Source: Pseudoxanthomonas helianthi (lineage in GTDB: Bacteria; Pseudomonadota; Gammaproteobacteria; Xanthomonadales; Xanthomonadaceae). Taken from it: DNA of 64,000 bases. How positions within the stretch are numbered: position 1 is the first letter of the stretch; the number at the start of each line of letters is the position of its first letter. Location of the stretch: NCBI RefSeq assembly GCF_017939625.1, contig NZ_JAGKTC010000003.1:124001-188000 (forward strand), in the 5' to 3' direction. A program made the translations under genes and the position numbers. A model generated the notes under the pieces. That model worked only from the letters and a program-made list of their open reading frames with translations, had not been told where the DNA came from and ran no database searches. Below, one piece after another: positions 1-64,000 of this stretch.

Positions 1-647
1 CCTTGAACGGCATGCAGTTCCCGCCGGGCTACGGCTATACCTTCGAAGGCGGCGGCTTCAACATCAACTTCGACGGCATGGCGCAAATGCAGCGGGCGAT
101 CATGATCGCGCTGGTGCTGATGCTGGTGATCATGGCGGCGGTGTTCGAATCGCTGCTGTTCCCGCTGGCGATCATGTCCTGCGTGCTGTTCTCGATCTTC
201 GGCGTGTACTGGCTGTTCTGGATCACCGGCACCGAGATGAACATCATGGCGGTGATCGGCATCCTGGTGCTGATGGGCGTGGTGGTGAACAACGGCATCG
301 TGATGATCGAGCACATCAACAACCTGCGACGGCGAGGCTTGCCGCGCACCCAGGCATTGGTCGAAGGCAGCAAGGAACGCCTGCGCCCGATCATGATGAC
401 CATGGGCACGGCGATCCTGGCGATGATCCCGATCGCGTTGTCGACCAAGACCGCGGACGGCATGCCGCCGTACTACCCGATGGCCCGCGCCATCGCCGGT
501 GGCCTGGCGTTCTCGACCGTGGTCAGCCTGCTGTTCCTGCCGACCATCTACGCGATCCTGGACGACCTGCGCATCGGTACGAAGCGCCTGATGGGCAGGG
601 CGCGGATGACCCGTGCGCAGCGGCGTGAGGCGCAGGCCACGGCATGA
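1..647 (+). CDS. RND efflux transporter, inner-membrane pump subunit (C-terminal part)
   Basis: This is the last 214 codons of a resistance-nodulation-division (AcrB/MexB-type) proton antiporter; the rest lies left of the window. The visible part begins at the end of a periplasmic loop and then holds the final transmembrane bundle. The segment VVVNNGIVMIEHINNLRRRG and the following RLRPIMMTMGTA are typical of the HAE1/AcrB C-terminal half, where the loop after TM11 is cytoplasmic. Such pumps form trimers and work with a membrane-fusion protein and an outer-membrane channel, which would be encoded upstream. The stop codon overlaps the next gene's start by 4 bp (ATGA). The substrate cannot be told from this part. 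Confidence 0.9.
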   Translation, partial: LNGMQFPPGYGYTFEGGGFNINFDGMAQMQRAIMIALVLMLVIMAAVFESLLFPLAIMSCVLFSIFGVYWLFWITGTEMNIMAVIGILVLMGVVVNNGIVMIEHINNLRRRGLPRTQALVEGSKERLRPIMMTMGTAILAMIPIALSTKTADGMPPYYPMARAIAGGLAFSTVVSLLFLPTIYAILDDLRIGTKRLMGRARMTRAQRREAQATA

Positions 648-1342
648 ACGGGAACGCCACCCTCGGTTTGCGGCGCGACGGACGCGTGGCCGGCGCCCTG
701 TATCTCGTGGTGGTGCTGACCGGCATGTTCTGCCTGGCCTACGTGCCGTCGCAGTCGGGCGGCATGATCGCCGAGGCTGCCGCGCACGCGGGCCTGTTCC
801 GTGCGGGCATCGCGGCGTTCCTGGCGATGCAGGTCGCCTTCCTGCTGCTGCCGTTCGCGCTGTATCGGGTGTTTGCCGACGTGAACCGAGGCGCCGCCAC
901 GTTGATGGTGGCGCTGGCCGCGGTCAGCGTGCCGATCGGCCTGGTGGCGGTGACGCACCGGATGGAAGCCTTGTCGCTGCTGGAAACCGCCGGTGCCAAT
1001 GCCGCCGACTCGGCGAATGCCGCGTTCGCGCTGTGCCTGCAGCGTTATGGCCACGGCCTGCGCATCGCCAGCCTGTTCTGGGGATTGTGGCTGCTGCCGT
1101 TCGGCTGGCTGGTGTTGCGCTCCGGCCGGATACCGCGCGTGCTGGGCCTGCTGCTGGTGCTGGGCGGCGCGGGATATGTCGCGCAGGTATTCGGCGGGCT
1201 GGTGCCGCGCGTCGCGGATTCCGCGCTGATGGGCTACGTGCGCATGCCCGCAGCCTTGGGCGAAATCGGCAGCTGTTTGTGGCTGCTGGCATTCGGAGCG
1301 CGCGTCGGCCGCGGCGGTGCGCCGCAATCCTCATTGTCCTGA
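644..1342 (+). CDS. DUF4386-family integral membrane protein
   Basis: A 232-residue protein with about six hydrophobic segments, matching the DUF4386 pattern: an early GALYLVVVLTGMF helix, a central helix ending RMEALSLLE, and the late ALGEIGSCLWLLAFG segment. DUF4386 has no established function. The start overlaps the RND stop by 4 bp, so translation is probably coupled and the protein is likely made together with the pump. A direct role in efflux is only inferred from that position. Confidence 0.8.
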   Translation: MNGNATLGLRRDGRVAGALYLVVVLTGMFCLAYVPSQSGGMIAEAAAHAGLFRAGIAAFLAMQVAFLLLPFALYRVFADVNRGAATLMVALAAVSVPIGLVAVTHRMEALSLLETAGANAADSANAAFALCLQRYGHGLRIASLFWGLWLLPFGWLVLRSGRIPRVLGLLLVLGGAGYVAQVFGGLVPRVADSALMGYVRMPAALGEIGSCLWLLAFGARVGRGGAPQSSLS

Positions 1343-1351
1343 GAGCTCCCG

Positions 1352-1777
1352 ATGCAGACGACCGCCCGTCCTTCGCGCGCACTGCTCGATCCGCCGCTGC
1401 CATTGCGGGTGAAGCTGTCCGCGCTGTGGGCCAGCCTGACCTTCTGTTACCTCTACGGCGATTATTTCGGGCTCTACAAGCCCGGGAAACTCCAGCACAT
1501 ACTGGACGGCGCAGGTCCGATGGGTCCGGCCAGCCAGGGTTCGCTGCTGTTCGTCGCGCTGTTGCTGGTGGTGCCCGGACTGATGGTGTTCATGTCGCTG
1601 GCGTTGCCAACGCGGCTCGCGCGCTGGTTCAACATCGGGCTCGCACTGTTCTATGCGGTCTTCGTGGCGATGACGATGCCCGGCGCATGGTGGTTCTACC
1701 TGGCCTACAGCGGCATCGAAATCATGCTGTGCGCGGTGATCGCATGGTTGGCGTGGCGCTGGCCACGCGCTGGTTAG
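1352..1777 (+). CDS. DUF6326-family small membrane protein
   Basis: A 141-residue protein with four predicted membrane helices. The N-terminal part around LWASLTFCYLYGDYFGLYKPG and the later PTRLARWFNIGLALFYAV resemble the DUF6326 family, whose function is unknown. It starts 9 bp after the DUF4386 gene on the same strand, so the two probably share a transcript with the efflux pump. The family name is from recalled pattern similarity. Confidence 0.7.
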   Translation: MQTTARPSRALLDPPLPLRVKLSALWASLTFCYLYGDYFGLYKPGKLQHILDGAGPMGPASQGSLLFVALLLVVPGLMVFMSLALPTRLARWFNIGLALFYAVFVAMTMPGAWWFYLAYSGIEIMLCAVIAWLAWRWPRAG

Positions 1778-1817
1778 AAGCAGCGCTCAGACCAGTTCCG
1801 TAGGTCGGGGTAATGCT

Positions 1818-3032
1818 TCAGATCAGCTTGCCCAGCATGCGCAGTCCGCCGGTCCACACGCCGATGGCGGTGCCCAGGCTGGTCAGGAAGAAGTTCAGCA
1901 GCACGCGCGCCACGCGGTTGCGATACCAGCCGCGCACGCTTTGCACGTCGTCGCGCAGGGCCAGGAAGTCCGCGTAGGTCGGTTTTCGCACGGTCGCTTC
2001 GACGAAGGCGCTGACCGTGCCCGAAGCCAATGCCGGGTGCAGTGGGGTGAGCGGCGAGGCGATGAAGGCGGCGAGGATGCTCAGCGGATGGCCGCCGGCG
2101 ATGGCGCAACCCAGCGCGCCGAGCAGGCCGGTGGCCAGCACCCATTGCACGATCAGGTCCGCGCCGACATCGATGCCGCCTTTCCAGAAGCCCCAGGCGA
2201 AGCCGCCGATGACGAACGTGCCGATGATCAGTTCCATCCACGGCACGCGCGATTTCTGTTTCACCGTTTCCAGCTCGCGCTGCACTTGCTGCGGCGCGTC
2301 GCCGTCTTCGGCCAGGTGCCGGGCCATGCCCGAAAGGTGTCCTGCGCCGACCACCGCCAGCACCTCGCGCGCGCCGCTGCCGGGCAGTTCGCGCAGCTTC
2401 GCGGCCATGTAGCGGTCGCGCTCGGCGATCACCGTTTCGAACAACGCCGGGCTGCCGCTGGCGAATTCGCCGAAGCTCGATTCCAGCAGGTCGCCCTGCT
2501 TGAGCTTTTCGATTTCGTCGTCGGCGACTTCCTCGTCGGCGAACATCGCCATCATGATGCCGGCGCCGAGCTTGGCCCGCGTCCACCAGCCCAGCCTGGC
2601 GCGCACGCGGCGGAAGGTCAGGCCGACTTCGCGGTCGATCAGGCGCAGCGACAGGCCGCGTTCGCGTGCGTCCAGCGCGGCGGCTTTCAGTTCCGCGCCC
2701 GGTTCGACGCCGAGTTGTTCGGCCAACCGGCGCTGGTAAGCGGCCAGGGCGAGGTTGGCGGCGAACATCGCGGTCTTGCCTTCGCGGATCACCTTGATCA
2801 GGTCGAGCCGGGCCAGCGCGTCGGGGTCGGTCAGCGCCTGCAGGCGGCCTTCATCCAGCTCCACGGCGACGGTATCGAAGGCGCCGCTGGCGACGGCTTC
2901 GCGCACCGCGTCGATGCTGGCCTTGGAGACGTGCGCGGTGCCGAGCAGGGTGTAGCGCACGCCGTCGCGTTCGACGACCTTGTGCGGTTGCTGTTGCCAG
3001 GGCGTCGGTTCGGTGGAAAGCGGGGTTTGCAA
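1818..3032 (-). CDS. TraB/GumN-family membrane protein
   Basis: A 404-residue TraB-domain protein. The N-terminal half has the family motifs: GTAHVS (histidine 34), an EL/DE pair at VAVELDEGR, and VVGAGHLSGM about 200 residues later. Members share a fold with erythromycin esterase and Tiki-type metalloproteases, where these GxxH and acidic residues bind metal. The C-terminal third (about 270 to 404) is hydrophobic with roughly four membrane helices, as in bacterial and archaeal TraB proteins often called PrgY-like. Despite the name, nothing here suggests conjugation. It is convergent with the DUF6326 gene and transcribed alone. The substrate is unknown. Confidence 0.85.
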   Translation of the reverse strand: MQTPLSTEPTPWQQQPHKVVERDGVRYTLLGTAHVSKASIDAVREAVASGAFDTVAVELDEGRLQALTDPDALARLDLIKVIREGKTAMFAANLALAAYQRRLAEQLGVEPGAELKAAALDARERGLSLRLIDREVGLTFRRVRARLGWWTRAKLGAGIMMAMFADEEVADDEIEKLKQGDLLESSFGEFASGSPALFETVIAERDRYMAAKLRELPGSGAREVLAVVGAGHLSGMARHLAEDGDAPQQVQRELETVKQKSRVPWMELIIGTFVIGGFAWGFWKGGIDVGADLIVQWVLATGLLGALGCAIAGGHPLSILAAFIASPLTPLHPALASGTVSAFVEATVRKPTYADFLALRDDVQSVRGWYRNRVARVLLNFFLTSLGTAIGVWTGGLRMLGKLI

Positions 3033-3074
3033 GCGGATTTCTCGAGGCGGCGCCGGTTGCTTCGCCGGATATGC

Positions 3075-3098
3075 CGACGGCGCCGATAAGCGCCGTCG
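3075..3098. other. Perfect GC-rich hairpin between the hydrolase and TraB genes
   Basis: Positions 3075-3083 (CGACGGCGC) pair perfectly with 3090-3098 around the 6-nt loop CGATAA. It lies 42 bp upstream of the traB-like start and 98 bp past the hydrolase stop. There is no T-run on either side, so it is not a standard intrinsic terminator. It could be an RNA stability element or a regulator site. Confidence 0.45.
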
Positions 3099-3195
3099 TC
3101 GGGGAAGCGGGCGGGGCGGCTAGGGTAGGGCCTCCGCGCCGGCAACGGAAGCGACCCGCGGGGCGGCGGTTCAGGCTGGCCGCCCCGGTTTTCGA

Positions 3196-4233
3196 TCAGC
3201 AGGCGCCTTCGAAATAGCGATCGAGTTCGTTCCGGGCGTCGGCGGGCACGACGACCGGCGCAGTGGTCTTTGGTGCCGGGCCGAAAAAATTGGCGACCTG
3301 TTCGACCACACCCGGCTCGCGCAGCAGCTTGCGGTGGCCGAGGCCCTGGGTCGGCAGCAGGCGCGCGTCCGGCCAGGTTCGCGCGATGGCTTCGCTATGC
3401 GCGAAAGCCACCTCGCGGTCGCCGCGGTCATGCACCAGCAGCAAGGGCGGCACCGCGCGCAACGGCGGCAGGCCGGTGATGTCGAAATCGCTCCACGGCC
3501 GCTGGAACCGCGCTTCGACCATGCGCACGAAACGCGTCATGGCCTCGTCGCTGGCGCCGATGCTGCGACCGAACGGCGCGAACGCAGCGGATGGCTGCGC
3601 GAACGGCGACACGAAGGCGAGCTTCGCCGGCGCGGACCAGCCTTCGCGCATTGCCAGCGCCATCACCGCGCAACCGCCGGAATGGGCGATCGCTCCCGCC
3701 AGCGGGCCGGCGTCGGCGGCGACCGTGCGCATGGCCTCCGCGATCTCGAAGAAGGTCACCCGCCTGCCGCCCAAGCGGCTCGGCGCCGAAGCGCCATGCG
3801 CCGGCGCGTCGAACGCGACGACCCGGTAGCCGGCGGCCAGCAATGGTTCGACGAAGGCGTGCAGTTGCCCGGCGTGGCCACCCCAGCCATGCACCAGCAG
3901 GATGGTCGGTCCTTCGCCCCAGCTCCAGGCGACGACTTCGCGCCCGTGCACGCGATGGTGCAGGCGCGTACCCGCTTGCAACCGCTCGCGGGCTTCCGCA
4001 CTCGGCTGCGTGCGCGGTGCTGAGAACCACAGGCGGTCGACCACCCGCGCGGCCAGCGATGGGCTGAGCCGGCTCAAGGCCTTCATGCCCGAATGAATGG
4101 TCGCCAGCCGCCAGTCCGCTTTCAGCCATGAATCGGCCGGTGTTCGCGCCTTGGATGGTGATGGTGGTGCTTCGAGGATGGACGATTCTTCGATACGAAC
4201 GGTCGTGCTATTTTTGGAGTGTACGAATTCCAT
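3196..4233 (-). CDS. Alpha/beta-fold hydrolase
   Basis: A 345-residue alpha/beta hydrolase. It shows the oxyanion-hole HGWGG (115-119), a nucleophile-elbow serine at 185 in the variant AHSGG instead of GxSxG, a late acid in HDRGDREV and the histidine in GLGHRKLLR. The substrate is unknown. The ATG at 4233 has a GAGG ribosome site 8 nt upstream, which supports it. The first 49 residues have no recognisable fold, and an alternative ATG lies at codon 50. The gene follows tetR by 21 bp and probably shares its promoter. A copy of the tetR operator lies in codons 9-13, so there may be a second, internal promoter and a shorter product. Confidence 0.87.
   Translation of the reverse strand: MEFVHSKNSTTVRIEESSILEAPPSPSKARTPADSWLKADWRLATIHSGMKALSRLSPSLAARVVDRLWFSAPRTQPSAEARERLQAGTRLHHRVHGREVVAWSWGEGPTILLVHGWGGHAGQLHAFVEPLLAAGYRVVAFDAPAHGASAPSRLGGRRVTFFEIAEAMRTVAADAGPLAGAIAHSGGCAVMALAMREGWSAPAKLAFVSPFAQPSAAFAPFGRSIGASDEAMTRFVRMVEARFQRPWSDFDITGLPPLRAVPPLLLVHDRGDREVAFAHSEAIARTWPDARLLPTQGLGHRKLLREPGVVEQVANFFGPAPKTTAPVVVPADARNELDRYFEGAC
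4194..4209. promoter_or_regulatory. Second copy of the TetR operator, inside the hydrolase gene
   Basis: TACGAACGGTCGTGCT here is the exact reverse complement of the sequence at 4902-4917. The core ACGA-N4-TCGT is palindromic, as expected for a TetR dimer. It overlaps codons 9-13 of the hydrolase. It could repress an internal promoter or form a loop with the first site. Confidence 0.65.
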
Positions 4234-4254
4234 GGCGACAACCTCGACGTGGGT

Positions 4255-4890
4255 TCAGGCGGTGGGGGAGTAGCTGCGGATCAGGCGTTCGAACGCCCGC
4301 TGGCTGCGTTCGGCGGCGGCGGCATAGCCGGTGAGGCCGGCATCGTGGTGCAGGGCCAGGGCCAGCCCGTAGAGTTCGAAGGCCAATTGCGCCGGCTCGG
4401 TGTCGGCCGCGAGTTCGCCATTGTCGATGGCCAGTTGCGCCGCACGCGCCAACTGGTCGCGCCAGTCGGCTTCATGGCGTAGCAGGCGATCGCGCACCGG
4501 ACCGGGGCGGTCGTCGAACTCGCTGGCCGCGGCCAGGAACAGGCAGCCGCCGTCGTCGCTATGGCGCACCCAGTCGAACCAGTTGGCCACGATCGCACGC
4601 AGGCGCTGCAGCCCGCGCGGCGCCTTCAGTGCCGGCACCAGCACGTGCTGGATGAAACGTTCGCCGGCGGTATCCAGCGTGGCCAGTTGCAAGTCTTCGC
4701 GCGAACCGAAGTGGGCGAACACGCCGCTCTTCGACATGCCGACCTGTTCGGCCAATCCGCCGATGGTCAGGCCGTCCAGGCCTTGCACGCAGGCCAGCAG
4801 GTAAGCCCGCGCAAGGATGGCATCGCGCGTCGCTGCGCCTTTCGACGCGGCACGACGGGAAGCGGGGGCGCTGGCGGTAGCTGGTGACAT
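4255..4890 (-). CDS. TetR/AcrR-family transcriptional regulator
   Basis: A 211-residue repressor. The helix-turn-helix spans about residues 22-68 (TRDAILARAYLL, then GLTIGGLAEQVGMSKSGVFAHF), followed by a ligand-binding helical domain of the TetR_C type. The promoter contains a perfect candidate operator between its -35 and -10 boxes, so the gene is very likely autoregulated. The adjacent hydrolase gene, 21 bp downstream, is the obvious co-regulated target. From the position of the -10 box, transcription would start at or next to the ATG, so the mRNA may be leaderless. The inducer is unknown. Confidence 0.9.
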   Translation of the reverse strand: MSPATASAPASRRAASKGAATRDAILARAYLLACVQGLDGLTIGGLAEQVGMSKSGVFAHFGSREDLQLATLDTAGERFIQHVLVPALKAPRGLQRLRAIVANWFDWVRHSDDGGCLFLAAASEFDDRPGPVRDRLLRHEADWRDQLARAAQLAIDNGELAADTEPAQLAFELYGLALALHHDAGLTGYAAAAERSQRAFERLIRSYSPTA

Positions 4891-4896
4891 GCCGGC

Positions 4897-4925
4897 ATAA
4901 AAGCACGACCGTTCGTATTTTGCAA
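4897..4925 (-). promoter_or_regulatory. tetR promoter with embedded operator
   Basis: On the minus strand, TTGCAA (4925-4920) and TTTTAT (4902-4897) are separated by exactly 17 nt, forming a sigma-70-type promoter. The 16-bp operator copy at 4902-4917 fills nearly the whole spacer, so a bound dimer would block RNA polymerase. The predicted start point is within a few bases of the tetR ATG at 4890. Confidence 0.7.
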
Positions 4926-4935
4926 GCCGGCGGGC

Positions 4936-5466
4936 TCAGCCCGGGCTGGGACCCGTATCGGTGCCCTCGCCGAGCGCCCGTTGCATGAACACCGTGTCCA
5001 GCCAGCGCTGCTGTTTCCAGGCGATGCCGGGGAAGGTGCCGATATGGCGGAAGCCGAAGCGCTCGTGCAGGCGGATCGACGCGGTGTTGGTCGGCTCGCC
5101 GATCACCGCGATCATCTGGCGGAAATCGCGCGCCTCGCATTCGGCGATCAGCTTTTCCAGCAACGCAGCGCCGATGCCGCGTCCCTGCATGCCTGCGGCG
5201 ACATAAACCGAGTTCTCCACCACCCAGTGGTAGGCGGCACGCGAGCGGAACCCGCTGGCATAGGCATAGCCGACGACTTCGCCGTCCAACTCGGCCGTCA
5301 GGTACGGGTAGCCACCCGCCAGCACGGCGCGCATCCGCCGCAGCATTTCCGCTGCGTCCGGCACGTCGTATTCGTAGGTATTGACGAAGTCGCGCACCTC
5401 GACCGCGTAGATCGCGGCGATGGCGTGAATGTCGGCTTCGGTGGCGTCGCGGACGACTAGGTTCAT
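4936..5466 (-). CDS. GNAT-family N-acetyltransferase
   Basis: A 176-residue acetyltransferase of the phosphinothricin acetyltransferase-like branch. It has the family's N-terminal RDATEADIHAIAAIYAVEV and the acetyl-CoA loop MQGRGIGAALL (Q/RxxGxG/A), then IRLHERFGFRHIGTF. I chose the ATG at 5466, which begins the conserved MNLVVRDATEAD. An in-frame start 45 bases earlier would overlap aguB and add an unconserved tail. The gene starts 7 bp after the aguB stop, so it belongs to the agmatine operon. Acetylation of a polyamine or other amine is an inference from that context. Confidence 0.85.
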   Translation of the reverse strand: MNLVVRDATEADIHAIAAIYAVEVRDFVNTYEYDVPDAAEMLRRMRAVLAGGYPYLTAELDGEVVGYAYASGFRSRAAYHWVVENSVYVAAGMQGRGIGAALLEKLIAECEARDFRQMIAVIGEPTNTASIRLHERFGFRHIGTFPGIAWKQQRWLDTVFMQRALGEGTDTGPSPG

Positions 5467-5473
5467 CGAACGA

Positions 5474-6358
5474 TCAATCGATGTAGCGCTTGAGCAGGCC
5501 GTCGTAGGCATCGATGCGGCGGTCGCGCAGGAACGGCCAGATCCGGCGCACGTGTTCGCTGCGCTGCATGTCGACCTCGGCCATCAGGATCGTCGGCTCG
5601 CCACCGGCTTCGGCGACGAACTCGCCCTGCGGTCCCAGCACATGGCTGTTGCCCCAGAAATCGATGCCGGCCGCGTCGAGCGGCGAAGCCTCGTGGCCGA
5701 CGCGGTTGCACGACAGCACCGGCAGGCCATTGGCGACGGCATGACCGCGGTGGCTCAGCACCCAGGCGTCGCGCTGGCGGTTCTTCTCGGGCTGTTCGTC
5801 CGAAGGATCCCAGCCGATCGCGGTCGGGTACAGCAGCATCTCCGCACCGGCCAGCGCCATCAGGCGCGCGGCTTCCGGATACCACTGGTCCCAGCACACC
5901 AGCACGCCGAGGCGGCCGACCGAGGTGTCGATCGGCTGGAAGCCGAGATCGCCCGGGGTGAAGTAGAACTTCTCGTAGAAGCCCGGGTCGTCCGGGATAT
6001 GCATCTTGCGGTACTTGCCGGCGGTGGAGCCATCGGCGTCGAACACCACCGCGGTGTTGTGGTACAGCCCGGCGGCGCGGCGTTCGAACAGCGAACTGAC
6101 CAGCACCACGCCGTGCTGTCTGGCCAGCTTGCCGAGGCGTTCGGTGCTGGGGCCGGGAATCGGTTCGGCCAGGTCGAATTCGCCGACCGACTCATGCTGG
6201 CAGAAGTAGGCGCCGTTGTGCAGCTCCTGCAACAGCACCAGCTTGGCGCCGCGCTTCGCGGCCTCGGCCACGCGGGTTTCGATCACGGCCAGGTTGGCCT
6301 CGGCATCGCCGTGGTTCTTTTCCTGGACCAGGGCGACGGGCAGGGTCTTGGTCTTCAT
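5474..6358 (-). CDS. aguB: N-carbamoylputrescine amidase
   Basis: A 294-residue nitrilase-superfamily amidase. The catalytic triad is visible as glutamate 45 (LLQELHNGAYF), lysine 118 (KYRKMHIPDDPGF) and cysteine 155 (LVCWDQWYPE). The motif neighbourhoods match AguB, which hydrolyses N-carbamoylputrescine to putrescine, CO2 and ammonia in the cytoplasm. The start at 6358 gives MKTKTLPVALVQ, the normal family N-terminus; an upstream start would add 27 unrelated residues. It is the third gene of aguA-DUF1697-aguB-GNAT. Presence of agmatine deiminase in the same operon makes the assignment firm. Confidence 0.95.
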   Translation of the reverse strand: MKTKTLPVALVQEKNHGDAEANLAVIETRVAEAAKRGAKLVLLQELHNGAYFCQHESVGEFDLAEPIPGPSTERLGKLARQHGVVLVSSLFERRAAGLYHNTAVVFDADGSTAGKYRKMHIPDDPGFYEKFYFTPGDLGFQPIDTSVGRLGVLVCWDQWYPEAARLMALAGAEMLLYPTAIGWDPSDEQPEKNRQRDAWVLSHRGHAVANGLPVLSCNRVGHEASPLDAAGIDFWGNSHVLGPQGEFVAEAGGEPTILMAEVDMQRSEHVRRIWPFLRDRRIDAYDGLLKRYID

Positions 6359-6383
6359 CCGCGCATTGTATTCGCTGGCCGTC

Positions 6384-6899
6384 TCAGGCAGCCGCGCACT
6401 TCCTGACCGTGTCCCAGGTGCGGGTGGTGATTTCGCCACCGAAAGTGCGCTCCAGCAGGGCCATGAAGGCGGGATTGCCCGGTTGCGGGGTGTACGCGGT
6501 GAGGATTTCCAGCCCGCGCATCGCCAGGATGCGCGCGCCGTTCTTTTCCATCGGAAGGGCGAGCCGGGCCGTGGGCGGTTCGCGCAGGAAGGTCACGACC
6601 TTTTTCGCTTTCTCGGGCAGGTGCAGGGACGCGAAGGGATCGGCCTCGATCAGCGCCTGCAAATGGCTTGCAGGCCGCACCACGGTCCAGAAGCTGCGGT
6701 CCAGCGACTGCGCCATCGCCGCTTCGATCTTGCGGGCGAGCGACAGCTCGGAGCGCTTCGGCGAATCGAAGGCGACGTTGCCGCTCGACAGCAGGGTTCT
6801 GACATTGCCGAAGCCGGCGTCCTCGAAGCAGCGCTTCAGCTCCGGCATCTTCGCGTTCATCGGGCTGACGCCCCGCAGCAAGGCGATGTAACGCGGCAT
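6384..6899 (-). CDS. DUF1697 domain-containing protein
   Basis: A 171-residue protein with the DUF1697 signature MPRYIALLRGVSPMNAKMPE at its start, then LLSSGNVAFDS and a C-terminal TWDTVRKCA. The family is widespread, small and cytoplasmic, with no established activity. It lies 11 bp after aguA and 25 bp before aguB on the same strand, so it is cotranscribed with the two agmatine enzymes. A role in polyamine metabolism is not shown. The start at 6899 is chosen because the family begins exactly there; the open frame runs far upstream only because it is antisense-permissive. Confidence 0.88.
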   Translation of the reverse strand: MPRYIALLRGVSPMNAKMPELKRCFEDAGFGNVRTLLSSGNVAFDSPKRSELSLARKIEAAMAQSLDRSFWTVVRPASHLQALIEADPFASLHLPEKAKKVVTFLREPPTARLALPMEKNGARILAMRGLEILTAYTPQPGNPAFMALLERTFGGEITTRTWDTVRKCAAA

Positions 6900-6910
6900 G
6901 GCGGTGTCGC

Positions 6911-7942
6911 CTAGACCAGGCCTTCCGGCAACTGCATGGTGATGCAGTGCAGGCTGCCGTTCTGCCAGATCAGGGGTCGGCAGGGAACCTGCACGATCTC
7001 GCGGCCGGGAAAGGCTTCGCCCAGCACCGCGGCGGCCCTGGCATCGGCCGGATCGCCGTAGGCGGGCATCAGCACGGCGCCGTTGACGATCAGGAAGTTG
7101 GCGTAAGAGGCGGCCAGGCGTCGACCATTGTCGAGGATGGGCTGCGCCCATGGCAGCGGGAACAATCGGTACGGCCGACCGTCGGCGGTGCGCAGCGCGG
7201 CGATGTCGTCGGCCATCGCCTGCAGTTCGGCGTGGTGCGAATCGGCCGGGTCGTCGCAGGCCTGGAACACGATGGCGTCGTCCGGGGCGAAGCGGGCGAG
7301 GGTGTCGATGTGGGCGTCGGTGTCGTCGCCTTCCAGATAGCCGTGGTCCAGCCACAGCACCCGGTCCTGCTGCAGCCAGCCGGCCAGCTTTTCGGTCAGT
7401 TCTTCGCGGCTGGCGCCGGGATGGCGTTCATGCAGGCAGTGCCAGGTGGTCAGCAGGCTGCCCGAGCCATCGGTTTCGATGGCGCCACCTTCCAAAGCAA
7501 AATCAATGCTTTGCACGAAATAGTTGTGAAACAGGTTCATCCCGGACAGTTCGCCTACCAGACGGTCGTCGCGACTGGCTTCGAACTTGCCGCCCCAGCC
7601 GGTGAAGCGGAAGTCGAGCAGCTTGAAGCGACCGTCGTGGCGCAGGCTGATCGGGCCGGAATCGCGCAGCCAGGTGTCGTCGTACTCGACGTTCGAAATG
7701 AAGCGGACCCGGTCCATGTCGATGCGGGCCGAGCGCAGTCGCGCTTCGGCATAGGTCTGCAGGTCGTCGTCGGCCACGCAGACGATCGCGCGCTGGAAGC
7801 GAGTGATCGCGGCGACTAGGGCGACGTAGGTTTCCTCGACCTCGCCCAGCCGCTCGGCCCAGTCGGTATCGGCGTGCGGCCATGCGATCAGGATCGCGGA
7901 TTGGGGTTCCCATTCCGCGGGGAAACGGTAGGCGGGGCTCAT
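6911..7942 (-). CDS. aguA: Agmatine deiminase
   Basis: A 343-residue agmatine iminohydrolase of the PAD fold. It converts agmatine to N-carbamoylputrescine and ammonia. Visible motifs are the N-terminal FPAEWEPQSAILIAWPHADTDW, the RDSGP substrate-binding segment, FALEGGAIETDGSG and the catalytic cysteine 333 in NGSLHCITMQ near the C-terminus. The ATG at 7942 opens directly into the family's usual N-terminus. It is first in an operon with DUF1697, aguB and a GNAT acetyltransferase, so the encoded route is agmatine to putrescine. Agmatine itself would come from arginine decarboxylase encoded elsewhere. Confidence 0.96.
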   Translation of the reverse strand: MSPAYRFPAEWEPQSAILIAWPHADTDWAERLGEVEETYVALVAAITRFQRAIVCVADDDLQTYAEARLRSARIDMDRVRFISNVEYDDTWLRDSGPISLRHDGRFKLLDFRFTGWGGKFEASRDDRLVGELSGMNLFHNYFVQSIDFALEGGAIETDGSGSLLTTWHCLHERHPGASREELTEKLAGWLQQDRVLWLDHGYLEGDDTDAHIDTLARFAPDDAIVFQACDDPADSHHAELQAMADDIAALRTADGRPYRLFPLPWAQPILDNGRRLAASYANFLIVNGAVLMPAYGDPADARAAAVLGEAFPGREIVQVPCRPLIWQNGSLHCITMQLPEGLV

Positions 7943-8003
7943 GAGAATCTTTGTTTTGGGGGAAGGTCGGCAGTCTAAGCCAAGCGCGTCAGCCCCGGAA
8001 TCT

Positions 8004-8462
8004 TCACAGCCAGGGCGCATTCCCCAGAACGATTTTTCTGTAATAGCCGACGTTGATGCGCGAGGCGTAGATCGCGGCCATGCCTATGGCGACGGCAGCG
8101 CGCGGGTTGATGCCGATCGCGGCCAACAACATCAGAACCAGGATGGTAATGCCGAGATACACCAATCCTTGCCGCCACAATCCCTTGACGAAGTAATGAA
8201 TCGGGCCGAACAGAACGGCAAGCAGGTAGGCGAGCCAGTTGAATCCGATTTTCATCCGTTCGGCGGATGGCAAATTGCGGATCAAGGGAAGGTCCGGTCC
8301 TCCTGCCTTCTCGATCAGTCGGAATCTCTCTTTCCAGAATTCGGAAACATCTAGTCGCGCAATCGGGTCCGGCGTGCTGCGCCGAACCGTCGCGTCAGCC
8401 GCGGTCTGCGGCGGGGCATACGGATTGTTCGCAAACGGGTTGTTGTTGTAAGGGTCATTCAT
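8004..8462 (-). CDS. DUF2628-like membrane protein
   Basis: A 152-residue protein with an Asn/Pro-rich cytoplasmic start (NNNPFANNPYAPP), a short amphipathic region (FWKERFRLIEKAGG) and about three membrane helices. The segment IGFNWLAYLLAVLFGPIHYFVKGL resembles DUF2628, a small family of unknown function that often carries repetitive N-terminal tails. Base composition is somewhat lower in GC than its neighbours, mostly from the Asn-rich tail. It stands alone between the agmatine operon and a small exported protein. Confidence 0.7.
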   Translation of the reverse strand: MNDPYNNNPFANNPYAPPQTAADATVRRSTPDPIARLDVSEFWKERFRLIEKAGGPDLPLIRNLPSAERMKIGFNWLAYLLAVLFGPIHYFVKGLWRQGLVYLGITILVLMLLAAIGINPRAAVAIGMAAIYASRINVGYYRKIVLGNAPWL

Positions 8463-8489
8463 TTCGCATCCTTGCTTGTTTGTGAAGTG

Positions 8490-8819
8490 CTACCTGATCG
8501 GCGGCTTCGGCCCGACCTCATCCGCGCTGGCCTGGTTGGCCACCACGTCGATCACCTTGTTCTTCTCGAAGTACACGGTGAAAGTCGGATAGACCCAGCG
8601 GTTGATCGTCGGCCACTGGCGCTTCTGGCCGCCGCGCGGTTCCAGCTTCTGCTGCGGGGCGCCGAAGCGGGATTCGACCTGCGCGGCTGTTTGCCCGCGC
8701 ACCGGCACGGAACCGGCCGGCAATTCCTTGGTCCGGTCGATCAGCAAGGTGTCGGCGCCGGCGGCAAAGGACAGGCCCAGCAGGGCCAGCAAGGGCAGGG
8801 TGTAGGTTCGACGGCTCAT
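8490..8819 (-). CDS. Small exported protein of unknown function
   Basis: A 109-residue protein with a clear Sec signal peptide (MSRRTYTLPLLALLGLSFAA, likely cleavage after AGA at about residue 22). The mature part holds VRGQTAAQVESRFGAPQQKL, a pattern seen in small SmpA/OmlA-like periplasmic proteins, where G(M)T..QV...G.P is a recurring motif. I do not recognise a named family. The location would be the periplasm. The start follows a GGGGAG ribosome site. It lies 27 bp upstream of the DUF2628-like gene on the same strand, so the two may be cotranscribed. Confidence 0.7.
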   Translation of the reverse strand: MSRRTYTLPLLALLGLSFAAGADTLLIDRTKELPAGSVPVRGQTAAQVESRFGAPQQKLEPRGGQKRQWPTINRWVYPTFTVYFEKNKVIDVVANQASADEVGPKPPIR

Positions 8820-9004
8820 GGTGGTGCTCCCCGGATGAGGGGGCCTTTATAGCAAACGGATCGTGCCAAGACCTTGCCCGATGCACGGTTCCGGCGCGTC
8901 GAGGCGAGCGGGTCGGATTATCCCTACCGATCGGGGCGGCGTGCGCCGATGGCAGGGCAACGCCGGACGCGGATCATGGCGTCGTCAGGCAGGGAGGCCG
9001 AACG

Positions 9005-11356
9005 ATGTTTCGCATGCGTCACGACATGTCCGCTCGCGTGCCGTGGTTCGGCATTGCGGCGTCGGCCGGATTGCTGGCCGGGGTCGTGGCATGCCTGTGG
9101 TTGCCGACGTTGGCGCCGTGGCCCGTGCGGGCGGTGTGCATGGCTGCCGGGGCGGCGCTGGCCCTGCGCAAGCCAGGATTGCGCTGGTTGGGCTTGGCCC
9201 TGGTAGGTTTCGGCTGGGCGGGACTGCATGCTGGCTGGGTGCTTTCGACGCAATTGCCGGCGCGGCTGGAGAAGCGGGAACTCGCCATCAGCGGGCGCAT
9301 CGTCGACCTGCCGCAGAGCGAGCCGCGCCGCACGCGTTTCCAGTTCCGCGTCGATGATAGCCAGAACCAGTTGCCGGAACTGCGCGGCAAGCGCCTGCAG
9401 CTGGCGTGGTACGACGACTACGACGCCGTCGAGCTGGGTCCGCGCACGCAACTGCGGGCCGGCGCGCGCTGGCGCTTCAACGTACGCCTGCGCGCGCCGC
9501 GCGGGTTGCGCAATCCCGGCGGTTTCGACAGCGAACGTTATGCCTTGGCCCAGCGCATCGCCGCGACCGGGTATTTGGTCGATGCGGAAACCGCGCGACA
9601 GCTCGCGCCACCCTCCGGCTTGCAGGCCTGGCGCGAAAGCGAATCCGCGCGCATCGCCAAGGGCACGCCCGCTGCCTCGTCGCGCTTCGTTCGTGCGCTG
9701 GCGCTGGGCGATACGCGCTTCCTCGACGACGCCGATTGGCAGGTGCTGCGCGCCGCCGGGCTGACCCATCTGATCGCGATTTCCGGCTTCCATGTCGGCC
9801 TGGTCGCCGGCTTCTGCGCGCTGCTCGGTGCAGGGTTGTGGCGATTGTTTCCCGTGTTCGCCCGGCGGATGCCGCGGCCGCAGGTGGCAGCCGTATCCGC
9901 CTTCGTGGGCGCGGCGGGTTATGCGGCGGTAACTGGATTCGCGCTGCCGACGCTGCGCACCGGCCTGATGATTGCCGTGGTGGTGGTGGCGCGTTGTGGG
10001 CGACGGCCGTTGCGCGCGCTGGATGCGCTTGCGCTTTCGTTGATCGCGGTGCTGGTTTGCGATCCGCTATCGGTTCTGGCGGCGGGCTTCTGGCTCAGCT
10101 TCGGCGGCGTCGCCTGGCTGGTCTGGTGCCTGCCGGGCGAACGCACGCGGTCGCTGTGGCGCGAGTTCCTGTCCGCGCAAGGCGTGGCGACGCTGGGCCT
10201 GTTGCCGCTGACCGTGGTGTTGTTCGGCCAGGCTTCGCTGGTCGGTCCGCTGGCGAATCTGGGCGCGATTCCGTGGTGGAGCCTGGTGGTGGTGCCGCTT
10301 TCATTGTTCGGCACCGGCCTGGACGTGCTGCACGCGGGTTGGGGCGATTGGGCGTGGAAGCTGGCGGCCGCATGCTTCGAACCAAGCTGGCAGGTTTTCT
10401 CCGCCATGGCCCGCAGCCGTTTCGCCCTTTACTGGATGTCGGAGCCCGCGTGGTATGCGTTGCCGTTGGCGCTGCTGGGGGCGTTCTGGCTGTTGCTGCC
10501 GCGCGGCGTGCCGGGCAAGGCGCTGGCCGCGATGCTGTGGTTGCCGATGCTGTGGCCGGACCGCGACCTCCCGGAGCCCGGTGCGGTGCAGCTGACGGTG
10601 ATCGACGTGGGGCAGGGCCTGTCGGTGCTGGTTCGCACCCATGACCATGCCTTGCTGTACGACACCGGCCCGGCGGTGCCCGATGGTTTCGATGCCGGGG
10701 AGCGCGCGGTGTTGCCCACGCTGCATGCGTTGGGCGTGGCGAGGCTGGATCGCGTCGTGGTCAGCCACGGCGACAACGATCACGCCGGCGGCTTCCAGGC
10801 TGTGCAACGGGGCATGCCGGTGCTGGACAGCCTGACACCGGCAGGGTCGCCGGTGCCGGCGCGACACGCCTGCGCAGTCGGACAGGTCTGGGAATGGAGC
10901 GGCGTGAAATTCCGTTTCCTGCATCCCACGCCGCATTTTCCATATCTGAAGAACGAAGCCAGCTGCGTGTTGCGGGTGGAATCTGCCCATGGTGCGGCGT
11001 TGCTGACTGGCGACATCGGCGGCGTGATCGAACGCGAGCTGGTCCGCCGTGCTGCACGCGACCTGCGTGCCGACGTGGTGCTGGCCCCGCACCATGGCAG
11101 CGGCGGGTCTTCCGATCCGGCCTTCGTCGCTGCGACGCAAGCGAAGGTGGCGATCGTCTCGGCCGGCTATGCCAACCGCTTCGGTCATCCACGGCCGCAA
11201 GTGGTGGAGCGCTGGCGCGAAGCCGGTGCGGAAGTGCTGAACACCGCTGACAGCGGCGCGATCACGGTCTGGCTGGACCGGCACGGCCCGGGCGTGCGCG
11301 AGCGTCGGCGCTGGCAGGCACGGCTGTGGGATGCGGCGGCATTGCGCGGCGATTGA
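9005..11356 (+). CDS. comEC: ComEC/Rec2-family DNA uptake channel
   Basis: A 783-residue polytopic inner-membrane protein that carries transforming single-stranded DNA into the cytoplasm. Domains in order are an N-terminal DUF4131/OB-like region (about 30-200), the competence membrane domain (about 225-500, with LTHLIAISGFHVGLVAG) and a C-terminal metallo-beta-lactamase domain. The latter has VSHGDNDHAGG with ligands H588, D590, D592 and H593, then APHHGS and NRFGHP. Metal ligands look intact, so the domain may be an active nuclease. Length is normal. It lies directly upstream of exbB-exbD-msbA-lpxK, the usual Xanthomonadaceae order. Confidence 0.95.
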   Translation: MFRMRHDMSARVPWFGIAASAGLLAGVVACLWLPTLAPWPVRAVCMAAGAALALRKPGLRWLGLALVGFGWAGLHAGWVLSTQLPARLEKRELAISGRIVDLPQSEPRRTRFQFRVDDSQNQLPELRGKRLQLAWYDDYDAVELGPRTQLRAGARWRFNVRLRAPRGLRNPGGFDSERYALAQRIAATGYLVDAETARQLAPPSGLQAWRESESARIAKGTPAASSRFVRALALGDTRFLDDADWQVLRAAGLTHLIAISGFHVGLVAGFCALLGAGLWRLFPVFARRMPRPQVAAVSAFVGAAGYAAVTGFALPTLRTGLMIAVVVVARCGRRPLRALDALALSLIAVLVCDPLSVLAAGFWLSFGGVAWLVWCLPGERTRSLWREFLSAQGVATLGLLPLTVVLFGQASLVGPLANLGAIPWWSLVVVPLSLFGTGLDVLHAGWGDWAWKLAAACFEPSWQVFSAMARSRFALYWMSEPAWYALPLALLGAFWLLLPRGVPGKALAAMLWLPMLWPDRDLPEPGAVQLTVIDVGQGLSVLVRTHDHALLYDTGPAVPDGFDAGERAVLPTLHALGVARLDRVVVSHGDNDHAGGFQAVQRGMPVLDSLTPAGSPVPARHACAVGQVWEWSGVKFRFLHPTPHFPYLKNEASCVLRVESAHGAALLTGDIGGVIERELVRRAARDLRADVVLAPHHGSGGSSDPAFVAATQAKVAIVSAGYANRFGHPRPQVVERWREAGAEVLNTADSGAITVWLDRHGPGVRERRRWQARLWDAAALRGD

Positions 11357-11429
11357 CGCCGTTCCACGACGGCTGCAGCCATGAACTATCCTATGGCCTT
11401 CGCTTAACGGCCCGGGGCCGGAGGATTGC

Positions 11430-12071
11430 GTGCTGGAACTGGTCAAGGCCGGCGGTTGGCCGATGATTCCCCTGCTGCTGCTCGCGGTATTGGCCCTGGC
11501 CATCGTGGTGGAACGCTTCTGGAGCCTGCGGCGCAAGGAAGTGCTGCCGCCCGGCCTCGGCGACGAAGTGCGTCGCTGGGCGTCCGGCGGGCAGCTCGAT
11601 CCGGCGCACATCGAAACCCTGCGCCGCAATTCGCCGCTGGGTGCGCTGCTGGCCGCCGCGCTGGACGTGCGCGACCGCCCGCGGGTGCTGATCCGCGAGC
11701 GCATCGAGGACACCGGCCGCCACCAGGTCCATCGCATGGAGCGTTTCCTCAACGCGCTGGGCACCATCGCCGCGGCGGGACCGCTGCTGGGCCTGTTCGG
11801 CACCGTGGTCGGCATGATCCAGATGTTCCTCGGCATCCTCGACCACGGCATCGGCGACGTGAACCAGCTCGCCGGCGGCATCGGCAAGGCCTTGGTCTGC
11901 ACCGCCACCGGCATGATCGTGGCGATCCCGGCGTTGGTGTTCCATCGCCATTTCCGCAGTCGCGTCGCCGGCTACGTCATTGAAATGGAGCGCGAAGCCA
12001 CCACCTTGCTCGATACGCTGGACGACAAGAACGGCGCATTGGCCCGCGTGCGCGGCGCGAATCAACGCTGA
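11430..12071 (+). CDS. exbB: MotA/TolQ/ExbB proton channel family protein
   Basis: A 213-residue inner-membrane protein of the ExbB/TolQ family. It has one N-terminal helix (residues 8-24), a cytoplasmic domain, and the paired helices with the conserved LGTIAAAGPLLGLFGTVVGMI and LVCTATGMIVAIPALV motifs. The start is GTG with a GGAGG ribosome site 7 nt upstream. With the ExbD partner 11 bp downstream it would form a proton-driven motor. Its place before msbA and lpxK is conserved in this family of bacteria. Whether it energises TonB receptors or another envelope process is not known from sequence. Confidence 0.92.
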   Translation: MLELVKAGGWPMIPLLLLAVLALAIVVERFWSLRRKEVLPPGLGDEVRRWASGGQLDPAHIETLRRNSPLGALLAAALDVRDRPRVLIRERIEDTGRHQVHRMERFLNALGTIAAAGPLLGLFGTVVGMIQMFLGILDHGIGDVNQLAGGIGKALVCTATGMIVAIPALVFHRHFRSRVAGYVIEMEREATTLLDTLDDKNGALARVRGANQR

Positions 12072-12082
12072 ACCGACCGACG

Positions 12083-12505
12083 ATGCGCATCCGCGACGAC
12101 CGTGCCCACGACGAACCGGAGATCAACCTGATTCCGTTGATCGACGTCATCCTGGTGTTGATCATTTTCTTCGTGGTCACCACCACCTTCGACGCGCGTT
12201 CGACCCTGAAGCTGCAACTGCCGACCGCCACCGGCGAACCCGCCGAAGCGCAGTCGCAGCCGCTGAGCGTGTTGATCAACGCCGAGGGACGCTATTTCGT
12301 CGGCGACCACGAAGTGCTGCGCACCGACGCCGACGCGCTGAAGCAGGCCGTCGCCCAGTTGGGCGGCACCGACCACGAGCGCCCGGTGCTGCTGCGCGCC
12401 GACGCGCGCGCGCAGACCCAGGCGGTGATCACCGCGCTGGACGTGCTGGGCCAGCTCGGTTTCCGCAACGTGCAGTTCGCCACCGCGCCGGAGCAGAAAC
12501 GGTGA
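12083..12505 (+). CDS. exbD: ExbD/TolR family protein
   Basis: A 140-residue partner of the ExbB-like channel. It has the characteristic N-terminal [20 protein letters not shown], with the single membrane helix and the conserved aspartate (position 16 of that motif region, LIDV) needed for proton flow. A periplasmic domain of about 90 residues follows. The stop overlaps the GTG start of msbA by 4 bp, which implies translational coupling. Confidence 0.92.
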
Positions 12506-14250
12506 ACGAAAGGCCATCGCCGTGGCAAACCTACCGGCGCCTGCTCGGTTTCGCCAAGCCGTATCGGGGGCTGCTGGGACTGGCGTTCGTGGCCGCGTTG
12601 GTCGAAGCCGGCGGCAGCGCGGCCTTCGCCAAGCTGATGGAGCCGATCACCAATCGCACGTTCGAAGCGCGCGACGTCGACAACATCTGGGTGCTGCCGG
12701 CGTTGATCGTGCTGGTGTTCCTGGTGCGCGGCTTCGCCGGCTTCGTCACCGACCTGGCCATGGGCCGTTCCGCACGCAGCATTGCCCGCGACCTGCGCGT
12801 GGGCGTGCTGGGCAAGTACCTGCGCATGTCCGGCTTGCGCTTCGATACCGAGCCGGTGCCCTCCATGCTGATCCGGCTGGGCTCCGACAGCGATCAGGTG
12901 TCGCAGGCGGCCGTCGACGCGATGAAGGTCATGATCCAGCAGGCCCTGCAGGCCTTGTTCCTGCTCGGCGTGATGCTGTGGACGAGCTGGCTGGTGACGT
13001 TGTCGATCCTGCTGCTGGCGCCGCCGCTGGCCTGGGTGATGAACAAGGTGGCGCGCCGCTACCGCAAGGTCAGCCACCGCATCCAGGAAAGCAGCGGCAA
13101 CCTGCTGCAGGCCGCGGACCAGGCGTTGTCCAACCAGCAGGAAGTGAAGGTGTACGGCGCCCAGGCCGCGGAAACGGCGCGCTACCGCACGCTGGCCGAC
13201 ATCAACCTGAATCTGGCGATGAAAGTGGAAACCACGCGTGGCGTGGCGACCGCCGTGGTGCAAACCATGGGCGCGGTCGGCCTGGCCGTGCTGCTGCTGA
13301 TCGCCGGCCTGGAAGCGCAGGCCGGCCGGCTGACCGCGGGCGCTTTCTTCACCCTGCTGCTGTCGATGGCCGGCATCATCCCCGCGCTGCGGCAGCTGAC
13401 CAACGTGCAGAACATGCTGCAGCGTGGCGTGGCCTCGGCGGAACGCCTGTTCGACGTGCTGGATGCGCCCGACGAAACCGACACCGGCACGCTGCCGTTG
13501 GCGCGAGCGCAGGGCCAGCTCGAATTCCGCAACGTCACCGCACGCTATCCCGGCGCGACGCGGCCGGCGATCGAGAACATCAGCTTCGTCGCGAGCCCCG
13601 GCACGGTCACCGCCATCGTCGGCCGTTCGGGCAGCGGCAAGTCCACGCTGGTCAAGCTGATCCCGCGCTTCTACGAAGCCGAAAGCGGACAGATCCTGCT
13701 CGACGGCCATGGCGTGCAGGACTACCGCCTCGCCGACCTGCGCCGGCAGATCGCCCTGGTCGGGCAGCAGGTGATGCTGTTCGACGGCAGCGTCGCGGAC
13801 AACGTGGCCTACGGCGAACTGGCCCAGGCCGGGCAGCCGGCGTTGGAACAGGCGGTACGCGGCGCCAACGCCATGGAGTTCGTCGAGACCCTGCCGGACG
13901 GCCTGCAGGCGCAGATCGGCGCCAAGGGCGGCCGGCTTTCCGGCGGCCAGCGCCAGCGCCTGGCCATCGCCCGCGCGATGCTGAAGGACGCGCCGATACT
14001 GATCCTCGACGAGGCTACCGCCGCGCTCGACAACGAATCCGAACGCCTGGTGCAGAACGCATTGCAGAAGTTGATGCCGGACCGCACGACCCTGGTCATC
14101 GCGCACCGGCTTTCGACCATCGAACACGCCGACCAGGTGCTGGTCCTGGACCAGGGCCGGTTGGTGGAGCAGGGCACCCACGCCGAATTGCTGGCGCGCG
14201 GCGGGCTGTACGCGCACCTGCACGGCATGCAGTTCCGCGAGGCCGAGTGA
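12502..14250 (+). CDS. msbA: Lipid A export ABC transporter/permease
   Basis: A 582-residue half-transporter that flips lipid A-core across the inner membrane as a homodimer. The N-terminal six-helix domain covers about residues 15-320. The ATPase domain has Walker [10 protein letters not shown] from residue 374, signature LSGGQRQ from 479, and Walker B ILILDEAT with D503 and catalytic E504, then the H-loop IAHRLST. The start is GTG overlapping the exbD stop by 4 bp. The end overlaps the lpxK start by 4 bp (GTGA). msbA-lpxK pairing is standard for lipid A genes. Confidence 0.95.
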
Positions 14251-15263
14251 GCAAGTCGAAACAGCAAACCCCTGCGTACTGGTATGGCGAAGGCACCGTG
14301 CCCGCGCATGCGCAGGCACTAGCGGCGGTGTACGCGCGCGCCATCGCGTTGCGCCGGCGCCTGTTCGCGAAGAACCTGCTGAAGTCGCAACGCGTGGGCG
14401 TGCCGGTGATCGTGGTCGGCAACGTCAGCGTCGGCGGCACCGGCAAGACCCCGTTGACCGTCGCCATCGTGCAGCGCCTGCGCGAGGCCGGCTGGAATCC
14501 CGGTGTGGCCAGCCGCGGCTACGGTCGCGCGGACGAAGCGACCCCGCGCTGGGTCGATGCGAAGACTTCGCCGGACGAAGGTGGCGATGAGCCGGTGCTG
14601 ATCGCACGGCGCACCGGGGTGCGCGTGCGCGTGGACCGCGATCGTGTCGCCGCTGCGCGCGAGCTGGCCGCCGCCGGCTGCGACGTGGTCGTCTGCGATG
14701 ACGGCCTGCAGCACTACCGCCTGCAACGCGACATCGAGATCGAAGTGATCGATGCCGCGCGCCGTTACGGCAACGGCCGCCTGCTGCCGGCGGGACCGCT
14801 GCGAGAGCCGGCCGAACGCGGCGGCGAGTGCGACTTCCGCGTGCTCAACCTGGGCATGGGCGCGGGCGAGGCGGGCTTCGGCGAATGGCCGATGCATCTG
14901 CGCGTCGAGGGTGCCGTGCCGATGCGCGGCGGGCGCCTGCGCCCGCTGTCGGCGTTCTCGGGCCAGCGCGTGCATGCGGTGGCCGGCATCGGCAATCCGC
15001 AGCGCTTCTTCTCGATGCTGCGCGAACAGGGCCTCGGCGTGGTGCCGCACGCCTTCGACGACCATCACCGCTACACCCGGCAGGACCTGGCTTTCGGCAG
15101 CGAACTGCCGGTACTGATGACCGAAAAGGATGCAGTCAAGTGCGCGGCCTTCGCCACCGACTGGGATTACAGCGTGCCGGTGAACGCGGAATTGCCGGAG
15201 GCGTTCTGGGTGGCGTTGTTGGACAGGCTGGCGGCCGCGAACGCGCGTGCGAAAAAAGGATGA
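14247..15263 (+). CDS. lpxK: Tetraacyldisaccharide 4'-kinase
   Basis: A 338-residue membrane-associated kinase that adds the 4'-phosphate to the lipid A precursor, the sixth step of the Raetz pathway. The N-terminal hydrophobic helix and the P-loop VGGTGKTP (from residue 63) are visible, with the RGYGR, DDGLQHY and MTEKDAVK motifs typical of LpxK. The GTG start overlaps the msbA stop by 4 bp. Related genomes often carry a Trm112-like gene between lpxK and kdsB; here only a REP pair lies between them. Confidence 0.95.
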
Positions 15264-15275
15264 GCCTTGAGAATC

Positions 15276-15376
15276 GTCATCCCGGCGAAAGCCGGGATCC
15301 ATTTTGCTGTTGCTTTCAGCAATGAAACCGACGAAGAATCAAAATCAAGATGGATCCCGGCTTTCGCCGGGATGAC
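15276..15376. repeat. Paired REP element, GTCATCCCGGC type
   Basis: Two perfect 26-nt inverted arms (15276-15301 and 15351-15376), starting GTCATCCCGGCGAAAGCCGG, flank a 49-nt AT-richer spacer. Each arm contains its own CCGGC-GAAA-GCCGG hairpin. The same family occurs at 54860-54928. It fills the gap between lpxK and kdsB. Confidence 0.92.
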
Positions 15377-15418
15377 GAACCTGAACTGATCGCGCCCCGT
15401 ACTGATCCACGAGCCACC

Positions 15419-16183
15419 ATGACCGACTTCGTCGTTGCCATTCCCGCCCGCTATGCCTCGACCCGCCTGCCGGGCAAGCCGTTGCGCGAGATCGGCGGCG
15501 TGCCGATGGTGCTGCGCGTCGCCCGTCGTGCGCTGGATGCCGGCGCGCGCGAGGCGTGGGTCGCCACCGACGATGAACGCATCGCCGAAGCCTTGCAGGG
15601 CAGTGGCGTGCGCGTGGCGATGACCGCCGCCAGCCATGTTTCCGGCAGCGATCGCTTGGCCGAATGCGCGGATATCGCCGGTTGGAACGACGACGCCATC
15701 GTGGTCAACCTGCAGGGCGACGAGCCGTTCGCGCCGGCGGCAGGCATCCGCAAAGTCGCGGAAACGCTGGAGGCCAGCGGCACGGAGATGGCCACGCTGG
15801 CCGCGGAAATCGTCGATCCCGACGAGTTCTTCGACCCCAACGCGGTCAAGCTGGTACGCGATGCCAACGGCAACGCGTTGTACTTCAGTCGCGCGCCGAT
15901 CCCATGGCACCGCGATGCCTTCGCCCAGGACCGTCGCGCGCTGATGCCTGGCGAATGCCTGCGCCATATCGGCATCTATGCCTATCGCGCCGGCTTCCTG
16001 CGCCGTTTCGCCGCGCTGCCGCCGGGGCGGCTGGAGAAGGTCGAATCGCTCGAGCAATTGCGTGCGCTGGAAGCGGGGTTCCGCATCGCTGCGGCGTTGA
16101 CTCCCGAGCCGTTCCCACCCGGGGTCGACACCGAAGAAGACCTGCACCGGGCCGAGGCGTGGCTGGCCGGGCGGGGCGGATGA
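15419..16183 (+). CDS. kdsB: 3-deoxy-manno-octulosonate cytidylyltransferase
   Basis: A 254-residue CMP-KDO synthetase that activates KDO with CTP for transfer to lipid A. The nucleotide-binding N-terminus [19 protein letters not shown], the VNLQGDEPF metal/substrate segment, YFSRAPIPW and the C-terminal GVDTEEDL are all present. The ATG at 15419 begins the conserved N-terminus; an earlier in-frame start would read through the REP arm. The stop overlaps the phosphatase start by 4 bp (ATGA). Confidence 0.96.
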
Positions 16184-16668
16184 AGCTGCTCGCGGTGTGC
16201 CTGGGCAACATCTGCCGTTCGCCGATGGCCGAAGGGGCGCTGCGAGCGCGCCTGGACGCGGCCGGGCTGGACTGGGTGGAAACCGATTCGGCCGGTACCG
16301 GCGGCTGGCATGCCGGCGAAGCGCCCGACCGGCGTGCGATCGCCTGCGCGCGCGGGCACGGAGTCGATATCGGCGGTTTGCGCGCACGCAAGTTGAAGGC
16401 TTCCGATTTCGAATATTTCGACTGGCTGCTGTGCGCGGACGTGCAGAACCTGATCGATGCGCGTCGCATCGCACCCATCGGACTCGCCGAAAAGGCCGTG
16501 CTGTTGCTCGACTGGGCTGGCGTCGAACCCGAAGGCGAAGTCGCCGACCCGTATTACGGCGATACGAGCGATTTCGAACGCACCTGGACCGAGGTCGACG
16601 CTGCCGCGCAACGCATCGCCGTGCGCATCGGAAATACGCAGGAGCGTGTTTCGTGGGAGCGGCCATAG
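16180..16668 (+). CDS. Low-molecular-weight protein-tyrosine phosphatase
   Basis: A 162-residue phosphatase. The P-loop CLGNICRS (cysteine 7, arginine 13) and the general-acid loop VADPYYGD are intact, so it should be active. Such enzymes often dephosphorylate capsule or exopolysaccharide tyrosine kinases, but here the partner is unknown. It is coupled to kdsB by a 4-bp overlap. The last few codons and the TAG stop lie inside a REP arm starting at 16652, so the natural C-terminus was probably replaced or extended by the repeat. Confidence 0.93.
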
Positions 16669-16721
16669 CCGCGATTGGATATCCACGAAAAGGCCTCATC
16701 GCGGCCATAGCCGCTCCCACG
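16652..16721. repeat. Paired REP element, GTGGGAGCGGC type
   Basis: Two 24-nt inverted arms (16652-16675 and 16698-16721) match with two mismatches around the inner CATAG. Each arm is itself a GCGGC-CATA-GCCGC hairpin. It belongs to the GTrGGAGCG family seen at 19533 and 52697. The left arm supplies the stop codon of the phosphatase gene. Confidence 0.9.
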
Positions 16722-16738
16722 AGGCATAATCCCGATCG

Positions 16739-18594
16739 ATGAGTTCCACCGCCGCCAACGATTTCGACGGCAAGGCCTTCGCCGCCGGCCTGAGCACCGC
16801 GCCGGGCGTGTACCGCATGTACGCGGCCGACGGCAGCCTGCTGTACGTGGGCAAGGCCGGTGCGCTGCGCAAGCGCGTCGCCAGCTACTTCAACAGCTCG
16901 CCGAAGACGCCGCGCACGCTGGCGATGCTGGCCCAGGTCGCGCGGATGGACGTGACCGTCACCCGTACCGAGGCCGAGGCGCTGCTGCTGGAAAACCAGC
17001 TGATCAAGTCGCTCGTGCCGCGCTACAACGTGATGCTGCGCGATGACAAGAGCTACCCATACGTGCTGCTGACCCAGGAGCCATGGCCGCGCATCGCCAT
17101 GCATCGCGGCCCGCGCGCGGTGCCGGGGCGCTATTTCGGTCCGTATCCGGCGGTGGGCGCGGTGCACGAAACGCTGAACGTGATGCAGAAGCTGTTCAAG
17201 CTGCGCAACTGCGAGGACAGCGTGTTCCGCAATCGCTCGCGGCCGTGCCTGCAGTACCAGATCGGCCGGTGCAGCGCGCCGTGCGTGGGCCTGGTGCCCG
17301 CGCCGGAATATGCCGAGGCGGTGCGTCGCGCCACGCTGCTGCTGGACGGCCGCAGCGACGAGCTGACCGGCGAGCTGACCGGGGCGATGGAAGCGGCCAG
17401 CGCGCGCCTGGATTTCGAGCAGGCCGCGCGCCTGCGCGACCTGGTCGCCAGCATCCGCAGCCTGCAGGCGCGCCAGTACGTCGACGGCCACGCCGCCGAC
17501 CTCGACGTGCTCGCCTGCGCGATGCAGGGCAGCGCGGCCTGCGTGTTGCTGCTGGCGTTCCGCGACGGCCGCAACCTCGGCACGCGGGCCTTCTTTCCCC
17601 GGACCAACGGCGAGGACAGCGCCGGCGAAGTGCTGGCGGCGTTCGTGTCGCAGTACTACGCCGAGCAGACGCCGCCGGCCGAGATCGTGCTGGATCGCGA
17701 GATCCCCGATGCGGAACTGATCGAAGCGGCGCTGGGCGCGGCGGCCGGGCGCAAGGTGCAGTTGAAGTGGAACGTGCGCAGCGAACGCGCCGGCTACCTC
17801 GACCTGGCCCGGCGCAATGCCGAAGTCACCCTGGCGACGGAACTGTCCAGCCGCGACGCGCAGCACGCGCGCAGCGAGGCCTTGCGCGAGCTGCTCGACT
17901 TGCCCGAGCCGGCCAAGCGGATCGAGTGCTTCGACATCAGTCACACCATGGGCGAAGCGACCGTGGCTTCCTGCGTGGTTTTCGACGCCGCCGGGGCGGT
18001 GCGCGGGCAGTACCGCCGCTACAACATCACCGGCATCGAGCCGGGCGACGATTACGCGGCGATGCGCCAGGCCCTGGATCGCCGCTTCCGTCGCGCGGTG
18101 GAAGAGGGTGGGGTGCTTCCCGATGTGCTGTTGATCGACGGCGGCGCGGGGCAGCTGGCGCAAGCCAAGGCCGCATTGGCCGACCTCGGCATAGACAGCG
18201 TGGTGCTGGTCGGCGTGGCCAAGGGCGAGGAGCGCCGGGCCGGCCACGAGACCCTGGTGCTGGCCGACGGCCGCGAAGTGCGGCCGGGCGCGGCTTCACC
18301 CGCGCTGCAACTGATCCAGCAGGTGCGCGACGAGGCGCACCGCTTCGCCATCACCGGCCATCGCGGCCGCCGGCAGAAGGCGCGCATGACCAGCCGGCTC
18401 GAGGACATCGAAGGCATCGGTCCGCGCCGCCGCGCCAGCCTGCTGAAGCATTTCGGCGGATTGGCGGGACTGAAGGCCGCCGGCGAGGACGAAATCGCCC
18501 GCGTCGAAGGCATCAACGCCGCGCTCGCCGCGCGAATCTACGCTAACCTGCACGGGCTGGCGCCGCCCGTGTCGCCATCCTCGACCGGCAACGA

Positions 18595-18598
<4 letters not shown>
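16739..18598 (+). CDS. uvrC: UvrABC excinuclease subunit C
   Basis: A 619-residue nuclease that makes both incisions in nucleotide excision repair. The N-terminal GIY-YIG domain (about 18-100, GVYRMYAADG, LLYVGKAGALRKRV) makes the 3' cut. A UVR motif region for UvrB binding lies near residue 215 (LTGAMEAASARLDFEQAARLRD, shown only in part). The C-terminal RNase H-like domain (IECFDISHTMGEATVAS) makes the 5' cut, and two helix-hairpin-helix motifs end the protein. Length is normal. The stop overlaps pgsA by 4 bp, the same uvrC-pgsA order as in E. coli. Confidence 0.97.
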
Positions 18599-19314
<716 letters not shown>

Positions 19315-19326
19315 GTTTTCGCAAAG

Positions 19327-19351
19327 CCCCGGCCAAGCCGGGGTTTTGTTT
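19327..19351 (+). terminator. Intrinsic terminator between the two tRNA genes
   Basis: The stem CCCCGGC (19327-19333) and GCCGGGG (19337-19343) closes a 3-nt loop and is followed by TTTTGTTT. It would end or reduce transcription after tRNA-Gly, so tRNA-Cys may depend on read-through or on its own promoter. Confidence 0.85.
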
Positions 19352-19393
19352 GTCGGCGACGCCATCTGCGCTATGGTGTCGCCGGACGTCACC

Positions 19394-19467
19394 GGCCTGG
19401 TGGCAGAGTGGTCATGCAGCGGACTGCAAATCCGCGTACGCCGGTTCAATTCCGACCCAGGCCTCCA
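19394..19467 (+). tRNA. tRNA-Cys (GCA)
   Basis: A 74-nt cloverleaf. The acceptor GGCCTGG pairs with CCAGGCC, the anticodon arm is GCGGA-CTGCAAA-TCCGC with anticodon GCA, and the T-arm holds GTTCAATTC. The CCA end is encoded. Confidence 0.98.
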
Positions 19468-19481
19468 CAAATTGGTGGAAG

Positions 19482-19511
19482 AAAAAAAGCCCGCAGAGCT
19501 GCGGGCTTTTT
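19482..19511 (+). terminator. Bidirectional intrinsic terminator after tRNA-Cys
   Basis: GCCCGCAG and CTGCGGGC (19489-19506) form a stem with an A-run on the left (19482-19488) and a T-run on the right (19507-19511). It can stop tRNA transcription rightward and the agaR operon leftward. Confidence 0.88.
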
Positions 19512-19532
19512 CATTTTGGTGTTCCCGCTGTT

Positions 19533-19592
19533 GTAGGAGCGCCCTTCAGGGCGCGACGAGATAACCGGTCGCGCCCTGAAGGGCGCTCCTAC
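19533..19592. repeat. Paired REP element, GTAGGAGCG type
   Basis: Perfect 25-nt inverted arms (19533-19557 and 19568-19592), beginning GTAGGAGCGCCCTTCAGGGC, separated by 10 nt. It lies between the convergent tRNA and agaR transcripts. A sister copy at 52697 differs by compensated bases in each hairpin. Confidence 0.93.
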
Positions 19593-19609
19593 GAGTCGTC
19601 GATCGGATC

Positions 19610-20386
19610 TCAGGGCACCGGATCGACGACGATCACCTCGATGCCTAACCGCTGCAGCCCCTCGCGATACTCGGTGCTGATGCCGGGATCGGTGATCACG
19701 GTGTGGACCTGGTCGAGCAGGGCGATGCGGTGCAGGCTGACCCGGCCGAATTTCGATGCGTCGGTCAGCACCACGACTTTGCGCGCGCGTTCGACCATGC
19801 GGTGGTTGAGGCTGGCTTCCGCTTCGTGGTGCGTGGTCAGGCCGAACTGCAGGTCGAATCCGTCCACGCCCAGGAACAGCGTGTCGAAACTGTAGGGGCC
19901 CAGGCTGGCCTCGGCCTGGCTGCCCTGCAGCGACAGCGCCTGCTTGCGCAGCAGGCCGCCGGTCATGCGCAGTTCGACGCCGGGCGCGTTGGCCAGCTCC
20001 CAGGCGACGTTGAGGCCATTGGTCATCACGATCACGTTCTGGTGCAGGCGCAGGTGCTGCGCCAGCATCATCGTGGTCGAACCCGAATCGATGATGATGC
20101 TGTCGCCCGGCTTGACCAGCCGCGCCGCGCAGGCGCCGATCGCGTCCTTCAACGGATGGTTCAGCTCGTCCTTCTCGTGGATGTCCTGTTCCTGCGGCGG
20201 CGTGCGCACCAGTGCCGCGCCGCCGTGGTTGCGCGTGGCCAGGCCCTGCGACTCGATGTGGGTCAAGTCGGCGCGGATCGTCACCGACGACACGCCGAAG
20301 CGTTCGACCAGGTCGGAAACGTGCACGACGCCGTGCTGGATCAGCAACTGCATGATCTGTTCGCGGCGTTGGCGGGTGTTGCGCAT
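19610..20386 (-). CDS. agaR: DeoR/GlpR-family regulator of amino-sugar use (AgaR-like)
   Basis: A 258-residue DeoR-family repressor. The helix-turn-helix covers residues 5-57 (RREQIMQLLIQHG, VSSVTIRADLTHIE), and the DeoRC sugar-phosphate domain about 75-230 includes IDSGSTTMMLA and DASKFGRV. The ATG at 20386 follows an AGGGG ribosome site and begins the conserved domain. It lies 32 bp downstream of agaZ. The company of agaZ, agaS and a sugar kinase makes AgaR the best specific name. Likely operators are the CTTTCG boxes at 23884-24040, and a phosphorylated amino sugar is the probable inducer. Confidence 0.85.
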   Translation of the reverse strand: MRNTRQRREQIMQLLIQHGVVHVSDLVERFGVSSVTIRADLTHIESQGLATRNHGGAALVRTPPQEQDIHEKDELNHPLKDAIGACAARLVKPGDSIIIDSGSTTMMLAQHLRLHQNVIVMTNGLNVAWELANAPGVELRMTGGLLRKQALSLQGSQAEASLGPYSFDTLFLGVDGFDLQFGLTTHHEAEASLNHRMVERARKVVVLTDASKFGRVSLHRIALLDQVHTVITDPGISTEYREGLQRLGIEVIVVDPVP

Positions 20387-20418
20387 TTCGGATCCCCTTT
20401 CGATGCTGGAACGCGCGC

Positions 20419-21711
20419 TCAGCGCGGGCCGGCCGCGTTGCGCGCGCAGGCGCGGGCGTACTCGGCGAGGCGGCCGAAGACCTTGTGCCGGACCAGGGCC
20501 AGCGGTTCGGCCTGCAGCCTGCCTTCGACCACGGCCCGGTACTGCTCGGGCAGGTACTGGCTGAGCAGGGTCGAAGGCGGCGCGTGGCGGCGCAGGTTGT
20601 CGACCAGCCGGTCCACCGCCTTCTTCACCTCGGCGTCGCCCCAGTAATAGCGGCAACGGTCGCTCAGCGCATAGCGGCGCAACAGGCGCAGTTCGCGTTC
20701 GTCGCCATGGTAATGGTTCCGCCAGTCCTTGGGGCGCTCGACCATGCGGCGGTCGAGGGTATCGACCAGGTTCGAGCGTTCGGATTCGGGCAGCAGCTCG
20801 TCCTCGATCCTCGCCAGCGCGAACAGCGCCTCGCGCAAGGCGAAGGTCGCCGCGGGGCCGACCTTGAGGATGGCGAAATGATCGCGCACCAGCGCGTGCA
20901 GCGAGGCTTCGGTCTGGTAGTCGGTGGAATGCGCCTCGAACACGATGCGCGGCTGCCGTTCGAGGAAATCCGACAACGCGGCTGCCGCGGCGGGCGCGTA
21001 GTGCTGCACGTCGCTGTGGTCGAAATCGACACCGGGTTGCACGACCATCGCGATCACCCGCTGCCATGCCTCCTGCAGATCCGGCGCGGCAAAAGCCTGG
21101 CGATGGATTTCCAGCGTCTTCGCCGCGGCCTGTGGCGTGGTCACTTGCACACCGCCGCCCAGCGAGCTTTCGCCGCCCGGCACCGGCACCTCGGTGCCGA
21201 TCACGTACACCGGCGGCGGCAGGCCGGCGTCGGCCGCGGTGGTCTCGGCGATGCGCGCCAGTTCGGCCGAACGCGCGGCGACGGTTTCGTCGGGAAGCGG
21301 AGTCGGATCGTCCGCGCAGGACATGCTGCAGTCGAGGTGGATCTTGTGGAAGCCCGCGGCGACATAGGCGCGGATCAGTTCGCGCGCGTTGACCATCGCG
21401 TCCTCGGCGGGAAGCTTCTGCCACGCGTTCGGGCCGAGATGGTCGCCGCCCAGGACCAGGCGTTCGGCCGGGAAGTCCTGCGCGCGCGCCAATGCCAGCA
21501 CGTAATCGCGGAACTGCGCCGGATTCATGCCGGTGTAGCCGCCGAACTGGTCGACCTGGTTCGACGTCGCCTCGATCAGCAACACCGTGTCGTAATCCCG
21601 GGCCACCTGCATCGCCGCCAGCAGCACCTGTTCATGGCTGCAGCAGACGCTGTAGATGCCGACGTTGTCGCCGCGACGGTGGGTGTCGATGAGGGCCTGG
21701 ATCGGGGACAA
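20419..21711 (-). CDS. agaZ: D-tagatose-bisphosphate aldolase-associated subunit (KbaZ/GatZ/AgaZ family)
   Basis: A 430-residue protein of the class II tagatose-1,6-bisphosphate aldolase non-catalytic subunit family. Diagnostic stretches are VLLIEATSNQVDQFGGYTGM, LVLGGDHLGPNAW and FEAHSTDYQT. In E. coli this subunit stabilises the catalytic KbaY/AgaY, and no such catalytic partner is in this window. The start is TTG at 21711, supported by a GGAG site 8 nt upstream; no ATG fits the conserved N-terminus. It sits between the kinase and agaR in the operon. Confidence 0.9.
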   Translation of the reverse strand: MSPIQALIDTHRRGDNVGIYSVCCSHEQVLLAAMQVARDYDTVLLIEATSNQVDQFGGYTGMNPAQFRDYVLALARAQDFPAERLVLGGDHLGPNAWQKLPAEDAMVNARELIRAYVAAGFHKIHLDCSMSCADDPTPLPDETVAARSAELARIAETTAADAGLPPPVYVIGTEVPVPGGESSLGGGVQVTTPQAAAKTLEIHRQAFAAPDLQEAWQRVIAMVVQPGVDFDHSDVQHYAPAAAAALSDFLERQPRIVFEAHSTDYQTEASLHALVRDHFAILKVGPAATFALREALFALARIEDELLPESERSNLVDTLDRRMVERPKDWRNHYHGDERELRLLRRYALSDRCRYYWGDAEVKKAVDRLVDNLRRHAPPSTLLSQYLPEQYRAVVEGRLQAEPLALVRHKVFGRLAEYARACARNAAGPR

Positions 21712-21738
21712 GGCGAAAGCTCCGGAAGAATGGGGAAG

Positions 21739-22695
21739 TCAGTGCGCCTGGCTGCGTTGGCGCGCGAGCAGCGCTGCGCCGCGCGCACCGCCGGCGTCGC
21801 CGAATTTCGGCGGCAGGATCGGCGGCACGCTGGCGCTCTTGAACAAGTGCGCGGCAATGGCAGAGGGCAGGTCGCGATACAGCGATTCGAGTTTGGACAG
21901 GCCGCCACCGAGGACGATGACATGCGGATCCAGCGCCATCACCACGCCGGCCAGCGCATGGCCGAGCAGGTCGCGATGGATGTCCAGCGCGCATTGCGCC
22001 GAGGCGTCGCCGGCCTGCGCCTGCGCGACCACGGTGCTGGCTTCGGCCGAATCGCCGCCCAGGTGCCGATGCAGTTGCGCGAGGCCGCTACCGGACACAT
22101 AGCGTTCGACGCAGCCGCGCAGGCCGCAGGGGCAGTCGTATACCGGCAGCGAATATTCCTGCAGCAGGGTCGCCGGCGCGGTCCAGTGTCCCCATTCGCC
22201 GGCCATGCCGTTGCATCCGGCCACCAGCCGACCTTCGATGCAGAAACCGCCGCCGGCGCCGGTGCCGAGAATCGCGCCGAACATGCTGGGATAACCGTCG
22301 GCCGCACCGCCGTTGGCCTCGGACACGGCGAAACACTGCAAGTCGTTGCCCTGGTGCAGCGGGCGCTGCAGGCGCTGTTGCAGGTCATGGCCGACGCGTT
22401 GCCCGGTCAGCGCGGGCACATTGGCGCTGAGCTGGCGGCCGTCGCGATCGACCACGCCGGGGACGCCGACGCCGACCGCGCGGCAAACGCCGTCGAGTCC
22501 CGCATCGGCTTCGCCGACCAGCGTTTCCACCGCGCGCAGGAACGCATCGTAGTCCTGCGTCGGCGTCGCCAGGCGCGCGCGGTACACGACCTGCAAGTCC
22601 TCGTCGCAGGCGACCAGCTCGATCTTGGTGCCGCCGATATCGATGCCATACCAGAGCGGCATCGCGGTCGCGCCCACCGGTTCGGTTTCAGCCAT
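21739..22695 (-). CDS. ROK-family amino-sugar kinase (probable GalNAc or GlcNAc kinase)
   Basis: A 318-residue ROK kinase. The ATP-binding motif GIDIGGTKIE lies near residues 17-26. The substrate loop GEWGHW and the zinc motif CPCGLRGCVERYVSG are intact. There is no DNA-binding domain, so it is a kinase, not a regulator. NagK is the closest named relative in pattern, but within this operon N-acetylgalactosamine is the more likely substrate. The start overlaps the agaS stop by 8 bp, which couples their translation. Residues 1-14 are poorly conserved, so the true start could be the ATG at codon 12. Confidence 0.82.
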   Translation of the reverse strand: MAETEPVGATAMPLWYGIDIGGTKIELVACDEDLQVVYRARLATPTQDYDAFLRAVETLVGEADAGLDGVCRAVGVGVPGVVDRDGRQLSANVPALTGQRVGHDLQQRLQRPLHQGNDLQCFAVSEANGGAADGYPSMFGAILGTGAGGGFCIEGRLVAGCNGMAGEWGHWTAPATLLQEYSLPVYDCPCGLRGCVERYVSGSGLAQLHRHLGGDSAEASTVVAQAQAGDASAQCALDIHRDLLGHALAGVVMALDPHVIVLGGGLSKLESLYRDLPSAIAAHLFKSASVPPILPPKFGDAGGARGAALLARQRSQAH

Positions 22696-23845
22696 GGCGA
22701 TGGATCGTAACGCCCTGGACGACGCGATTGACCGTGCCGTCCGGGAACGGATTGTCGGGAGTGAAGCCCAGCGCGGCCGAACGATGCAGTGCATAACGCT
22801 GGGCGAAGCCGAGCCACAGCGGCGCCAGCCAGGCGTCCGGGAGTTCCGTGGAAACGGCCAGGGCGAAATCGTCGGTTTCGCCGGCCACCTGCGGGCCGAC
22901 CGACAGCACGCGGCCCGCCACGCCGTCGCGGCGCAGTTCGTCGAGCAGGTCCTGCTCATAGCGGCGCGCCAGCGGCTGCGCACTGCGCAGGACCACCACC
23001 AGCGTTTCGCCGTCGAGCAGCGACTTGGGGCCATGGCGGAAACCGAGCGGCGTGTTGGCCAGCGCCGGTATCCGCCCCGCGGTCAGTTCCAGCAACTTCA
23101 ATGAAGCCTCGCGGGCGGCGGCTTCCAGCGGGCCGCTGCCGAGGTAGATCACGCGCGAATGCGGCTGTCGCGCCAGTTCGGCGACTGCCGCTTCCCATTC
23201 GTTCGCGGACTTGCGGCCCAACGCAGCGAGCGCGTGCAGGCGTTCGAGCCGTTGCGGCCATGGCGCCTCGTCGAAGGCGGCCAGCGCGGCCAGCAGCATG
23301 CAGGTCAGGCTGCTGGTCATGGCGAAGGCGCGGTCGCAGCTGGCCGCCGGCATCAGCAGGGTGTAGGTATCGGCGCGGCCCTGGCCGCGGCGGGCGAGTT
23401 CGCCGTCCGGATTGCAGGTGATGTCGAGGAAGCGCGCCTCGGTCACGCTGTCGCGGACCAGGTCCACGACGGCGACGCTCTCCGGACTGGAGCCGCTGCG
23501 TGCGAACGAGACCAGCAAGGTGGGCCGGTCGCGCTGCAGGTACAGCGCGGGATGGGTCAGCAGGCTGGTGGTGTGGATCGCGCGGATTTCGGCCGGCCAT
23601 TGCGCGTTGATCGCGTCGGCGGCCATTTCGGCGATGAAACCCGAGCTGCCTGCGCCGGTGAACACGACGCGATTCCCCGGCTTGCGCAGCCAGTCGCCGA
23701 GGAAGCTTTCCAGCGGCGCGCGCGCCGCTTCCAGCAAACCCGCCAGCTCATCCCACAACGCGGGTTGCTGGGCGATTTCGGCGGCGGTATCGCTTCCGCC
23801 GAGGCGTTGCCAGGCGGAGAGGTCGGGGAGCGTATTGGCGTCCAT
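22688..23845 (-). CDS. agaS: SIS-domain deaminase/isomerase AgaS
   Basis: A 385-residue double SIS-domain protein. AgaS converts galactosamine-6-phosphate to tagatose-6-phosphate with release of ammonia. Visible SIS motifs are VVFTGAGSSGFIAEMAA and SFARSGSSPESVA in the first domain, and YLGSGPLEAAAREASLKLLE and RHGPKSLLDGE in the second. I chose the ATG at 23845; a GTG eight codons earlier is possible. It is first in the agaS-kinase-agaZ-agaR operon, and its upstream region holds the CTTTCG boxes. Confidence 0.88.
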   Translation of the reverse strand: MDANTLPDLSAWQRLGGSDTAAEIAQQPALWDELAGLLEAARAPLESFLGDWLRKPGNRVVFTGAGSSGFIAEMAADAINAQWPAEIRAIHTTSLLTHPALYLQRDRPTLLVSFARSGSSPESVAVVDLVRDSVTEARFLDITCNPDGELARRGQGRADTYTLLMPAASCDRAFAMTSSLTCMLLAALAAFDEAPWPQRLERLHALAALGRKSANEWEAAVAELARQPHSRVIYLGSGPLEAAAREASLKLLELTAGRIPALANTPLGFRHGPKSLLDGETLVVVLRSAQPLARRYEQDLLDELRRDGVAGRVLSVGPQVAGETDDFALAVSTELPDAWLAPLWLGFAQRYALHRSAALGFTPDNPFPDGTVNRVVQGVTIHRHG

Positions 23846-23883
23846 TCTCGATTCCAGTTGGGCCGCCACACGATCCGTTTTTT

Positions 23884-24040
23884 CTTTCGAAAAGTCAAAT
23901 ATCGAAAGCTAATAGAAAGATATCGAGTTCACGAATGCGACCATCTTTCGCAGGGTTGGTTTCAATTCCAACTGAAGTTATAGCCGAGAAATTCGCATTT
24001 CACCCTGGTTCTCGCAAGTTTTGCTGCGCACAAACTTTCG
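23884..24040. promoter_or_regulatory. Cluster of CTTTCG boxes, candidate AgaR operators
   Basis: This AT-rich stretch lies in the 309-bp gap between the divergent agaS and GH31 genes (23846-24154). CTTTCG occurs at 23884-23889, 23945-23950 and 24035-24040, and inverted as CGAAAG at 23903-23908, with a shorter GAAAG at 23915-23919. Repeated CTTTC-type boxes fit what is known of proteobacterial AgaR sites. A TTGACT on the minus strand (23898-23893) could be the agaS -35 box, although no good -10 follows it. Nothing else codes here. Confidence 0.55.
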
Positions 24041-24077
24041 TTTAAACAGAATATCTTATTTTTTTCTTTGCAATTTA

Positions 24078-24106
24078 TTGACTTTGGAAAAGACGCTGCC
24101 CTAGAG
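24078..24106 (+). promoter_or_regulatory. Candidate promoter of the GH31 gene
   Basis: TTGACT (24078-24083) and CTAGAG (24101-24106) are spaced by 17 nt, giving a predicted transcript start near 24113 and a leader of about 40 nt before the GTG at 24155. The CTTTCG box at 24035 lies about 40 bp upstream of the -35 box. Confidence 0.5.
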
Positions 24107-24154
24107 TCCTTGCTCGACATTTCGAATTGCCGCGAAAGCGGTGCCGAGGGCAGG

Positions 24155-27100
24155 GTGGAGACGAGGAAACGACGCTGCGGCTGGTTGCTGGCCTTGTCCG
24201 GATTGCTGGGAACGGCCGTGTCCCCGGCCATGGCCGAAACGGTCGGCAACCTGCGCAGCTTCGCGCCTGCGACCGATGCCGGCGCTGCGCCGGCATGGGA
24301 ACTGGTCACCGACAACGGCAGCCGCGTCCGCATCGAACTGGTGCGCGCCGATATGTTTCGCGTGCAGGCCGGTCGCGACGGCAAGCTGAGCCCGGCCGGC
24401 GACAAGGCCACGCCGATCGTGTTGCCCCAGGCACCGGTCAAGGTCGCCGCCAACGTCGAAGAAGACGCCAACGAAATCCGCATCCGCACCGATGCGCTGG
24501 TGTTGCACGTGCAGCGCCAGCCGCTGCGGCTGGCGCTGGAGCGCATCGAAGCCGGCAAGCCGGTGCCGTTGTGGCGCGAGTTGCAGCCGCTGGACCTGGC
24601 GAAAGAACAAAGCGTGCAGACGCTTTCCAGCACGCCGGACGAGTATTTCTATGGCGGCGGCCAGCAGAACGGCCGCTTCCAGTTCAAGGGCCGCGAGCTG
24701 GAGATTTCCTATTCCGGCGGGTGGGAAGAAGGCGATCGCCCGAGCCCCGCGCCGATGCTGCTCAGTTCGCGCGGCTGGGGCATGTTGCGCAACACCTGGG
24801 CGGACGGTGCGTACGATTTGCGCCAGCCCGATTCGGCCACGCTGCTGCACAAGGAAGATCGTTTCGACGCGTACTACTTCGTCGGCGATGGCCTGCACGA
24901 ACTGCTCGATCGCTACACCGCGCTGACCGGCCGCGCGCGCATGCTGCCGCGCTGGGGCTATTCCTACGGCGACGCCGATTGCTACAACGACGGCGACAAC
25001 AAGAAGAAGCCGGGCACCGTGCCAGAGGGCTGGAGCGACGGCCCCACCGGCACCACGCCCGACGTGGTCGACAGCGTGGCCAAGAAGTACCGCGAGTTCG
25101 ACATGCCCGGCGGCTGGATCCTGCCCAACGACGGCTACGGCTGCGGCTACACCGACCTGCCGAAAGTGGTACAAGGCCTGGCGAAGTACGGCTTCCGTAC
25201 CGGCCTGTGGACCGAGAACGGTGTGGAGAAGATCGCCTGGGAAGTCGGCAAGGCCGGCACCCGCGTGCAGAAGCTCGACGTGGCCTGGACCGGCAAGGGC
25301 TACCAGTTCGCGATGGATGCGAACCATTCGGCCTACGACGGCATCTTCGACAACTCCGATTCGCGTCCGTTCCTCTGGACGGTGATGGGCTGGGCCGGCA
25401 TCCAGCGCTACGCGGTGGCATGGACCGGCGACCAGAGCGGCAGTTGGGACTACATCCGCTGGCACATCCCGACGATCATCGGCTCCGGACTGTCCGGTTA
25501 TGCGTATGCGACGGGCGATGTCGACGGCATCTTCGGCGGCAGCGCGGAAACCTATACCCGCGACCTGCAGTGGAAGGCGTTCACGCCGGTGCTGATGGGC
25601 ATGTCCGGCTGGTCGGCGAACTCGCGCAAGCATCCGTGGGCGTTCGACGAACCCTATCGCAGCATCAACCGCGACTATCTCAAGCTGAAGATGCGCCTGA
25701 CGCCGTACATGTACGGACTGGCGCGCGATGCGGAAACCAGCGGCGCGCCGATCGTGCGCGGCCTGATGTGGGATTACCCGGACGATCCGCAGGCGCAGAC
25801 CGAAGCGCACAAGTATCAGTTCCTGCTCGGGCGCGAATTGCTGGTCGCGCCGGTCTATCGCAGCCAGGCCGCCAGCCGCGGTTGGCGCCGCGACATCCAC
25901 CTGCCGGCGGGCCGCTGGATCGATTACTGGGACGGCCGCCAGGTGCAGGCGGGCGCGCAGGGCAGGCAGATCGACCGCCAGGTGGAACTGGCGACGCTGC
26001 CGCTGTTCGTGCGCGCCGGCGCGATCCTGCCGATGTATCCGGCGATGCTGTTCGACGGCGAGAAGCCGCTGGATGAAGTCGAATTCGACCTGTATCCGCA
26101 GGGCGAATCGCAGTACGTGCTGTACGAGGACGACGGCAACACGCGCCGCTACGCCCAGGGCGAATCCAGCGAGCAGGTCGTCTCCATGCATGCGCCGGCG
26201 CAGGGCAGCGGCGAAGTAAAGGTAGGCATCGGTGCGGTGAAGGGCAGCTACGCCGGCCAGTTGCCGCAGCGCCGTTATGCGTTGCGTGTGCTGAGCCGAC
26301 AGCAGCCGAAAGCGGTGGAACTGGATGGCCGTGGGTTGCCGAAGCTGGCCGACCGCGCCGCGTTCGATGCCGCGAACGAAGGCTGGTACTTCGATGCCAA
26401 GGAACGTCGCGGCACCGTGCACGTGCGCACCGCGCCGGTCGATATCCGCACGGCGTTGGCGTTCCGCCTCGACATTCCTGTCGCCAAGGCGGCGGCCGAC
26501 GACGCTTTCCCGGCGGCGCCGGCGTTGGGCCGCGCGCTGCCGTCCGACAGCCTGCTGGTGGTCAATCGCCCGGCCGAAGAACCCGGCCACCCGCTGGAGA
26601 ACGCCTTCGACGACGATCCGGGCACCTGGTTCCGCAGCGTGCGCAACCAGGCCGTGCGCACCGGCGCGCACGAATGGACCATCGGTTTCGGCGAACGCAA
26701 GCTGATCGACGGTATCGAACTGGCGCCGCGCAACGACAAGAACTGGAAGCACGGGCAGATCCGCGACTATGAGGTCTATCTGGCCGACAGCAACGGCGAA
26801 TGGGGCGAACCGGTCGCGACCGGTCGCCTGAAGCTGGAGCAGGGCGTGCAGAAGATCGAATTCGCTCCGCGTGCCGGTCGCTTGCTGCGTTTCCGCGTGC
26901 TCAGCGTGCAGAACCCGGAAGGCGATGGCGCGAATGCGCTGGACCCGATGGTCACGGCGGCGCAGGGCGGCACGGGCGCGGCGCGTGCCTACGACGCGCT
27001 GCAGCCGCGCGACGTCGGCCCGATCGCGCTTTCCACCTTCCACATCCTCGAGCACCAGGCCGGCGAGCGTCCGCAACTGCAGCGCTACCTGTCCGAGCTG

Positions 27101-27514
27101 GCGATGCCGGAAACGCTGGCGAAGCACATCGCGCGCGACAAGGCGTTCGGCGGTGCCGCCGACATGCGCATGAACGGCCTGCAGTTCCGCCGCGGCCTCG
27201 GCGTCGGTGCGGACAGCCGCCTCGACGTGAACCTGCAGGGCAACTGGCAACTGCTGCGCGCCGATCTCGGCGTCGACGACAGCTGCCGTGCCGCCGGGGG
27301 CCTGCAATTCCAGGTCTGGGGCGATGGCCGCCTGCTGTACGACAGCGGCCTGGTCAAGGCACCGGGCGTGGTCAAACCCGAACTCGACATCCGCGGCCTG
27401 CGCAACCTGAGCCTGCGCACGCTCGGCGCGCAGTCGCCGCAGGTCTGCGGCAACTGGGCCAACGCGGTCCTGATCGGTCAGGAGGGCGATGCCGCCAGCA
27501 TCGCTTCGCCGTGA
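24155..27514 (+). CDS. Secreted GH31 glycosidase with CBM32- and CBM51-type modules, probable alpha-N-acetylgalactosaminidase
   Basis: A 1119-residue exported enzyme. A signal peptide (WLLALSGLLGTAVSPAMA) is followed by the GH31 barrel, an F5/8 type C (CBM32-like) module at about 800-925 and an NPCBM (CBM51-like) module at about 945-1108 ending CGNWANAVLIG. The candidate nucleophile is D375 in KLDVAWTGKGY and the candidate acid/base is D426 in VAWTGDQSG. That pattern differs from classical GH31 alpha-glucosidases and resembles the GH31 branch (subfamily 18) shown to act on alpha-GalNAc. It faces the aga operon across a shared control region. The GTG start gives a clean signal peptide after an AGGG ribosome site. 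Confidence 0.85.
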   Translation: METRKRRCGWLLALSGLLGTAVSPAMAETVGNLRSFAPATDAGAAPAWELVTDNGSRVRIELVRADMFRVQAGRDGKLSPAGDKATPIVLPQAPVKVAANVEEDANEIRIRTDALVLHVQRQPLRLALERIEAGKPVPLWRELQPLDLAKEQSVQTLSSTPDEYFYGGGQQNGRFQFKGRELEISYSGGWEEGDRPSPAPMLLSSRGWGMLRNTWADGAYDLRQPDSATLLHKEDRFDAYYFVGDGLHELLDRYTALTGRARMLPRWGYSYGDADCYNDGDNKKKPGTVPEGWSDGPTGTTPDVVDSVAKKYREFDMPGGWILPNDGYGCGYTDLPKVVQGLAKYGFRTGLWTENGVEKIAWEVGKAGTRVQKLDVAWTGKGYQFAMDANHSAYDGIFDNSDSRPFLWTVMGWAGIQRYAVAWTGDQSGSWDYIRWHIPTIIGSGLSGYAYATGDVDGIFGGSAETYTRDLQWKAFTPVLMGMSGWSANSRKHPWAFDEPYRSINRDYLKLKMRLTPYMYGLARDAETSGAPIVRGLMWDYPDDPQAQTEAHKYQFLLGRELLVAPVYRSQAASRGWRRDIHLPAGRWIDYWDGRQVQAGAQGRQIDRQVELATLPLFVRAGAILPMYPAMLFDGEKPLDEVEFDLYPQGESQYVLYEDDGNTRRYAQGESSEQVVSMHAPAQGSGEVKVGIGAVKGSYAGQLPQRRYALRVLSRQQPKAVELDGRGLPKLADRAAFDAANEGWYFDAKERRGTVHVRTAPVDIRTALAFRLDIPVAKAAADDAFPAAPALGRALPSDSLLVVNRPAEEPGHPLENAFDDDPGTWFRSVRNQAVRTGAHEWTIGFGERKLIDGIELAPRNDKNWKHGQIRDYEVYLADSNGEWGEPVATGRLKLEQGVQKIEFAPRAGRLLRFRVLSVQNPEGDGANALDPMVTAAQGGTGAARAYDALQPRDVGPIALSTFHILEHQAGERPQLQRYLSELAMPETLAKHIARDKAFGGAADMRMNGLQFRRGLGVGADSRLDVNLQGNWQLLRADLGVDDSCRAAGGLQFQVWGDGRLLYDSGLVKAPGVVKPELDIRGLRNLSLRTLGAQSPQVCGNWANAVLIGQEGDAASIASP

Positions 27515-27733
27515 ACACACAGTCGTTCGCGCCATCGGGAACATCGATTGCCGTACGACCTCATCGCCAGCTGAAAACCCGCACCAATGTGTATGCCGTA
27601 TCCATCGCACCAGCACCACGCAGCAGTTCCCGGTCGAACCTGACCGGATCCGATAGGGACCGGTCATGAAGCGCTGTCGCGTCCGCAGGCGGACCGGCGG
27701 AAACCACCCATGCATTCGTGAGAGAGAGGTTTC

Positions 27734-30700
27734 ATGAAAAGCGGACATTCCTTGAGACAGAAGTGCCTGATCGTCGCCATCGGTTCCCTGCTGGCCGCAG
27801 GCACCGTCCATGGCCAATCAACGGTGGGCAGCATCTATGGCCAGGTACCGGCCGGCGAAGGCCAGACCATCGTCATCCACAACACGGCGACGGGTGCGAC
27901 GCGCGAGATCGCGGTGGGCAGCAACGGCCGCTACACCGCCGCGCAATTGCCGGTGGGTACCTACACCGTCACCTTGCAGCGCGACGGCAAGGTCGTGCAG
28001 ACACAGGAGAACGTGGTCCTGCGCGTGGGGCAGGGCGAGAACGTTTCGTTCGCCGGCGGTGGCGACAACGTACAGCAGCTCGACCAGGTCACCGTCCGGG
28101 GCTCCCGCGCCGCCATCGACGTGACGTCGGTCGACTCGCGCACTGTGCTCACCTCCGAGCAATTGAAGGCACTGCCGCTGGCCCGTTCCGCCGAAGCCGC
28201 GGCGCTGTTGGCGCCGGGCGTGGTGCCGGGCACCACCGCGGCCAGCGGCCGTTTCGGTGCGCCGCTGTCCAGCTTCGGCGGCGCCTCGGTGGTGGAGAAT
28301 GTCTATTACGTCAACGGCTTCAACACCACCGATCCCAACCAGGGCCAGGGCGGCCTGACCCTGCCTTACGGCGCGATCGACCAGGAAGAAATCTATACCG
28401 GTGGCTATAGCGCGAAGTACGGCCGTTCGGAAGGCGGAGTTCTGAACATCCTTGGCAAGAGCGGTACCAACGAATGGAAGTTCGGTGGCACGGCGGTGTT
28501 CTTCCCCAGCTGGTCCCGGGCCGACCAGACCGATCTCTATTACTCGCATTTGCCGATGAACGCCTTCGGCACGCCGACCGCGCAAGCCGCCCAGACGGGA
28601 ATGCTGTACAGCCCGCGCAGCGAGAACGAGTCGTCGACCCAGACTTACGACGCCTACATCGGCGGCCCGATCCTGCGCGACCGTCTGTTCTTCTTCGTCG
28701 CAGCCGAACAGAGCAATACCGATGGCCACTCCGTCGGTTCGGTGACCTCGGACACCTACACCGAATCCAGTTCGGAAAACCGCAAGCTGTACGCGAAGAT
28801 CAACTGGAACATCACCGACAACCACTTGCTGGAACTGACTGGTGACTACAACAACATCGACAGCACGAGCACGCAGTACCACTACGATTTCCTGAACCGC
28901 AAGCGCGGCGACGTCAAACCGAACAGCCAGAGCGACGGCACCAACGGTGGCCGCTTCTGGGCGGCGAAGTACACGGGCTACCTGACCGACACGCTGACCC
29001 TCAGCGCCCAGTACGGCAAGATGGACCTGAAGTCGGAGACCATACCGGTCGGCCTGGACACGACCAACGCGTTCGTCGGCAGTCCGGAGTTCCAGAATCC
29101 GGCCTACAACGGCGGAACGCCGATCCGCAGCCAGCAAACACGCTCGTCGATCGCCGCACCCGGGGAGTTCAACACCAAGAACTGGCGCATCGACCTGAAC
29201 TGGGTGCTGGGCGCGCATACCCTCAACTTCGGCGTGGACCGGCTGGACTCCACCGCGGTGGACATCAACAGCAGCCTGCCGACCGGCCCAGGCTATTCAT
29301 GGTCGTATGGGCACACCGACTCGCCGACGATTCCGCTGAATCCGAACATCGGCGTTCCGGCCACGGCGGACTATCCGAATGGCGCGAGCGGTTATTACGT
29401 GACCAAGAACGTGCGCCGTACCGGCGGCGACCTGTATACCTACCAGCAGGCCGAATACCTGGAGGACAACTGGCAAGTCACCGACCGCCTGCTGTTGACG
29501 CTGGGCATCCGCCATGACAGCTATCGGAACGAGAACACCCACCACGATACCTACGTCGAGCAGAACAACCTGTGGCAGCCGCGCTTTGGGTTCAGTTGGG
29601 ACGCGCACGGCGACAGCAGTCTGAAAGTGTTCGGCAACCTGGGCCGCTACGACATGAACCAGCCGCTTTCCTCGGATGGCTGGCTGGCCAACAGCGCGCT
29701 CAACACTCAGCAGTACTACACCTACAGCGGCATCGATTCGAATGGCGTGCCGACCGGCCTGACCCAGATGACGGAGCCGGTTTCGATCAACGGTTCCTAC
29801 GGCCAGAGCCCGGACTTCCACCTGATCTACGCCAAGGACCTGAAGCCACAGGCACAGGACGAGCTCATCCTGGGCTTCGTCAAGGCGCTCGATTCGCACA
29901 ACACCTTCGGCGCCAAGTTCACCCATCGCGAGTTGCGCAGCGTCATCGACGATTTCTGCAACGGCACGAACGCCGACGGTGGGCCGGATTTCGACGGCAA
30001 GGCCATGGGCCATTTCGACAAGGCCGAGGCGATGGGCATCGAGGTCGACTACGAAGGGGACCCCTGGTGCCGGCAGATCAATCCCGGCATCGACAACGTC
30101 ATCGTGGTGAAGGATACGTCCGGCGTGTATCACGACGTGCCGATGACCGCCGCCGAAATGGGCTTCCCGAAATTGAAGCGCAAGTACAACGGTTTGAACT
30201 TCTTCGTCGAGCATGCCTTCGACGGGAAGTGGTACGGCAAGTTCGACTACACCTGGTCGCGCGCCTACGGCAATAGCGAAGGCCAGAGCCAGACCCGCAG
30301 CGACTCGATCGGCGGCACCCAGCAAACCGACTGGGACAACCCCGCGGTAATGGTGAACGCCAACGGTCCGTACGGTTACGACCATACCCACCAGATCAAG
30401 CTGTTCGGCTATTACCAGCTGAACCGCGAATGGCAGGTGTCCGGCAACCTGACGATGGTCTCCGGCGGGCCCAAGTACTGCCTGGGCAAGTACGGACCGG
30501 ATCAGACCAAGCCCTATGGCTACGGCGGCTTCTACTGGTGCGATGGCCAGTGGACTCTGAATTCCGAGGGCAGCCTGGTGCCGGTTCCGGGGACAGGCCA
30601 GCCCACGCCTCCCGGCAAGAAGGGACGCCTGGGCTGGAACAACTCGATCAACCTGGGCGTGCATTACCGGCCGGCGTTCGCCGATCACAAGCTTGGCTTC

Positions 30701-30859
30701 CATTTCGACGTGTTCAACCTGCTCAACGAGCAGACGGCACTGAACCGGAACTGGAACTACAGCCCGGACAACCCGCAGAGCGGCTGGCCGATGTACGAAA
30801 TGCCGACCAACACCCAGGCGCCGCGCTCGGCGCGCTTCAGCATCACCTACGACTACTGA
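27734..30859 (+). CDS. TonB-dependent receptor with N-terminal carboxypeptidase-like domain (Oar-like)
   Basis: A 1041-residue outer-membrane receptor. After a signal peptide (IGSLLAAGTVHG) comes a small beta-sandwich of the carboxypeptidase regulatory type (about 30-110, TATGATREIAVGSNGRYTAAQ cut short here), then a TonB-box-like stretch before the plug (VTVRGSRAAIDV), the plug with YVNGFNTTDPNQGQ, and a 22-strand barrel ending in FSITYDY with aromatic terminus. It lies 219 bp after GH31 on the same strand. Uptake of GalNAc-containing glycans is inferred from this place. It is a paralogue of the receptor at 58574. Confidence 0.9.
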   Translation: MKSGHSLRQKCLIVAIGSLLAAGTVHGQSTVGSIYGQVPAGEGQTIVIHNTATGATREIAVGSNGRYTAAQLPVGTYTVTLQRDGKVVQTQENVVLRVGQGENVSFAGGGDNVQQLDQVTVRGSRAAIDVTSVDSRTVLTSEQLKALPLARSAEAAALLAPGVVPGTTAASGRFGAPLSSFGGASVVENVYYVNGFNTTDPNQGQGGLTLPYGAIDQEEIYTGGYSAKYGRSEGGVLNILGKSGTNEWKFGGTAVFFPSWSRADQTDLYYSHLPMNAFGTPTAQAAQTGMLYSPRSENESSTQTYDAYIGGPILRDRLFFFVAAEQSNTDGHSVGSVTSDTYTESSSENRKLYAKINWNITDNHLLELTGDYNNIDSTSTQYHYDFLNRKRGDVKPNSQSDGTNGGRFWAAKYTGYLTDTLTLSAQYGKMDLKSETIPVGLDTTNAFVGSPEFQNPAYNGGTPIRSQQTRSSIAAPGEFNTKNWRIDLNWVLGAHTLNFGVDRLDSTAVDINSSLPTGPGYSWSYGHTDSPTIPLNPNIGVPATADYPNGASGYYVTKNVRRTGGDLYTYQQAEYLEDNWQVTDRLLLTLGIRHDSYRNENTHHDTYVEQNNLWQPRFGFSWDAHGDSSLKVFGNLGRYDMNQPLSSDGWLANSALNTQQYYTYSGIDSNGVPTGLTQMTEPVSINGSYGQSPDFHLIYAKDLKPQAQDELILGFVKALDSHNTFGAKFTHRELRSVIDDFCNGTNADGGPDFDGKAMGHFDKAEAMGIEVDYEGDPWCRQINPGIDNVIVVKDTSGVYHDVPMTAAEMGFPKLKRKYNGLNFFVEHAFDGKWYGKFDYTWSRAYGNSEGQSQTRSDSIGGTQQTDWDNPAVMVNANGPYGYDHTHQIKLFGYYQLNREWQVSGNLTMVSGGPKYCLGKYGPDQTKPYGYGGFYWCDGQWTLNSEGSLVPVPGTGQPTPPGKKGRLGWNNSINLGVHYRPAFADHKLGFHFDVFNLLNEQTALNRNWNYSPDNPQSGWPMYEMPTNTQAPRSARFSITYDY

Positions 30860-30867
30860 GTCGATGG

Positions 30868-30924
30868 GGATCTCGCGGCACCGTTCCGACGGCCGGCCCG
30901 GCCATGACGGCGGTGCCGCGATCC
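30868..30924 (+). other. Long imperfect hairpin after the first TonB receptor
   Basis: CGCGGCACCG (30874-30883) pairs with CGGTGCCGCG (30911-30920), extended by GGAT/ATCC with a 2-nt bulge. An inner GGCCGG/CCGGCC palindrome fills the loop. It starts 9 bp after the stop, has no T-run, and may protect the upstream message or reduce expression of the next gene. Confidence 0.55.
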
Positions 30925-31004
30925 AGCAAGAAAGACTTCCGCTTCGCCCTGCGCACCGTCTTGCACGACGCGCCGCACGATCCATCACAGATACGGGAAA
31001 CAAG

Positions 31005-33980
31005 ATGTCTGCAAACCGCCGCAACCACCGCATCGCCCTGACCGGCCTGTCCATCGCCTTGGCCGCCGCAATGGCCGCCGGCCCGCTCGCTGCGCAGGAA
31101 GCGCCGGCGGAACAGGACAAGAAGGACGAGAAGGCCACCGAACTGGCCCGCATCGAGGTCACCGGTTCCAACATCAAGCGCACCGACGTGGAAACCGCGT
31201 CGCCGGTGCAGATCATCAGCAGGCAGGACATCGAAAACATGGGTGCCCGCACCCTGTTGCAGGTGCTGGACAACCTGCCGGCCGCGCGTCCTGCGCAGGT
31301 CGACTCGAAGTCGCTGTTCACCGGCTCGGATGGCGCGTCGCAAGCCAATCTGCGCGGACTCGGCGCGCAGGGCACGCTGGTGCTGTTGAACGGCCGTCGC
31401 CTGTCGTACTACGGCGCGCCGGCGGGCTTCCAGACCCAGTTCGTCAACATCGATTCGATCCCGGCCGCGGCGATCGAACGCATGGAAGTGCTGACCGATG
31501 GCGCCTCGGCCGTGTACGGCACCGATGCGGTGGCCGGCGTGATCAACGTGATCACCAAGCGCGAGTACAAGGGCCTGGAAGTCAATCTCGTCACCGACAA
31601 GTCGTCGCGATTCGACAGCTACGGCGAGCACCAGGCCAGCATCACCGGCGGTTTCGGCGACCTCGATGAAGACCGCTACAACGTCTATGCCTCGGTCAAC
31701 CTGTATCGGCGCGATCCGATCCCGCTGAGCGAGATGTACGACAAGAAGCCGGCCCAGTACTACATCAACAATCCGAACTACATCAACAACCTGCGCATCG
31801 GCACCGGCAGCGCGCCGGGCGTCTTCAATCCGGGCTATTACTACGCCATCGATCCGGTGACGAAAGTACGCCGGGACGAAGCGGCGCCGGGCTGCAACAA
31901 CGTGCTCGCAGTGGCGACCGGCACGCGCTGCATCTGGCAGACCTGGTTGAACAACGAGATCGAAGGCGGTGCGAAATCCGAGCGCGTCACCGCCTACGTC
32001 AACGGCCATTTCCTCATCGGCGAGAACACCGAAGCCTTCGCCGAGGCGACCTACACCGACATCGACCTGACCGCCAACGGCGGCACGCCGCGCGCGTTCG
32101 GCACCACCACCGGCAACCCGCAGAGTTGGTTCTCGCGCAATACCGGTACCACCGTCAACCAATTCCTGACGCCGTGGCTCGGCCCGGACAACGAGTACAA
32201 CCATGCCAGTCCGGAACTGAAGGCGATAAACGGCGGCGTGGTTGGCCTGAGTTACCTGCTGCAGGACGTCGGCGGCAACCATTTCGGCCAGCGCAATACC
32301 GACAAGAGCTACCGGGTATTGGCCGGGCTGAAGGGCAGTCTCGGCGACTGGAACTGGGAAACCGCGTTCGCCAGCGCCGGCACCCATTCGGTCACCTACC
32401 AGACCACCAACGTCAACATCGACGGTTTCATCAAGGCGTTCGGTCCATTCACCATCGATCCGGGTACCGGTCGCGTGATCATTTCCGACCACCCGGCCTA
32501 CAAGTTCGGCGAGATCAGCGAAGCCAACGCGGCGCTGATCCGCGAGGCGTTCCCGACTTTCGACATCCAGTCGTGGACGCGCCTGCACACGCTCGACGGC
32601 AAGATCGAAGGCCCGCTGTTCAACCTGCCGGCAGGCGAAGTGCGCGCGGCGTTCGGCTTCAACGCGACCCGCGAGACCTTCTACACGCCCGGCAACGAGG
32701 ACGCGGCCAACGGCAAGATCACCCAGCAGGGCGGCTCGTGGTTCGATGGCAAGCGCAACACCTATGCGCTGTTCGCCGAGGCCGTGGCGCCGATCACCGA
32801 GAAGCTGGAACTCGACATGGCGGTGCGCTTGGACAAGTACCCGAACTTCAGCGCCAACGTCGCGCCGAAGATCGGCATCAAGTACCAGGCGCTGCCCCAG
32901 CTGTTGCTGCGTGGTACCTACTCGGAAGGTTTCCGCGCTCCCAGCCTGGCCGAATCCGGCACCGGCGGCGTGTACGCGCAGATCGGCGGCTACCGCGACG
33001 AAACCCGTTGCGCGGAGACCAACGCGATCGCCACCTTGCTGCGCCAGTCGCAGCGCCAGACCGACGTGGACCTGGGCAACTCGCTGTACAACTCGGACTG
33101 CAGCCGCAACGTGGCGCGCATGACCCGGCCCAACCCCGACCTGAAGCCGGAGAAGGCCAAGATTTCCACGCTGGGCTTCGTGTGGGAACCGGCCAAGTGG
33201 CTGTCGGTGTCGGCCGACTGGTGGTTCATCTACCGTCGCAACGAGATCGTCGCGCCGGATTACAGCAATCCGGAAGAAATCATCGAGATGACCCGCTTCC
33301 CGATCACCGAGACCGACCAGGCCAACCTGGCCGCGCTGGCGGCAATGTGCGCGGATCCGGCCAGCGGCGTCACCTGCCCGGGTACGTTGCCGAGCTACAG
33401 CACCGGCAATGTGGCCAGCGTCATTGGCCAGTACAAGAATCGTGGTCGCACCCTGGTCGATGGCTTCGACATCGACGCGCGCAGCCGTTTCGACCTGGGC
33501 GACTACGGCAACCTGAACATCGGCGTGGCCGCGACCATCGCGCGCCGCAACATGTACAACTTCGACGATGGATCCGGCTGGTACTACGGCAACTTCGTCG
33601 GTTACTACGGCAACCCGCGGCTGCGCGCCACGCTGAACGCCGACTGGAGCTATGGCGAAGTCACCACCAGCTTTTTCGTCAACTACGTCGGCAAGACCAA
33701 GTGGGCGTGGGACAAGTACGACGCGCTCGACAACAACGCCGAAACCTGCACCGGCGGTTACGTGGCGGTGGCGCCCAGCGACTGCGACGGAGTGCCGGCT
33801 TGGTGGACGGCCAACCTCGGCCTGAACTGGCAGCCGGACGACCATTGGCATGTCGGCTTCACCCTGAAGAACCTGTTCAACCGCAAGCCGTTCTTCGACC
33901 CCAACGACTGGATGACCTATTCCGGCTACGCCAGCAACCTGGGCCGCAGCTACAGCTTCAGCGTCGGCTACAAGTTCTGA
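31005..33980 (+). CDS. TonB-dependent receptor
   Basis: A 991-residue outer-membrane receptor of the type common in Xanthomonadaceae and Caulobacter carbohydrate loci. Visible are the signal peptide (LSIALAAAMAAGPLAAQ), a TonB box region before the plug (ARIEVTGSNIKRTDVE), plug motifs LRGLGAQGTLVLLNGRR and DGASAVYGTDAVAGVINV, and the C-terminal SYSFSVGYKF with terminal aromatic residue. The ATG at 31005 follows GGGAAACAAG. It differs from the receptor just upstream by lacking the carboxypeptidase-like domain. The pair probably serves different sizes or parts of the same glycan. Confidence 0.92.
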   Translation: MSANRRNHRIALTGLSIALAAAMAAGPLAAQEAPAEQDKKDEKATELARIEVTGSNIKRTDVETASPVQIISRQDIENMGARTLLQVLDNLPAARPAQVDSKSLFTGSDGASQANLRGLGAQGTLVLLNGRRLSYYGAPAGFQTQFVNIDSIPAAAIERMEVLTDGASAVYGTDAVAGVINVITKREYKGLEVNLVTDKSSRFDSYGEHQASITGGFGDLDEDRYNVYASVNLYRRDPIPLSEMYDKKPAQYYINNPNYINNLRIGTGSAPGVFNPGYYYAIDPVTKVRRDEAAPGCNNVLAVATGTRCIWQTWLNNEIEGGAKSERVTAYVNGHFLIGENTEAFAEATYTDIDLTANGGTPRAFGTTTGNPQSWFSRNTGTTVNQFLTPWLGPDNEYNHASPELKAINGGVVGLSYLLQDVGGNHFGQRNTDKSYRVLAGLKGSLGDWNWETAFASAGTHSVTYQTTNVNIDGFIKAFGPFTIDPGTGRVIISDHPAYKFGEISEANAALIREAFPTFDIQSWTRLHTLDGKIEGPLFNLPAGEVRAAFGFNATRETFYTPGNEDAANGKITQQGGSWFDGKRNTYALFAEAVAPITEKLELDMAVRLDKYPNFSANVAPKIGIKYQALPQLLLRGTYSEGFRAPSLAESGTGGVYAQIGGYRDETRCAETNAIATLLRQSQRQTDVDLGNSLYNSDCSRNVARMTRPNPDLKPEKAKISTLGFVWEPAKWLSVSADWWFIYRRNEIVAPDYSNPEEIIEMTRFPITETDQANLAALAAMCADPASGVTCPGTLPSYSTGNVASVIGQYKNRGRTLVDGFDIDARSRFDLGDYGNLNIGVAATIARRNMYNFDDGSGWYYGNFVGYYGNPRLRATLNADWSYGEVTTSFFVNYVGKTKWAWDKYDALDNNAETCTGGYVAVAPSDCDGVPAWWTANLGLNWQPDDHWHVGFTLKNLFNRKPFFDPNDWMTYSGYASNLGRSYSFSVGYKF

Positions 33981-34014
33981 GCCGGGCCGCGCCGGTTCGC
34001 CGGCGGCGACGCAC

Positions 34015-34042
34015 TCCGACGCCGGGTCCGTCCGGCGTCGGA
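34015..34042 (+). other. Perfect 11-bp hairpin after the second TonB receptor
   Basis: TCCGACGCCGG (34015-34025) pairs perfectly with CCGGCGTCGGA (34032-34042) around GTCCGT. It lies 35 bp after the receptor stop and 69 bp before the next start. No T-run follows, so it looks like an RNA stabiliser or partial terminator. Confidence 0.6.
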
Positions 34043-34110
34043 ACCGCCCGATGCAGTTCGATCATCGCTTTCTTCCTGTTGTATCCCGCAAGCAGATATC
34101 TGGAGGGGTC

Positions 34111-35376
34111 ATGCGCTACGTTGCCGCAGCATTGCTGGGCCTGATGTTTTCGTATGTCGGACTGGCCGAAGCCCAGACCGCTACCTCGGTGCCGCTCGGC
34201 GGCAACGCCTACATCACCGTGGCGCCCAAGAACGCCGCCGAAACCATCAACGACACCGGACTGCACAATTGGACTTCGTCGCAGACGGTGGTCAGCACCT
34301 ATTTCTACGCGGGGCAGGCGGGGACGTTGGACCTGTCGCTGGCCGGTTCGCTGGCCGGCGCCAGCCATAGCCAGGTCAAGGTCAGCCTGGGCGGCCAGAC
34401 GCGGACGGCGGATCTGTATGGCACGGGGACATCCCCATTCCCCGTCGGCAGTTTTTACGTCGATGCGCCCGGCTACGTGAAGGTCGATTTGCAGGGCGTC
34501 TCCACCGACGGTAAGTACTTCGGCGACATCTCCGACCTGCTGATCGACGGCGCTGCGTCGACCGGCGCCGTGTTCGCCAACGACCCGGCCAATTTCTACT
34601 GGTCGCGGCGCGGTCCGTCGGTACACCTGGGCTTCGGTGTGCCGGCGAACACCGAGTACTTCTATAGCGAGATCACCGTGCCCCAGGGGCAGGATCCGGT
34701 CGGCACGTACTACATGGCCAACGGTTTCGACGTGGGCTATGCCGGCATCCAGGTGAATTCTCCGAAGGAACGCTGGGTGTTGTTCTCGGTGTGGGATTCG
34801 CCCACGGGCAGCACCACGCTCGTGCGCAAGGGCAGCCAGGTCATCACCAACGGGTTCGGCGGCGAGGGCACCGGCGGCCAGAGCCACCTGGTGTTCCCGT
34901 GGGTAGCCGGCAAGACCTACCGCTTCCTGACCCGCGCGCAACCCGATGGCAGCGGCAATACGCTGTATTCCTTCTGGTTCGGCGTGCCTGTCGACAAGAA
35001 GAATGCGAAGTCGGGCGTGGAATGGAAATTCCTGGCGACGTGGAAGTACGTCGGCAGGGTGTCCTACCTGACTTCCACGTATTCCTTCCTGGAGGGATTC
35101 AACCCCGCCACGGGATACCTGGGCCGCAGGGCTTCGTACGGGAACCAATGGGCGATCGGCGCCGACGGGACATGGACCGAGATCACCCGGGCCAGGTTCA
35201 CCGTGGACGCCACCGGTCGCAACCAGCAGCGCCTGGACTTCGCCGGCGGAGCGAACGGCAACGCATTCTTCCTGCGCAACGACGGCTTCTTCAGCGATAC
35301 CGTAGCGCCAGACCAGTACTTCGACCGTTCGGCCAACCTGATCCATCCGGAAGTGGATTTCAGCCAGCTTCCCTGA
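34111..35376 (+). CDS. Secreted DUF5077/DUF3472 protein
   Basis: A 421-residue exported protein with a signal peptide (AAALLGLMFSYVGLAEA). The first half (about 25-150, VPLGGNAYITVAPKNAAETI, DTGLHNW) matches DUF5077, a jelly-roll-like module. The second half (about 170-360, NFYWSRRGPSVHLGF, WVLFSVWDSP, GGQSHLVFPW) matches DUF3472. This pair is common in polysaccharide loci but no activity is established; carbohydrate binding is a reasonable guess. The ATG at 34111 follows GGAGGGG. It is the last gene of the GalNAc-glycan group and is followed by a terminator. Confidence 0.8.
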   Translation: MRYVAAALLGLMFSYVGLAEAQTATSVPLGGNAYITVAPKNAAETINDTGLHNWTSSQTVVSTYFYAGQAGTLDLSLAGSLAGASHSQVKVSLGGQTRTADLYGTGTSPFPVGSFYVDAPGYVKVDLQGVSTDGKYFGDISDLLIDGAASTGAVFANDPANFYWSRRGPSVHLGFGVPANTEYFYSEITVPQGQDPVGTYYMANGFDVGYAGIQVNSPKERWVLFSVWDSPTGSTTLVRKGSQVITNGFGGEGTGGQSHLVFPWVAGKTYRFLTRAQPDGSGNTLYSFWFGVPVDKKNAKSGVEWKFLATWKYVGRVSYLTSTYSFLEGFNPATGYLGRRASYGNQWAIGADGTWTEITRARFTVDATGRNQQRLDFAGGANGNAFFLRNDGFFSDTVAPDQYFDRSANLIHPEVDFSQLP

Positions 35377-35419
35377 GGCGGCCGGTCCGGTCGCGGGAGA
35401 TTGGTTCGAGCACGAGAAG

Positions 35420-35445
35420 ATCCCGCGCAAGCGGGATTTTCTCTG
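35420..35445 (+). terminator. Intrinsic terminator after the DUF3472 gene
   Basis: ATCCCGC (35420-35426) and GCGGGAT (35431-35437) form a 7-bp stem with a GCAA loop followed by TTTTCTCT. It marks the right end of the GH31-receptor transcription unit. Confidence 0.8.
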
Positions 35446-35551
35446 TGCGGGTTGTCGCTGAAGAAAGTAAAACTTCCGTCTGAAACACCGGGGAAATCAT
35501 TTTCCTTGGCTCCGGTTTGTCCGACACTGGCGCCCATGACGAGCCAGAGCG

Positions 35552-36394
35552 ATGCGTAGCAAGCTGTTCGTGCCCGGGGGGCGGCCGGAGCTGTTCGCCA
35601 AGGCGCTGGCCGGGCCGGCGGATGCGCTGTCGTTCGATCTGGAAGATTCGGTGCCCGAATCGGGCAAGGCGCGGGCGCGCGAAGACGTGGCTGCCTTCGT
35701 TCGCAGCCCGGAAGCCGTGGCCTCCGGCAAGCTGCTGATCGTGCGTGTCAACGCGCGGGACTCCGCCCATTTCGAACACGACCTGGCGGCCTTGGCAGGT
35801 GCGCCGCTGGACATCGTCAACCTGCCCAAGGTCGAATCCGCCGAGCAGGTACGTGCCGCGTCCAAAAGACTGCGGGCGATGTGGCCGCAGGGCGCGGTGC
35901 CCGATCTCCTCGCCAATATCGAAACGCCGCGCGGACTGCGCGAGTCGGCAGCGATCGCCGGCGCCGACGAAATACTGGTAGGCCTGCAACTGGGGCTGGG
36001 CGATCTGTTCGAGCCATTCGGCATCGACCGCTCGAAGCGCGAAAACCTGCATGCCGTGATGTTCGCGCTGCGCATGGCCGCGGCGGAAGCGGGTGTGTTC
36101 GCCTACGACGGGGCATTCGCGGGCATCGACGACGAAGCGGGCTTCCGCGCCGAAGCGGCGTTGTCGCGGTCGCTGGGCTTCCTCGGCAAGAGCTGCATCC
36201 ATCCACGCCAGGTCGAGTGGGCCAACGAGGTGTTTCGTGCCAGCGAGGCCGAAATCGCCCACGCACGCAAGGTCGTCGAAGCGGCGCAGGCCGCGCATGC
36301 GCAAGGCCGCGGCGCCTTCGTCGTCGACGGCCGCATGGTCGACGCACCGTATCTGAAACGCGCCGAAGCGACCTTGCGCGCCGCGCGGCCCTGA
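35552..36394 (+). CDS. CitE-like HpcH/HpaI-family acyl-CoA lyase
   Basis: A 280-residue TIM-barrel protein of the citrate lyase beta-subunit-like family. Motifs are MRSKLFVPGGRPELF, SFDLEDSVP (metal ligands), VRVNARDS, ANIETPRGL and GKSCIHPRQV. Members cleave hydroxyacyl-CoAs such as citramalyl-CoA, malyl-CoA or 3-hydroxy-3-methylglutaryl-like esters. No citrate lyase alpha or gamma subunits are nearby, so true citrate lyase is excluded. It is 33 bp upstream of the symporter and on the same strand as the later CoA-transferase, which could supply its CoA ester. The exact substrate is unknown. Confidence 0.87.
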   Translation: MRSKLFVPGGRPELFAKALAGPADALSFDLEDSVPESGKARAREDVAAFVRSPEAVASGKLLIVRVNARDSAHFEHDLAALAGAPLDIVNLPKVESAEQVRAASKRLRAMWPQGAVPDLLANIETPRGLRESAAIAGADEILVGLQLGLGDLFEPFGIDRSKRENLHAVMFALRMAAAEAGVFAYDGAFAGIDDEAGFRAEAALSRSLGFLGKSCIHPRQVEWANEVFRASEAEIAHARKVVEAAQAAHAQGRGAFVVDGRMVDAPYLKRAEATLRAARP

Positions 36395-36427
36395 CCACAG
36401 CACCGAATCCGAGCCGAGACGCGACGA

Positions 36428-38845
36428 ATGCCTTCTGCCCCGACGACCTTCCGTCAACGTCTCGCCTCGCTGCTGGTTTCGGTATTGGCACTGCTGCCCG
36501 TGAGCGGCTTCGCCGAAAGCCTCGCTTCGGTCGAACGGCAGCAGTTGCCACCGCTCGCGACATCCGCGCAGCCGGTGCTCGCCGTCGCCAACCAGCAGCC
36601 GCTGGCCCTGGCCGAGAGCAAGGCGTGGGCGTTGCAGGCGAACGCATGGAAGCCGCTCGACTGGAATACGCCGACCGCGCAGATTCGAAGCGCTTTTGGC
36701 GACGGTACGCAGGCATTGGTACTGACTTCTCCGCGCGACGCGAGCGTCGATGGAGTCGCCGAACTGGTCCTGACCGACAACCGCCTGCGCGCGCAGGCCT
36801 TGCCCGCGCTGCCGGAAGCTTTGCAAGACGCGCTGGGCGCGGTGCATGAGCGCGTGGTCTATGTCGCGGGCATCGATGCGGCATCGAAGCCGCGCGTGTT
36901 CGTGCTGGATCGCGCCGCCGCGCGGCCAGTGTGGCAGGCGAAACCGACATGGCCAGGCGGCGCACCGACTTCGTTCGTGGTCCAGCGTGGACAGCTGCTG
37001 GTCACGACAGCCGGGCAGGGTGTCGCGGGCGATGCGCTGTGGACCTGGGTGGAAGAGAAGGGCTGGTTGTCGGCGCACGCAGTCCCGGGCCGGGTGGTTT
37101 CCGGCGCCGCGCGGGCGATGGGGCAGGCGCACGTGCTGTACGCGGTGCGCGATCCCGCCGACGCGACCTCGACGGCGAAGTTGATGACCTTCCAGATCAT
37201 CACACGCGCCTGGGCCGAGCTGCCCGGCGAACTGCCGGCCGGCGGCGTGGCGACGGCCGGCTGGCGCGACGGTCTGCTGCAATTGTCGCGCACGCCCGGC
37301 AGCACGGAACTGCAGGCCGGCACGGCGCAAGTGAAGGCGGGCAAGCTGCTGTTGGGCTGGCTGGACTGGCTGGTGTTGGTGGTCTACTTGGCCGCGATGA
37401 TCGGCATCGGTCTGTACTTCTACCTGCGCGAGAAGCGCAAGTCCACGTCCGATTTCTTCGTCGGCGGACGTTCGATCCCGTTCTGGGCGGCGGGCGTCAG
37501 CCTGTACGCCGCGAACACCAGCTCGATCAGCTTCATCGCCATCCCGGCCAAGTCGTTCGAAACCAACTGGCAGTACCTGACCAACAACCTGATCGCGGTG
37601 CTCGGGCTGGTGTTCGTGGCGATCTGGATCGTGCCGTTGCTGCGCCGGTTGAACCTGATGTCGGTGTTCTCGTACCTCGAGACGCGTTTCCATCCGGCCA
37701 TCCGCATGCTGGCCAGCGCGCTGGCCATCGTGATGCAGATCGGCAGCCGGATGAGCGTGATCCTGTTCCTGCCGGCGCTGGCCATTTCCACGATCACCGG
37801 CATCGACGTGGTCTGGAGCGTGTTCCTGATGGGCGGCTTCACCATCATCTACACGGCAATGGGCGGCATGAAGGCGGTGATCTGGACCGACTTCGTCCAG
37901 GTCATCGTGAAGATGGGCGGCGCGATCTTCGCCATCCTGTTCATCATCTGGCACGTCAAGGGCGGTTTCGGCGAATTCACCAGCGTGGCTGCGGCGGCCG
38001 ACAAGACCAAGCTGTTCGATTTCAGCTTCGACCTGACCAAGGCGACGGTGTGGGGCTTCATCTTCCTGGTGCTGTTCGAAGTGGTGCTGACCTTCCCCAA
38101 GGACCAAGTGCTGATGCAGCGCGTGCTGTCCACCGAATCGGCGCGCGAGGCGGGGCGTTCGGTGTGGGCGTTCGCCCTGATCATGATTCCGGGCGGGTTC
38201 GTCTTCTACGGCATCGGCACCGCGCTGTACGTGTACTACATGAACCACCCGGAGCGGATGAACCCGTTGTTGCCGGTCGACGCGACCTTCCCGCTGTTCA
38301 TCGCGGCCGAACTGCCGACCGGGGTGACCGGGCTGATCATCGCGGGCATCTTCTCCGCGGCGATGGCCACGCTGTCGGGCATCATGAACAGCGTGGCCAC
38401 GCTGATCTCGGTCGATTTCTACGAGAAGCTGGCGAAGAACCCCACGCCGAAGAAGAGCGTGCTGTTCGCCGAGGTGATGACCGTGGTGGTCGGCCTGATC
38501 GGCATCGGTATCGCCCTGGTGCTGGCGCGCTTCGACATCTCCTCGCTGTTCGACCTGTCGATCGAGCTGGCCGGCCTGCTCGGCGGCGGTTTCGCCGGCG
38601 CGTACACGCTGGGCATGTTCACCCGCCGCGCCAACGCGCCCGGCGTGGCCATCGGCATCGCCTGTAGCATCGCGCTGACCTTCGTGGCCTGGTCGTTCAA
38701 GCTGGTGCACCCATACTTCTACCTGGCCATCTCGGTGCTGCTGTGCATCGTGATCGGCTACCTGGCCAGCCTGTTCTTCCCGCCGCCGAAGCAGTCGCTG
38801 CAGGGGCTGACCATTTACCGTCGCGACCAGATACCGGCCGAATGA
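36428..38845 (+). CDS. Sodium:solute symporter with N-terminal periplasmic propeller-like domain
   Basis: An 805-residue fusion. A signal peptide (LASLLVSVLALLPVSGFAES) leads into about 270 residues of beta-rich periplasmic domain, which resembles kelch/mutarotase-like propellers only loosely. The sodium:solute symporter core (about 315-795) follows with some 13 membrane helices and family motifs such as SDFFVGGRSIPFWAAGVSL, SSISFIAIPA and FSAAMATLSGIMNSVATL. Symporters fused to epimerase-like propellers occur in some sugar-acid transport systems, so the front domain may convert or bind the substrate before import. It lies 33 bp after the CitE-like gene. Confidence 0.87.
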   Translation: MPSAPTTFRQRLASLLVSVLALLPVSGFAESLASVERQQLPPLATSAQPVLAVANQQPLALAESKAWALQANAWKPLDWNTPTAQIRSAFGDGTQALVLTSPRDASVDGVAELVLTDNRLRAQALPALPEALQDALGAVHERVVYVAGIDAASKPRVFVLDRAAARPVWQAKPTWPGGAPTSFVVQRGQLLVTTAGQGVAGDALWTWVEEKGWLSAHAVPGRVVSGAARAMGQAHVLYAVRDPADATSTAKLMTFQIITRAWAELPGELPAGGVATAGWRDGLLQLSRTPGSTELQAGTAQVKAGKLLLGWLDWLVLVVYLAAMIGIGLYFYLREKRKSTSDFFVGGRSIPFWAAGVSLYAANTSSISFIAIPAKSFETNWQYLTNNLIAVLGLVFVAIWIVPLLRRLNLMSVFSYLETRFHPAIRMLASALAIVMQIGSRMSVILFLPALAISTITGIDVVWSVFLMGGFTIIYTAMGGMKAVIWTDFVQVIVKMGGAIFAILFIIWHVKGGFGEFTSVAAAADKTKLFDFSFDLTKATVWGFIFLVLFEVVLTFPKDQVLMQRVLSTESAREAGRSVWAFALIMIPGGFVFYGIGTALYVYYMNHPERMNPLLPVDATFPLFIAAELPTGVTGLIIAGIFSAAMATLSGIMNSVATLISVDFYEKLAKNPTPKKSVLFAEVMTVVVGLIGIGIALVLARFDISSLFDLSIELAGLLGGGFAGAYTLGMFTRRANAPGVAIGIACSIALTFVAWSFKLVHPYFYLAISVLLCIVIGYLASLFFPPPKQSLQGLTIYRRDQIPAE

Positions 38846-38892
38846 GCGGTTTTGGCGAAACCGCCCACGCTCGGCTAGGCTAACCGGCACCG

Positions 38893-39759
38893 ATGGACAC
38901 CCAATTCCTGCGCACCTTCGTGACGGTCGTCGACCGCGGCTCGATGGCCGCGGCGGCGCGCGAGCTCAACATCACCCCGGCGGCGGTGGCCCAGCAGCTG
39001 CGCACGCTGGAGCGCGAGCTGGGCGCGACCCTGGTGGCGCGGGTCGGGCGCACGGTCAGCATGACCGAGGAGGGCTCGCGCATCCTGCAACGGGCGCGCG
39101 ACCTGTTGCGCGACGTGGCCGACCTGCGCAGCGTCGCCAACGACAATGCGATCTCCGGCGAATTGCGCGTCGGCGCTTGCCCGACTGCGCTGGCCGGCAT
39201 GCTGCCGGACATCCTCGCGCGGATGGTGGAGAACTTCCCGCAGATCAACGTGTTCATCCAGCCCGGCTATTCCGCTGACCTCTACCGCGCGGTGGAGTCG
39301 GGCGAACTGGACGCGGCGCTGGTGCTGCAGGCGCCGTATTCGTTGCCGAAGACCTGCCAGTTCCAGCTGCTGCGCGAAGAGCCGCTGGTGGTGCTGGCGC
39401 CGGCGCGGATGGCCGGCCGCGATCCGCACGAGTTGCTGGCCAGCGAGCCGCTGATCCGCTACGACCGCCACCAGTGGGGCGGACGCCAGGCCGACGAATA
39501 CCTGCGTAACGCGGGCATCGTTCCGCACGAGCGTTTCGAATTGAACGCGCTCAACGCGATCGCGGTGATGGTGGACCGCGGCCTGGGCGTGTCGCTGGTG
39601 CCGGACTGGGCGCGGCCGTGGCCGGAAGGCCTCGACCTGGTGCGGATGCCGTTGCCGCTGCCTTCGGAACCGCGCCGGATAGGGGTGGTGTGGTCGCGTT
39701 CCAGCGTGCGCGAACGGCTGGTCAACGTGCTGATCCGGGAAAGCCGCCGCGTCGATTGA
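38893..39759 (+). CDS. LysR-family transcriptional regulator
   Basis: A 288-residue LysR regulator. The winged helix-turn-helix covers residues 1-60 (FLRTFVTVVDRGSMAAAARE, LNITPAAVAQQLRTLE), and the effector domain from about 90 is of the PBP2 type. It runs in the same direction as the symporter (47 bp upstream) and the TonB-receptor operon (240 bp downstream), so it is probably at the centre of this locus. Its effector is likely an acid or sugar derivative made in the pathway, but that is inference. Confidence 0.92.
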   Translation: MDTQFLRTFVTVVDRGSMAAAARELNITPAAVAQQLRTLERELGATLVARVGRTVSMTEEGSRILQRARDLLRDVADLRSVANDNAISGELRVGACPTALAGMLPDILARMVENFPQINVFIQPGYSADLYRAVESGELDAALVLQAPYSLPKTCQFQLLREEPLVVLAPARMAGRDPHELLASEPLIRYDRHQWGGRQADEYLRNAGIVPHERFELNALNAIAVMVDRGLGVSLVPDWARPWPEGLDLVRMPLPLPSEPRRIGVVWSRSSVRERLVNVLIRESRRVD

Positions 39760-39999
39760 ATCCGGCGCGCTGCTGCAGCGCAATAAAGACAATTTCTAGT
39801 CACTGAACATAGCGGACGGCGGTTCAATCGCCTGCGTCCGCGACCTAAGCTGCGGCGAAAACCAGTGCAAGCAGGCTGCAGGTGCGCCGGGAGGGGCGTT
39901 GCCGGCCACCATGTCCGCACGGGCATGGCGACTAGAACGTAAACGCGGCGGCCGCAACGGCCGTCATCGAAGCCACCGTACATCCATCAGAGAAACGTC

Positions 40000-42228
40000 A
40001 TGACCAATCGACTGACCGCGGCGATCACCTGCGTGCTGGCTGCATCCCTGTTCCCCGCCGGCGCGATGGCCCAGCAGGCCGCCAGCACCGATGGCGGCGA
40101 CCAGGATGACAAGGCGACCAACCTCGACCGCATGGTCGTGACCGGTACGCGCGCGCCCAAGGCGGTGGACAAGATCCCGGGCGCGATCACCCTGGTGTCG
40201 AAGGAGGAGATCAAGCACACGTTGCTGGTCACCGAGGACGCGACGGCGGTCCTGGCCCGCACCGTGCCCGGCTATTCCGAGGCCTCGCAGGCGATGAGCA
40301 ATACCGGCGAGAACCTGCGCGGCCGCATCGCATTGCGCCTGTTCGACGGCGTACCGCAGGGTTCGCCGTTGCGCGAAGGCACCCGCAACGCCACGTTCAC
40401 CGACATGGGCATCGTCGACCGCATCGAGGTGATCAACGGTCCGTCGGCTTCGGAAGGCATCGGCGCGGCGGGCGGCATCATCAACTACATCTCCGCAGTG
40501 CCCAGGAAGGAAGGCAACGAGTTCCGCCTGTTGACCCGTTATTCCACCCAGTTCGAGGACGACAGTTCCGGCTGGAAGGTCGGCTTGAACTTCATGCGCA
40601 AGAAGGAGGACTACGACTTGGTCGTCGGTGCGTCGATCATCGACCGCGGCATGGGTTACGACGCCGAGGGGCGTCGGTTGGGCATGAACACCAGCGGCTC
40701 GGTCAACGATTCGGTCGCGAAGAACCTCTTCCTGAAGGGCGGCTACAACTTCGGCGAGGACGGCGAAAAGCGCATCCAGGCCACCTACAGCCGCTTCAAG
40801 ATCCAGGGTAACGGCAACTACATCCAGATCGATGGCTGCCGCTACGATCCGGTGTCCTGCCCGAACCCCGTTCCGAACACGTCCGAACGCGGGCACCTGT
40901 TCGGTACCAAGGCGGAGTTCAACGACTTCGAACAGGTCAACGTGATGTACACCGACGGCGATTTCCTCGGTGGCACCCTGGTCCTGAATGGCTACTGGGC
41001 CGACCAGGCAATGCGTTATCCGCCCGAAAACGGGTCGGATCGCCAGGATCCGCTGATCCCGCCGAACGGCCCGGACGGCCTGATCTGGGACCAGTCGGAA
41101 ATCAACTCCGACAAGCGCGGCCTGCGCACGTCCTGGACCCGGCCGCAGTTGTTCGGCGTCGACGGACTCGAACTGCGCGCCGGCGTCGACTGGGTGAAGG
41201 ACACCGCGGAGCAGCGGTTGGCGCTGACCGACCGCCTGTGGGTGCCGCCGATGGAATACACCAGCGTCGCACCGTATGCGCAGCTCAGCTATGAAATCGG
41301 CCCGGTCACGATCAGCGGCGGATTGCGTCGCGAAGACGGCGAACTGCACGTCGATTCCTACACCACGACCTGGTTCCGCGGCCGCAAGTTCGTCGAGGGC
41401 GGCACGCTGTCCTATGCCGAAACTATGAAGAACCTCGGCGCGGTCTGGCAGATCAGTCCGCAGTGGTCGGCGTTCGTTGCCTATGGCGAAGGCTTCGGAC
41501 TGCCGAACGTCGGCATCCCGCTGCGCAACGTCAACACCGACGGACAAAGCGTGAAGGGCATCGTCGACCTGCAGGCGATCATCGTCGAGAACAAGGAAGT
41601 CGGCTTCAATTGGCGCGGCGACTTCGCTTCGATGGGCGCCTCGTATTACCAGTCGAACGCCGATTTCGGCACCTCGCTGGCGATCGATCCCGCAACCAAC
41701 GACTTCGTGCTGAACCGCGCGCCGACCGAGATCAAGGGCTTCGAGTTCAACGGCGACCTGAACATCGACGACGACTGGAAGCTGAGCCTGATCTATTCGC
41801 ACATCCGCGGCATGACTTCGTTCTGGACCGCCGACACCCGCCGTCGCTATCCGGCGGGTGGCCTGAACAAGCCGATGGGCGCGCTGGACGTCAACCCCGA
41901 CAAGATCGTGATGTCGGCGCGTTGGAAGTTCCTGCCGCAAGGGGACGTGACCCTCGGTTTCACCACGCTGTTGTCGCGATCGCTGTCCGGTAAGGATACG
42001 AGGCCGTTCGACGGCGCGACCTTCAGCTACACCGAGAAGACCAACGGCTACACTTTGTTCGACCTTGGCCTCAACTACCGCACGCAACGCTTCGGCCGTT
42101 TCTCGCTGGGCGTGGAAAACGTATTCAACAAGCAGTACATCCTGACTTGGTCGCAGGTACCGGGCTTCCGCAACTACTGGGCCGGACGTGGGCGCATGGT
42201 GTCGTTCACCCACGAGTTCACCTGGTGA
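40000..42228 (+). CDS. TonB-dependent receptor, siderophore-type architecture
   Basis: A 742-residue receptor, shorter than the other three. It has a signal peptide (CVLAASLFPAGAMAQ), a TonB box-like DRMVVTGTRAPKAVD, plug motifs NLRGRIALRLFDGVP and IEVINGPSASEGIGAAGGI, and a barrel ending MVSFTHEFTW with a terminal aromatic. The architecture is that of siderophore or small-ligand receptors, but the tight operon with carbohydrate enzymes argues for a glycoside ligand. Its TGA overlaps the next start by 4 bp. It is the first gene of a six-gene operon up to 51379; a 240-bp leader region without genes precedes it. Confidence 0.9.
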   Translation: MTNRLTAAITCVLAASLFPAGAMAQQAASTDGGDQDDKATNLDRMVVTGTRAPKAVDKIPGAITLVSKEEIKHTLLVTEDATAVLARTVPGYSEASQAMSNTGENLRGRIALRLFDGVPQGSPLREGTRNATFTDMGIVDRIEVINGPSASEGIGAAGGIINYISAVPRKEGNEFRLLTRYSTQFEDDSSGWKVGLNFMRKKEDYDLVVGASIIDRGMGYDAEGRRLGMNTSGSVNDSVAKNLFLKGGYNFGEDGEKRIQATYSRFKIQGNGNYIQIDGCRYDPVSCPNPVPNTSERGHLFGTKAEFNDFEQVNVMYTDGDFLGGTLVLNGYWADQAMRYPPENGSDRQDPLIPPNGPDGLIWDQSEINSDKRGLRTSWTRPQLFGVDGLELRAGVDWVKDTAEQRLALTDRLWVPPMEYTSVAPYAQLSYEIGPVTISGGLRREDGELHVDSYTTTWFRGRKFVEGGTLSYAETMKNLGAVWQISPQWSAFVAYGEGFGLPNVGIPLRNVNTDGQSVKGIVDLQAIIVENKEVGFNWRGDFASMGASYYQSNADFGTSLAIDPATNDFVLNRAPTEIKGFEFNGDLNIDDDWKLSLIYSHIRGMTSFWTADTRRRYPAGGLNKPMGALDVNPDKIVMSARWKFLPQGDVTLGFTTLLSRSLSGKDTRPFDGATFSYTEKTNGYTLFDLGLNYRTQRFGRFSLGVENVFNKQYILTWSQVPGFRNYWAGRGRMVSFTHEFTW

Positions 42229-43595
42229 CGCAAGCGGCATATGCAATAACGTTGGCGGCAGCCTTGTTGCTGTCGCCAACCACGGTTTGTGCGGGGCAAG
42301 GGCGCGCGTCCGCCACAGCCGGAGTTTCGCAACGGATCTCGCCGCAGTCCGAGCGCCTGCGCGATTTCCTCGAACAGGCCACCGCCCCTCGGCACGGCTA
42401 CCTGGGCGCGGTCAGCGTGGTTTCGCTCGATGGAAAGCCCCCCGACGTGGCCGCCTTCGGTTATCGCGACCTCGCACGTCACGACCGCATGCGGCCCGAT
42501 GCGATCTTCCGCATCTACTCGATGACCAAGCCGATCACCTCGGTGGCGGCGTTGATGCTGGTGGAAGAGGGCAAGCTGTCGCTGGATGCACCGGTGTCGC
42601 GCTACCTGCCGGAATTCGCCGGACTGCGCCGTTGCTTCGCCCCCTTTTCAAAGGGGGCCACGGGGGATTTGCCTTTCGCGACATCGGGCGGAAAAGCGGA
42701 TCCCCCTCTGTCCTCCTTCTGCGAAGGGGAAGGAAAGGCGGGCGAGCCACGGGACCCGGAAAATGCGGGGCCGACGATCCGCAACCTGTTGACCCATACC
42801 GCCGGTTTCGCCACCGATGCGGCGGAACACCCGCAGGCCGCGCACCTGTTGCAGCAGGCCGCGCCCGACCAAGCCAGCGATCTCGCCGACTACGCCAGGC
42901 GCGTGGCACAAGCGCCGCTGGCCGAAGCGCCCGGTACCCATTTCCATTACGACGGGGTCAACACGCAGGTGCTGGCGCGGGTGGTCGAAGTCGTCGGCGG
43001 CCAGCCGTTCGGCGAATTCCTGCAACAGCGGATCTTCACCCCGTTGCGCATGAAAGATACCGGCTTCGAAGTGCCGCAAGCGCAGCGCGATCGCATCGTC
43101 GACCTGACCGCAAGGGGCGACGACGGCAAGCTGGTCCTGGCCGACACCGAGAGCGCTCGTCAGCCGGGCGTGCGCCTGAACCGTTACGACAACGGCGCCG
43201 GCGGACTGTATTCGACCGCTGCCGACTATCTGCGCTTCGCGCGGATGCTGGCCAATGGCGGCGAACTGGACGGTACGCGCCTGCTGTCGAATGCGACCGT
43301 CAAACTGATGATGCGCGACCAGTTGGCGGGCTTCGATCCGCCGCCGGCGGGGCCTGCGCCTGGCGAAGGCTTCGGCCTGGGTGGATACGTCGTAACCGAT
43401 GTCGAGAAGCGGGGGAGGTTGGGCTCGGTGGGGCAGTTCGGCTGGTCTGGAGCGGCATCCACCTACTTCACCATCGACCGCAGGCGGGGTCTGGTGGCTA
43501 TCCTGTTGGCGCAGCATCTGCCCCGCGATGGCGCCAACGAATTGCCGCGCCTGTCGGTCCCCTTCTTCAACCTCGTTTACCAGACCCTGCCATGA
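42225..43595 (+). CDS. Serine hydrolase, beta-lactamase/PBP fold, with an in-frame repeat insertion
   Basis: A 456-residue exported class C beta-lactamase-fold hydrolase (PF00144 type). The catalytic S99-x-x-K102 lies in IYSMTKP, the tyrosine Y242 in FHYDGVN, and the C-terminal GWSGAAST motif replaces HxG. Residues of about 139-170 are encoded by an inserted palindromic repeat between EFAGLRR and TIRNLLTHTAGF, where relatives usually have only a short loop. The frame is kept, so the protein may still fold. The GTG start overlaps the receptor stop. Family members include esterases, transesterases and D-aminopeptidases; the substrate here is unknown. Confidence 0.88.
   Translation: MTQAAYAITLAAALLLSPTTVCAGQGRASATAGVSQRISPQSERLRDFLEQATAPRHGYLGAVSVVSLDGKPPDVAAFGYRDLARHDRMRPDAIFRIYSMTKPITSVAALMLVEEGKLSLDAPVSRYLPEFAGLRRCFAPFSKGATGDLPFATSGGKADPPLSSFCEGEGKAGEPRDPENAGPTIRNLLTHTAGFATDAAEHPQAAHLLQQAAPDQASDLADYARRVAQAPLAEAPGTHFHYDGVNTQVLARVVEVVGGQPFGEFLQQRIFTPLRMKDTGFEVPQAQRDRIVDLTARGDDGKLVLADTESARQPGVRLNRYDNGAGGLYSTAADYLRFARMLANGGELDGTRLLSNATVKLMMRDQLAGFDPPPAGPAPGEGFGLGGYVVTDVEKRGRLGSVGQFGWSGAASTYFTIDRRRGLVAILLAQHLPRDGANELPRLSVPFFNLVYQTLP
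42640..42734. repeat. Palindromic repeat pair inserted in a coding sequence
   Basis: The left arm holds the palindrome CCCCCTTTTCAAAGGGGG (42640-42657) followed by CCACGGGGGATTT to 42670. The right arm (42699-42734, ATCCCCCTCTGTCC and CCTTCTGCGAAGG) is an imperfect reverse complement of it. This resembles the widespread ATCCCCCT...CCCTTT-AAAGGG intergenic repeat, here kept open in frame inside the serine hydrolase gene. Confidence 0.8.
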
Positions 43596-44533
43596 ACAAG
43601 CGCCACCTGCTGGTCGCCGGCTCCGCCAACCTCGATTTCGTCGTGCGCGCACCGCACGTGCCCGCGCCGGGCGAAACCGTGCTCGGCCGCGATTTCGCCA
43701 CCTTCCCTGGCGGCAAGGGCGCCAACCAGGCGGTCGCCTGCGCCCGTGCCGGCGGCGCGCCGACGCGCATGCTGCTGGCCCTGGGCGATGACGCCTTCGC
43801 CGTGCCTCTGGAAGCTTCGTTGCGCGATGCCGGCGTCGAACCGTTGATCGTGCGCACGCCCGACCAACCGACCGGCACCGCCTTCATCTGCCTGTCGGAC
43901 GACGCGGAGAACGCCATCACCGTCGCACCCGGCGCCAACAACGCGTTGCGTGCCGAACACCTGCCGCCGCTGGACGCGGTTTCGCATCTGCTGCTGCAAC
44001 TGGAAACGCCGCTGGAAGCCGTGGGCGCGTGGGCCACCGCCGCACGCGCAGCTGGAGTGAAGGTGCTGCTCAACGCCGCGCCGGCGCGATCCTTGCCCGA
44101 GTCCCTGCTTGCCGCGCTCGACGTGCTGGTGGTCAACGAAGGCGAACTCGCGCTGCTCAGTGGCGAATCTTCCAGCGTCGCCGCGGGCCTGGCGAAGTTG
44201 TACGTGCCTGGCGTCGTGGTCACCCTCGGCGCGCGCGGCTGCATCGCACGCATCGATGGCCAGATCCACCTGCAACCCGCCTTCGTGGTGCAGGCAGTCG
44301 ACACCACCGCGGCGGGCGACACCTTCTGCGGTACGCTGGCCGCACGCCTCGCCCAGGGCGATGGCATCGACGACGCCTTGCGCTATGCCAGTGCGGCTTC
44401 CGCCATCGCCTGCACCCGCCTGGGCGCGCAATCCAGCATCCCCGAACACGGCGAAGTGGAGGCCTTCCTTCGCGATTCGCCGCCTTTCCCCCCGCAAGCG
44501 CAGCAGTCGCTGGCCGCCTACTGCCGCCTGTGA
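43592..44533 (+). CDS. rbsK: Ribokinase-type PfkB sugar kinase
   Basis: A 313-residue PfkB-family kinase closest to ribokinase. Motifs are GSANLDFVVRAPHVPAPGET, FPGGKGANQAVACARAGG and the C-terminal DTTAAGDTFCGTLAA with catalytic D243. It would phosphorylate a furanose sugar, ribose in the classical case. In an operon with GH127, which releases a furanose, the true substrate may be that sugar, so the symbol is by family only. The ATG overlaps the hydrolase stop by 4 bp, and no ribose transporter genes are nearby. Confidence 0.85.
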   Translation: MNKRHLLVAGSANLDFVVRAPHVPAPGETVLGRDFATFPGGKGANQAVACARAGGAPTRMLLALGDDAFAVPLEASLRDAGVEPLIVRTPDQPTGTAFICLSDDAENAITVAPGANNALRAEHLPPLDAVSHLLLQLETPLEAVGAWATAARAAGVKVLLNAAPARSLPESLLAALDVLVVNEGELALLSGESSSVAAGLAKLYVPGVVVTLGARGCIARIDGQIHLQPAFVVQAVDTTAAGDTFCGTLAARLAQGDGIDDALRYASAASAIACTRLGAQSSIPEHGEVEAFLRDSPPFPPQAQQSLAAYCRL

Positions 44534-44553
44534 TCGAAACCGAAGAATTCCCC

Positions 44554-46728
44554 ATGAACGACTCGCCATCATCCTCCGAACCCGACGACGCGCCACGACG
44601 CCCGGCGAAGACCGAATACAAGTTCTCGCACGTCACCACCCAGCGTTACCTGCCCACGCCGGGCAAGGCGCCAGGCTGGCCGTTCGCCGAAATCGGCCAC
44701 TGGAAGGTCGATCCCAACGCCAGCGCCGACGACTGGATCGCCGAACTGCGCGATTGGCGTCGCGAACACCTGACCCGGATCGGCTACGACGACGCCAACT
44801 ACCGCCGCCCGGAATTGCAATGGGCGCAGCGCAACTTCGTCCATGCGCAGATGATGGTCGAGGACCGCTTCTTTCATGATCCGGACAGCGGCCGCTACAC
44901 CGTCGACCGCTACCTCGATGATCTGGAAGCGCGCTTCGGCGGCATCGACAGCGTGCTGATCTGGTACGTGTACCCGAACATCGGCATCGACGACCGCAAC
45001 CAGTTCGACCTGGCCGCCGACCTGCCGGGCGGACTGGAAGGATTGAAAGGTGCGGTGGACGACTTCCACCGTCGCGGCGTGCGCGTGTTCCTGCCGACCA
45101 TGCCGTGGGACAACGGCACCCGCGAACAGGGCGAAGCCGATTGGCAGGCGATCGCGAAGATCGTCGCCGCGGTCGGCGCCGACGGCATCAACGGCGACAC
45201 CTACAACGGCGTGCCGCGCGCATTCTTCGACGCTTGCGACGCGTTGGGCCGGCCGGCGGTGTTGCAGCCGGAATCGACGATCAGCGCCGAGGAACAGCTG
45301 GTCTGGAACGTGCAAAGCTGGGGCAAGAAGGCGCCGAACGAAGCGGTGCCGCCGGTGGCCAAGTTCAAGTGGCTGGAACCCCGCCACATGATCAACTACG
45401 AGAACCGCTGGGGCCGCGACCGCAACCACGATCTGCAGTACTGCTTCTTCAATGGCATCGGCTACAACGCCTGGGAGAACATCTGGGGGCTGTGGAACCA
45501 GTTCGTTCCGCGCGACGCCGAGTCGCTGCGCCGAATCGCCGCGATCTATCGCCGTTTCCCGACGTTGCCGACCAGCCGCGAATGGCGCCCGTACGAGAAG
45601 ACCCTGCAGCGCGGGGTGTTCGCCAGCCGTTTCCCGGGGCAGGGCACGACCCTGTGGACCGTGGTCAACCGCAACGAGTACGCCGTGGAAGGCGAACAAC
45701 TGGCGCTGCCGCAGGCGGCGGGCCGGCGCTGGTTCGATCTGTGGAACGGCGTCGAACTGGAGCCGCGCTTCGATGGTGGCCGCGCGGTGCTGGACTTCGC
45801 GCTGGAACCGCGCGGCTTCGGCGCGGTGCTCGCGCTGGATGAGGGCGCGAACGAAGCGCTCGACGATTTCCTTGCCGCGATGCGCGAGCGCGCGAAGACG
45901 CCGTTGCAGTCGCTATCGAGCGCGTGGCATTCGTTGCCGCAGACGCTGGTCGAAATCGCGCCGACCGCTCCGGTCGCTGCTGCGCCGGATGGCATGGTCA
46001 CCGTACCGGCCGGGGAGTTCGAGTTCGTCGTTGGCGGCGTCGAGGTCGAAGGCCAGACCTGGGAAGGCAACGACGTGCAATACCCGTGGGAGCCGAACGC
46101 GCGGCGCTTCCACCGCAAACGCATGTCGATGCGCGCTTTCCACATCGACCGCCATCCGGTGACCAACGCGGAGTACCGGGCCTTCCTCGACGCCAGCGGC
46201 TACCGGCCGCGCGACGCGCACAACTTCCTGCGTCATTGGCGCGATGGTGCGCCCGTGCCGGGCAGCGAACGCCAGCCGGTGCGCTGGGTGTCGCTGGAGG
46301 ACGCACGCGCCTACGCCGCGTGGGCCGGCAAGCGCCTGCCGCGCGAATGGGAGTGGCAATACGCCGCGCAGGGTGGCGATGGTCGCGCCTACCCGTGGGG
46401 CGACGCCTGGAACGACGGCGCAGTGCCTGCACCTTGTTACGAGCGCATCGCTTCGCCGCCCGACGATGTCGGATCGCATCCGCAAGGCGCCAGCCCGTTC
46501 GGGGTCGAGGATCTGGTCGGCCACGTCTGGCAATGGACCGACGAATACCTCGACGCGCACACCCGCGCCGCAGTGCTGCGCGGCGGCAGCCATTACCGTC
46601 CGCAGACGTCGCACTGGTATTTCCCGCAGGCGCTGCGCCTGGACGAGCACGGCAAATACCTGCTGATGGCGCCGTGCAAGGATCGTTCCGGCTGCGTCGG
46701 TTTCCGTTGCGTGGTGGATGCGGCGTGA
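44554..46728 (+). CDS. Fusion of a glycosidase-like TIM barrel with a SUMF1-type domain
   Basis: A 724-residue protein without signal peptide. Residues of about 20-330 look like a barrel glycosidase (GIDSVLIWYVYPNIGIDD, GADGINGDTYNG, AVLQPESTISAEEQ, NAWENIWGLWNQFVPRD), with a beta-sandwich to about 440. Residues of about 480-722 form a formylglycine-generating-enzyme-like (SUMF1) domain: HIDRHPVTNAEYRAFLDASG, GKRLPREWEWQYAAQGGDG, GHVWQWTDEYLD, VGFRCV. The two copper-binding cysteines of true FGE, expected after LRGGSHYR, are absent, so it is probably not a sulfatase activator. It is 20 bp after the kinase and overlaps the next gene by 4 bp. Confidence 0.78.
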   Translation: MNDSPSSSEPDDAPRRPAKTEYKFSHVTTQRYLPTPGKAPGWPFAEIGHWKVDPNASADDWIAELRDWRREHLTRIGYDDANYRRPELQWAQRNFVHAQMMVEDRFFHDPDSGRYTVDRYLDDLEARFGGIDSVLIWYVYPNIGIDDRNQFDLAADLPGGLEGLKGAVDDFHRRGVRVFLPTMPWDNGTREQGEADWQAIAKIVAAVGADGINGDTYNGVPRAFFDACDALGRPAVLQPESTISAEEQLVWNVQSWGKKAPNEAVPPVAKFKWLEPRHMINYENRWGRDRNHDLQYCFFNGIGYNAWENIWGLWNQFVPRDAESLRRIAAIYRRFPTLPTSREWRPYEKTLQRGVFASRFPGQGTTLWTVVNRNEYAVEGEQLALPQAAGRRWFDLWNGVELEPRFDGGRAVLDFALEPRGFGAVLALDEGANEALDDFLAAMRERAKTPLQSLSSAWHSLPQTLVEIAPTAPVAAAPDGMVTVPAGEFEFVVGGVEVEGQTWEGNDVQYPWEPNARRFHRKRMSMRAFHIDRHPVTNAEYRAFLDASGYRPRDAHNFLRHWRDGAPVPGSERQPVRWVSLEDARAYAAWAGKRLPREWEWQYAAQGGDGRAYPWGDAWNDGAVPAPCYERIASPPDDVGSHPQGASPFGVEDLVGHVWQWTDEYLDAHTRAAVLRGGSHYRPQTSHWYFPQALRLDEHGKYLLMAPCKDRSGCVGFRCVVDAA

Positions 46729-49547
46729 GATTCCCGCGGGCGGCCACGTGGGCATGGGTGGCCGGCGTCCTGCTGGCAGCCGGCCTGTTGCTCTCCGCCT
46801 GCGAGCGGACGCCCCCGCGCAAGGTCGTGCTGATCGGCGGTGCCGACAGCGAGGGGGCGGGCAGCCACGACTACCCGCAAGGTATCCGCACCCTGCAGGC
46901 CTTGTTGCGGGACGATCCGGAAGCCCGCGGCCGCATTGAAGTCGCCGCATATCCGGACGGATGGCCGGGCGATCCACACGCTTTCGACGGCGCCAATGCG
47001 GTGGTCTGGTATTTCGATGGGCTGGACAAGCATCCCTTGCGCGATCCGGCGAAGCGGGCCGTGTTCGAAGCGTTGATGAAACGTGGCGTGGGCGTGGTCG
47101 CCTTGCACCAGGCTTCAACCGTGCTGCCCGACGACGACCTCGGCCTGCCGCGCTGGCTGGGCGGCGCGCGCGTCGGCATGTTCGACCGCACCACCGAGTG
47201 GGTCGAGCTCAAGCCGGCGGCGCATGCGGTCACGCAGGCGATCGGCGAGTTCGGATATCGCGACGAGTTCTATCCGACGTTCCGTTTCTCGACGCAAGGT
47301 GGCGCGCGTGCGCCGTTGCTGAAAGCCGTCCTGCATCCGCAGTTCCGCGACGGGCAGGCCGTGCTCGACGACAAGGCCGAAACCACCGAGGTCGCCTGGG
47401 CGTTCGAACGCGAGGGTGGCGGCCGCAGCGTCGTCTACAGCGGCGGCCACTTCCTTGCCGCGCTGGACGAACCGAGCGTGCGCCGCCTGTTGCGCAATGC
47501 GGTGTTTTGGACGGCCGGACTGGAAGTTCCGGACGACAAGCCTCTCGCCGCAGCACCTGCAACGGCAATGGCATCGAAGTCCGGTGATCTGCCGCGAGCG
47601 ACTTTCCACGTCGATGCCGGCCGCAGCGGCTGGCGCCGCGACGAACGCGTGCTGACACCGGAAAAACTCGACGAACGCGAATTCGGCCTGGTCTGGGAAT
47701 CGCCGCAGCTCGACGCCTTCGATGGCCAGCCGCCGCGCCTGTACGCCTCGCCGCTGTACATCGAGAAACTGGCGTTCACCCGCGGACCGTATCGCGGCGA
47801 AAGCCTGTCCGTGGTGATCGCCGCCAGCAGCAACGGCTACGTCTACGCGATCAACGCCGCGCGCCATGGCGACCTCGCGCCCGGGCGCATCCTCTGGCGC
47901 AAGCGTCTGGGCGAGCCATGCCGACTGCAGCCGGCGCCGCTGGACGGCGTGCCGACCGGCATCCTCGGCACGCCGATCGCCGATCCGGCCAGCAATCGCC
48001 TGTACGTGACCCATTGCGATCCGAAGCAACGCTGGCAGGCGTACGCGCTGGAGCTCGATAGCGGCGAGGTATTGCGTGGCTGGCCCGTGCGATTGGATGA
48101 AGCTACCTTCAACCGGTTCAACGCCAATGCCGGTCCCGAGGCCGTGCCGCCGAAGCGCAAGTTCGATTTCCGCGTGCAGCGCGGCGCGCTGAACCTGAGT
48201 CCCGACGGATCTCATCTGTACGTGGTGTTCGGCGAAACCGAAACCGGCTGGATCGCGTCGGTCGAGACGCGCGTCGCAAAAGTGGACAGCGCCTTCGCCG
48301 CCGTGGCGCTGCCCCACCGGGGCAGCGGCGGCATCTGGGGCGCAGGCGGACCGGCCGTGGACGGGCAGGGCAATGTGTACGTGGCCACAGGCAGCGGTTT
48401 CGACGGCTACAAGGAACAGGCGCACGACTGGACCCAGTCGGTACTGAAGCTGTCGCAGCCGGGCGCGAAGGGTTTCGTGCTGCAAGGCACCTACACGCCG
48501 TTCAACCATTGCACCACGGCGAAGAACGATATCGACCTCGGTTCGGGCGGCGTGCTGTTGCTGCCGGATGCGCAGGCCGGTGCATCGCCGCGCCTGCTGG
48601 CCGTCGGCGGCAAGCAGGGCAATCTGTATCTGCTGGATCGCGATCGGCTGCCGGGGAAGCTCGACCGACGCCCGGCGTGCAGCACGGATGCCTCCAGCGA
48701 CGGTTCGCTGTTGCCGCCGCAAGTGCAGCCGCAATTCGGTACGCGCGGGCCGCTGAGCGTGTTCGGGCCGTATTCGGAAGAGGACGCGGCGCTCGATCTG
48801 GCGCGGGCGCGCTCGTTGCCGGCGGCGTTTCGCGATGAGCGTGGCGTCGACTACCTCTTCGCCACCGGCAACACCAAAGCGGCGCCGGGTTCATCGAAAA
48901 GCGTGCCGCCATCGGTGGTTCGCGTCCAAGTGGTGCGCGCTCCGGGACAACCGCCGTACCTGCGCATCGACCGCAGCAACCGCCGCCTGGTGCTGGGCAA
49001 TCCCGGTTCGCCGGTGGTGACCAGCGATGGGCCGCGCAATGCCATCGTCTGGATCCTCGACGAAAACGCGCCGCGCTCGGCGCTGCTGGCCGGCGATGGG
49101 GCGCCGCGTCCGGTACTGTACGCGTTGGATGCGCATACGCTGGAGATGCTGTGGCGCAGCGCGCCGGGCGAATTGTTCACCAGCGGCAAGTACAACGAAC
49201 CCGCGTTCGGCGGCGGTCAGGTGTTCGTCGGCACCGATCGCATCCAGGCCTTCGGCCAAGGCGGTCGGCGGCTGGCGAATCGTGAACAGGCGTCTTCGAC
49301 CGCGCCGGGCAAGACGGCAGCCGAGGCGCCCGCCGTCGCCGCCAACCTCGACGCGGCGGCCATCTACCAGCAACGTTGCGCCATGTGCCACGACCATCCG
49401 CAAGGCAATATCCCGCCGAAGGCCGTACTGGCGACGCGTCCCCGCCAACGCATCATCGACGCGCTCGACCATGGCGCGATGCGCCTGCAGGCGCAGGGGC
49501 TCAGCAAGGAACAGATCGACGCGATGGCGAGGTATCTCAAGCAATGA
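46725..49547 (+). CDS. Lipoprotein with ThuA, PQQ-type propeller and cytochrome c domains
   Basis: A 940-residue exported lipoprotein (lipobox LLSAC, cysteine 26). Residues of about 35-265 match the ThuA/trehalose-utilisation fold (VVLIGGADSEGAGSHDYPQG, VVALHQAS, VYSGGHF). About 300-830 form a PQQ-dehydrogenase-like beta-propeller with VIAASSNGYVYAINA, VYVATGSGFDGYKE and LLAVGGKQGNLYLLD. A single c-type haem site C885-A-M-C888-H889 is near the C-terminus. The protein could oxidise a sugar and pass electrons to the respiratory chain. The start is GTG, overlapping the upstream stop. This domain order suggests a carbohydrate quinoprotein, but no cofactor ligands were verified. Confidence 0.8.
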   Translation: MRFPRAATWAWVAGVLLAAGLLLSACERTPPRKVVLIGGADSEGAGSHDYPQGIRTLQALLRDDPEARGRIEVAAYPDGWPGDPHAFDGANAVVWYFDGLDKHPLRDPAKRAVFEALMKRGVGVVALHQASTVLPDDDLGLPRWLGGARVGMFDRTTEWVELKPAAHAVTQAIGEFGYRDEFYPTFRFSTQGGARAPLLKAVLHPQFRDGQAVLDDKAETTEVAWAFEREGGGRSVVYSGGHFLAALDEPSVRRLLRNAVFWTAGLEVPDDKPLAAAPATAMASKSGDLPRATFHVDAGRSGWRRDERVLTPEKLDEREFGLVWESPQLDAFDGQPPRLYASPLYIEKLAFTRGPYRGESLSVVIAASSNGYVYAINAARHGDLAPGRILWRKRLGEPCRLQPAPLDGVPTGILGTPIADPASNRLYVTHCDPKQRWQAYALELDSGEVLRGWPVRLDEATFNRFNANAGPEAVPPKRKFDFRVQRGALNLSPDGSHLYVVFGETETGWIASVETRVAKVDSAFAAVALPHRGSGGIWGAGGPAVDGQGNVYVATGSGFDGYKEQAHDWTQSVLKLSQPGAKGFVLQGTYTPFNHCTTAKNDIDLGSGGVLLLPDAQAGASPRLLAVGGKQGNLYLLDRDRLPGKLDRRPACSTDASSDGSLLPPQVQPQFGTRGPLSVFGPYSEEDAALDLARARSLPAAFRDERGVDYLFATGNTKAAPGSSKSVPPSVVRVQVVRAPGQPPYLRIDRSNRRLVLGNPGSPVVTSDGPRNAIVWILDENAPRSALLAGDGAPRPVLYALDAHTLEMLWRSAPGELFTSGKYNEPAFGGGQVFVGTDRIQAFGQGGRRLANREQASSTAPGKTAAEAPAVAANLDAAAIYQQRCAMCHDHPQGNIPPKAVLATRPRQRIIDALDHGAMRLQAQGLSKEQIDAMARYLKQ

Positions 49548-51379
49548 ATCCGGACCGTACCGAACTGGGCGGGGTGTTGGGCGAAGCGCTGGCGGCGAAC
49601 CTGCGCGGTCGCCTGCTGCATTTCATCGTCGACGAGCACAGTCCGGCCATTGCGCTGTTCTCGCCGGAGCACCGTGCGGCCAACCTCGAAGGCGACTGGT
49701 ACGGCGAGCACGCCGGCAAATGGTTGTACGCCGCGGCGAAGGCGGTGATGCGCAGCGATGATGCCGCGCTGGTCGCGCACCTGCGCCGCGTCGCCGATTA
49801 CCTGGTGGCGGTGCAGGAACCCGATGGCTATCTCGGCACCTACGCGCCCTCTCGCCGCTTCATGGTTCCGCAACCGCCGAAACCGGTCAGCTGGGACGGA
49901 GCGCCTGCGCTGCGCACCTGGGACATGTGGACGCACAGCTACCTGGTCGTCGGCCTGGTCGAGACCTGGCGTGCGCTGGGCGAAGCGCGGCATCTCGAAG
50001 CCGCCGTGCGCATCGGCGACCTGTGCCTGCGCACGTTGCGCGCCGGCATCGACATCAATAGCCTCGGCAACCACCACGGCATGTCGGCGACGGTGTTGCT
50101 GGACGCCGCGGTGGAACTGCATTTCGCCAGCGGCGAACAGCGTTTCCTCGAATTGGCGCTGCTGGTGCTGGAGCAGATCGAGGCCAATCCGGCCTTGCGC
50201 CTGCTCGGCCGGGCGCTGGAAGGCGCCGACGCTTCGGAAATCGCCACCGGCAAGGCCTATCAGTTGCTCTGGAACCTGGTCGGCCTGGCCAAGCTGCATC
50301 GCGCCACCGGCAATCCGGAATACCTGACTGCGGTGGAGAAGTTGTGGCACAACATTCGCAACCACCACCTGACCCTGGGTGGCGGCCCATGGGGCGGGGT
50401 GGCCCACCGTTCGCGCGAAGTGTTCAATCCGGCGAACGTGTTCAGCCCGCAGGGCTACGTGGAAACCTGTTCGATCCTGGCCTGGTTGCAACTCAACCGC
50501 GAGCTGCTGCGCATCACTGGCGCCGCGCGCTACGCCGAGGAAATCGAACGCACCGCCTACAACGACCTGCTCGGCGCGGCCGCGCCCGACGGCGAGGATT
50601 GGTGCTACTACTCCTTCCCCAACGGCAAGCGCGTGCACACCACCTACTGGCGTTGCTGCAAATCCAGCGGCGCGATGGCGCTGGAGGAATTGCCCGACCT
50701 GGCTTACAGCGGTACGACCGGCGGCTTGCGCATCAACCTGCTGGGTCCGGGTTCGGCGAAGTTGCTGATGCCGGTGGCCGGCGAAGTGGTGCTGACCCAG
50801 GCCACGAACTATCCGTTCGACGGCGCCGTGGACATCCGTGTCGAACCGGAACGCGCTACCCGTTTCGCCATCGAGATCCGCATCCCGTCGTGGGCACGCG
50901 ATGCCAGTGCCGAAGTCGATGGCCAGCCTGTCGGTGCGGTCGTCGCCGGCGAATGGCTGCGCATCGTGCGTGTATGGCGCCCTGGCGACCGCATCCGCCT
51001 GCGCCTGCCGATGGCACCGACGCTGCACTTCCGCAGCAACCGCAACGTGCAGGAATCGCGCGCGCCCGATGGCAGCGAGGTGAAGCAGCAGGTGCTGCGC
51101 TTCGACTACGTCGCCTTGAGTCGTGGTCCGCTGGCCTATGCGACGGGCTTGATCGACGGATTCAAGTTCGAGGAGACGATCCGGCTTCCGGAGCTGCCGC
51201 CCCCGCAATGGCTGCGCGAAGAGGGCGATCCGGCGACGGGCGAGGGCGTTCGCATCGAGATGGCGCTGGACTATCGCGCGCCGCTGGCATTCGTGCCGTA
51301 TTACCGTGCCGGGGGCCGCGAGGACGGCGCATGGCGCCTGACCTGGCTGTCGCTGGCGCCCGGCGAAAGGGCCTGTTAG
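49544..51379 (+). CDS. GH127-family beta-L-arabinofuranosidase-like enzyme
   Basis: A 611-residue glycosidase of family GH127 (former DUF1680). The zinc/cysteine active site of the type enzyme is conserved as E307-T-C309 (YVETCSILAW) and C371-C372 (YWRCCKSSGA), with the nucleophilic cysteine predicted at 371. The helical (alpha/alpha)6 barrel is followed by beta-sandwich domains. There is no signal peptide, so it acts in the cytoplasm on imported oligosaccharides or glycosides. The start overlaps the cytochrome gene by 4 bp. Other sugars such as aceric acid are possible substrates in this family. Confidence 0.9.
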   Translation: MNPDRTELGGVLGEALAANLRGRLLHFIVDEHSPAIALFSPEHRAANLEGDWYGEHAGKWLYAAAKAVMRSDDAALVAHLRRVADYLVAVQEPDGYLGTYAPSRRFMVPQPPKPVSWDGAPALRTWDMWTHSYLVVGLVETWRALGEARHLEAAVRIGDLCLRTLRAGIDINSLGNHHGMSATVLLDAAVELHFASGEQRFLELALLVLEQIEANPALRLLGRALEGADASEIATGKAYQLLWNLVGLAKLHRATGNPEYLTAVEKLWHNIRNHHLTLGGGPWGGVAHRSREVFNPANVFSPQGYVETCSILAWLQLNRELLRITGAARYAEEIERTAYNDLLGAAAPDGEDWCYYSFPNGKRVHTTYWRCCKSSGAMALEELPDLAYSGTTGGLRINLLGPGSAKLLMPVAGEVVLTQATNYPFDGAVDIRVEPERATRFAIEIRIPSWARDASAEVDGQPVGAVVAGEWLRIVRVWRPGDRIRLRLPMAPTLHFRSNRNVQESRAPDGSEVKQQVLRFDYVALSRGPLAYATGLIDGFKFEETIRLPELPPPQWLREEGDPATGEGVRIEMALDYRAPLAFVPYYRAGGREDGAWRLTWLSLAPGERAC

Positions 51380-51492
51380 GGCGATCGCAAGAATTTCTGG
51401 AGGCAGAACATATGCCGCACGCCTGTTTCGGGCCGCACCCGTCGCCCACACTCGTCGCATAGAACGGACAGGATTCGAAGGATCAGCCGTCC

Positions 51493-52689
51493 ATGAAGCA
51501 CTCATCGCCATTCGACCTGGCCCGGCGCGAGGGCCCGCAGGGCCCGCTGAGCGGGATCAAGGTGCTGGACCTCAGCGCCTACATCGCCGGCCCCTACGGC
51601 TGCACGCTGCTGGCCGACCAGGGCGCCAGCGTGATCAAGGTGGAGCCGCCCGACGGCGACAACCTGCGCCAGTATCCTTCGACCTTGCAGGCGGAAAGCC
51701 GCGCCTTCATGGGCGTGAACCGCAGCAAGCTGGGCATCCGCCTGGACCTGAAGAGCGCCGAAGGCCTGAACGCGCTGCTGCGCCTGGTGCGCGAAGCCGA
51801 CGTGCTGGTGCATAACTTCCGCCCGGCGGTGCCGCGCCGCCTCGGCATCGATTTCGACCGCCTGACCGCGATCAATCCGCGGCTGGTCTACTGCGCCGTG
51901 ACCGGCTATGGCGAAACCGGGCCGATGAAGGACAAGGCCGGTTACGACCAGGTGCTGCAGACCATGACCGGCATCTGCGCGCTGCAAGGCAAGCGCGGTG
52001 GTCCGCCGGAAATCGTCTACGGCTCGGTTGTCGACTACTACGCCGCGGCGTTGCTGGCCGCCGGCGTGTCCTCCGCGCTGTACGAACGCGAGCGCAGCGG
52101 CGTGGGCCAGTACGTCGGTATCTCCCTGCTGCGCAGCGCGCTGACCATGCAGTCGGCCCGGCTGATCTGGGCCGAGGGCGAATCGCTCGACATCGGCCGC
52201 GACATGCGTTCGGGTGGAGTCACCGGCATCCATCCGGCCCGCGACGGCTACCTGTACATCTCGGCCAACACGCCGCGCTTCTGGCAGGCGCTGTGCGACA
52301 AGACCGGCCTGCAGGCGCTGGCGGCGAATCCGCGCTACGACAGCGTGCGCAAGCGCGCCGAACACGCGGCGGAAATCATTCCGCTGCTGCACGACGCGCT
52401 GGCCGCGCACGATGCACTGGAATGGGAAGCGATCTTCGGCGACGAAGTGCCGTGCGCGGCGGCGCGCAAGGTCGAGGACATGTTCACCCATCCGCAGGTG
52501 CTGTCCGAAGGCATCATCACCCGCATCGACCACCCGGTGCTGGGCAGTTACCACGGCGTCGCCCAGCCGATCAAATTCGGACGCACGCCGGGACCGGAGC
52601 CCTTCGCTTCGCCGGTATTCGATCAGGACACGGCGGACGTGCTCGAAGCCGTCGCGGACCCATCCGAAGCGCAGGTCCGCAAAGCGTAG
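51493..52689 (+). CDS. Family III CoA-transferase (CaiB/BaiF)
   Basis: A 398-residue CoA-transferase of the CaiB/BaiF fold, an interlocked dimer. Motifs are GIKVLDLSAYIAGPYGCTLLA, VIKVEPPDGDN, NRSKLGIRLDLKS and the probable catalytic D181 in YGSVVDYYA. Members move CoA between carboxylic acids, for example succinyl-CoA to citramalate, itaconate or malate. Together with the CitE-like lyase at the other end of the locus it could activate and then cleave a hydroxy-dicarboxylic acid. It lies 113 bp after GH127, behind an AAGGA ribosome site, and a REP pair follows. Confidence 0.9.
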   Translation: MKHSSPFDLARREGPQGPLSGIKVLDLSAYIAGPYGCTLLADQGASVIKVEPPDGDNLRQYPSTLQAESRAFMGVNRSKLGIRLDLKSAEGLNALLRLVREADVLVHNFRPAVPRRLGIDFDRLTAINPRLVYCAVTGYGETGPMKDKAGYDQVLQTMTGICALQGKRGGPPEIVYGSVVDYYAAALLAAGVSSALYERERSGVGQYVGISLLRSALTMQSARLIWAEGESLDIGRDMRSGGVTGIHPARDGYLYISANTPRFWQALCDKTGLQALAANPRYDSVRKRAEHAAEIIPLLHDALAAHDALEWEAIFGDEVPCAAARKVEDMFTHPQVLSEGIITRIDHPVLGSYHGVAQPIKFGRTPGPEPFASPVFDQDTADVLEAVADPSEAQVRKA

Positions 52690-52696
52690 GAAACCA

Positions 52697-52756
52697 GTAG
52701 GAGCGCACTTCAGTGCGCGACCGGGAGTTCCGTCGCGCACTGAAGTGCGCTCCTAC
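52697..52756. repeat. Paired REP element, GTAGGAGCG type
   Basis: Perfect 25-nt inverted arms (52697-52721 and 52732-52756) starting GTAGGAGCGCACTTCAGTGC, with a 10-nt spacer. It lies between two convergent genes and may act as a transcription barrier. Confidence 0.93.
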
Positions 52757-52766
52757 AGAAGCGTCG

Positions 52767-54023
52767 TCAATCCACGGGATCGGCTTCAGCGGCCGCTTCG
52801 TCGCGCGTCTGTCGCGCCACCACCGCGGTCGCGGTCATGTCGCCAGTGACATTGCCGACCGTCGCCAGCACATCGGGGATCGCATCCACCGCCATCAGCA
52901 CCGCCAACGGCGCGATCGGCAAGCCCATCGCCTGGCTGACCGGAACGTTGGTGGCCAGGAAGATCGCCTGGCCGGGCAGGCCGACCGAGCCCATGCTGAC
53001 CAATACAGCGAGAACCACGCCGGTCGCCAATTGCGCCGGGCCCAGTTCGACGCCCATCGCCCAGGCGACGAAGCAGGCGGTGGCCAGGTACTGGATCGGC
53101 GAAGTGATGCGAAACAGCGATACCGCCATCGGCAGCACCAGTCCCGACACCCGCTGGGAAAAACCGAGTCGCTGCTGCGCGCTGTCGAGCATCGCCGGCA
53201 ACGTCGCCAGCGAGGACTGCGTGCTGGCAGCCACCGCCTGCACCGGCACCAGCCCGGAGATGAAACGCCCCGGCGACTGGCGACCGAAAGCGATGCCAAC
53301 GCCGATCAGCAGCACCACGGCCAGCGCGTAGAGCGCGCACTCCAGCGCGATGTAGATGCCCAGCGCCTGCAGCATGCCCAGCCCCGCGCGTGCGGTGAGC
53401 GCCAGCACCAGGGCGAAAATGCCTACCGGCGCCGCCCACAACACCCAGCGCACGACCACGATCATCGCGTCGGCGATCGCCTTGAAGAAACCGACCACCT
53501 GCGCGCGCGCCGGCGGCTCCAGCCGGGTCAGGGCGAAACCGAAGAACAGGGCGAAGGTCACCAGCGGCAGCATTGCGCCGGCGGCTGCGGCGGCCACCGC
53601 GTTGCTCGGCACGATCGCGATCAGTGCGGAAGCCCAGCCGCCGCCATTCGTCGCCTGCACCTCTGCCTCGTGTCCGCGCAGGGCAGCGGCGACCGCGGGA
53701 TCCGGCTGCAGCATCGACAACACCAGTGGCGCCAGCACCGCGGTCATCGCCGCGGCCGCGAACAGCAGCACGACGAAGGTGACGATCGCGCGCCGGGCGA
53801 CCCGGCCCGAATGCGCGGCGTCGCTGGTCTGGTTGATGCCGACGATCACCAGCGCCAGCACCAGCGGCACCACGGTCATCTGCAGCGCGTTGAGCCAGAG
53901 CTTGCCGAACGGCTCCACGATGTCGGCGACCTGCCGGGCCAGCGCCGGATCCATCCACGCCAGCAGGATGCCAAGGACGATGCCGGCGATCAGGCCGGTC
54001 AGTACGCGTGCGGTCTGGCTCAA
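52767..54023 (-). CDS. Dicarboxylate/amino-acid:cation symporter (DAACS, GltP-like)
   Basis: A 418-residue transporter of the glutamate/aspartate/dicarboxylate family with about eight helices and two hairpins. Family signatures are LNALQMTVVPLVLALVIVGI, ASTQSSLATLPAML (the serine-rich first hairpin, here STQSS), and VGLPGQAIFLATNV. The start is TTG, overlapping the L,D-transpeptidase stop by 4 bp (TTGA), which implies coupling. In the murein-peptide context it would take up L- or D-glutamate, aspartate or similar products. It ends the leftward operon and is convergent with the CoA-transferase. Confidence 0.88.
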   Translation of the reverse strand: MSQTARVLTGLIAGIVLGILLAWMDPALARQVADIVEPFGKLWLNALQMTVVPLVLALVIVGINQTSDAAHSGRVARRAIVTFVVLLFAAAAMTAVLAPLVLSMLQPDPAVAAALRGHEAEVQATNGGGWASALIAIVPSNAVAAAAAGAMLPLVTFALFFGFALTRLEPPARAQVVGFFKAIADAMIVVVRWVLWAAPVGIFALVLALTARAGLGMLQALGIYIALECALYALAVVLLIGVGIAFGRQSPGRFISGLVPVQAVAASTQSSLATLPAMLDSAQQRLGFSQRVSGLVLPMAVSLFRITSPIQYLATACFVAWAMGVELGPAQLATGVVLAVLVSMGSVGLPGQAIFLATNVPVSQAMGLPIAPLAVLMAVDAIPDVLATVGNVTGDMTATAVVARQTRDEAAAEADPVD

Positions 54024-54793
54024 AGGGCGATCTCCGGCAATTTCCAGGCGTGGACGAGGCGTGCGTATTCGGCCTTCGGCAGTTGCACGAACACCGGATG
54101 GCGCCGCGCATCCAGCCAGGCCAACAGGTCTTCCATGCTGGCCGGCGCCATTGCGGTGCAGCCCGAGGTGGTTTCGCCGGGCGCCTTCCACAAATGCGCG
54201 AAGATGCAGCTGCCGCCCTGGCGGACCGCGCCATCGGCATTGTGTTCGATCACGAAGCCCTCGCGATAGCGCTGGTCGCCGTCGGCATGCAGGTCGCGGC
54301 GCATCGGTTCGCTGGACTTGTCCAGCCCCGGCGCCTTGACCACGCTGCGGTCGACGATGCGGTTGTAGTACGCCGATTCGGGCACGTCGATGCACCAGTC
54401 GTTCGTGCCCATCGCCTTGTAGTCGAGCCCGGTGCGGGCGCTGGCGGCATAGCCGAACGCAGGGCCGATGGCGAACACGCCGGCCGGGGACTTGCCATCG
54501 CCTTCGCGCTTGACCGGCCCATCGTTGCGCGGCGCGTTCAACCCGATGCCCCAGGCCGTACCGGTGCGGCCCAGCGTGATCGGCATCGCGTCGCCGACCT
54601 GGGTCCAGCCGTTGTCGCCGCGCTCGAACCTGCGCAGTTCGCCGTTGGTGGCGTTCCAGTCGGCGCTGGTCACCAGCACGAGTTGCTGTGCATTCGACCA
54701 ACGCATGGCTTCATCGGCGTAGCCCTTTGGCTTGTGTGCGCAGGCGGCCAACGTGAGCAATAGCAGGAAGGTCGCGATTTGGCGAATCGACAT
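54020..54793 (-). CDS. L,D-transpeptidase-like lipoprotein
   Basis: A 257-residue envelope lipoprotein (lipobox LAAC, cysteine 18) with a YkuD-type catalytic domain. The motif H200-LWKAPGETTSG-C212-TAM is intact, matching the HxxxxxxxxxxSGC(I/T)xM active site. L,D-transpeptidases cross-link or release peptides and lipoproteins at meso-diaminopimelate. There is no LysM or peptidoglycan-binding module. The ATG at 54793 gives the lipoprotein signal; an earlier start would add 14 unrelated residues. It is coupled to the symporter. Confidence 0.87.
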   Translation of the reverse strand: MSIRQIATFLLLLTLAACAHKPKGYADEAMRWSNAQQLVLVTSADWNATNGELRRFERGDNGWTQVGDAMPITLGRTGTAWGIGLNAPRNDGPVKREGDGKSPAGVFAIGPAFGYAASARTGLDYKAMGTNDWCIDVPESAYYNRIVDRSVVKAPGLDKSSEPMRRDLHADGDQRYREGFVIEHNADGAVRQGGSCIFAHLWKAPGETTSGCTAMAPASMEDLLAWLDARRHPVFVQLPKAEYARLVHAWKLPEIAL

Positions 54794-54859
54794 CAATGGG
54801 TTCCCGGAAGGCTGAGTATTCTGGATTCCAAGCATGCACGAGTTGCGACGCGGTTGCTC

Positions 54860-54928
54860 GTCATCCCGGCGAAAGCCGGGACCCAGCCTTTGCGCCAGGA
54901 GCTGGGTCCCGGCTTTCGCCGGGATGAC
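54860..54928. repeat. Paired REP element, GTCATCCCGGC type
   Basis: Perfect 27-nt inverted arms (54860-54886 and 54902-54928), sharing GTCATCCCGGCGAAAGCCGG with the copy at 15276, around a 15-nt spacer. It separates the regulator gene from the transpeptidase gene. Confidence 0.93.
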
Positions 54929-54953
54929 GAACTGAAACCAATGCGAGCCGCGA

Positions 54954-55799
54954 TCACGACTCTAGCAACGGCTGGATGCGTTCCTGGTTTTCCTGCAGCC
55001 GCGAGCGGCGTCCGCCATCGGCTTCGTACAGGCGGATGAGCACGCGGTCGAGCAGGTGCTGCAAGGCGGAGTGATAGAGCAGCGGTTCGATGTGCGGGTG
55101 TTCGTCGTGCGCGGACACCAGCAAGGCCAGGTCGGCCAGCGCGCGCAAGGCGTTGGAACTGTGGCGGGTGACCGTGACCACTTTGCCGCGCTGCGAACGC
55201 ATGTGCCGCGCCAGCTGGCACAGCGCGGGCTGCATGCCGTGTTCGGAAAACACCAGCAACACATCGTCGGCCCGGGCCGCGGACAGGCTGGCGGTCATGT
55301 GCGCGGCATCGAAGTTGTGCACGGTGAGGATGCCGAGCTGGGCCAGCCGCAAGGCCAGCGCACGCGCATGCAGGTCGTCTTCGCCCAGGCCGATGATGAA
55401 CACCGTGCCTGCGCGGCCGATCATTTCGGCAGTCTGGGTCAGGATACCCGGCGGGTTGATCAGGCGGGTGGCTTCTTCGGCCTCGGATTTACGCACCCAT
55501 AGCTTGTAGCCTTGGGTACTCGAGAGGGGTTTCCTCGCCGGCTTGGCTACCGTTCCATCGCCATTGTCCGCGCGGATCACCGCTTCGCTGATCGCCAGCT
55601 TGAGGTCGGGATAGCCCTTGAAACCCAGCTTCTGGCAGAACTTGACCACGCTGGACTGGCTGATGTCCAGCGCATCGGCCAGCTGCTGCGACGAGTAGTC
55701 GCGCAGCAGATGCGCGTTCTCGAGGATGAAATCGGCGATGCGCCGCTCGATCGCCGACATCCGGTCGCGTTCGGAGCGGATCTTGACCAGCGCGGTCAT
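54954..55799 (-). CDS. MurR/RpiR-family transcriptional regulator
   Basis: A 281-residue regulator. The N-terminal RpiR helix-turn-helix (about 1-80: MSAIERRIADFILENAHLL, QQLADALDISQSSVVKFCQ, KLGFKGYPDLKLAI) is followed by a SIS sugar-phosphate-binding domain (about 120-260: VFIIGLGEDDLHARALALR, LVFSEHG). MurR of E. coli senses N-acetylmuramic acid 6-phosphate. It lies 10 bp after the epimerase, in an operon with a murein endopeptidase, so a cell-wall-derived effector is plausible. Confidence 0.9.
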   Translation of the reverse strand: MTALVKIRSERDRMSAIERRIADFILENAHLLRDYSSQQLADALDISQSSVVKFCQKLGFKGYPDLKLAISEAVIRADNGDGTVAKPARKPLSSTQGYKLWVRKSEAEEATRLINPPGILTQTAEMIGRAGTVFIIGLGEDDLHARALALRLAQLGILTVHNFDAAHMTASLSAARADDVLLVFSEHGMQPALCQLARHMRSQRGKVVTVTRHSSNALRALADLALLVSAHDEHPHIEPLLYHSALQHLLDRVLIRLYEADGGRRSRLQENQERIQPLLES

Positions 55800-55809
55800 C
55801 GTCGGCGCC

Positions 55810-56916
55810 TCAGGCGGCGAGCTCGGCCGCGGGGGCGAGGCCGTCGATGCTGCGGATGCCCAGGCCCGGGGCGTCGGTCACGCTGATCTCCGATTCGTTG
55901 AAGATCACGCCGCTGGCCACCGGGTCGAACTGGCACAGCGAAGGCCCGTCCAGGTCGACCTTGCTGATCACGTCGGACCGGGCCACCGCCAGGTGCACTG
56001 CCGCGGCGACGCCGATGCTGGATTCCAGCATGCAGCCGATCATGCAGTCGATGCCGTACAGGCTGCAGATGTCGGCGATACGCACCGCGTTGGAAATGCC
56101 GCCGGTCTTCATCAGCTTGATGTTGACGATGTCGGCCGCGCGCATGCGGATCAGCTCGACGACTTCGCGCGGACCGAACACGCTTTCGTCGGCCATCACC
56201 GGCGTGTGCACGCGTTCGGTGACGTAACGCAGGCCGGCCAGGTCGTGCGCCTTGACCGGCTGTTCGACCAGCTCCAGCCGCACCCCGGCGTCTTCCAGCG
56301 TGCGCAGCGCGTACACCGCCTGCTTGGCGGTCCAGCCCTGGTTGGCGTCCAGCCGCAGCAGCGCGCGGCCCTCGACCGCGGCGTGGATCGCTTTGGTGCG
56401 CTCGATGTCCAGCCCGATGTCCTTGCCGACCTTGATCTTCAGCGATTCGAAGCCGCGCTCCACTGCCGCCAGCGAGTCGGCCACCATCTTGTCGATGTAA
56501 TCGACGCTGATGGTGATGTCGGTGGTGATGGCAGGGTCGCCGCCGCCCAGTAGCTTGTACAACGGCGCGCCGTACAGCTGCCCCCACAGGTCGTATACCG
56601 CGATTTCCACCGCGGCCTTGGCGCTGGTGTTCTTCTCCATCGCCGATTGCACCAGCTGGGTGATGCGGTTGAGGTTGGCGATGTCCAGGCCGATCAGGCG
56701 CGGGGCGATGTAATGGCGCACGGCTTCGACGATCGAGCCGTGGGTATCGCCGGTGATGACTGCGGTGGCCGGCGCGCTGCCATAACCGACGTGGCCGCTG
56801 TCGGTGTGCACCGTCACCACCACGTCCTCGACCCGGTCCACGGTGCGCAGCGCGGTCTTGAACGGCGTCTTCAGAGGCACGCGCAGCATGCCGAAACGGA
56901 TGTCGGTGATCTTCAT
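55810..56916 (-). CDS. L-Ala-D/L-Glu (dipeptide) epimerase
   Basis: A 368-residue enolase-superfamily enzyme. The catalytic lysines are K162 (in K160-x-K162, SLKIKVGK) and K267 (VNIKLMKTGG), and the magnesium ligands are D190, E218 and D243 (MADES). These positions align almost exactly with the Bacillus subtilis L-Ala-D/L-Glu epimerase. The C-terminal VDLDGP motif specific for dipeptide epimerases is present. It converts L-Ala-D-Glu from murein peptides to L-Ala-L-Glu, which peptidases can split. The start overlaps the NlpC/P60 stop by 4 bp. Confidence 0.93.
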   Translation of the reverse strand: MKITDIRFGMLRVPLKTPFKTALRTVDRVEDVVVTVHTDSGHVGYGSAPATAVITGDTHGSIVEAVRHYIAPRLIGLDIANLNRITQLVQSAMEKNTSAKAAVEIAVYDLWGQLYGAPLYKLLGGGDPAITTDITISVDYIDKMVADSLAAVERGFESLKIKVGKDIGLDIERTKAIHAAVEGRALLRLDANQGWTAKQAVYALRTLEDAGVRLELVEQPVKAHDLAGLRYVTERVHTPVMADESVFGPREVVELIRMRAADIVNIKLMKTGGISNAVRIADICSLYGIDCMIGCMLESSIGVAAAVHLAVARSDVISKVDLDGPSLCQFDPVASGVIFNESEISVTDAPGLGIRSIDGLAPAAELAA

Positions 56917-58343
56917 GGAGAATCCTTGGCCACCCGCACGATATTGGTGATGCGATCCACGTAGTCGTTGTCCTTGTTGAAGCGAAGCGGCAGCAGCGGC
57001 GTGACCGAAACCGCGTTCAAGTGCATCGAACGCATTTCCCCGTCCGCACCGAGGAAGCTGCCGCCATTGGTATCGTGGATGACATAGGGCATGCCGTCGA
57101 TATTCCCGATATACATCATGACATGACCGGGAATGTAGACCAGGTCGCCCACCTGCATCGCCCGCACCGCCGCCATGCGCTTGTCGCGGCTGTCGCCGGG
57201 CTCGAAATGGGTCCGCGTGAACACCGGGCTGATCGCCTGCGCGCTGGTGTTGCGCGGCATCTGCACGCCCATGCTGCGGTAGACGTCCGAGACGAAGCCG
57301 CTGCAGTCGCGGCCGTTGTAGGAATGACCCCAGCCGTAGCGTTCGCCCAGGAACTTGAAGGCTTGGCGGAGGATGTTGGCATGGGTCAGCGGCAGGTAGT
57401 CGGCGCTGCTTTCGGCATTCTTCTGCAACAGGGCAGGCGCGAAGCCGAGGCGGCCGTCGCCGTCGCGCACCGGCAGGTCGAGGACCCACGAACTGTACGG
57501 GTGCTGCCCGTTGACCGGCTTGTCCGCCGCGACGTTCGCCAGCGGCACGCGCGTGCCCATGTCCAACTGCAGTTCCGAGACGCGCGGTGCTTCGCGGGTG
57601 AACACCGTGCGCGGCTTGGCGCCGGTGACGATCCGGTACGGCATGCGTTGCGAATACGCGAGCACGGTCGCCTTGTCGCCTTCGGCGATAGCCTTGGCTT
57701 CCACCCAAGCGGCGTAGCGCGGGCTGACCACGAACAACCACTGCCCGTCGGCACTGGCGTGCGCGATGACGACCGGGTCGCCCGGGAACAGCGCGCTTTC
57801 CTGGAAGCGGTCGATGTCGGTGTCGTCGTCGCGGCTGAAGACGCGCAGCAGGGTGGGGAAGGTGCGCAGTGCTGCGCGTTCGACCGCCATGCCGTAGCGC
57901 GTCGGCTGGTTCGCCGGAATGGCATCGATGGCGCGGTTGGCGACGATGGCATCAAGGGTTGCCTTCGGCACTGGCTTGCCGGCTTCGTCCCACAGCGGCT
58001 TCGCGGGCGGCGAGGCCAATCCGTCGATCCAGCCGGCGACCTGCGCGCGCGGCAGCATCGCGGGCAGGGCCGACAGGTCGTGCATCGAAGCGTCGTCGCG
58101 CAGCAGTCGTGCGTTGCGGGCGTCGATGGCGGCACGCGGCATCAGTACCTTGTCGGGCGCCGATAACTTCGACACCCAGAACTCAGGCGCAAGGTAGGCA
58201 TCGGTAACCCCGATGACGCCGCTTTCCGGCACCGGCAACTGCGTTGCCGGGCGGTCGCGTGCCACGGTGGGCGCGACGGCCATGGCAAGCGCCAAAGTGA
58301 CCGCGGCAGTGAGCCCAAGCCGCAGGTGGCGCGTGACGATCAT
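56913..58343 (-). CDS. SH3-NlpC/P60 murein peptide endopeptidase
   Basis: A 476-residue exported peptidase. A signal peptide (LTAAVTLALAMAVAPTVA) precedes an N-terminal helical region, two SH3-like domains and a C-terminal NlpC/P60 domain. Catalytic C347 lies in GRDCSGFVSDVYRSMG, H407 in IPGHVMMYIG, and the third polar residue in VIHDTNGG. This build is that of gamma-D-glutamyl-diaminopimelate endopeptidases that release L-Ala-D-Glu. The ATG at 58343 follows AGGAGAAGGG. It is the first gene of the leftward operon with the epimerase and regulator. Confidence 0.92.
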   Translation of the reverse strand: MIVTRHLRLGLTAAVTLALAMAVAPTVARDRPATQLPVPESGVIGVTDAYLAPEFWVSKLSAPDKVLMPRAAIDARNARLLRDDASMHDLSALPAMLPRAQVAGWIDGLASPPAKPLWDEAGKPVPKATLDAIVANRAIDAIPANQPTRYGMAVERAALRTFPTLLRVFSRDDDTDIDRFQESALFPGDPVVIAHASADGQWLFVVSPRYAAWVEAKAIAEGDKATVLAYSQRMPYRIVTGAKPRTVFTREAPRVSELQLDMGTRVPLANVAADKPVNGQHPYSSWVLDLPVRDGDGRLGFAPALLQKNAESSADYLPLTHANILRQAFKFLGERYGWGHSYNGRDCSGFVSDVYRSMGVQMPRNTSAQAISPVFTRTHFEPGDSRDKRMAAVRAMQVGDLVYIPGHVMMYIGNIDGMPYVIHDTNGGSFLGADGEMRSMHLNAVSVTPLLPLRFNKDNDYVDRITNIVRVAKDSP

Positions 58344-58432
58344 CCCTTCTCCTTTCTGGAATCTGGCAACGCCGGACGGCAAGGCCGTGGGCGGTGCGAT
58401 TGGTGCGTTGCGGAATAGGTAATTCGCATTTG

Positions 58433-58482
58433 TTATACGGCAAGAATAAATTATTGACCAGCCCTTGCCGCCGTGTTACACA
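58433..58482. promoter_or_regulatory. Candidate overlapping divergent promoters
   Basis: Rightward: TTGACC (58454-58459), 17 nt, TACACA (58477-58482). Leftward: TGGTCA (58460-58455), 17 nt, TATAAC (58437-58432). The two -35 boxes are the two strands of the same 7 bp, so the endopeptidase operon and the receptor gene would compete for polymerase and could share one regulator. The 230-bp gap holds no gene. Confidence 0.45.
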
Positions 58483-58573
58483 GCCGGGAAGCCAACGCTG
58501 CCGCTGGCTGCCGTGTCTCGCGCAGCAGACGCACCTACGAACGAATCAAGTCGGTCATTACCGGGGAGTGGTT

Positions 58574-61555
58574 ATGAGCAATGCACGCCGTTTGCGCAAG
58601 TCCGTACTCAACGTCGCCCTGGGCCTGTGCCTGACTTCGCTGGCTGCGCCGGGATTCGCCCAGGCCGTCACCGGCGCAGTAGCCGGCCGCGCCAACGCCG
58701 GCGACACGATTACCGTCACCAATACCGCGACCGGCCAGAACCGCGTGGTCACGGTCGGCAAGGACGGCACCTACCGCGTCGCGCAACTGCCGCCGGGCGA
58801 TTACACCCTGACCGCAGGCAGCGGCAAGCCGATCGCAGTCAGCGTCTCCCTGGGCGGTACCACTACGGTGAACCTGAGCGCCGGAGGCGACGTGGCCAAC
58901 CTGGATGCGATCCAGGTGGTCGGCTCGCGCGTGGTCAACCGGGTGGACGTGCGCAGCACCGAGACCGCGACCAACGTGACCCGCGAAGAATGGGCGCGCC
59001 TGCCGGTGGACCAGAGCCTGGGCGCGGTAGCGTTGATGGCGCCCGGCGTGGTGGGATCGGGCGCGACCTTCGGCGGCCTGACCTTCGGTGGTTCGTCGGT
59101 GGCGGAGAACGCCGTGTACATCAACGGCTTGAACGTGACCGATCCGTACCGCCGCCAGGGCTTCTCGTCGGTGCCGTTCGCCTTCTACAAGGAAGTCCAG
59201 GTCAAGACCGGCGGATATTCCGCCGAATTCGGCCGCAGCACCGGTGGCGTCATCAACGCGGTGACGCGTTCGGGCGGCAACGAATTCCATGGCGGCGTCG
59301 AAGTGACGCTGGAGCCGGCGGATTGGGCGGCCGACAAGAAGGACCATTTCCACCACGACGGCACCATCGACGAACGCGACCGCACCAGTCGCGACAAGAG
59401 CCCCCTGTACAAGACCAACATATGGGCGTCCGGTCCGATCGTGAAGGATCGTTTGTTCTTCTTCGCGATGTATGAGAAGCGCGACAACGATTCCAAGGAC
59501 ATCGACACGAACGAGGCCTGGAAGACCACCAGCGACAACGATTTCTGGGGCGCCAAGTTCGACTGGAACATCACCGACAACCACAAGCTGGAGCTGCTCG
59601 CGTTCTCCGACAAGGCGGATACGGTCACCAGCAATTACGACTACAACTGGGATACGGCCCAGTTCGGCGACAAGCTCGGCGAAAGCAATGCCGGCTCGGG
59701 CGGCGACAACTGGTCGGCGACCTATACGGGCCATTTCGGCGATAACTTCACCGCCAAGGCCATGTACGGGGTCAACAAGCGCAGCGCCACGAGCGGAAGC
59801 CCGTGGGACGCCGATTGCAGCATCGTGACCCGCTCCGGTAGCTATACGGCCGCATTCGGCCCGGCAACGATGCAGGAAGGCTGCCATCCGACCAATAGCA
59901 GCATCAGCAGCCGCTACGACAAGCGGGAAGCGGCGCGTCTGGACTTCGAATGGGCGCTTGGAGACCATTTGCTGCGCTTTGGCCTGGATCAGGAAGTAAT
60001 GGATTCCAACAGCTCGGTGGTGTACCCGGGCGATGGCATGAGTTACCAGGCGCAGGCGGCCACGCCAGGCGGCTCGCTTCCGAACGGCGCGGTCGTTCCC
60101 GCAGGCGTCACCGCAATCGTCGATGCCCGCCATTACGTCACCGGTGCGCCGGTTTCGACCAAGGCCCAGGCGTTCTACGTGGAGGACAACTGGAACGTCA
60201 CGCCGAACCTGTTGCTGAGCCTCGGCGTGCGCGCGGACAAGTTCGAGAACACGCTGGCGTCGGGAGCGACCTTCGCCAAGGCCGATTTCAGCGACATGAT
60301 CTCGCCGCGAGTCGGCTTCAGCTGGGACATGAAGGGCGATGGCACCACCAAGCTGTTCGGCAACGCCGGCCGTTACTACATCCCGCTGACCAACAAACTG
60401 ACTGACTATTTCGGTGGCGGTACCACCGACGAGCACACTTACTACGTGCTCAATGGGTGGACCCAGCAGACCGATCCGGTTACCGGAGCACCCTATCTCG
60501 CACCGAACCTTGGTGCGCAGATCGGGCCGGTCAACACCGAGGGTAATGCCCCCGCGCCCGACGATGTCCGCACCGCGGTGTCCCGCGACCTGAAGCAGGT
60601 GTTCCAGGACGAATATATCCTGGGCTTCCAGCAGGCGATCAGCCAGGCATGGTCTTACGGCATCAACGCTACCTACCGCAAGGTGACCCGTGCGGTGGAA
60701 GATGTGCGCACCAACCACGTGGAGGGTTGCGATTGGTATTCCGGTGACTGGCCGATTCTCAATCCAGGCGAAACCAACACCCTGTGGTGCCCGGATACCA
60801 ACAGCTGGGTCACCTTCGACAATTCCAAGGACGGCTATATTGCGTCCGGCAGCGGCGCCATCATGGGTTACAAGAAGCCCCGCCGTACCTACAAGGCGGT
60901 CGAGTTCCAGATCGATCGCGCATGGGATGACAAGTGGGCGTTCAACGCCAGCTACCTGTGGTCCAAGAGCGAGGGCAACATCGAAGGCCCGGTGAACTCG
61001 GATACGGGTTACGCCGACACCAACCTGGTGCAGTACTACGACCACCCGGCCGTCAACGAGCGCTACGGCGTCCTGTTCAACGACTTCCGCCACCAGATCA
61101 AGCTGCGCGGCAGCTACAAGCTCAACGAAATGTGGAGCTTCGGCGCCACATTGTCGGCGCGTTCCGGCGGGCCGATCACCGCCTTTGGCGTGCGCTGGCC
61201 CAACGACAATCGCAGCGCGGGCGGCCCCGGCGAGTTCAGCGGCGGCGGTTCGGGCTGGCTGTGCGTGGCAAATTGTTCAAGCTTGAACAGGGAACTGGTC
61301 TATACGCCGCGCGGCGCATTCGGTCGCATGCCGTGGGTCACCAGTCTAGGCCTCAGCGCAACCTGGACCTTGCCGGTGGAAGGCGTGGACCTGAAGGCAC
61401 GCTTCGCCGTCTACAACCTGCTCAACCGCCAGGTGAAGGTCAACGTGCATTCCCGCTACGAAAGCACGCCCGGCAACCAGATGCCTTACTTCGGCGAAGG
61501 CACCGTCTGGCAGTCGCCGCGCTACATGAACCTGGTGGTCAGCTGGAACTTCTGA
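58574..61555 (+). CDS. TonB-dependent receptor with carboxypeptidase-like domain (Oar-like)
   Basis: A 993-residue outer-membrane receptor. It has a signal peptide (LGLCLTSLAAPGFAQA), a carboxypeptidase-regulatory-like domain (about 30-105, NTATGQNRVVTVGKDGTYR), a pre-plug VVGSRVVNRVDV, plug motifs YINGLNVTDPYRRQGFSS and KTGGYSAEFGRSTGGVI, and a barrel ending MNLVVSWNF. It is a paralogue of the receptor at 27734. The ATG follows CGGGGAG. It is divergent from the murein-peptidase operon and followed by a murein amidase, so peptidoglycan peptides or fragments are the likely ligand, although no such receptor is established. Confidence 0.9.
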   Translation: MSNARRLRKSVLNVALGLCLTSLAAPGFAQAVTGAVAGRANAGDTITVTNTATGQNRVVTVGKDGTYRVAQLPPGDYTLTAGSGKPIAVSVSLGGTTTVNLSAGGDVANLDAIQVVGSRVVNRVDVRSTETATNVTREEWARLPVDQSLGAVALMAPGVVGSGATFGGLTFGGSSVAENAVYINGLNVTDPYRRQGFSSVPFAFYKEVQVKTGGYSAEFGRSTGGVINAVTRSGGNEFHGGVEVTLEPADWAADKKDHFHHDGTIDERDRTSRDKSPLYKTNIWASGPIVKDRLFFFAMYEKRDNDSKDIDTNEAWKTTSDNDFWGAKFDWNITDNHKLELLAFSDKADTVTSNYDYNWDTAQFGDKLGESNAGSGGDNWSATYTGHFGDNFTAKAMYGVNKRSATSGSPWDADCSIVTRSGSYTAAFGPATMQEGCHPTNSSISSRYDKREAARLDFEWALGDHLLRFGLDQEVMDSNSSVVYPGDGMSYQAQAATPGGSLPNGAVVPAGVTAIVDARHYVTGAPVSTKAQAFYVEDNWNVTPNLLLSLGVRADKFENTLASGATFAKADFSDMISPRVGFSWDMKGDGTTKLFGNAGRYYIPLTNKLTDYFGGGTTDEHTYYVLNGWTQQTDPVTGAPYLAPNLGAQIGPVNTEGNAPAPDDVRTAVSRDLKQVFQDEYILGFQQAISQAWSYGINATYRKVTRAVEDVRTNHVEGCDWYSGDWPILNPGETNTLWCPDTNSWVTFDNSKDGYIASGSGAIMGYKKPRRTYKAVEFQIDRAWDDKWAFNASYLWSKSEGNIEGPVNSDTGYADTNLVQYYDHPAVNERYGVLFNDFRHQIKLRGSYKLNEMWSFGATLSARSGGPITAFGVRWPNDNRSAGGPGEFSGGGSGWLCVANCSSLNRELVYTPRGAFGRMPWVTSLGLSATWTLPVEGVDLKARFAVYNLLNRQVKVNVHSRYESTPGNQMPYFGEGTVWQSPRYMNLVVSWNF

Positions 61556-61573
61556 GTTCCATGGCAGGCCGGG

Positions 61574-61596
61574 GCCGCCGTCGGGTGGACGGCGGC
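61574..61596 (+). other. Perfect 9-bp hairpin after the TonB receptor
   Basis: GCCGCCGTC (61574-61582) pairs with GACGGCGGC (61588-61596) around GGGTG, 18 bp after the receptor stop. There is no T-run. It is the third hairpin of this kind just after a TonB receptor in the window. Confidence 0.55.
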
Positions 61597-61637
61597 TTCG
61601 GCATGCCGCAGATGGATCCGTAAAGTAGGACGAACAC

Positions 61638-62399
61638 TTGCGTATTGCATTGCGTTGGTTGTCCATAGCGTTGCTGGCTGCGCTGCTGTCTTCCTGTGCC
61701 ACCGGGCATAACCCGCTGGCCAAGTGGGAGCGTTCGCGCAACTTCAATGAACGCCAGCCAGTCCTGATTGTCCTGCACTACACCACCGAGGAGTCGTCGG
61801 AAAAAAGCCTGCACACGCTGAAGACCGCCAATAGCAAGGGGCCGGTCGGCGTGCATTACCTGGTGGGGCGCGACGGCAGGTTGTTCCAGCTGGTCAAGGA
61901 CGGCAAGCGCGCCTGGCATGCGGGCGGCGGGCGCTGGGGCACCATCACCGACGTCAATTCGGCGTCCATCGGCATCGAGCTGGACAACAGCGGACACGAC
62001 CCGTTTCCGGACGTGCAGATCGACAAGCTGATCGTGCTGTTGAACGACTTGACCCAACGCCTGGCCATTCCGCGACGCCAAGTCATCGGCCACGAGGACA
62101 TGGCGCCTGGCCGCAAGATCGACCCGGGTCCGCTGTTCCCGTGGAAGCGCCTGTACGAAGCCGGCTTCGGCATGTGGCCCGACCCGGATGCCGGCGAGCC
62201 GCCGCCCGGTTTCGACGGTTGGCTTGCGATGGCAGCGATAGGCTACCCATTGGATGATCGCGAGGGCGCGCTGCGCGCTTTTCGCCATCGCTTCCGAGGC
62301 ATCGAGAGCCAGGACGCCGAACTGGAAGCCGAGGATCTGCGTATCCTGTATTCGCTGACGCGGCCACTGGTCACGCAGCCGCCTGCGAAATCGCAATAG
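61638..62399 (+). CDS. AmiD-like N-acetylmuramoyl-L-alanine amidase lipoprotein
   Basis: A 253-residue lipoprotein (lipobox LSSC, cysteine 20) with an amidase_2 domain. Zinc ligands H47, H152 and D162 and the catalytic E114 and K160 match E. coli AmiD in order and spacing (VLHYT, GIELDN, GHEDMAPGRKIDPGP). It cleaves the bond between MurNAc and the peptide stem, including 1,6-anhydro forms. No LolA-avoidance aspartate follows the lipid cysteine (C-A-T), so an outer-membrane position is expected. The start is TTG after a GTAGGA site. It lies 82 bp after the receptor. Confidence 0.9.
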   Translation: MRIALRWLSIALLAALLSSCATGHNPLAKWERSRNFNERQPVLIVLHYTTEESSEKSLHTLKTANSKGPVGVHYLVGRDGRLFQLVKDGKRAWHAGGGRWGTITDVNSASIGIELDNSGHDPFPDVQIDKLIVLLNDLTQRLAIPRRQVIGHEDMAPGRKIDPGPLFPWKRLYEAGFGMWPDPDAGEPPPGFDGWLAMAAIGYPLDDREGALRAFRHRFRGIESQDAELEAEDLRILYSLTRPLVTQPPAKSQ

Positions 62400-62439
62400 G
62401 CGTTCCGGCAACGGAGCGACCGAACGTACGGAGGGGAAC

Positions 62440-64000
62440 ATGAAGTGTTTGGTCGCCGCCTTGTTGCTGACCTTTTCCATCGGTGTTCCCCGCGTGGCGC
62501 AGGCCGCGGACGAGGCGCCCGATGCGCAGGCGATCGATGCCGCGGTGCGCGCCACCATCGATCGTTACAAGCTGCCGGGGATCGCGGTCGGCGTGATGGA
62601 GGACGGCAAGGTGACGTTCGCGCGCGGCTACGGCGAGACCGTGTTCGGCAGCGGCGATCCGGTCACCACGAAGACGCTGTTCAAGATCGCCTCCAACAGC
62701 AAGGCGATGACGGCGGCCGTGCTGGCGCGGCTGGTGCAACAGGGCAAGCTGCGTTGGGACGACCCGGTGGTGAAACACCTGCCCGGATTCGCCATGCACG
62801 ATCCATGGGTCACCCGGCACATGACGGTCAGCGATCTGCTGGTGCACAACAGCGGCCTACCCGAGGGCGGCGGCGACCTGATGTTGTGGCCCGAGCCGAA
62901 CCTGTTCACCCGCGACGATATCGTCAATGGACTGCGCTACATCAAGCCGGCTTATGGCTTTCGCGCCGGGTATGCCTACGACAACCTGCTGTACGTGGTG
63001 GCAGGACAGGTGGCCGCAGCGGCCGGCGGGGCCTCCTACGAAGAACTGCTGCGGCGCGAAGTGTTCAAGCCGTTGGCGCTGGAGGGCTGCCGGGTAGGGG
63101 AGTTCCGCCTGACCGATGCAGGCAGCGTGGCGCAGCCGCATTCCCGCGACGGCGACAAGATCGTCCGTACCCGCGGCGATGCGGAGCTGGTGCCGGAAAT
63201 CGCCTCCGCGCCGGCGGGCGGCATCCGCTGTTCGCTCGACGACATGCTCGCCTGGGCACGCAACTGGCTGGTGCCGACCGATGCCCAGAAACAATGGCTG
63301 GGCGATGCGCAGCGCGCGGAAATGTGGAAGGCGCGCACGCCGATGCCGGTTTCGCAGCGGCAGAAGCGCTGGGACCGCACGCATTACTACGCTTACGCCT
63401 ATGGCTTCCGCCTGGCCGACGTCGATGGCGAATGGACGGTCTCGCACACCGGCACGCTGGGCGGCATGTATTCGATGATGATGCTGTTGCCGGATCGCCG
63501 CTCCGGTTTCGTGTTCATGATCAACGGCGATGGCAGCAGCGCCCGCACTGTGTTGGGCGAAGCACTACTCAAGCTGTTTACCGCGCCCGAAGCCTCGCTG
63601 GGCGTGCAGGGTTACGCCGACGATCTGGCAAAGCCGCCCCAGCCGATCGCTGCCGCGCCGGCAAAGGCCAAGCTGCCCGACATCGCCAGGCGCAAGCTCG
63701 TCGCCGCCGAAGCGCTGCGCGACTGGCTGGGCACGTGGCGCGATCCGTGGTTCGGCGAGGTGCGCATCTGTGCGACGGGCAAGGAAGTGGAGTGGCGCTC
63801 GCTGAAGTCGCCGAAGATGCACGGCCAGATAGGGCGGCTGGATGGGCGCTTCCTGCTGGTCTGGGACGACGAAGCGGTCGACGAAAACGCCTGGCTGGAT
63901 TTTGCCCGGCAGGGCGATGTGCGCACGTTGCGCATGGCCAAATTCGACCCGCAAGGCGACTTCAGTTCGGACTACGAAGACCTCGCGCTGACTCGCGTCG
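62440..64000 (+). CDS. Serine hydrolase, beta-lactamase/penicillin-binding fold (3' end outside window)
   Basis: At least 520 codons; no stop occurs before the window ends. A signal peptide (LVAALLLTFSIGVPRVAQA) precedes a PF00144-type domain with S85-x-x-K88 (ASNSKAM), Y180-D-N182 (YAYDNLLY) and H336-T-G338 (SHTGTLGGMYS), all intact. After about residue 385 comes a C-terminal extension with a lipocalin-like DUF3471-type start (LRDWLGTWRDPWFGEV). Such enzymes can be DD-peptidases, D-aminopeptidases or esterases. The ATG follows GGAGGGGAAC, and it probably shares a transcript with the amidase 40 bp upstream. Confidence 0.9.
   Translation, partial: MKCLVAALLLTFSIGVPRVAQAADEAPDAQAIDAAVRATIDRYKLPGIAVGVMEDGKVTFARGYGETVFGSGDPVTTKTLFKIASNSKAMTAAVLARLVQQGKLRWDDPVVKHLPGFAMHDPWVTRHMTVSDLLVHNSGLPEGGGDLMLWPEPNLFTRDDIVNGLRYIKPAYGFRAGYAYDNLLYVVAGQVAAAAGGASYEELLRREVFKPLALEGCRVGEFRLTDAGSVAQPHSRDGDKIVRTRGDAELVPEIASAPAGGIRCSLDDMLAWARNWLVPTDAQKQWLGDAQRAEMWKARTPMPVSQRQKRWDRTHYYAYAYGFRLADVDGEWTVSHTGTLGGMYSMMMLLPDRRSGFVFMINGDGSSARTVLGEALLKLFTAPEASLGVQGYADDLAKPPQPIAAAPAKAKLPDIARRKLVAAEALRDWLGTWRDPWFGEVRICATGKEVEWRSLKSPKMHGQIGRLDGRFLLVWDDEAVDENAWLDFARQGDVRTLRMAKFDPQGDFSSDYEDLALTRV

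Follow-up and report, generated by a model that had tools for sequence, protein, structure and literature searches.

Does a TonB-dependent receptor that sits among murein enzymes bring murein peptides into the cell? To our knowledge, it is mostly unknown how such peptides get back into a Gram-negative cell, and porins are usually assumed. Our search, largely of open-access literature, turned up no paper describing a TonB receptor that takes up murein peptides. In one study, a set of 115 Xanthomonas genes includes a dipeptide epimerase as well as TonB transporters, and the accessible part of its text draws no link between them (PMC6090828).

The window analysed here is a stretch of 64,000 nucleotides from Pseudoxanthomonas helianthi. 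Eight genes occupy positions 52767 to 64032, the last of them crossing the window edge, and all were found in the order and on the strands originally predicted. The locus extends about 4 kb beyond the window end, with a second receptor (receptor 2, 64344-67226 in window numbering) and a second AmiD (67346-68098). An Rfam search of 49000-64000 matched no family. Judging from sequence, the locus is probably a TonB-linked regulon for scavenging murein peptides and would add a new variant to the ykf-type pathway.

Enzymes and carrier of the locus

The epimerase (55810 to 56916, minus strand, 368 aa) is close to B. subtilis YkfB, with 343 bits to its best solved relative, 1jpm/1tkk, and has no signal peptide by eye. 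It had been credited with all catalytic residues, and R24, K160, K162, D190, E218, D243, K267, D321 and D323 are indeed present and invariant in an alignment of five sequences with identity down to 50%. We take these to be the KxK motif (K160/K162), three metal ligands (D190/E218/D243), the second lysine (K267), R24 and the DxD substrate motif (D321/D323), which together place the protein among the L-Ala-D/L-Glu epimerases. Two NCBIfam equivalogs stayed below cut-off, A_G_epim_Thtga with 252.6 bits (cut-off 500) and PRK15129 with 107.6 (cut-off 343); they appear to model other epimerase branches.

The neighbouring gene (56913 to 58343, minus strand, 476 aa) encodes an SH3-NlpC/P60 cysteine peptidase, with Pfam SH3_6 at 69 bits and NLPC_P60 at 54 bits. 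Its catalytic Cys347, His407 and His423 occupy positions kept in more than 97% of 140 aligned sequences, and by eye the enzyme looks exported. For YkfC, PMC2954226 describes Asp256 as a marker. This residue is Asn here ('PRNT' aligned to 'PRDS' of 3h41), as it is in 3m1u. The YkfC subfamily is also characterised by a conserved SH3b tyrosine, Tyr118. YkfC-type cutting in the strict sense is not supported, and the replacement of Asp256 counts against the murein-peptide reading.

Three further proteins may act on murein. The AmiD-like amidase foreseen by the original prediction (61638 to 62399, plus strand, 253 aa) has an Amidase_2 domain (114.5 bits), the lipobox LSSC and AmpDh2 as its best solved relative (125 bits). 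It thus belongs to the AmiD/AmpDh2 class, with a predicted outer-membrane placement. The supposed PBP-fold hydrolase is an S12 serine hydrolase of beta-lactamase fold (62440 to 64032, plus strand, 530 aa, ending 32 bases past the window; Pfam Beta-lactamase 211 bits) with SxxK, YxN and HTG motifs. In locus L119, an amidase-PG-binding-S12 fusion adjoins a receptor-like gene. The proposed L,D-transpeptidase lipoprotein (54020 to 54793, minus strand, 257 aa) held as to YkuD family (27.7 bits, cut-off 23.4) and lipobox (LAAC). Its catalytic motif, FAHLW...TSGCTAM, diverges from the usual YkuD motif, with the Cys conserved, and is kept in more than 90% of 105 aligned sequences.

The symporter gene (52767 to 54023, minus strand, 418 aa) has a TTG start that overlaps the YkuD stop, and its product belongs to the SDF family (272 bits). 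The GltP/EAAT glutamate symporters are marked by an NMDGT motif and an arginine in TM8 (R397 in GltPh). Both were missing in an alignment to the aspartate transporter 9bgz, where 'LFRITSP' occupies the NMDGT stretch and 'DVLATVGNVTGD' takes the place of 'DMARTTVNVTGD'. The main differences hold in more than 90% of 74 aligned sequences, and NCBIfam GltP scored 135.5 bits (cut-off 638). We therefore set aside the predicted glutamate transport. SDF and APC permeases were found in 34 and 19 of 75 stretches with no overlap there, after six weak APC matches at the YkuD gene had been dropped as over-extended ORFs. Strict exclusivity was rejected, since L166 carries both (one of 80 named loci).

Own turnover would suit all of these enzymes, and a lipobox marks each of the two amidases and the YkuD protein as a lipoprotein. 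The cell may then salvage peptides from its own periplasmic turnover, with the receptor only recapturing leaked ones and no foreign murein involved. We consider this possible and rather doubtful. The genome already supplies the classical route with AmpG, Mpl and S66 carboxypeptidase (a single S66 match, at C3:514418) outside the locus, periplasmic peptides need no TonB receptor, and the loci of relatives add LysA-type and VanX-type genes; one representative LysA scored 485 bits (cut-off 298). Transglutaminase-like genes occur in relatives' loci too, and all three kinds speak for the scavenging reading. Since AmpG, Mpl and the carboxypeptidase are present, the locus may not be needed, which counts against that reading. 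Self-recycling also partly overlaps with scavenging.

Receptor and its co-conservation

Receptor 1 (58574 to 61555, plus strand, 993 aa) combines a CarboxypepD_reg-like domain, a plug and a barrel. In Pfam, Plug (36.9 bits) and OMP_b-brl_4 (110 bits) were over cut-off, and PF00593 was under it (24.9, cut-off 27). An AlphaFold2 model (pLDDT 84, pTM 0.83) and its fold match agree with Pfam on a plug in an outer-membrane barrel, which makes the protein a TonB-dependent transporter. The best Foldseek match was FusA, and the fold search is specific only to 'TonB-dependent transporter'. Among solved structures, those with a similar fold belong to importers of ferredoxin, iron chelates, PQQ and other cargo, and a profile search of solved structures gave no sequence match for receptor 1. 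Both points count against the murein-peptide reading.

Among the best 80 of a larger number of matches, which are not a survey, the locus occurs in Pseudoxanthomonas, Lysobacter, Rhodanobacter, Dyella, Stenotrophomonas and Rheinheimera, both environmental and clinical. We then compared 119 genomes of the family, scoring up to seven first-look receptor candidates per genome. The epimerase was found in 72 and a receptor-1 orthologue in 57. All 57 orthologues were in epimerase genomes and none in the 47 epimerase-free ones; 54 lay within 12 kb of the epimerase. Such counts follow descent and linkage, which only contrasts within genera allow for, in part: in the eight genera mixed for epimerase, every member lacking it also lacked the receptor, and at least one epimerase-bearing member of each had it. 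The outcome that would speak against the original prediction, orthologues occurring mostly apart from murein enzymes, was not seen. These comparisons support a tie between the receptor and the murein enzymes. The 15 of 72 epimerase genomes that have no receptor-1 orthologue count against the murein-peptide reading.

Regulator and palindrome

The regulator (54954 to 55799, minus strand, 281 aa) is an RpiR-family protein, with HTH_6 at 83 bits and SIS at 51 bits, both over cut-off. MurR, a MurNAc-6-P sensor, carries phosphosugar serines in the SIS motifs GxGxS and SxSG. Here they are replaced by Asp at 141 in 115 of 123 sequences and by Glu at 186 in 118; a serine at 141 appears in six distant loci (L178, L188, L189, L196, L200 and L204). 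The MurR equivalog gave 85.7 bits (cut-off 408). The proposed MurR type was not borne out, and phosphosugar sensing was set aside.

Between the two divergent units, which start with the NlpC and receptor genes, lies the conserved palindrome TCAATAAWTTATTC (58444 to 58457), a new observation. With up to one mismatch allowed, it is the only such site in its own genome. Across the family, 54 of the 119 genomes carry the palindrome, at 56 sites in total, and each of the 54 has the epimerase; a reversed-pattern control gave no site in any of the 119. Within 8 kb of the epimerase lie 55 of the 56 sites; the remaining one is in G003, immediately upstream of a receptor that has moved to another contig. 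In G117, a second copy precedes receptor 2. Palindrome and linked RpiR gene occur together in 111 loci, both are absent from 9, RpiR is alone in 7 and the palindrome alone in 3. In distant loci, the palindrome core precedes rpiR or a receptor-like gene. Because the palindrome mostly accompanies the linked RpiR gene, the genes of the locus likely form one regulon, with the RpiR protein as the putative owner of the operator.

Correlated presence could also arise from linkage and vertical descent alone, so the genes might have separate functions and be close by history, with the palindrome serving one unit only. This is very improbable, given that the palindrome precedes both the relocated receptor and, in its second copy, receptor 2. 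Moreover, outside the order the NlpC-epimerase pair is again found next to other receptors.

Receptor exchange and the proposed pathway

A second new observation is the exchange of receptor genes at a conserved locus. Stenotrophomonas loci that are otherwise closely alike have receptors only 48% identical, and the receptors of two Rheinheimera-type loci have no BLAST match to each other. At least five types occupy the slot (A, B, C, receptor 2 and a third CarboxypepD_reg group), and three of them are hardly alike. We counted at least 23 type changes on 72 labelled loci, without a shuffle control and leaving out 9 of 81 loci labelled 'none', including L182, L188 and L204 of the third group. In this group (these three with L119 and L121), CarboxypepD_reg is present in all five and OMP_b-brl_4 in two of them. 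Plug gave no match in the five at E up to 1e-5, and identity to receptor 1 is about 29% over 305-432 aa. Receptor 2 was rejected as a marker of the locus: 16 of 119 genomes carry it. In 6 of them it is linked to the epimerase, in 5 it lies elsewhere although the genome has an epimerase, and the other 5 are epimerase-free. In these last five, the murein enzymes of the locus were not alongside (one stretch covers only 4.4 kb), which counts against the murein-peptide reading.

Murein peptides hardly differ among Gram-negatives, so frequent receptor change could mean that the types have different ligands. The receptor might even import other cargo, such as host or competitor peptides or proteins, as a signal of lysed neighbours that co-induces the murein enzymes. 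The variety of types fits this idea, as does the fold match to FusA, a protein importer. We regard it as unlikely: the palindrome is linked, receptor and epimerase are absent jointly, and conservation across types A, B and C reaches 74% of plug residues vs 43% in the barrel, although plugs are generally better conserved. Tentatively, and somewhat short of an even bet, the types in the slot, under a single operator and next to an unchanging set of enzymes, may all serve one ligand class, with phages or bacteriocins that use the receptor as the likely driver. To judge from the literature searched, no TonB receptor for this class would have been described before, and such receptors would have been recruited repeatedly. 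Exchanges in closely alike loci offer natural experiments on whether ligand or phage/bacteriocin pressure drives the change.

In the scavenging regulon that we favour, peptides released outside the inner membrane by turnover, lysed neighbours or prey would be recovered. AmiD would strip stem peptides off the glycan, and the receptor would bring free peptides or small muropeptides in through the outer membrane. The NlpC/P60 enzyme, which looks exported, could cut D-Glu from diaminopimelate, while the YkuD and S12 proteins, and in relatives the VanX-type and transglutaminase-like proteins, would trim the remainder. The symporter, or an APC permease in relatives, would admit L-Ala-D-Glu, which the cytoplasmic epimerase would turn into L-Ala-L-Glu for ordinary peptidases. 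In some relatives, the LysA-type enzyme might convert diaminopimelate to lysine. The linked RpiR protein would bind the palindrome between the halves and control both. What the sequences show directly is the gene content, the co-conservation, the distribution of the palindrome and the receptor exchange; from these we infer all the enzyme activities and transport steps, the substrate, RpiR binding, the direction of regulation and the inducer. Of the original prediction, the single locus, a probable regulon, murein-peptide chemistry and the receptor link are supported, and glutamate uptake, MurR-like sensing and strict YkfC cutting are not. The locus supplies candidates for the receptor and for an inner-membrane dipeptide carrier, along with a defined putative operator.

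The murein-peptide operon ykfABCD of B. subtilis consists of the epimerase YkfB, the endopeptidase YkfC, an LD-carboxypeptidase (S66) and an ABC peptide importer. Our locus likewise has a YkfB-kind epimerase adjoining an SH3-NlpC/P60 enzyme. It differs by the Asn at Asp256 and by its TonB receptor, amidase lipoprotein, RpiR regulator and SDF or APC permease; the LD-carboxypeptidase and ABC importer are replaced, neither being among the locus genes tested. In E. coli recycling (YcjG/MpaA, AmpG/AmpD/Mpl), uptake by AmpG comes first and the stem peptide is then processed in the cytoplasm. The L-Ala-D/L-Glu epimerase step is shared, and AmpG and Mpl are encoded elsewhere in this genome, whereas the locus lacks AmpG and its endopeptidase looks exported. 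Xanthomonas reportedly employs TonB receptors in its loci for carbohydrate utilisation (Blanvillain 2007), which also join receptor, degradative enzymes, inner-membrane carrier and regulator; here a murein amidase, endopeptidase and epimerase stand in place of carbohydrate enzymes. The GlcNAc uptake clusters of Caulobacter likewise unite a TonB receptor, an inner-membrane carrier, enzymes and a local regulator around a murein-derived nutrient, but they handle a sugar rather than a peptide, with a PTS permease and a GntR-type regulator (PMC13046382).

Co-occurrence of receptor 1 and the epimerase

All eight genes named in the original prediction were found in the window (bases 124001-188000 of contig C3; genome size 3.59 Mb). 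The frames of the locus are tight, since the epimerase and NlpC/P60 frames overlap by 4 bases and those of the symporter and the YkuD protein also by 4 bases. Past the window edge the locus continues with a second TonB receptor (receptor 2, 64344-67226) and then a second AmiD-like lipoprotein (67346-68098), with further genes after it. Inside the window, at 27734-30859, lies one more TonB receptor of this kind, which shares 34% identity with receptor 1 (58574-61555, forward strand).

At a threshold of E up to 1e-30, with every positive genome having a match at 1e-100 or better, we found the epimerase in 72 of the 119 family genomes; the comparison set holds the same-genus relatives G063, G016 and G091. 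Orthologues of receptor 1 stood clear of paralogues: 56 scored at least 748 bits and the next paralogue 615 bits, and the 57th is a contig-edge fragment in G114. Of the co-conservation that the original prediction set as a check, the part concerning the epimerase held across the family: receptor 1 was confined to epimerase genomes (57/57) and was found in none of the 47 epimerase-free ones. It lies within 12 kb of the epimerase in 54 of the 57; the three exceptions are G003, where it sits on a different contig, and G007 and G114, whose contigs are short. Eight genera are mixed for the epimerase: their epimerase-free members always lack receptor 1, and at least one epimerase member in each has it. 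G086, from the mixed genus g10, has the epimerase only, and three further genera vary in receptor 1 alone.

Among the 15 epimerase genomes that lack receptor 1, five show a different receptor match next to the locus (58% identical in G005, 26% in G006, G058, G085 and G111), G030 and G018 have just a cut or weak match, and eight have no receptor match in the stretch examined around the locus. A search of 398 phylum genomes found a close epimerase outside the family in four (G328, G433, G461 and G241), all of which also have NlpC/P60 and YkuD genes close by; the remaining seven matches belong to the family itself.

G057 carries two copies of the epimerase locus (L049 and L065) about 22 kb apart. 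One has NlpC and receptor 1 and lacks RpiR, the other has RpiR, symporter, receptor 2, S12 and AmiD and lacks NlpC. In G081 the epimerase (C7:105558-106660, in L099) matches as two pieces in different frames, from either a frameshift or a sequencing error.

Exchange in the receptor slot

Typing of 55 representatives of the 66 receptor-1 orthologues gave type A (73-80% identical to the window's receptor), type B (57-61%) and type C (43-48%), with the receptor of L182 at 37%. A tree built from the epimerase, NlpC and RpiR of 81 loci, 72 of them labelled by receptor type, calls for no fewer than 23 changes of type. Receptor identity tracks that of the neighbouring genes weakly, with correlations of 0.22-0.44 to four neighbours versus 0.60-0.84 for four pairs among the neighbours. 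In types A, B and C the consensus residue is common to all three at 74% of plug versus 43% of barrel positions, as expected if a constant ligand path is combined with a changing surface, but a better conserved plug is in any case usual for TonB receptors.

Between Stenotrophomonas maltophilia SJTL3 and PC315 the receptor is 48% identical and the other eight compared proteins are 88-99% identical; DNA identity falls across the receptor gene and recovers on either side. The exchanged gene of the S. maltophilia complex lies at 3887-6889 in L194 and 3867-6890 in L195, the rest of the locus being closely alike. Five genomes of the complex have one such receptor each. At E up to 1e-100 three of them give further matches, all at 33-35% identity, and the other two give none, so the receptor is replaced, not moved.

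Two Rheinheimera-type loci (L188 and L189, the latter a metagenome assembly) share 94.8% identity across 12.7 kb counted from the receptor start. BLAST at 1e-5 gives no match between their slot receptors (L188 2246-5287; L189 5490-8342); one is a receptor-2 orthologue (54%) and the other belongs to a third group, whose members occur at five loci and are 55-76% identical among themselves. The exchange includes the ORF beyond the receptor, as just 85- and 311-base matches are left on that side. The same pair occurs in R. maricola (receptor 2) and R. aquimaris (third group). The third group looks receptor-like only from its domain and a weak similarity. Receptor 2 also occupies the place of receptor 1 in P. 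kalamensis and Xanthomonas sp. XNM01.

A palindrome associated with RpiR

The palindrome TCAATAAWTTATTC (58444-58457), a putative operator between NlpC and receptor 1, is unique in its genome at up to one mismatch. The exact pattern gave 56 sites in 54 of the 119 genomes, all 54 with the epimerase, and the reversed-pattern control gave no site in the 119. Fifty-five sites lie within 8 kb of the epimerase, and the 56th is immediately upstream of the G003 receptor on its separate contig. G117 has an extra copy before receptor 2. Across 154 loci, in which a genome's named and unnamed copies count separately, the exact core is upstream of NlpC in 104; 14 copies lie elsewhere in 2.92 Mb, at least 10 of them in distant loci. 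Rhodanobacteraceae-type loci have a variant with one base different.

We counted the RpiR gene and the palindrome (no more than 2.6 kb upstream of NlpC, two mismatches allowed) in 130 distinct loci, with 18 duplicates, six loci at contig ends and four without NlpC set aside. Both were present in 111, neither in 9, RpiR alone in 7 and the palindrome alone in 3, one of which, L049, shares its genome with another copy of the locus that does have RpiR. The seven RpiR-alone loci are all distant. Four of them (L178, L189, L200 and L204) have the core immediately before the start of rpiR, L188 and L196 have it at the equivalent place, where the exact start is uncertain, and L119 has it before a receptor-like gene. 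In L120 the core precedes rpiR by 17 bases, and in L119, L121 and L182 cores stand ahead of CarboxypepD_reg proteins of about 1000 aa. From this distribution we infer that RpiR probably binds the palindrome. Its SIS domain has, in the main group, Asp/Glu where the usual serines stand (six distant loci differ at position 141), which suggests that the effector is not a phosphosugar.

Enzymes, transport and comparison with ykf

The nearest solved protein to the epimerase is B. subtilis YkfB (1jpm, 343 bits), and the catalytic and specificity residues are retained. By eye the NlpC/P60 enzyme carries a signal peptide, and it combines an SH3 domain with Cys-His-His. The YkfC subfamily is defined by an aspartate (PMC2954226); here, as in 3m1u, it is an asparagine, so the free-N-terminus rule is not transferable. 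The window's AmiD is AmpDh2-like. SxxK, YxN and HTG are all present in the S12 protein, and it is tied to murein by an 819-aa fusion of amidase, peptidoglycan-binding and S12 (beta-lactamase-fold) domains in the more distant L119 (4056-6515), adjoining a receptor-like gene that is preceded by two palindrome cores. SHGC is the usual YkuD motif. The YkuD protein keeps the cysteine and not these surroundings, making transpeptidation doubtful.

Should NlpC/P60 be exported and the epimerase not, L-Ala-D-Glu would have to traverse the inner membrane. The SDF protein is the sole inner-membrane carrier among the locus genes inside the window. An alignment with the aspartate transporter 9bgz shows no NMDGT motif and no TM8 arginine in the SDF protein, and the same holds for more than 90% of 74 aligned sequences. 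An APC permease fills this slot instead in relatives: 75 stretches (two around a 31%-identical enzyme, several at contig ends) have SDF in 34, APC in 19, both in none and neither in 22, and among 80 named loci a single one carries the two together. The slot protein may be the dipeptide carrier.

Relatives add further enzymes. ORF clustering of the 75 stretches, with clusters named by Pfam from one representative each, gave transglutaminase-like proteins in 41, VanX-type dipeptidases in 24, LysA in 14 and a DUF819 membrane protein in 11. By tblastn on the 80 named loci, which share organisms in part with the stretches, the counts were 62, 36, 28 and 23, with AmiD in 10. The LysA representative is above the diaminopimelate decarboxylase cut-off (485 versus 298), the VanX one below its own (167 versus 320). 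In the window's locus, clustering gave no transglutaminase-like, LysA or VanX ORF. L150 and L153 (Rhodanobacter DHG33 and DHB23) have a murein locus with LysA, VanX and AmiD, and a slot without a recognised receptor.

AmpG, Mpl and an S66 carboxypeptidase are encoded elsewhere in the genome, which makes the locus look like an additional system, one for murein peptides that lie outside the inner membrane. It is best read as a TonB-linked murein-peptide scavenging regulon with a putative ligand assignment. Compared with the ykf pathway of B. subtilis, its enzymes should act alike, but the locus itself is not a ykf operon.
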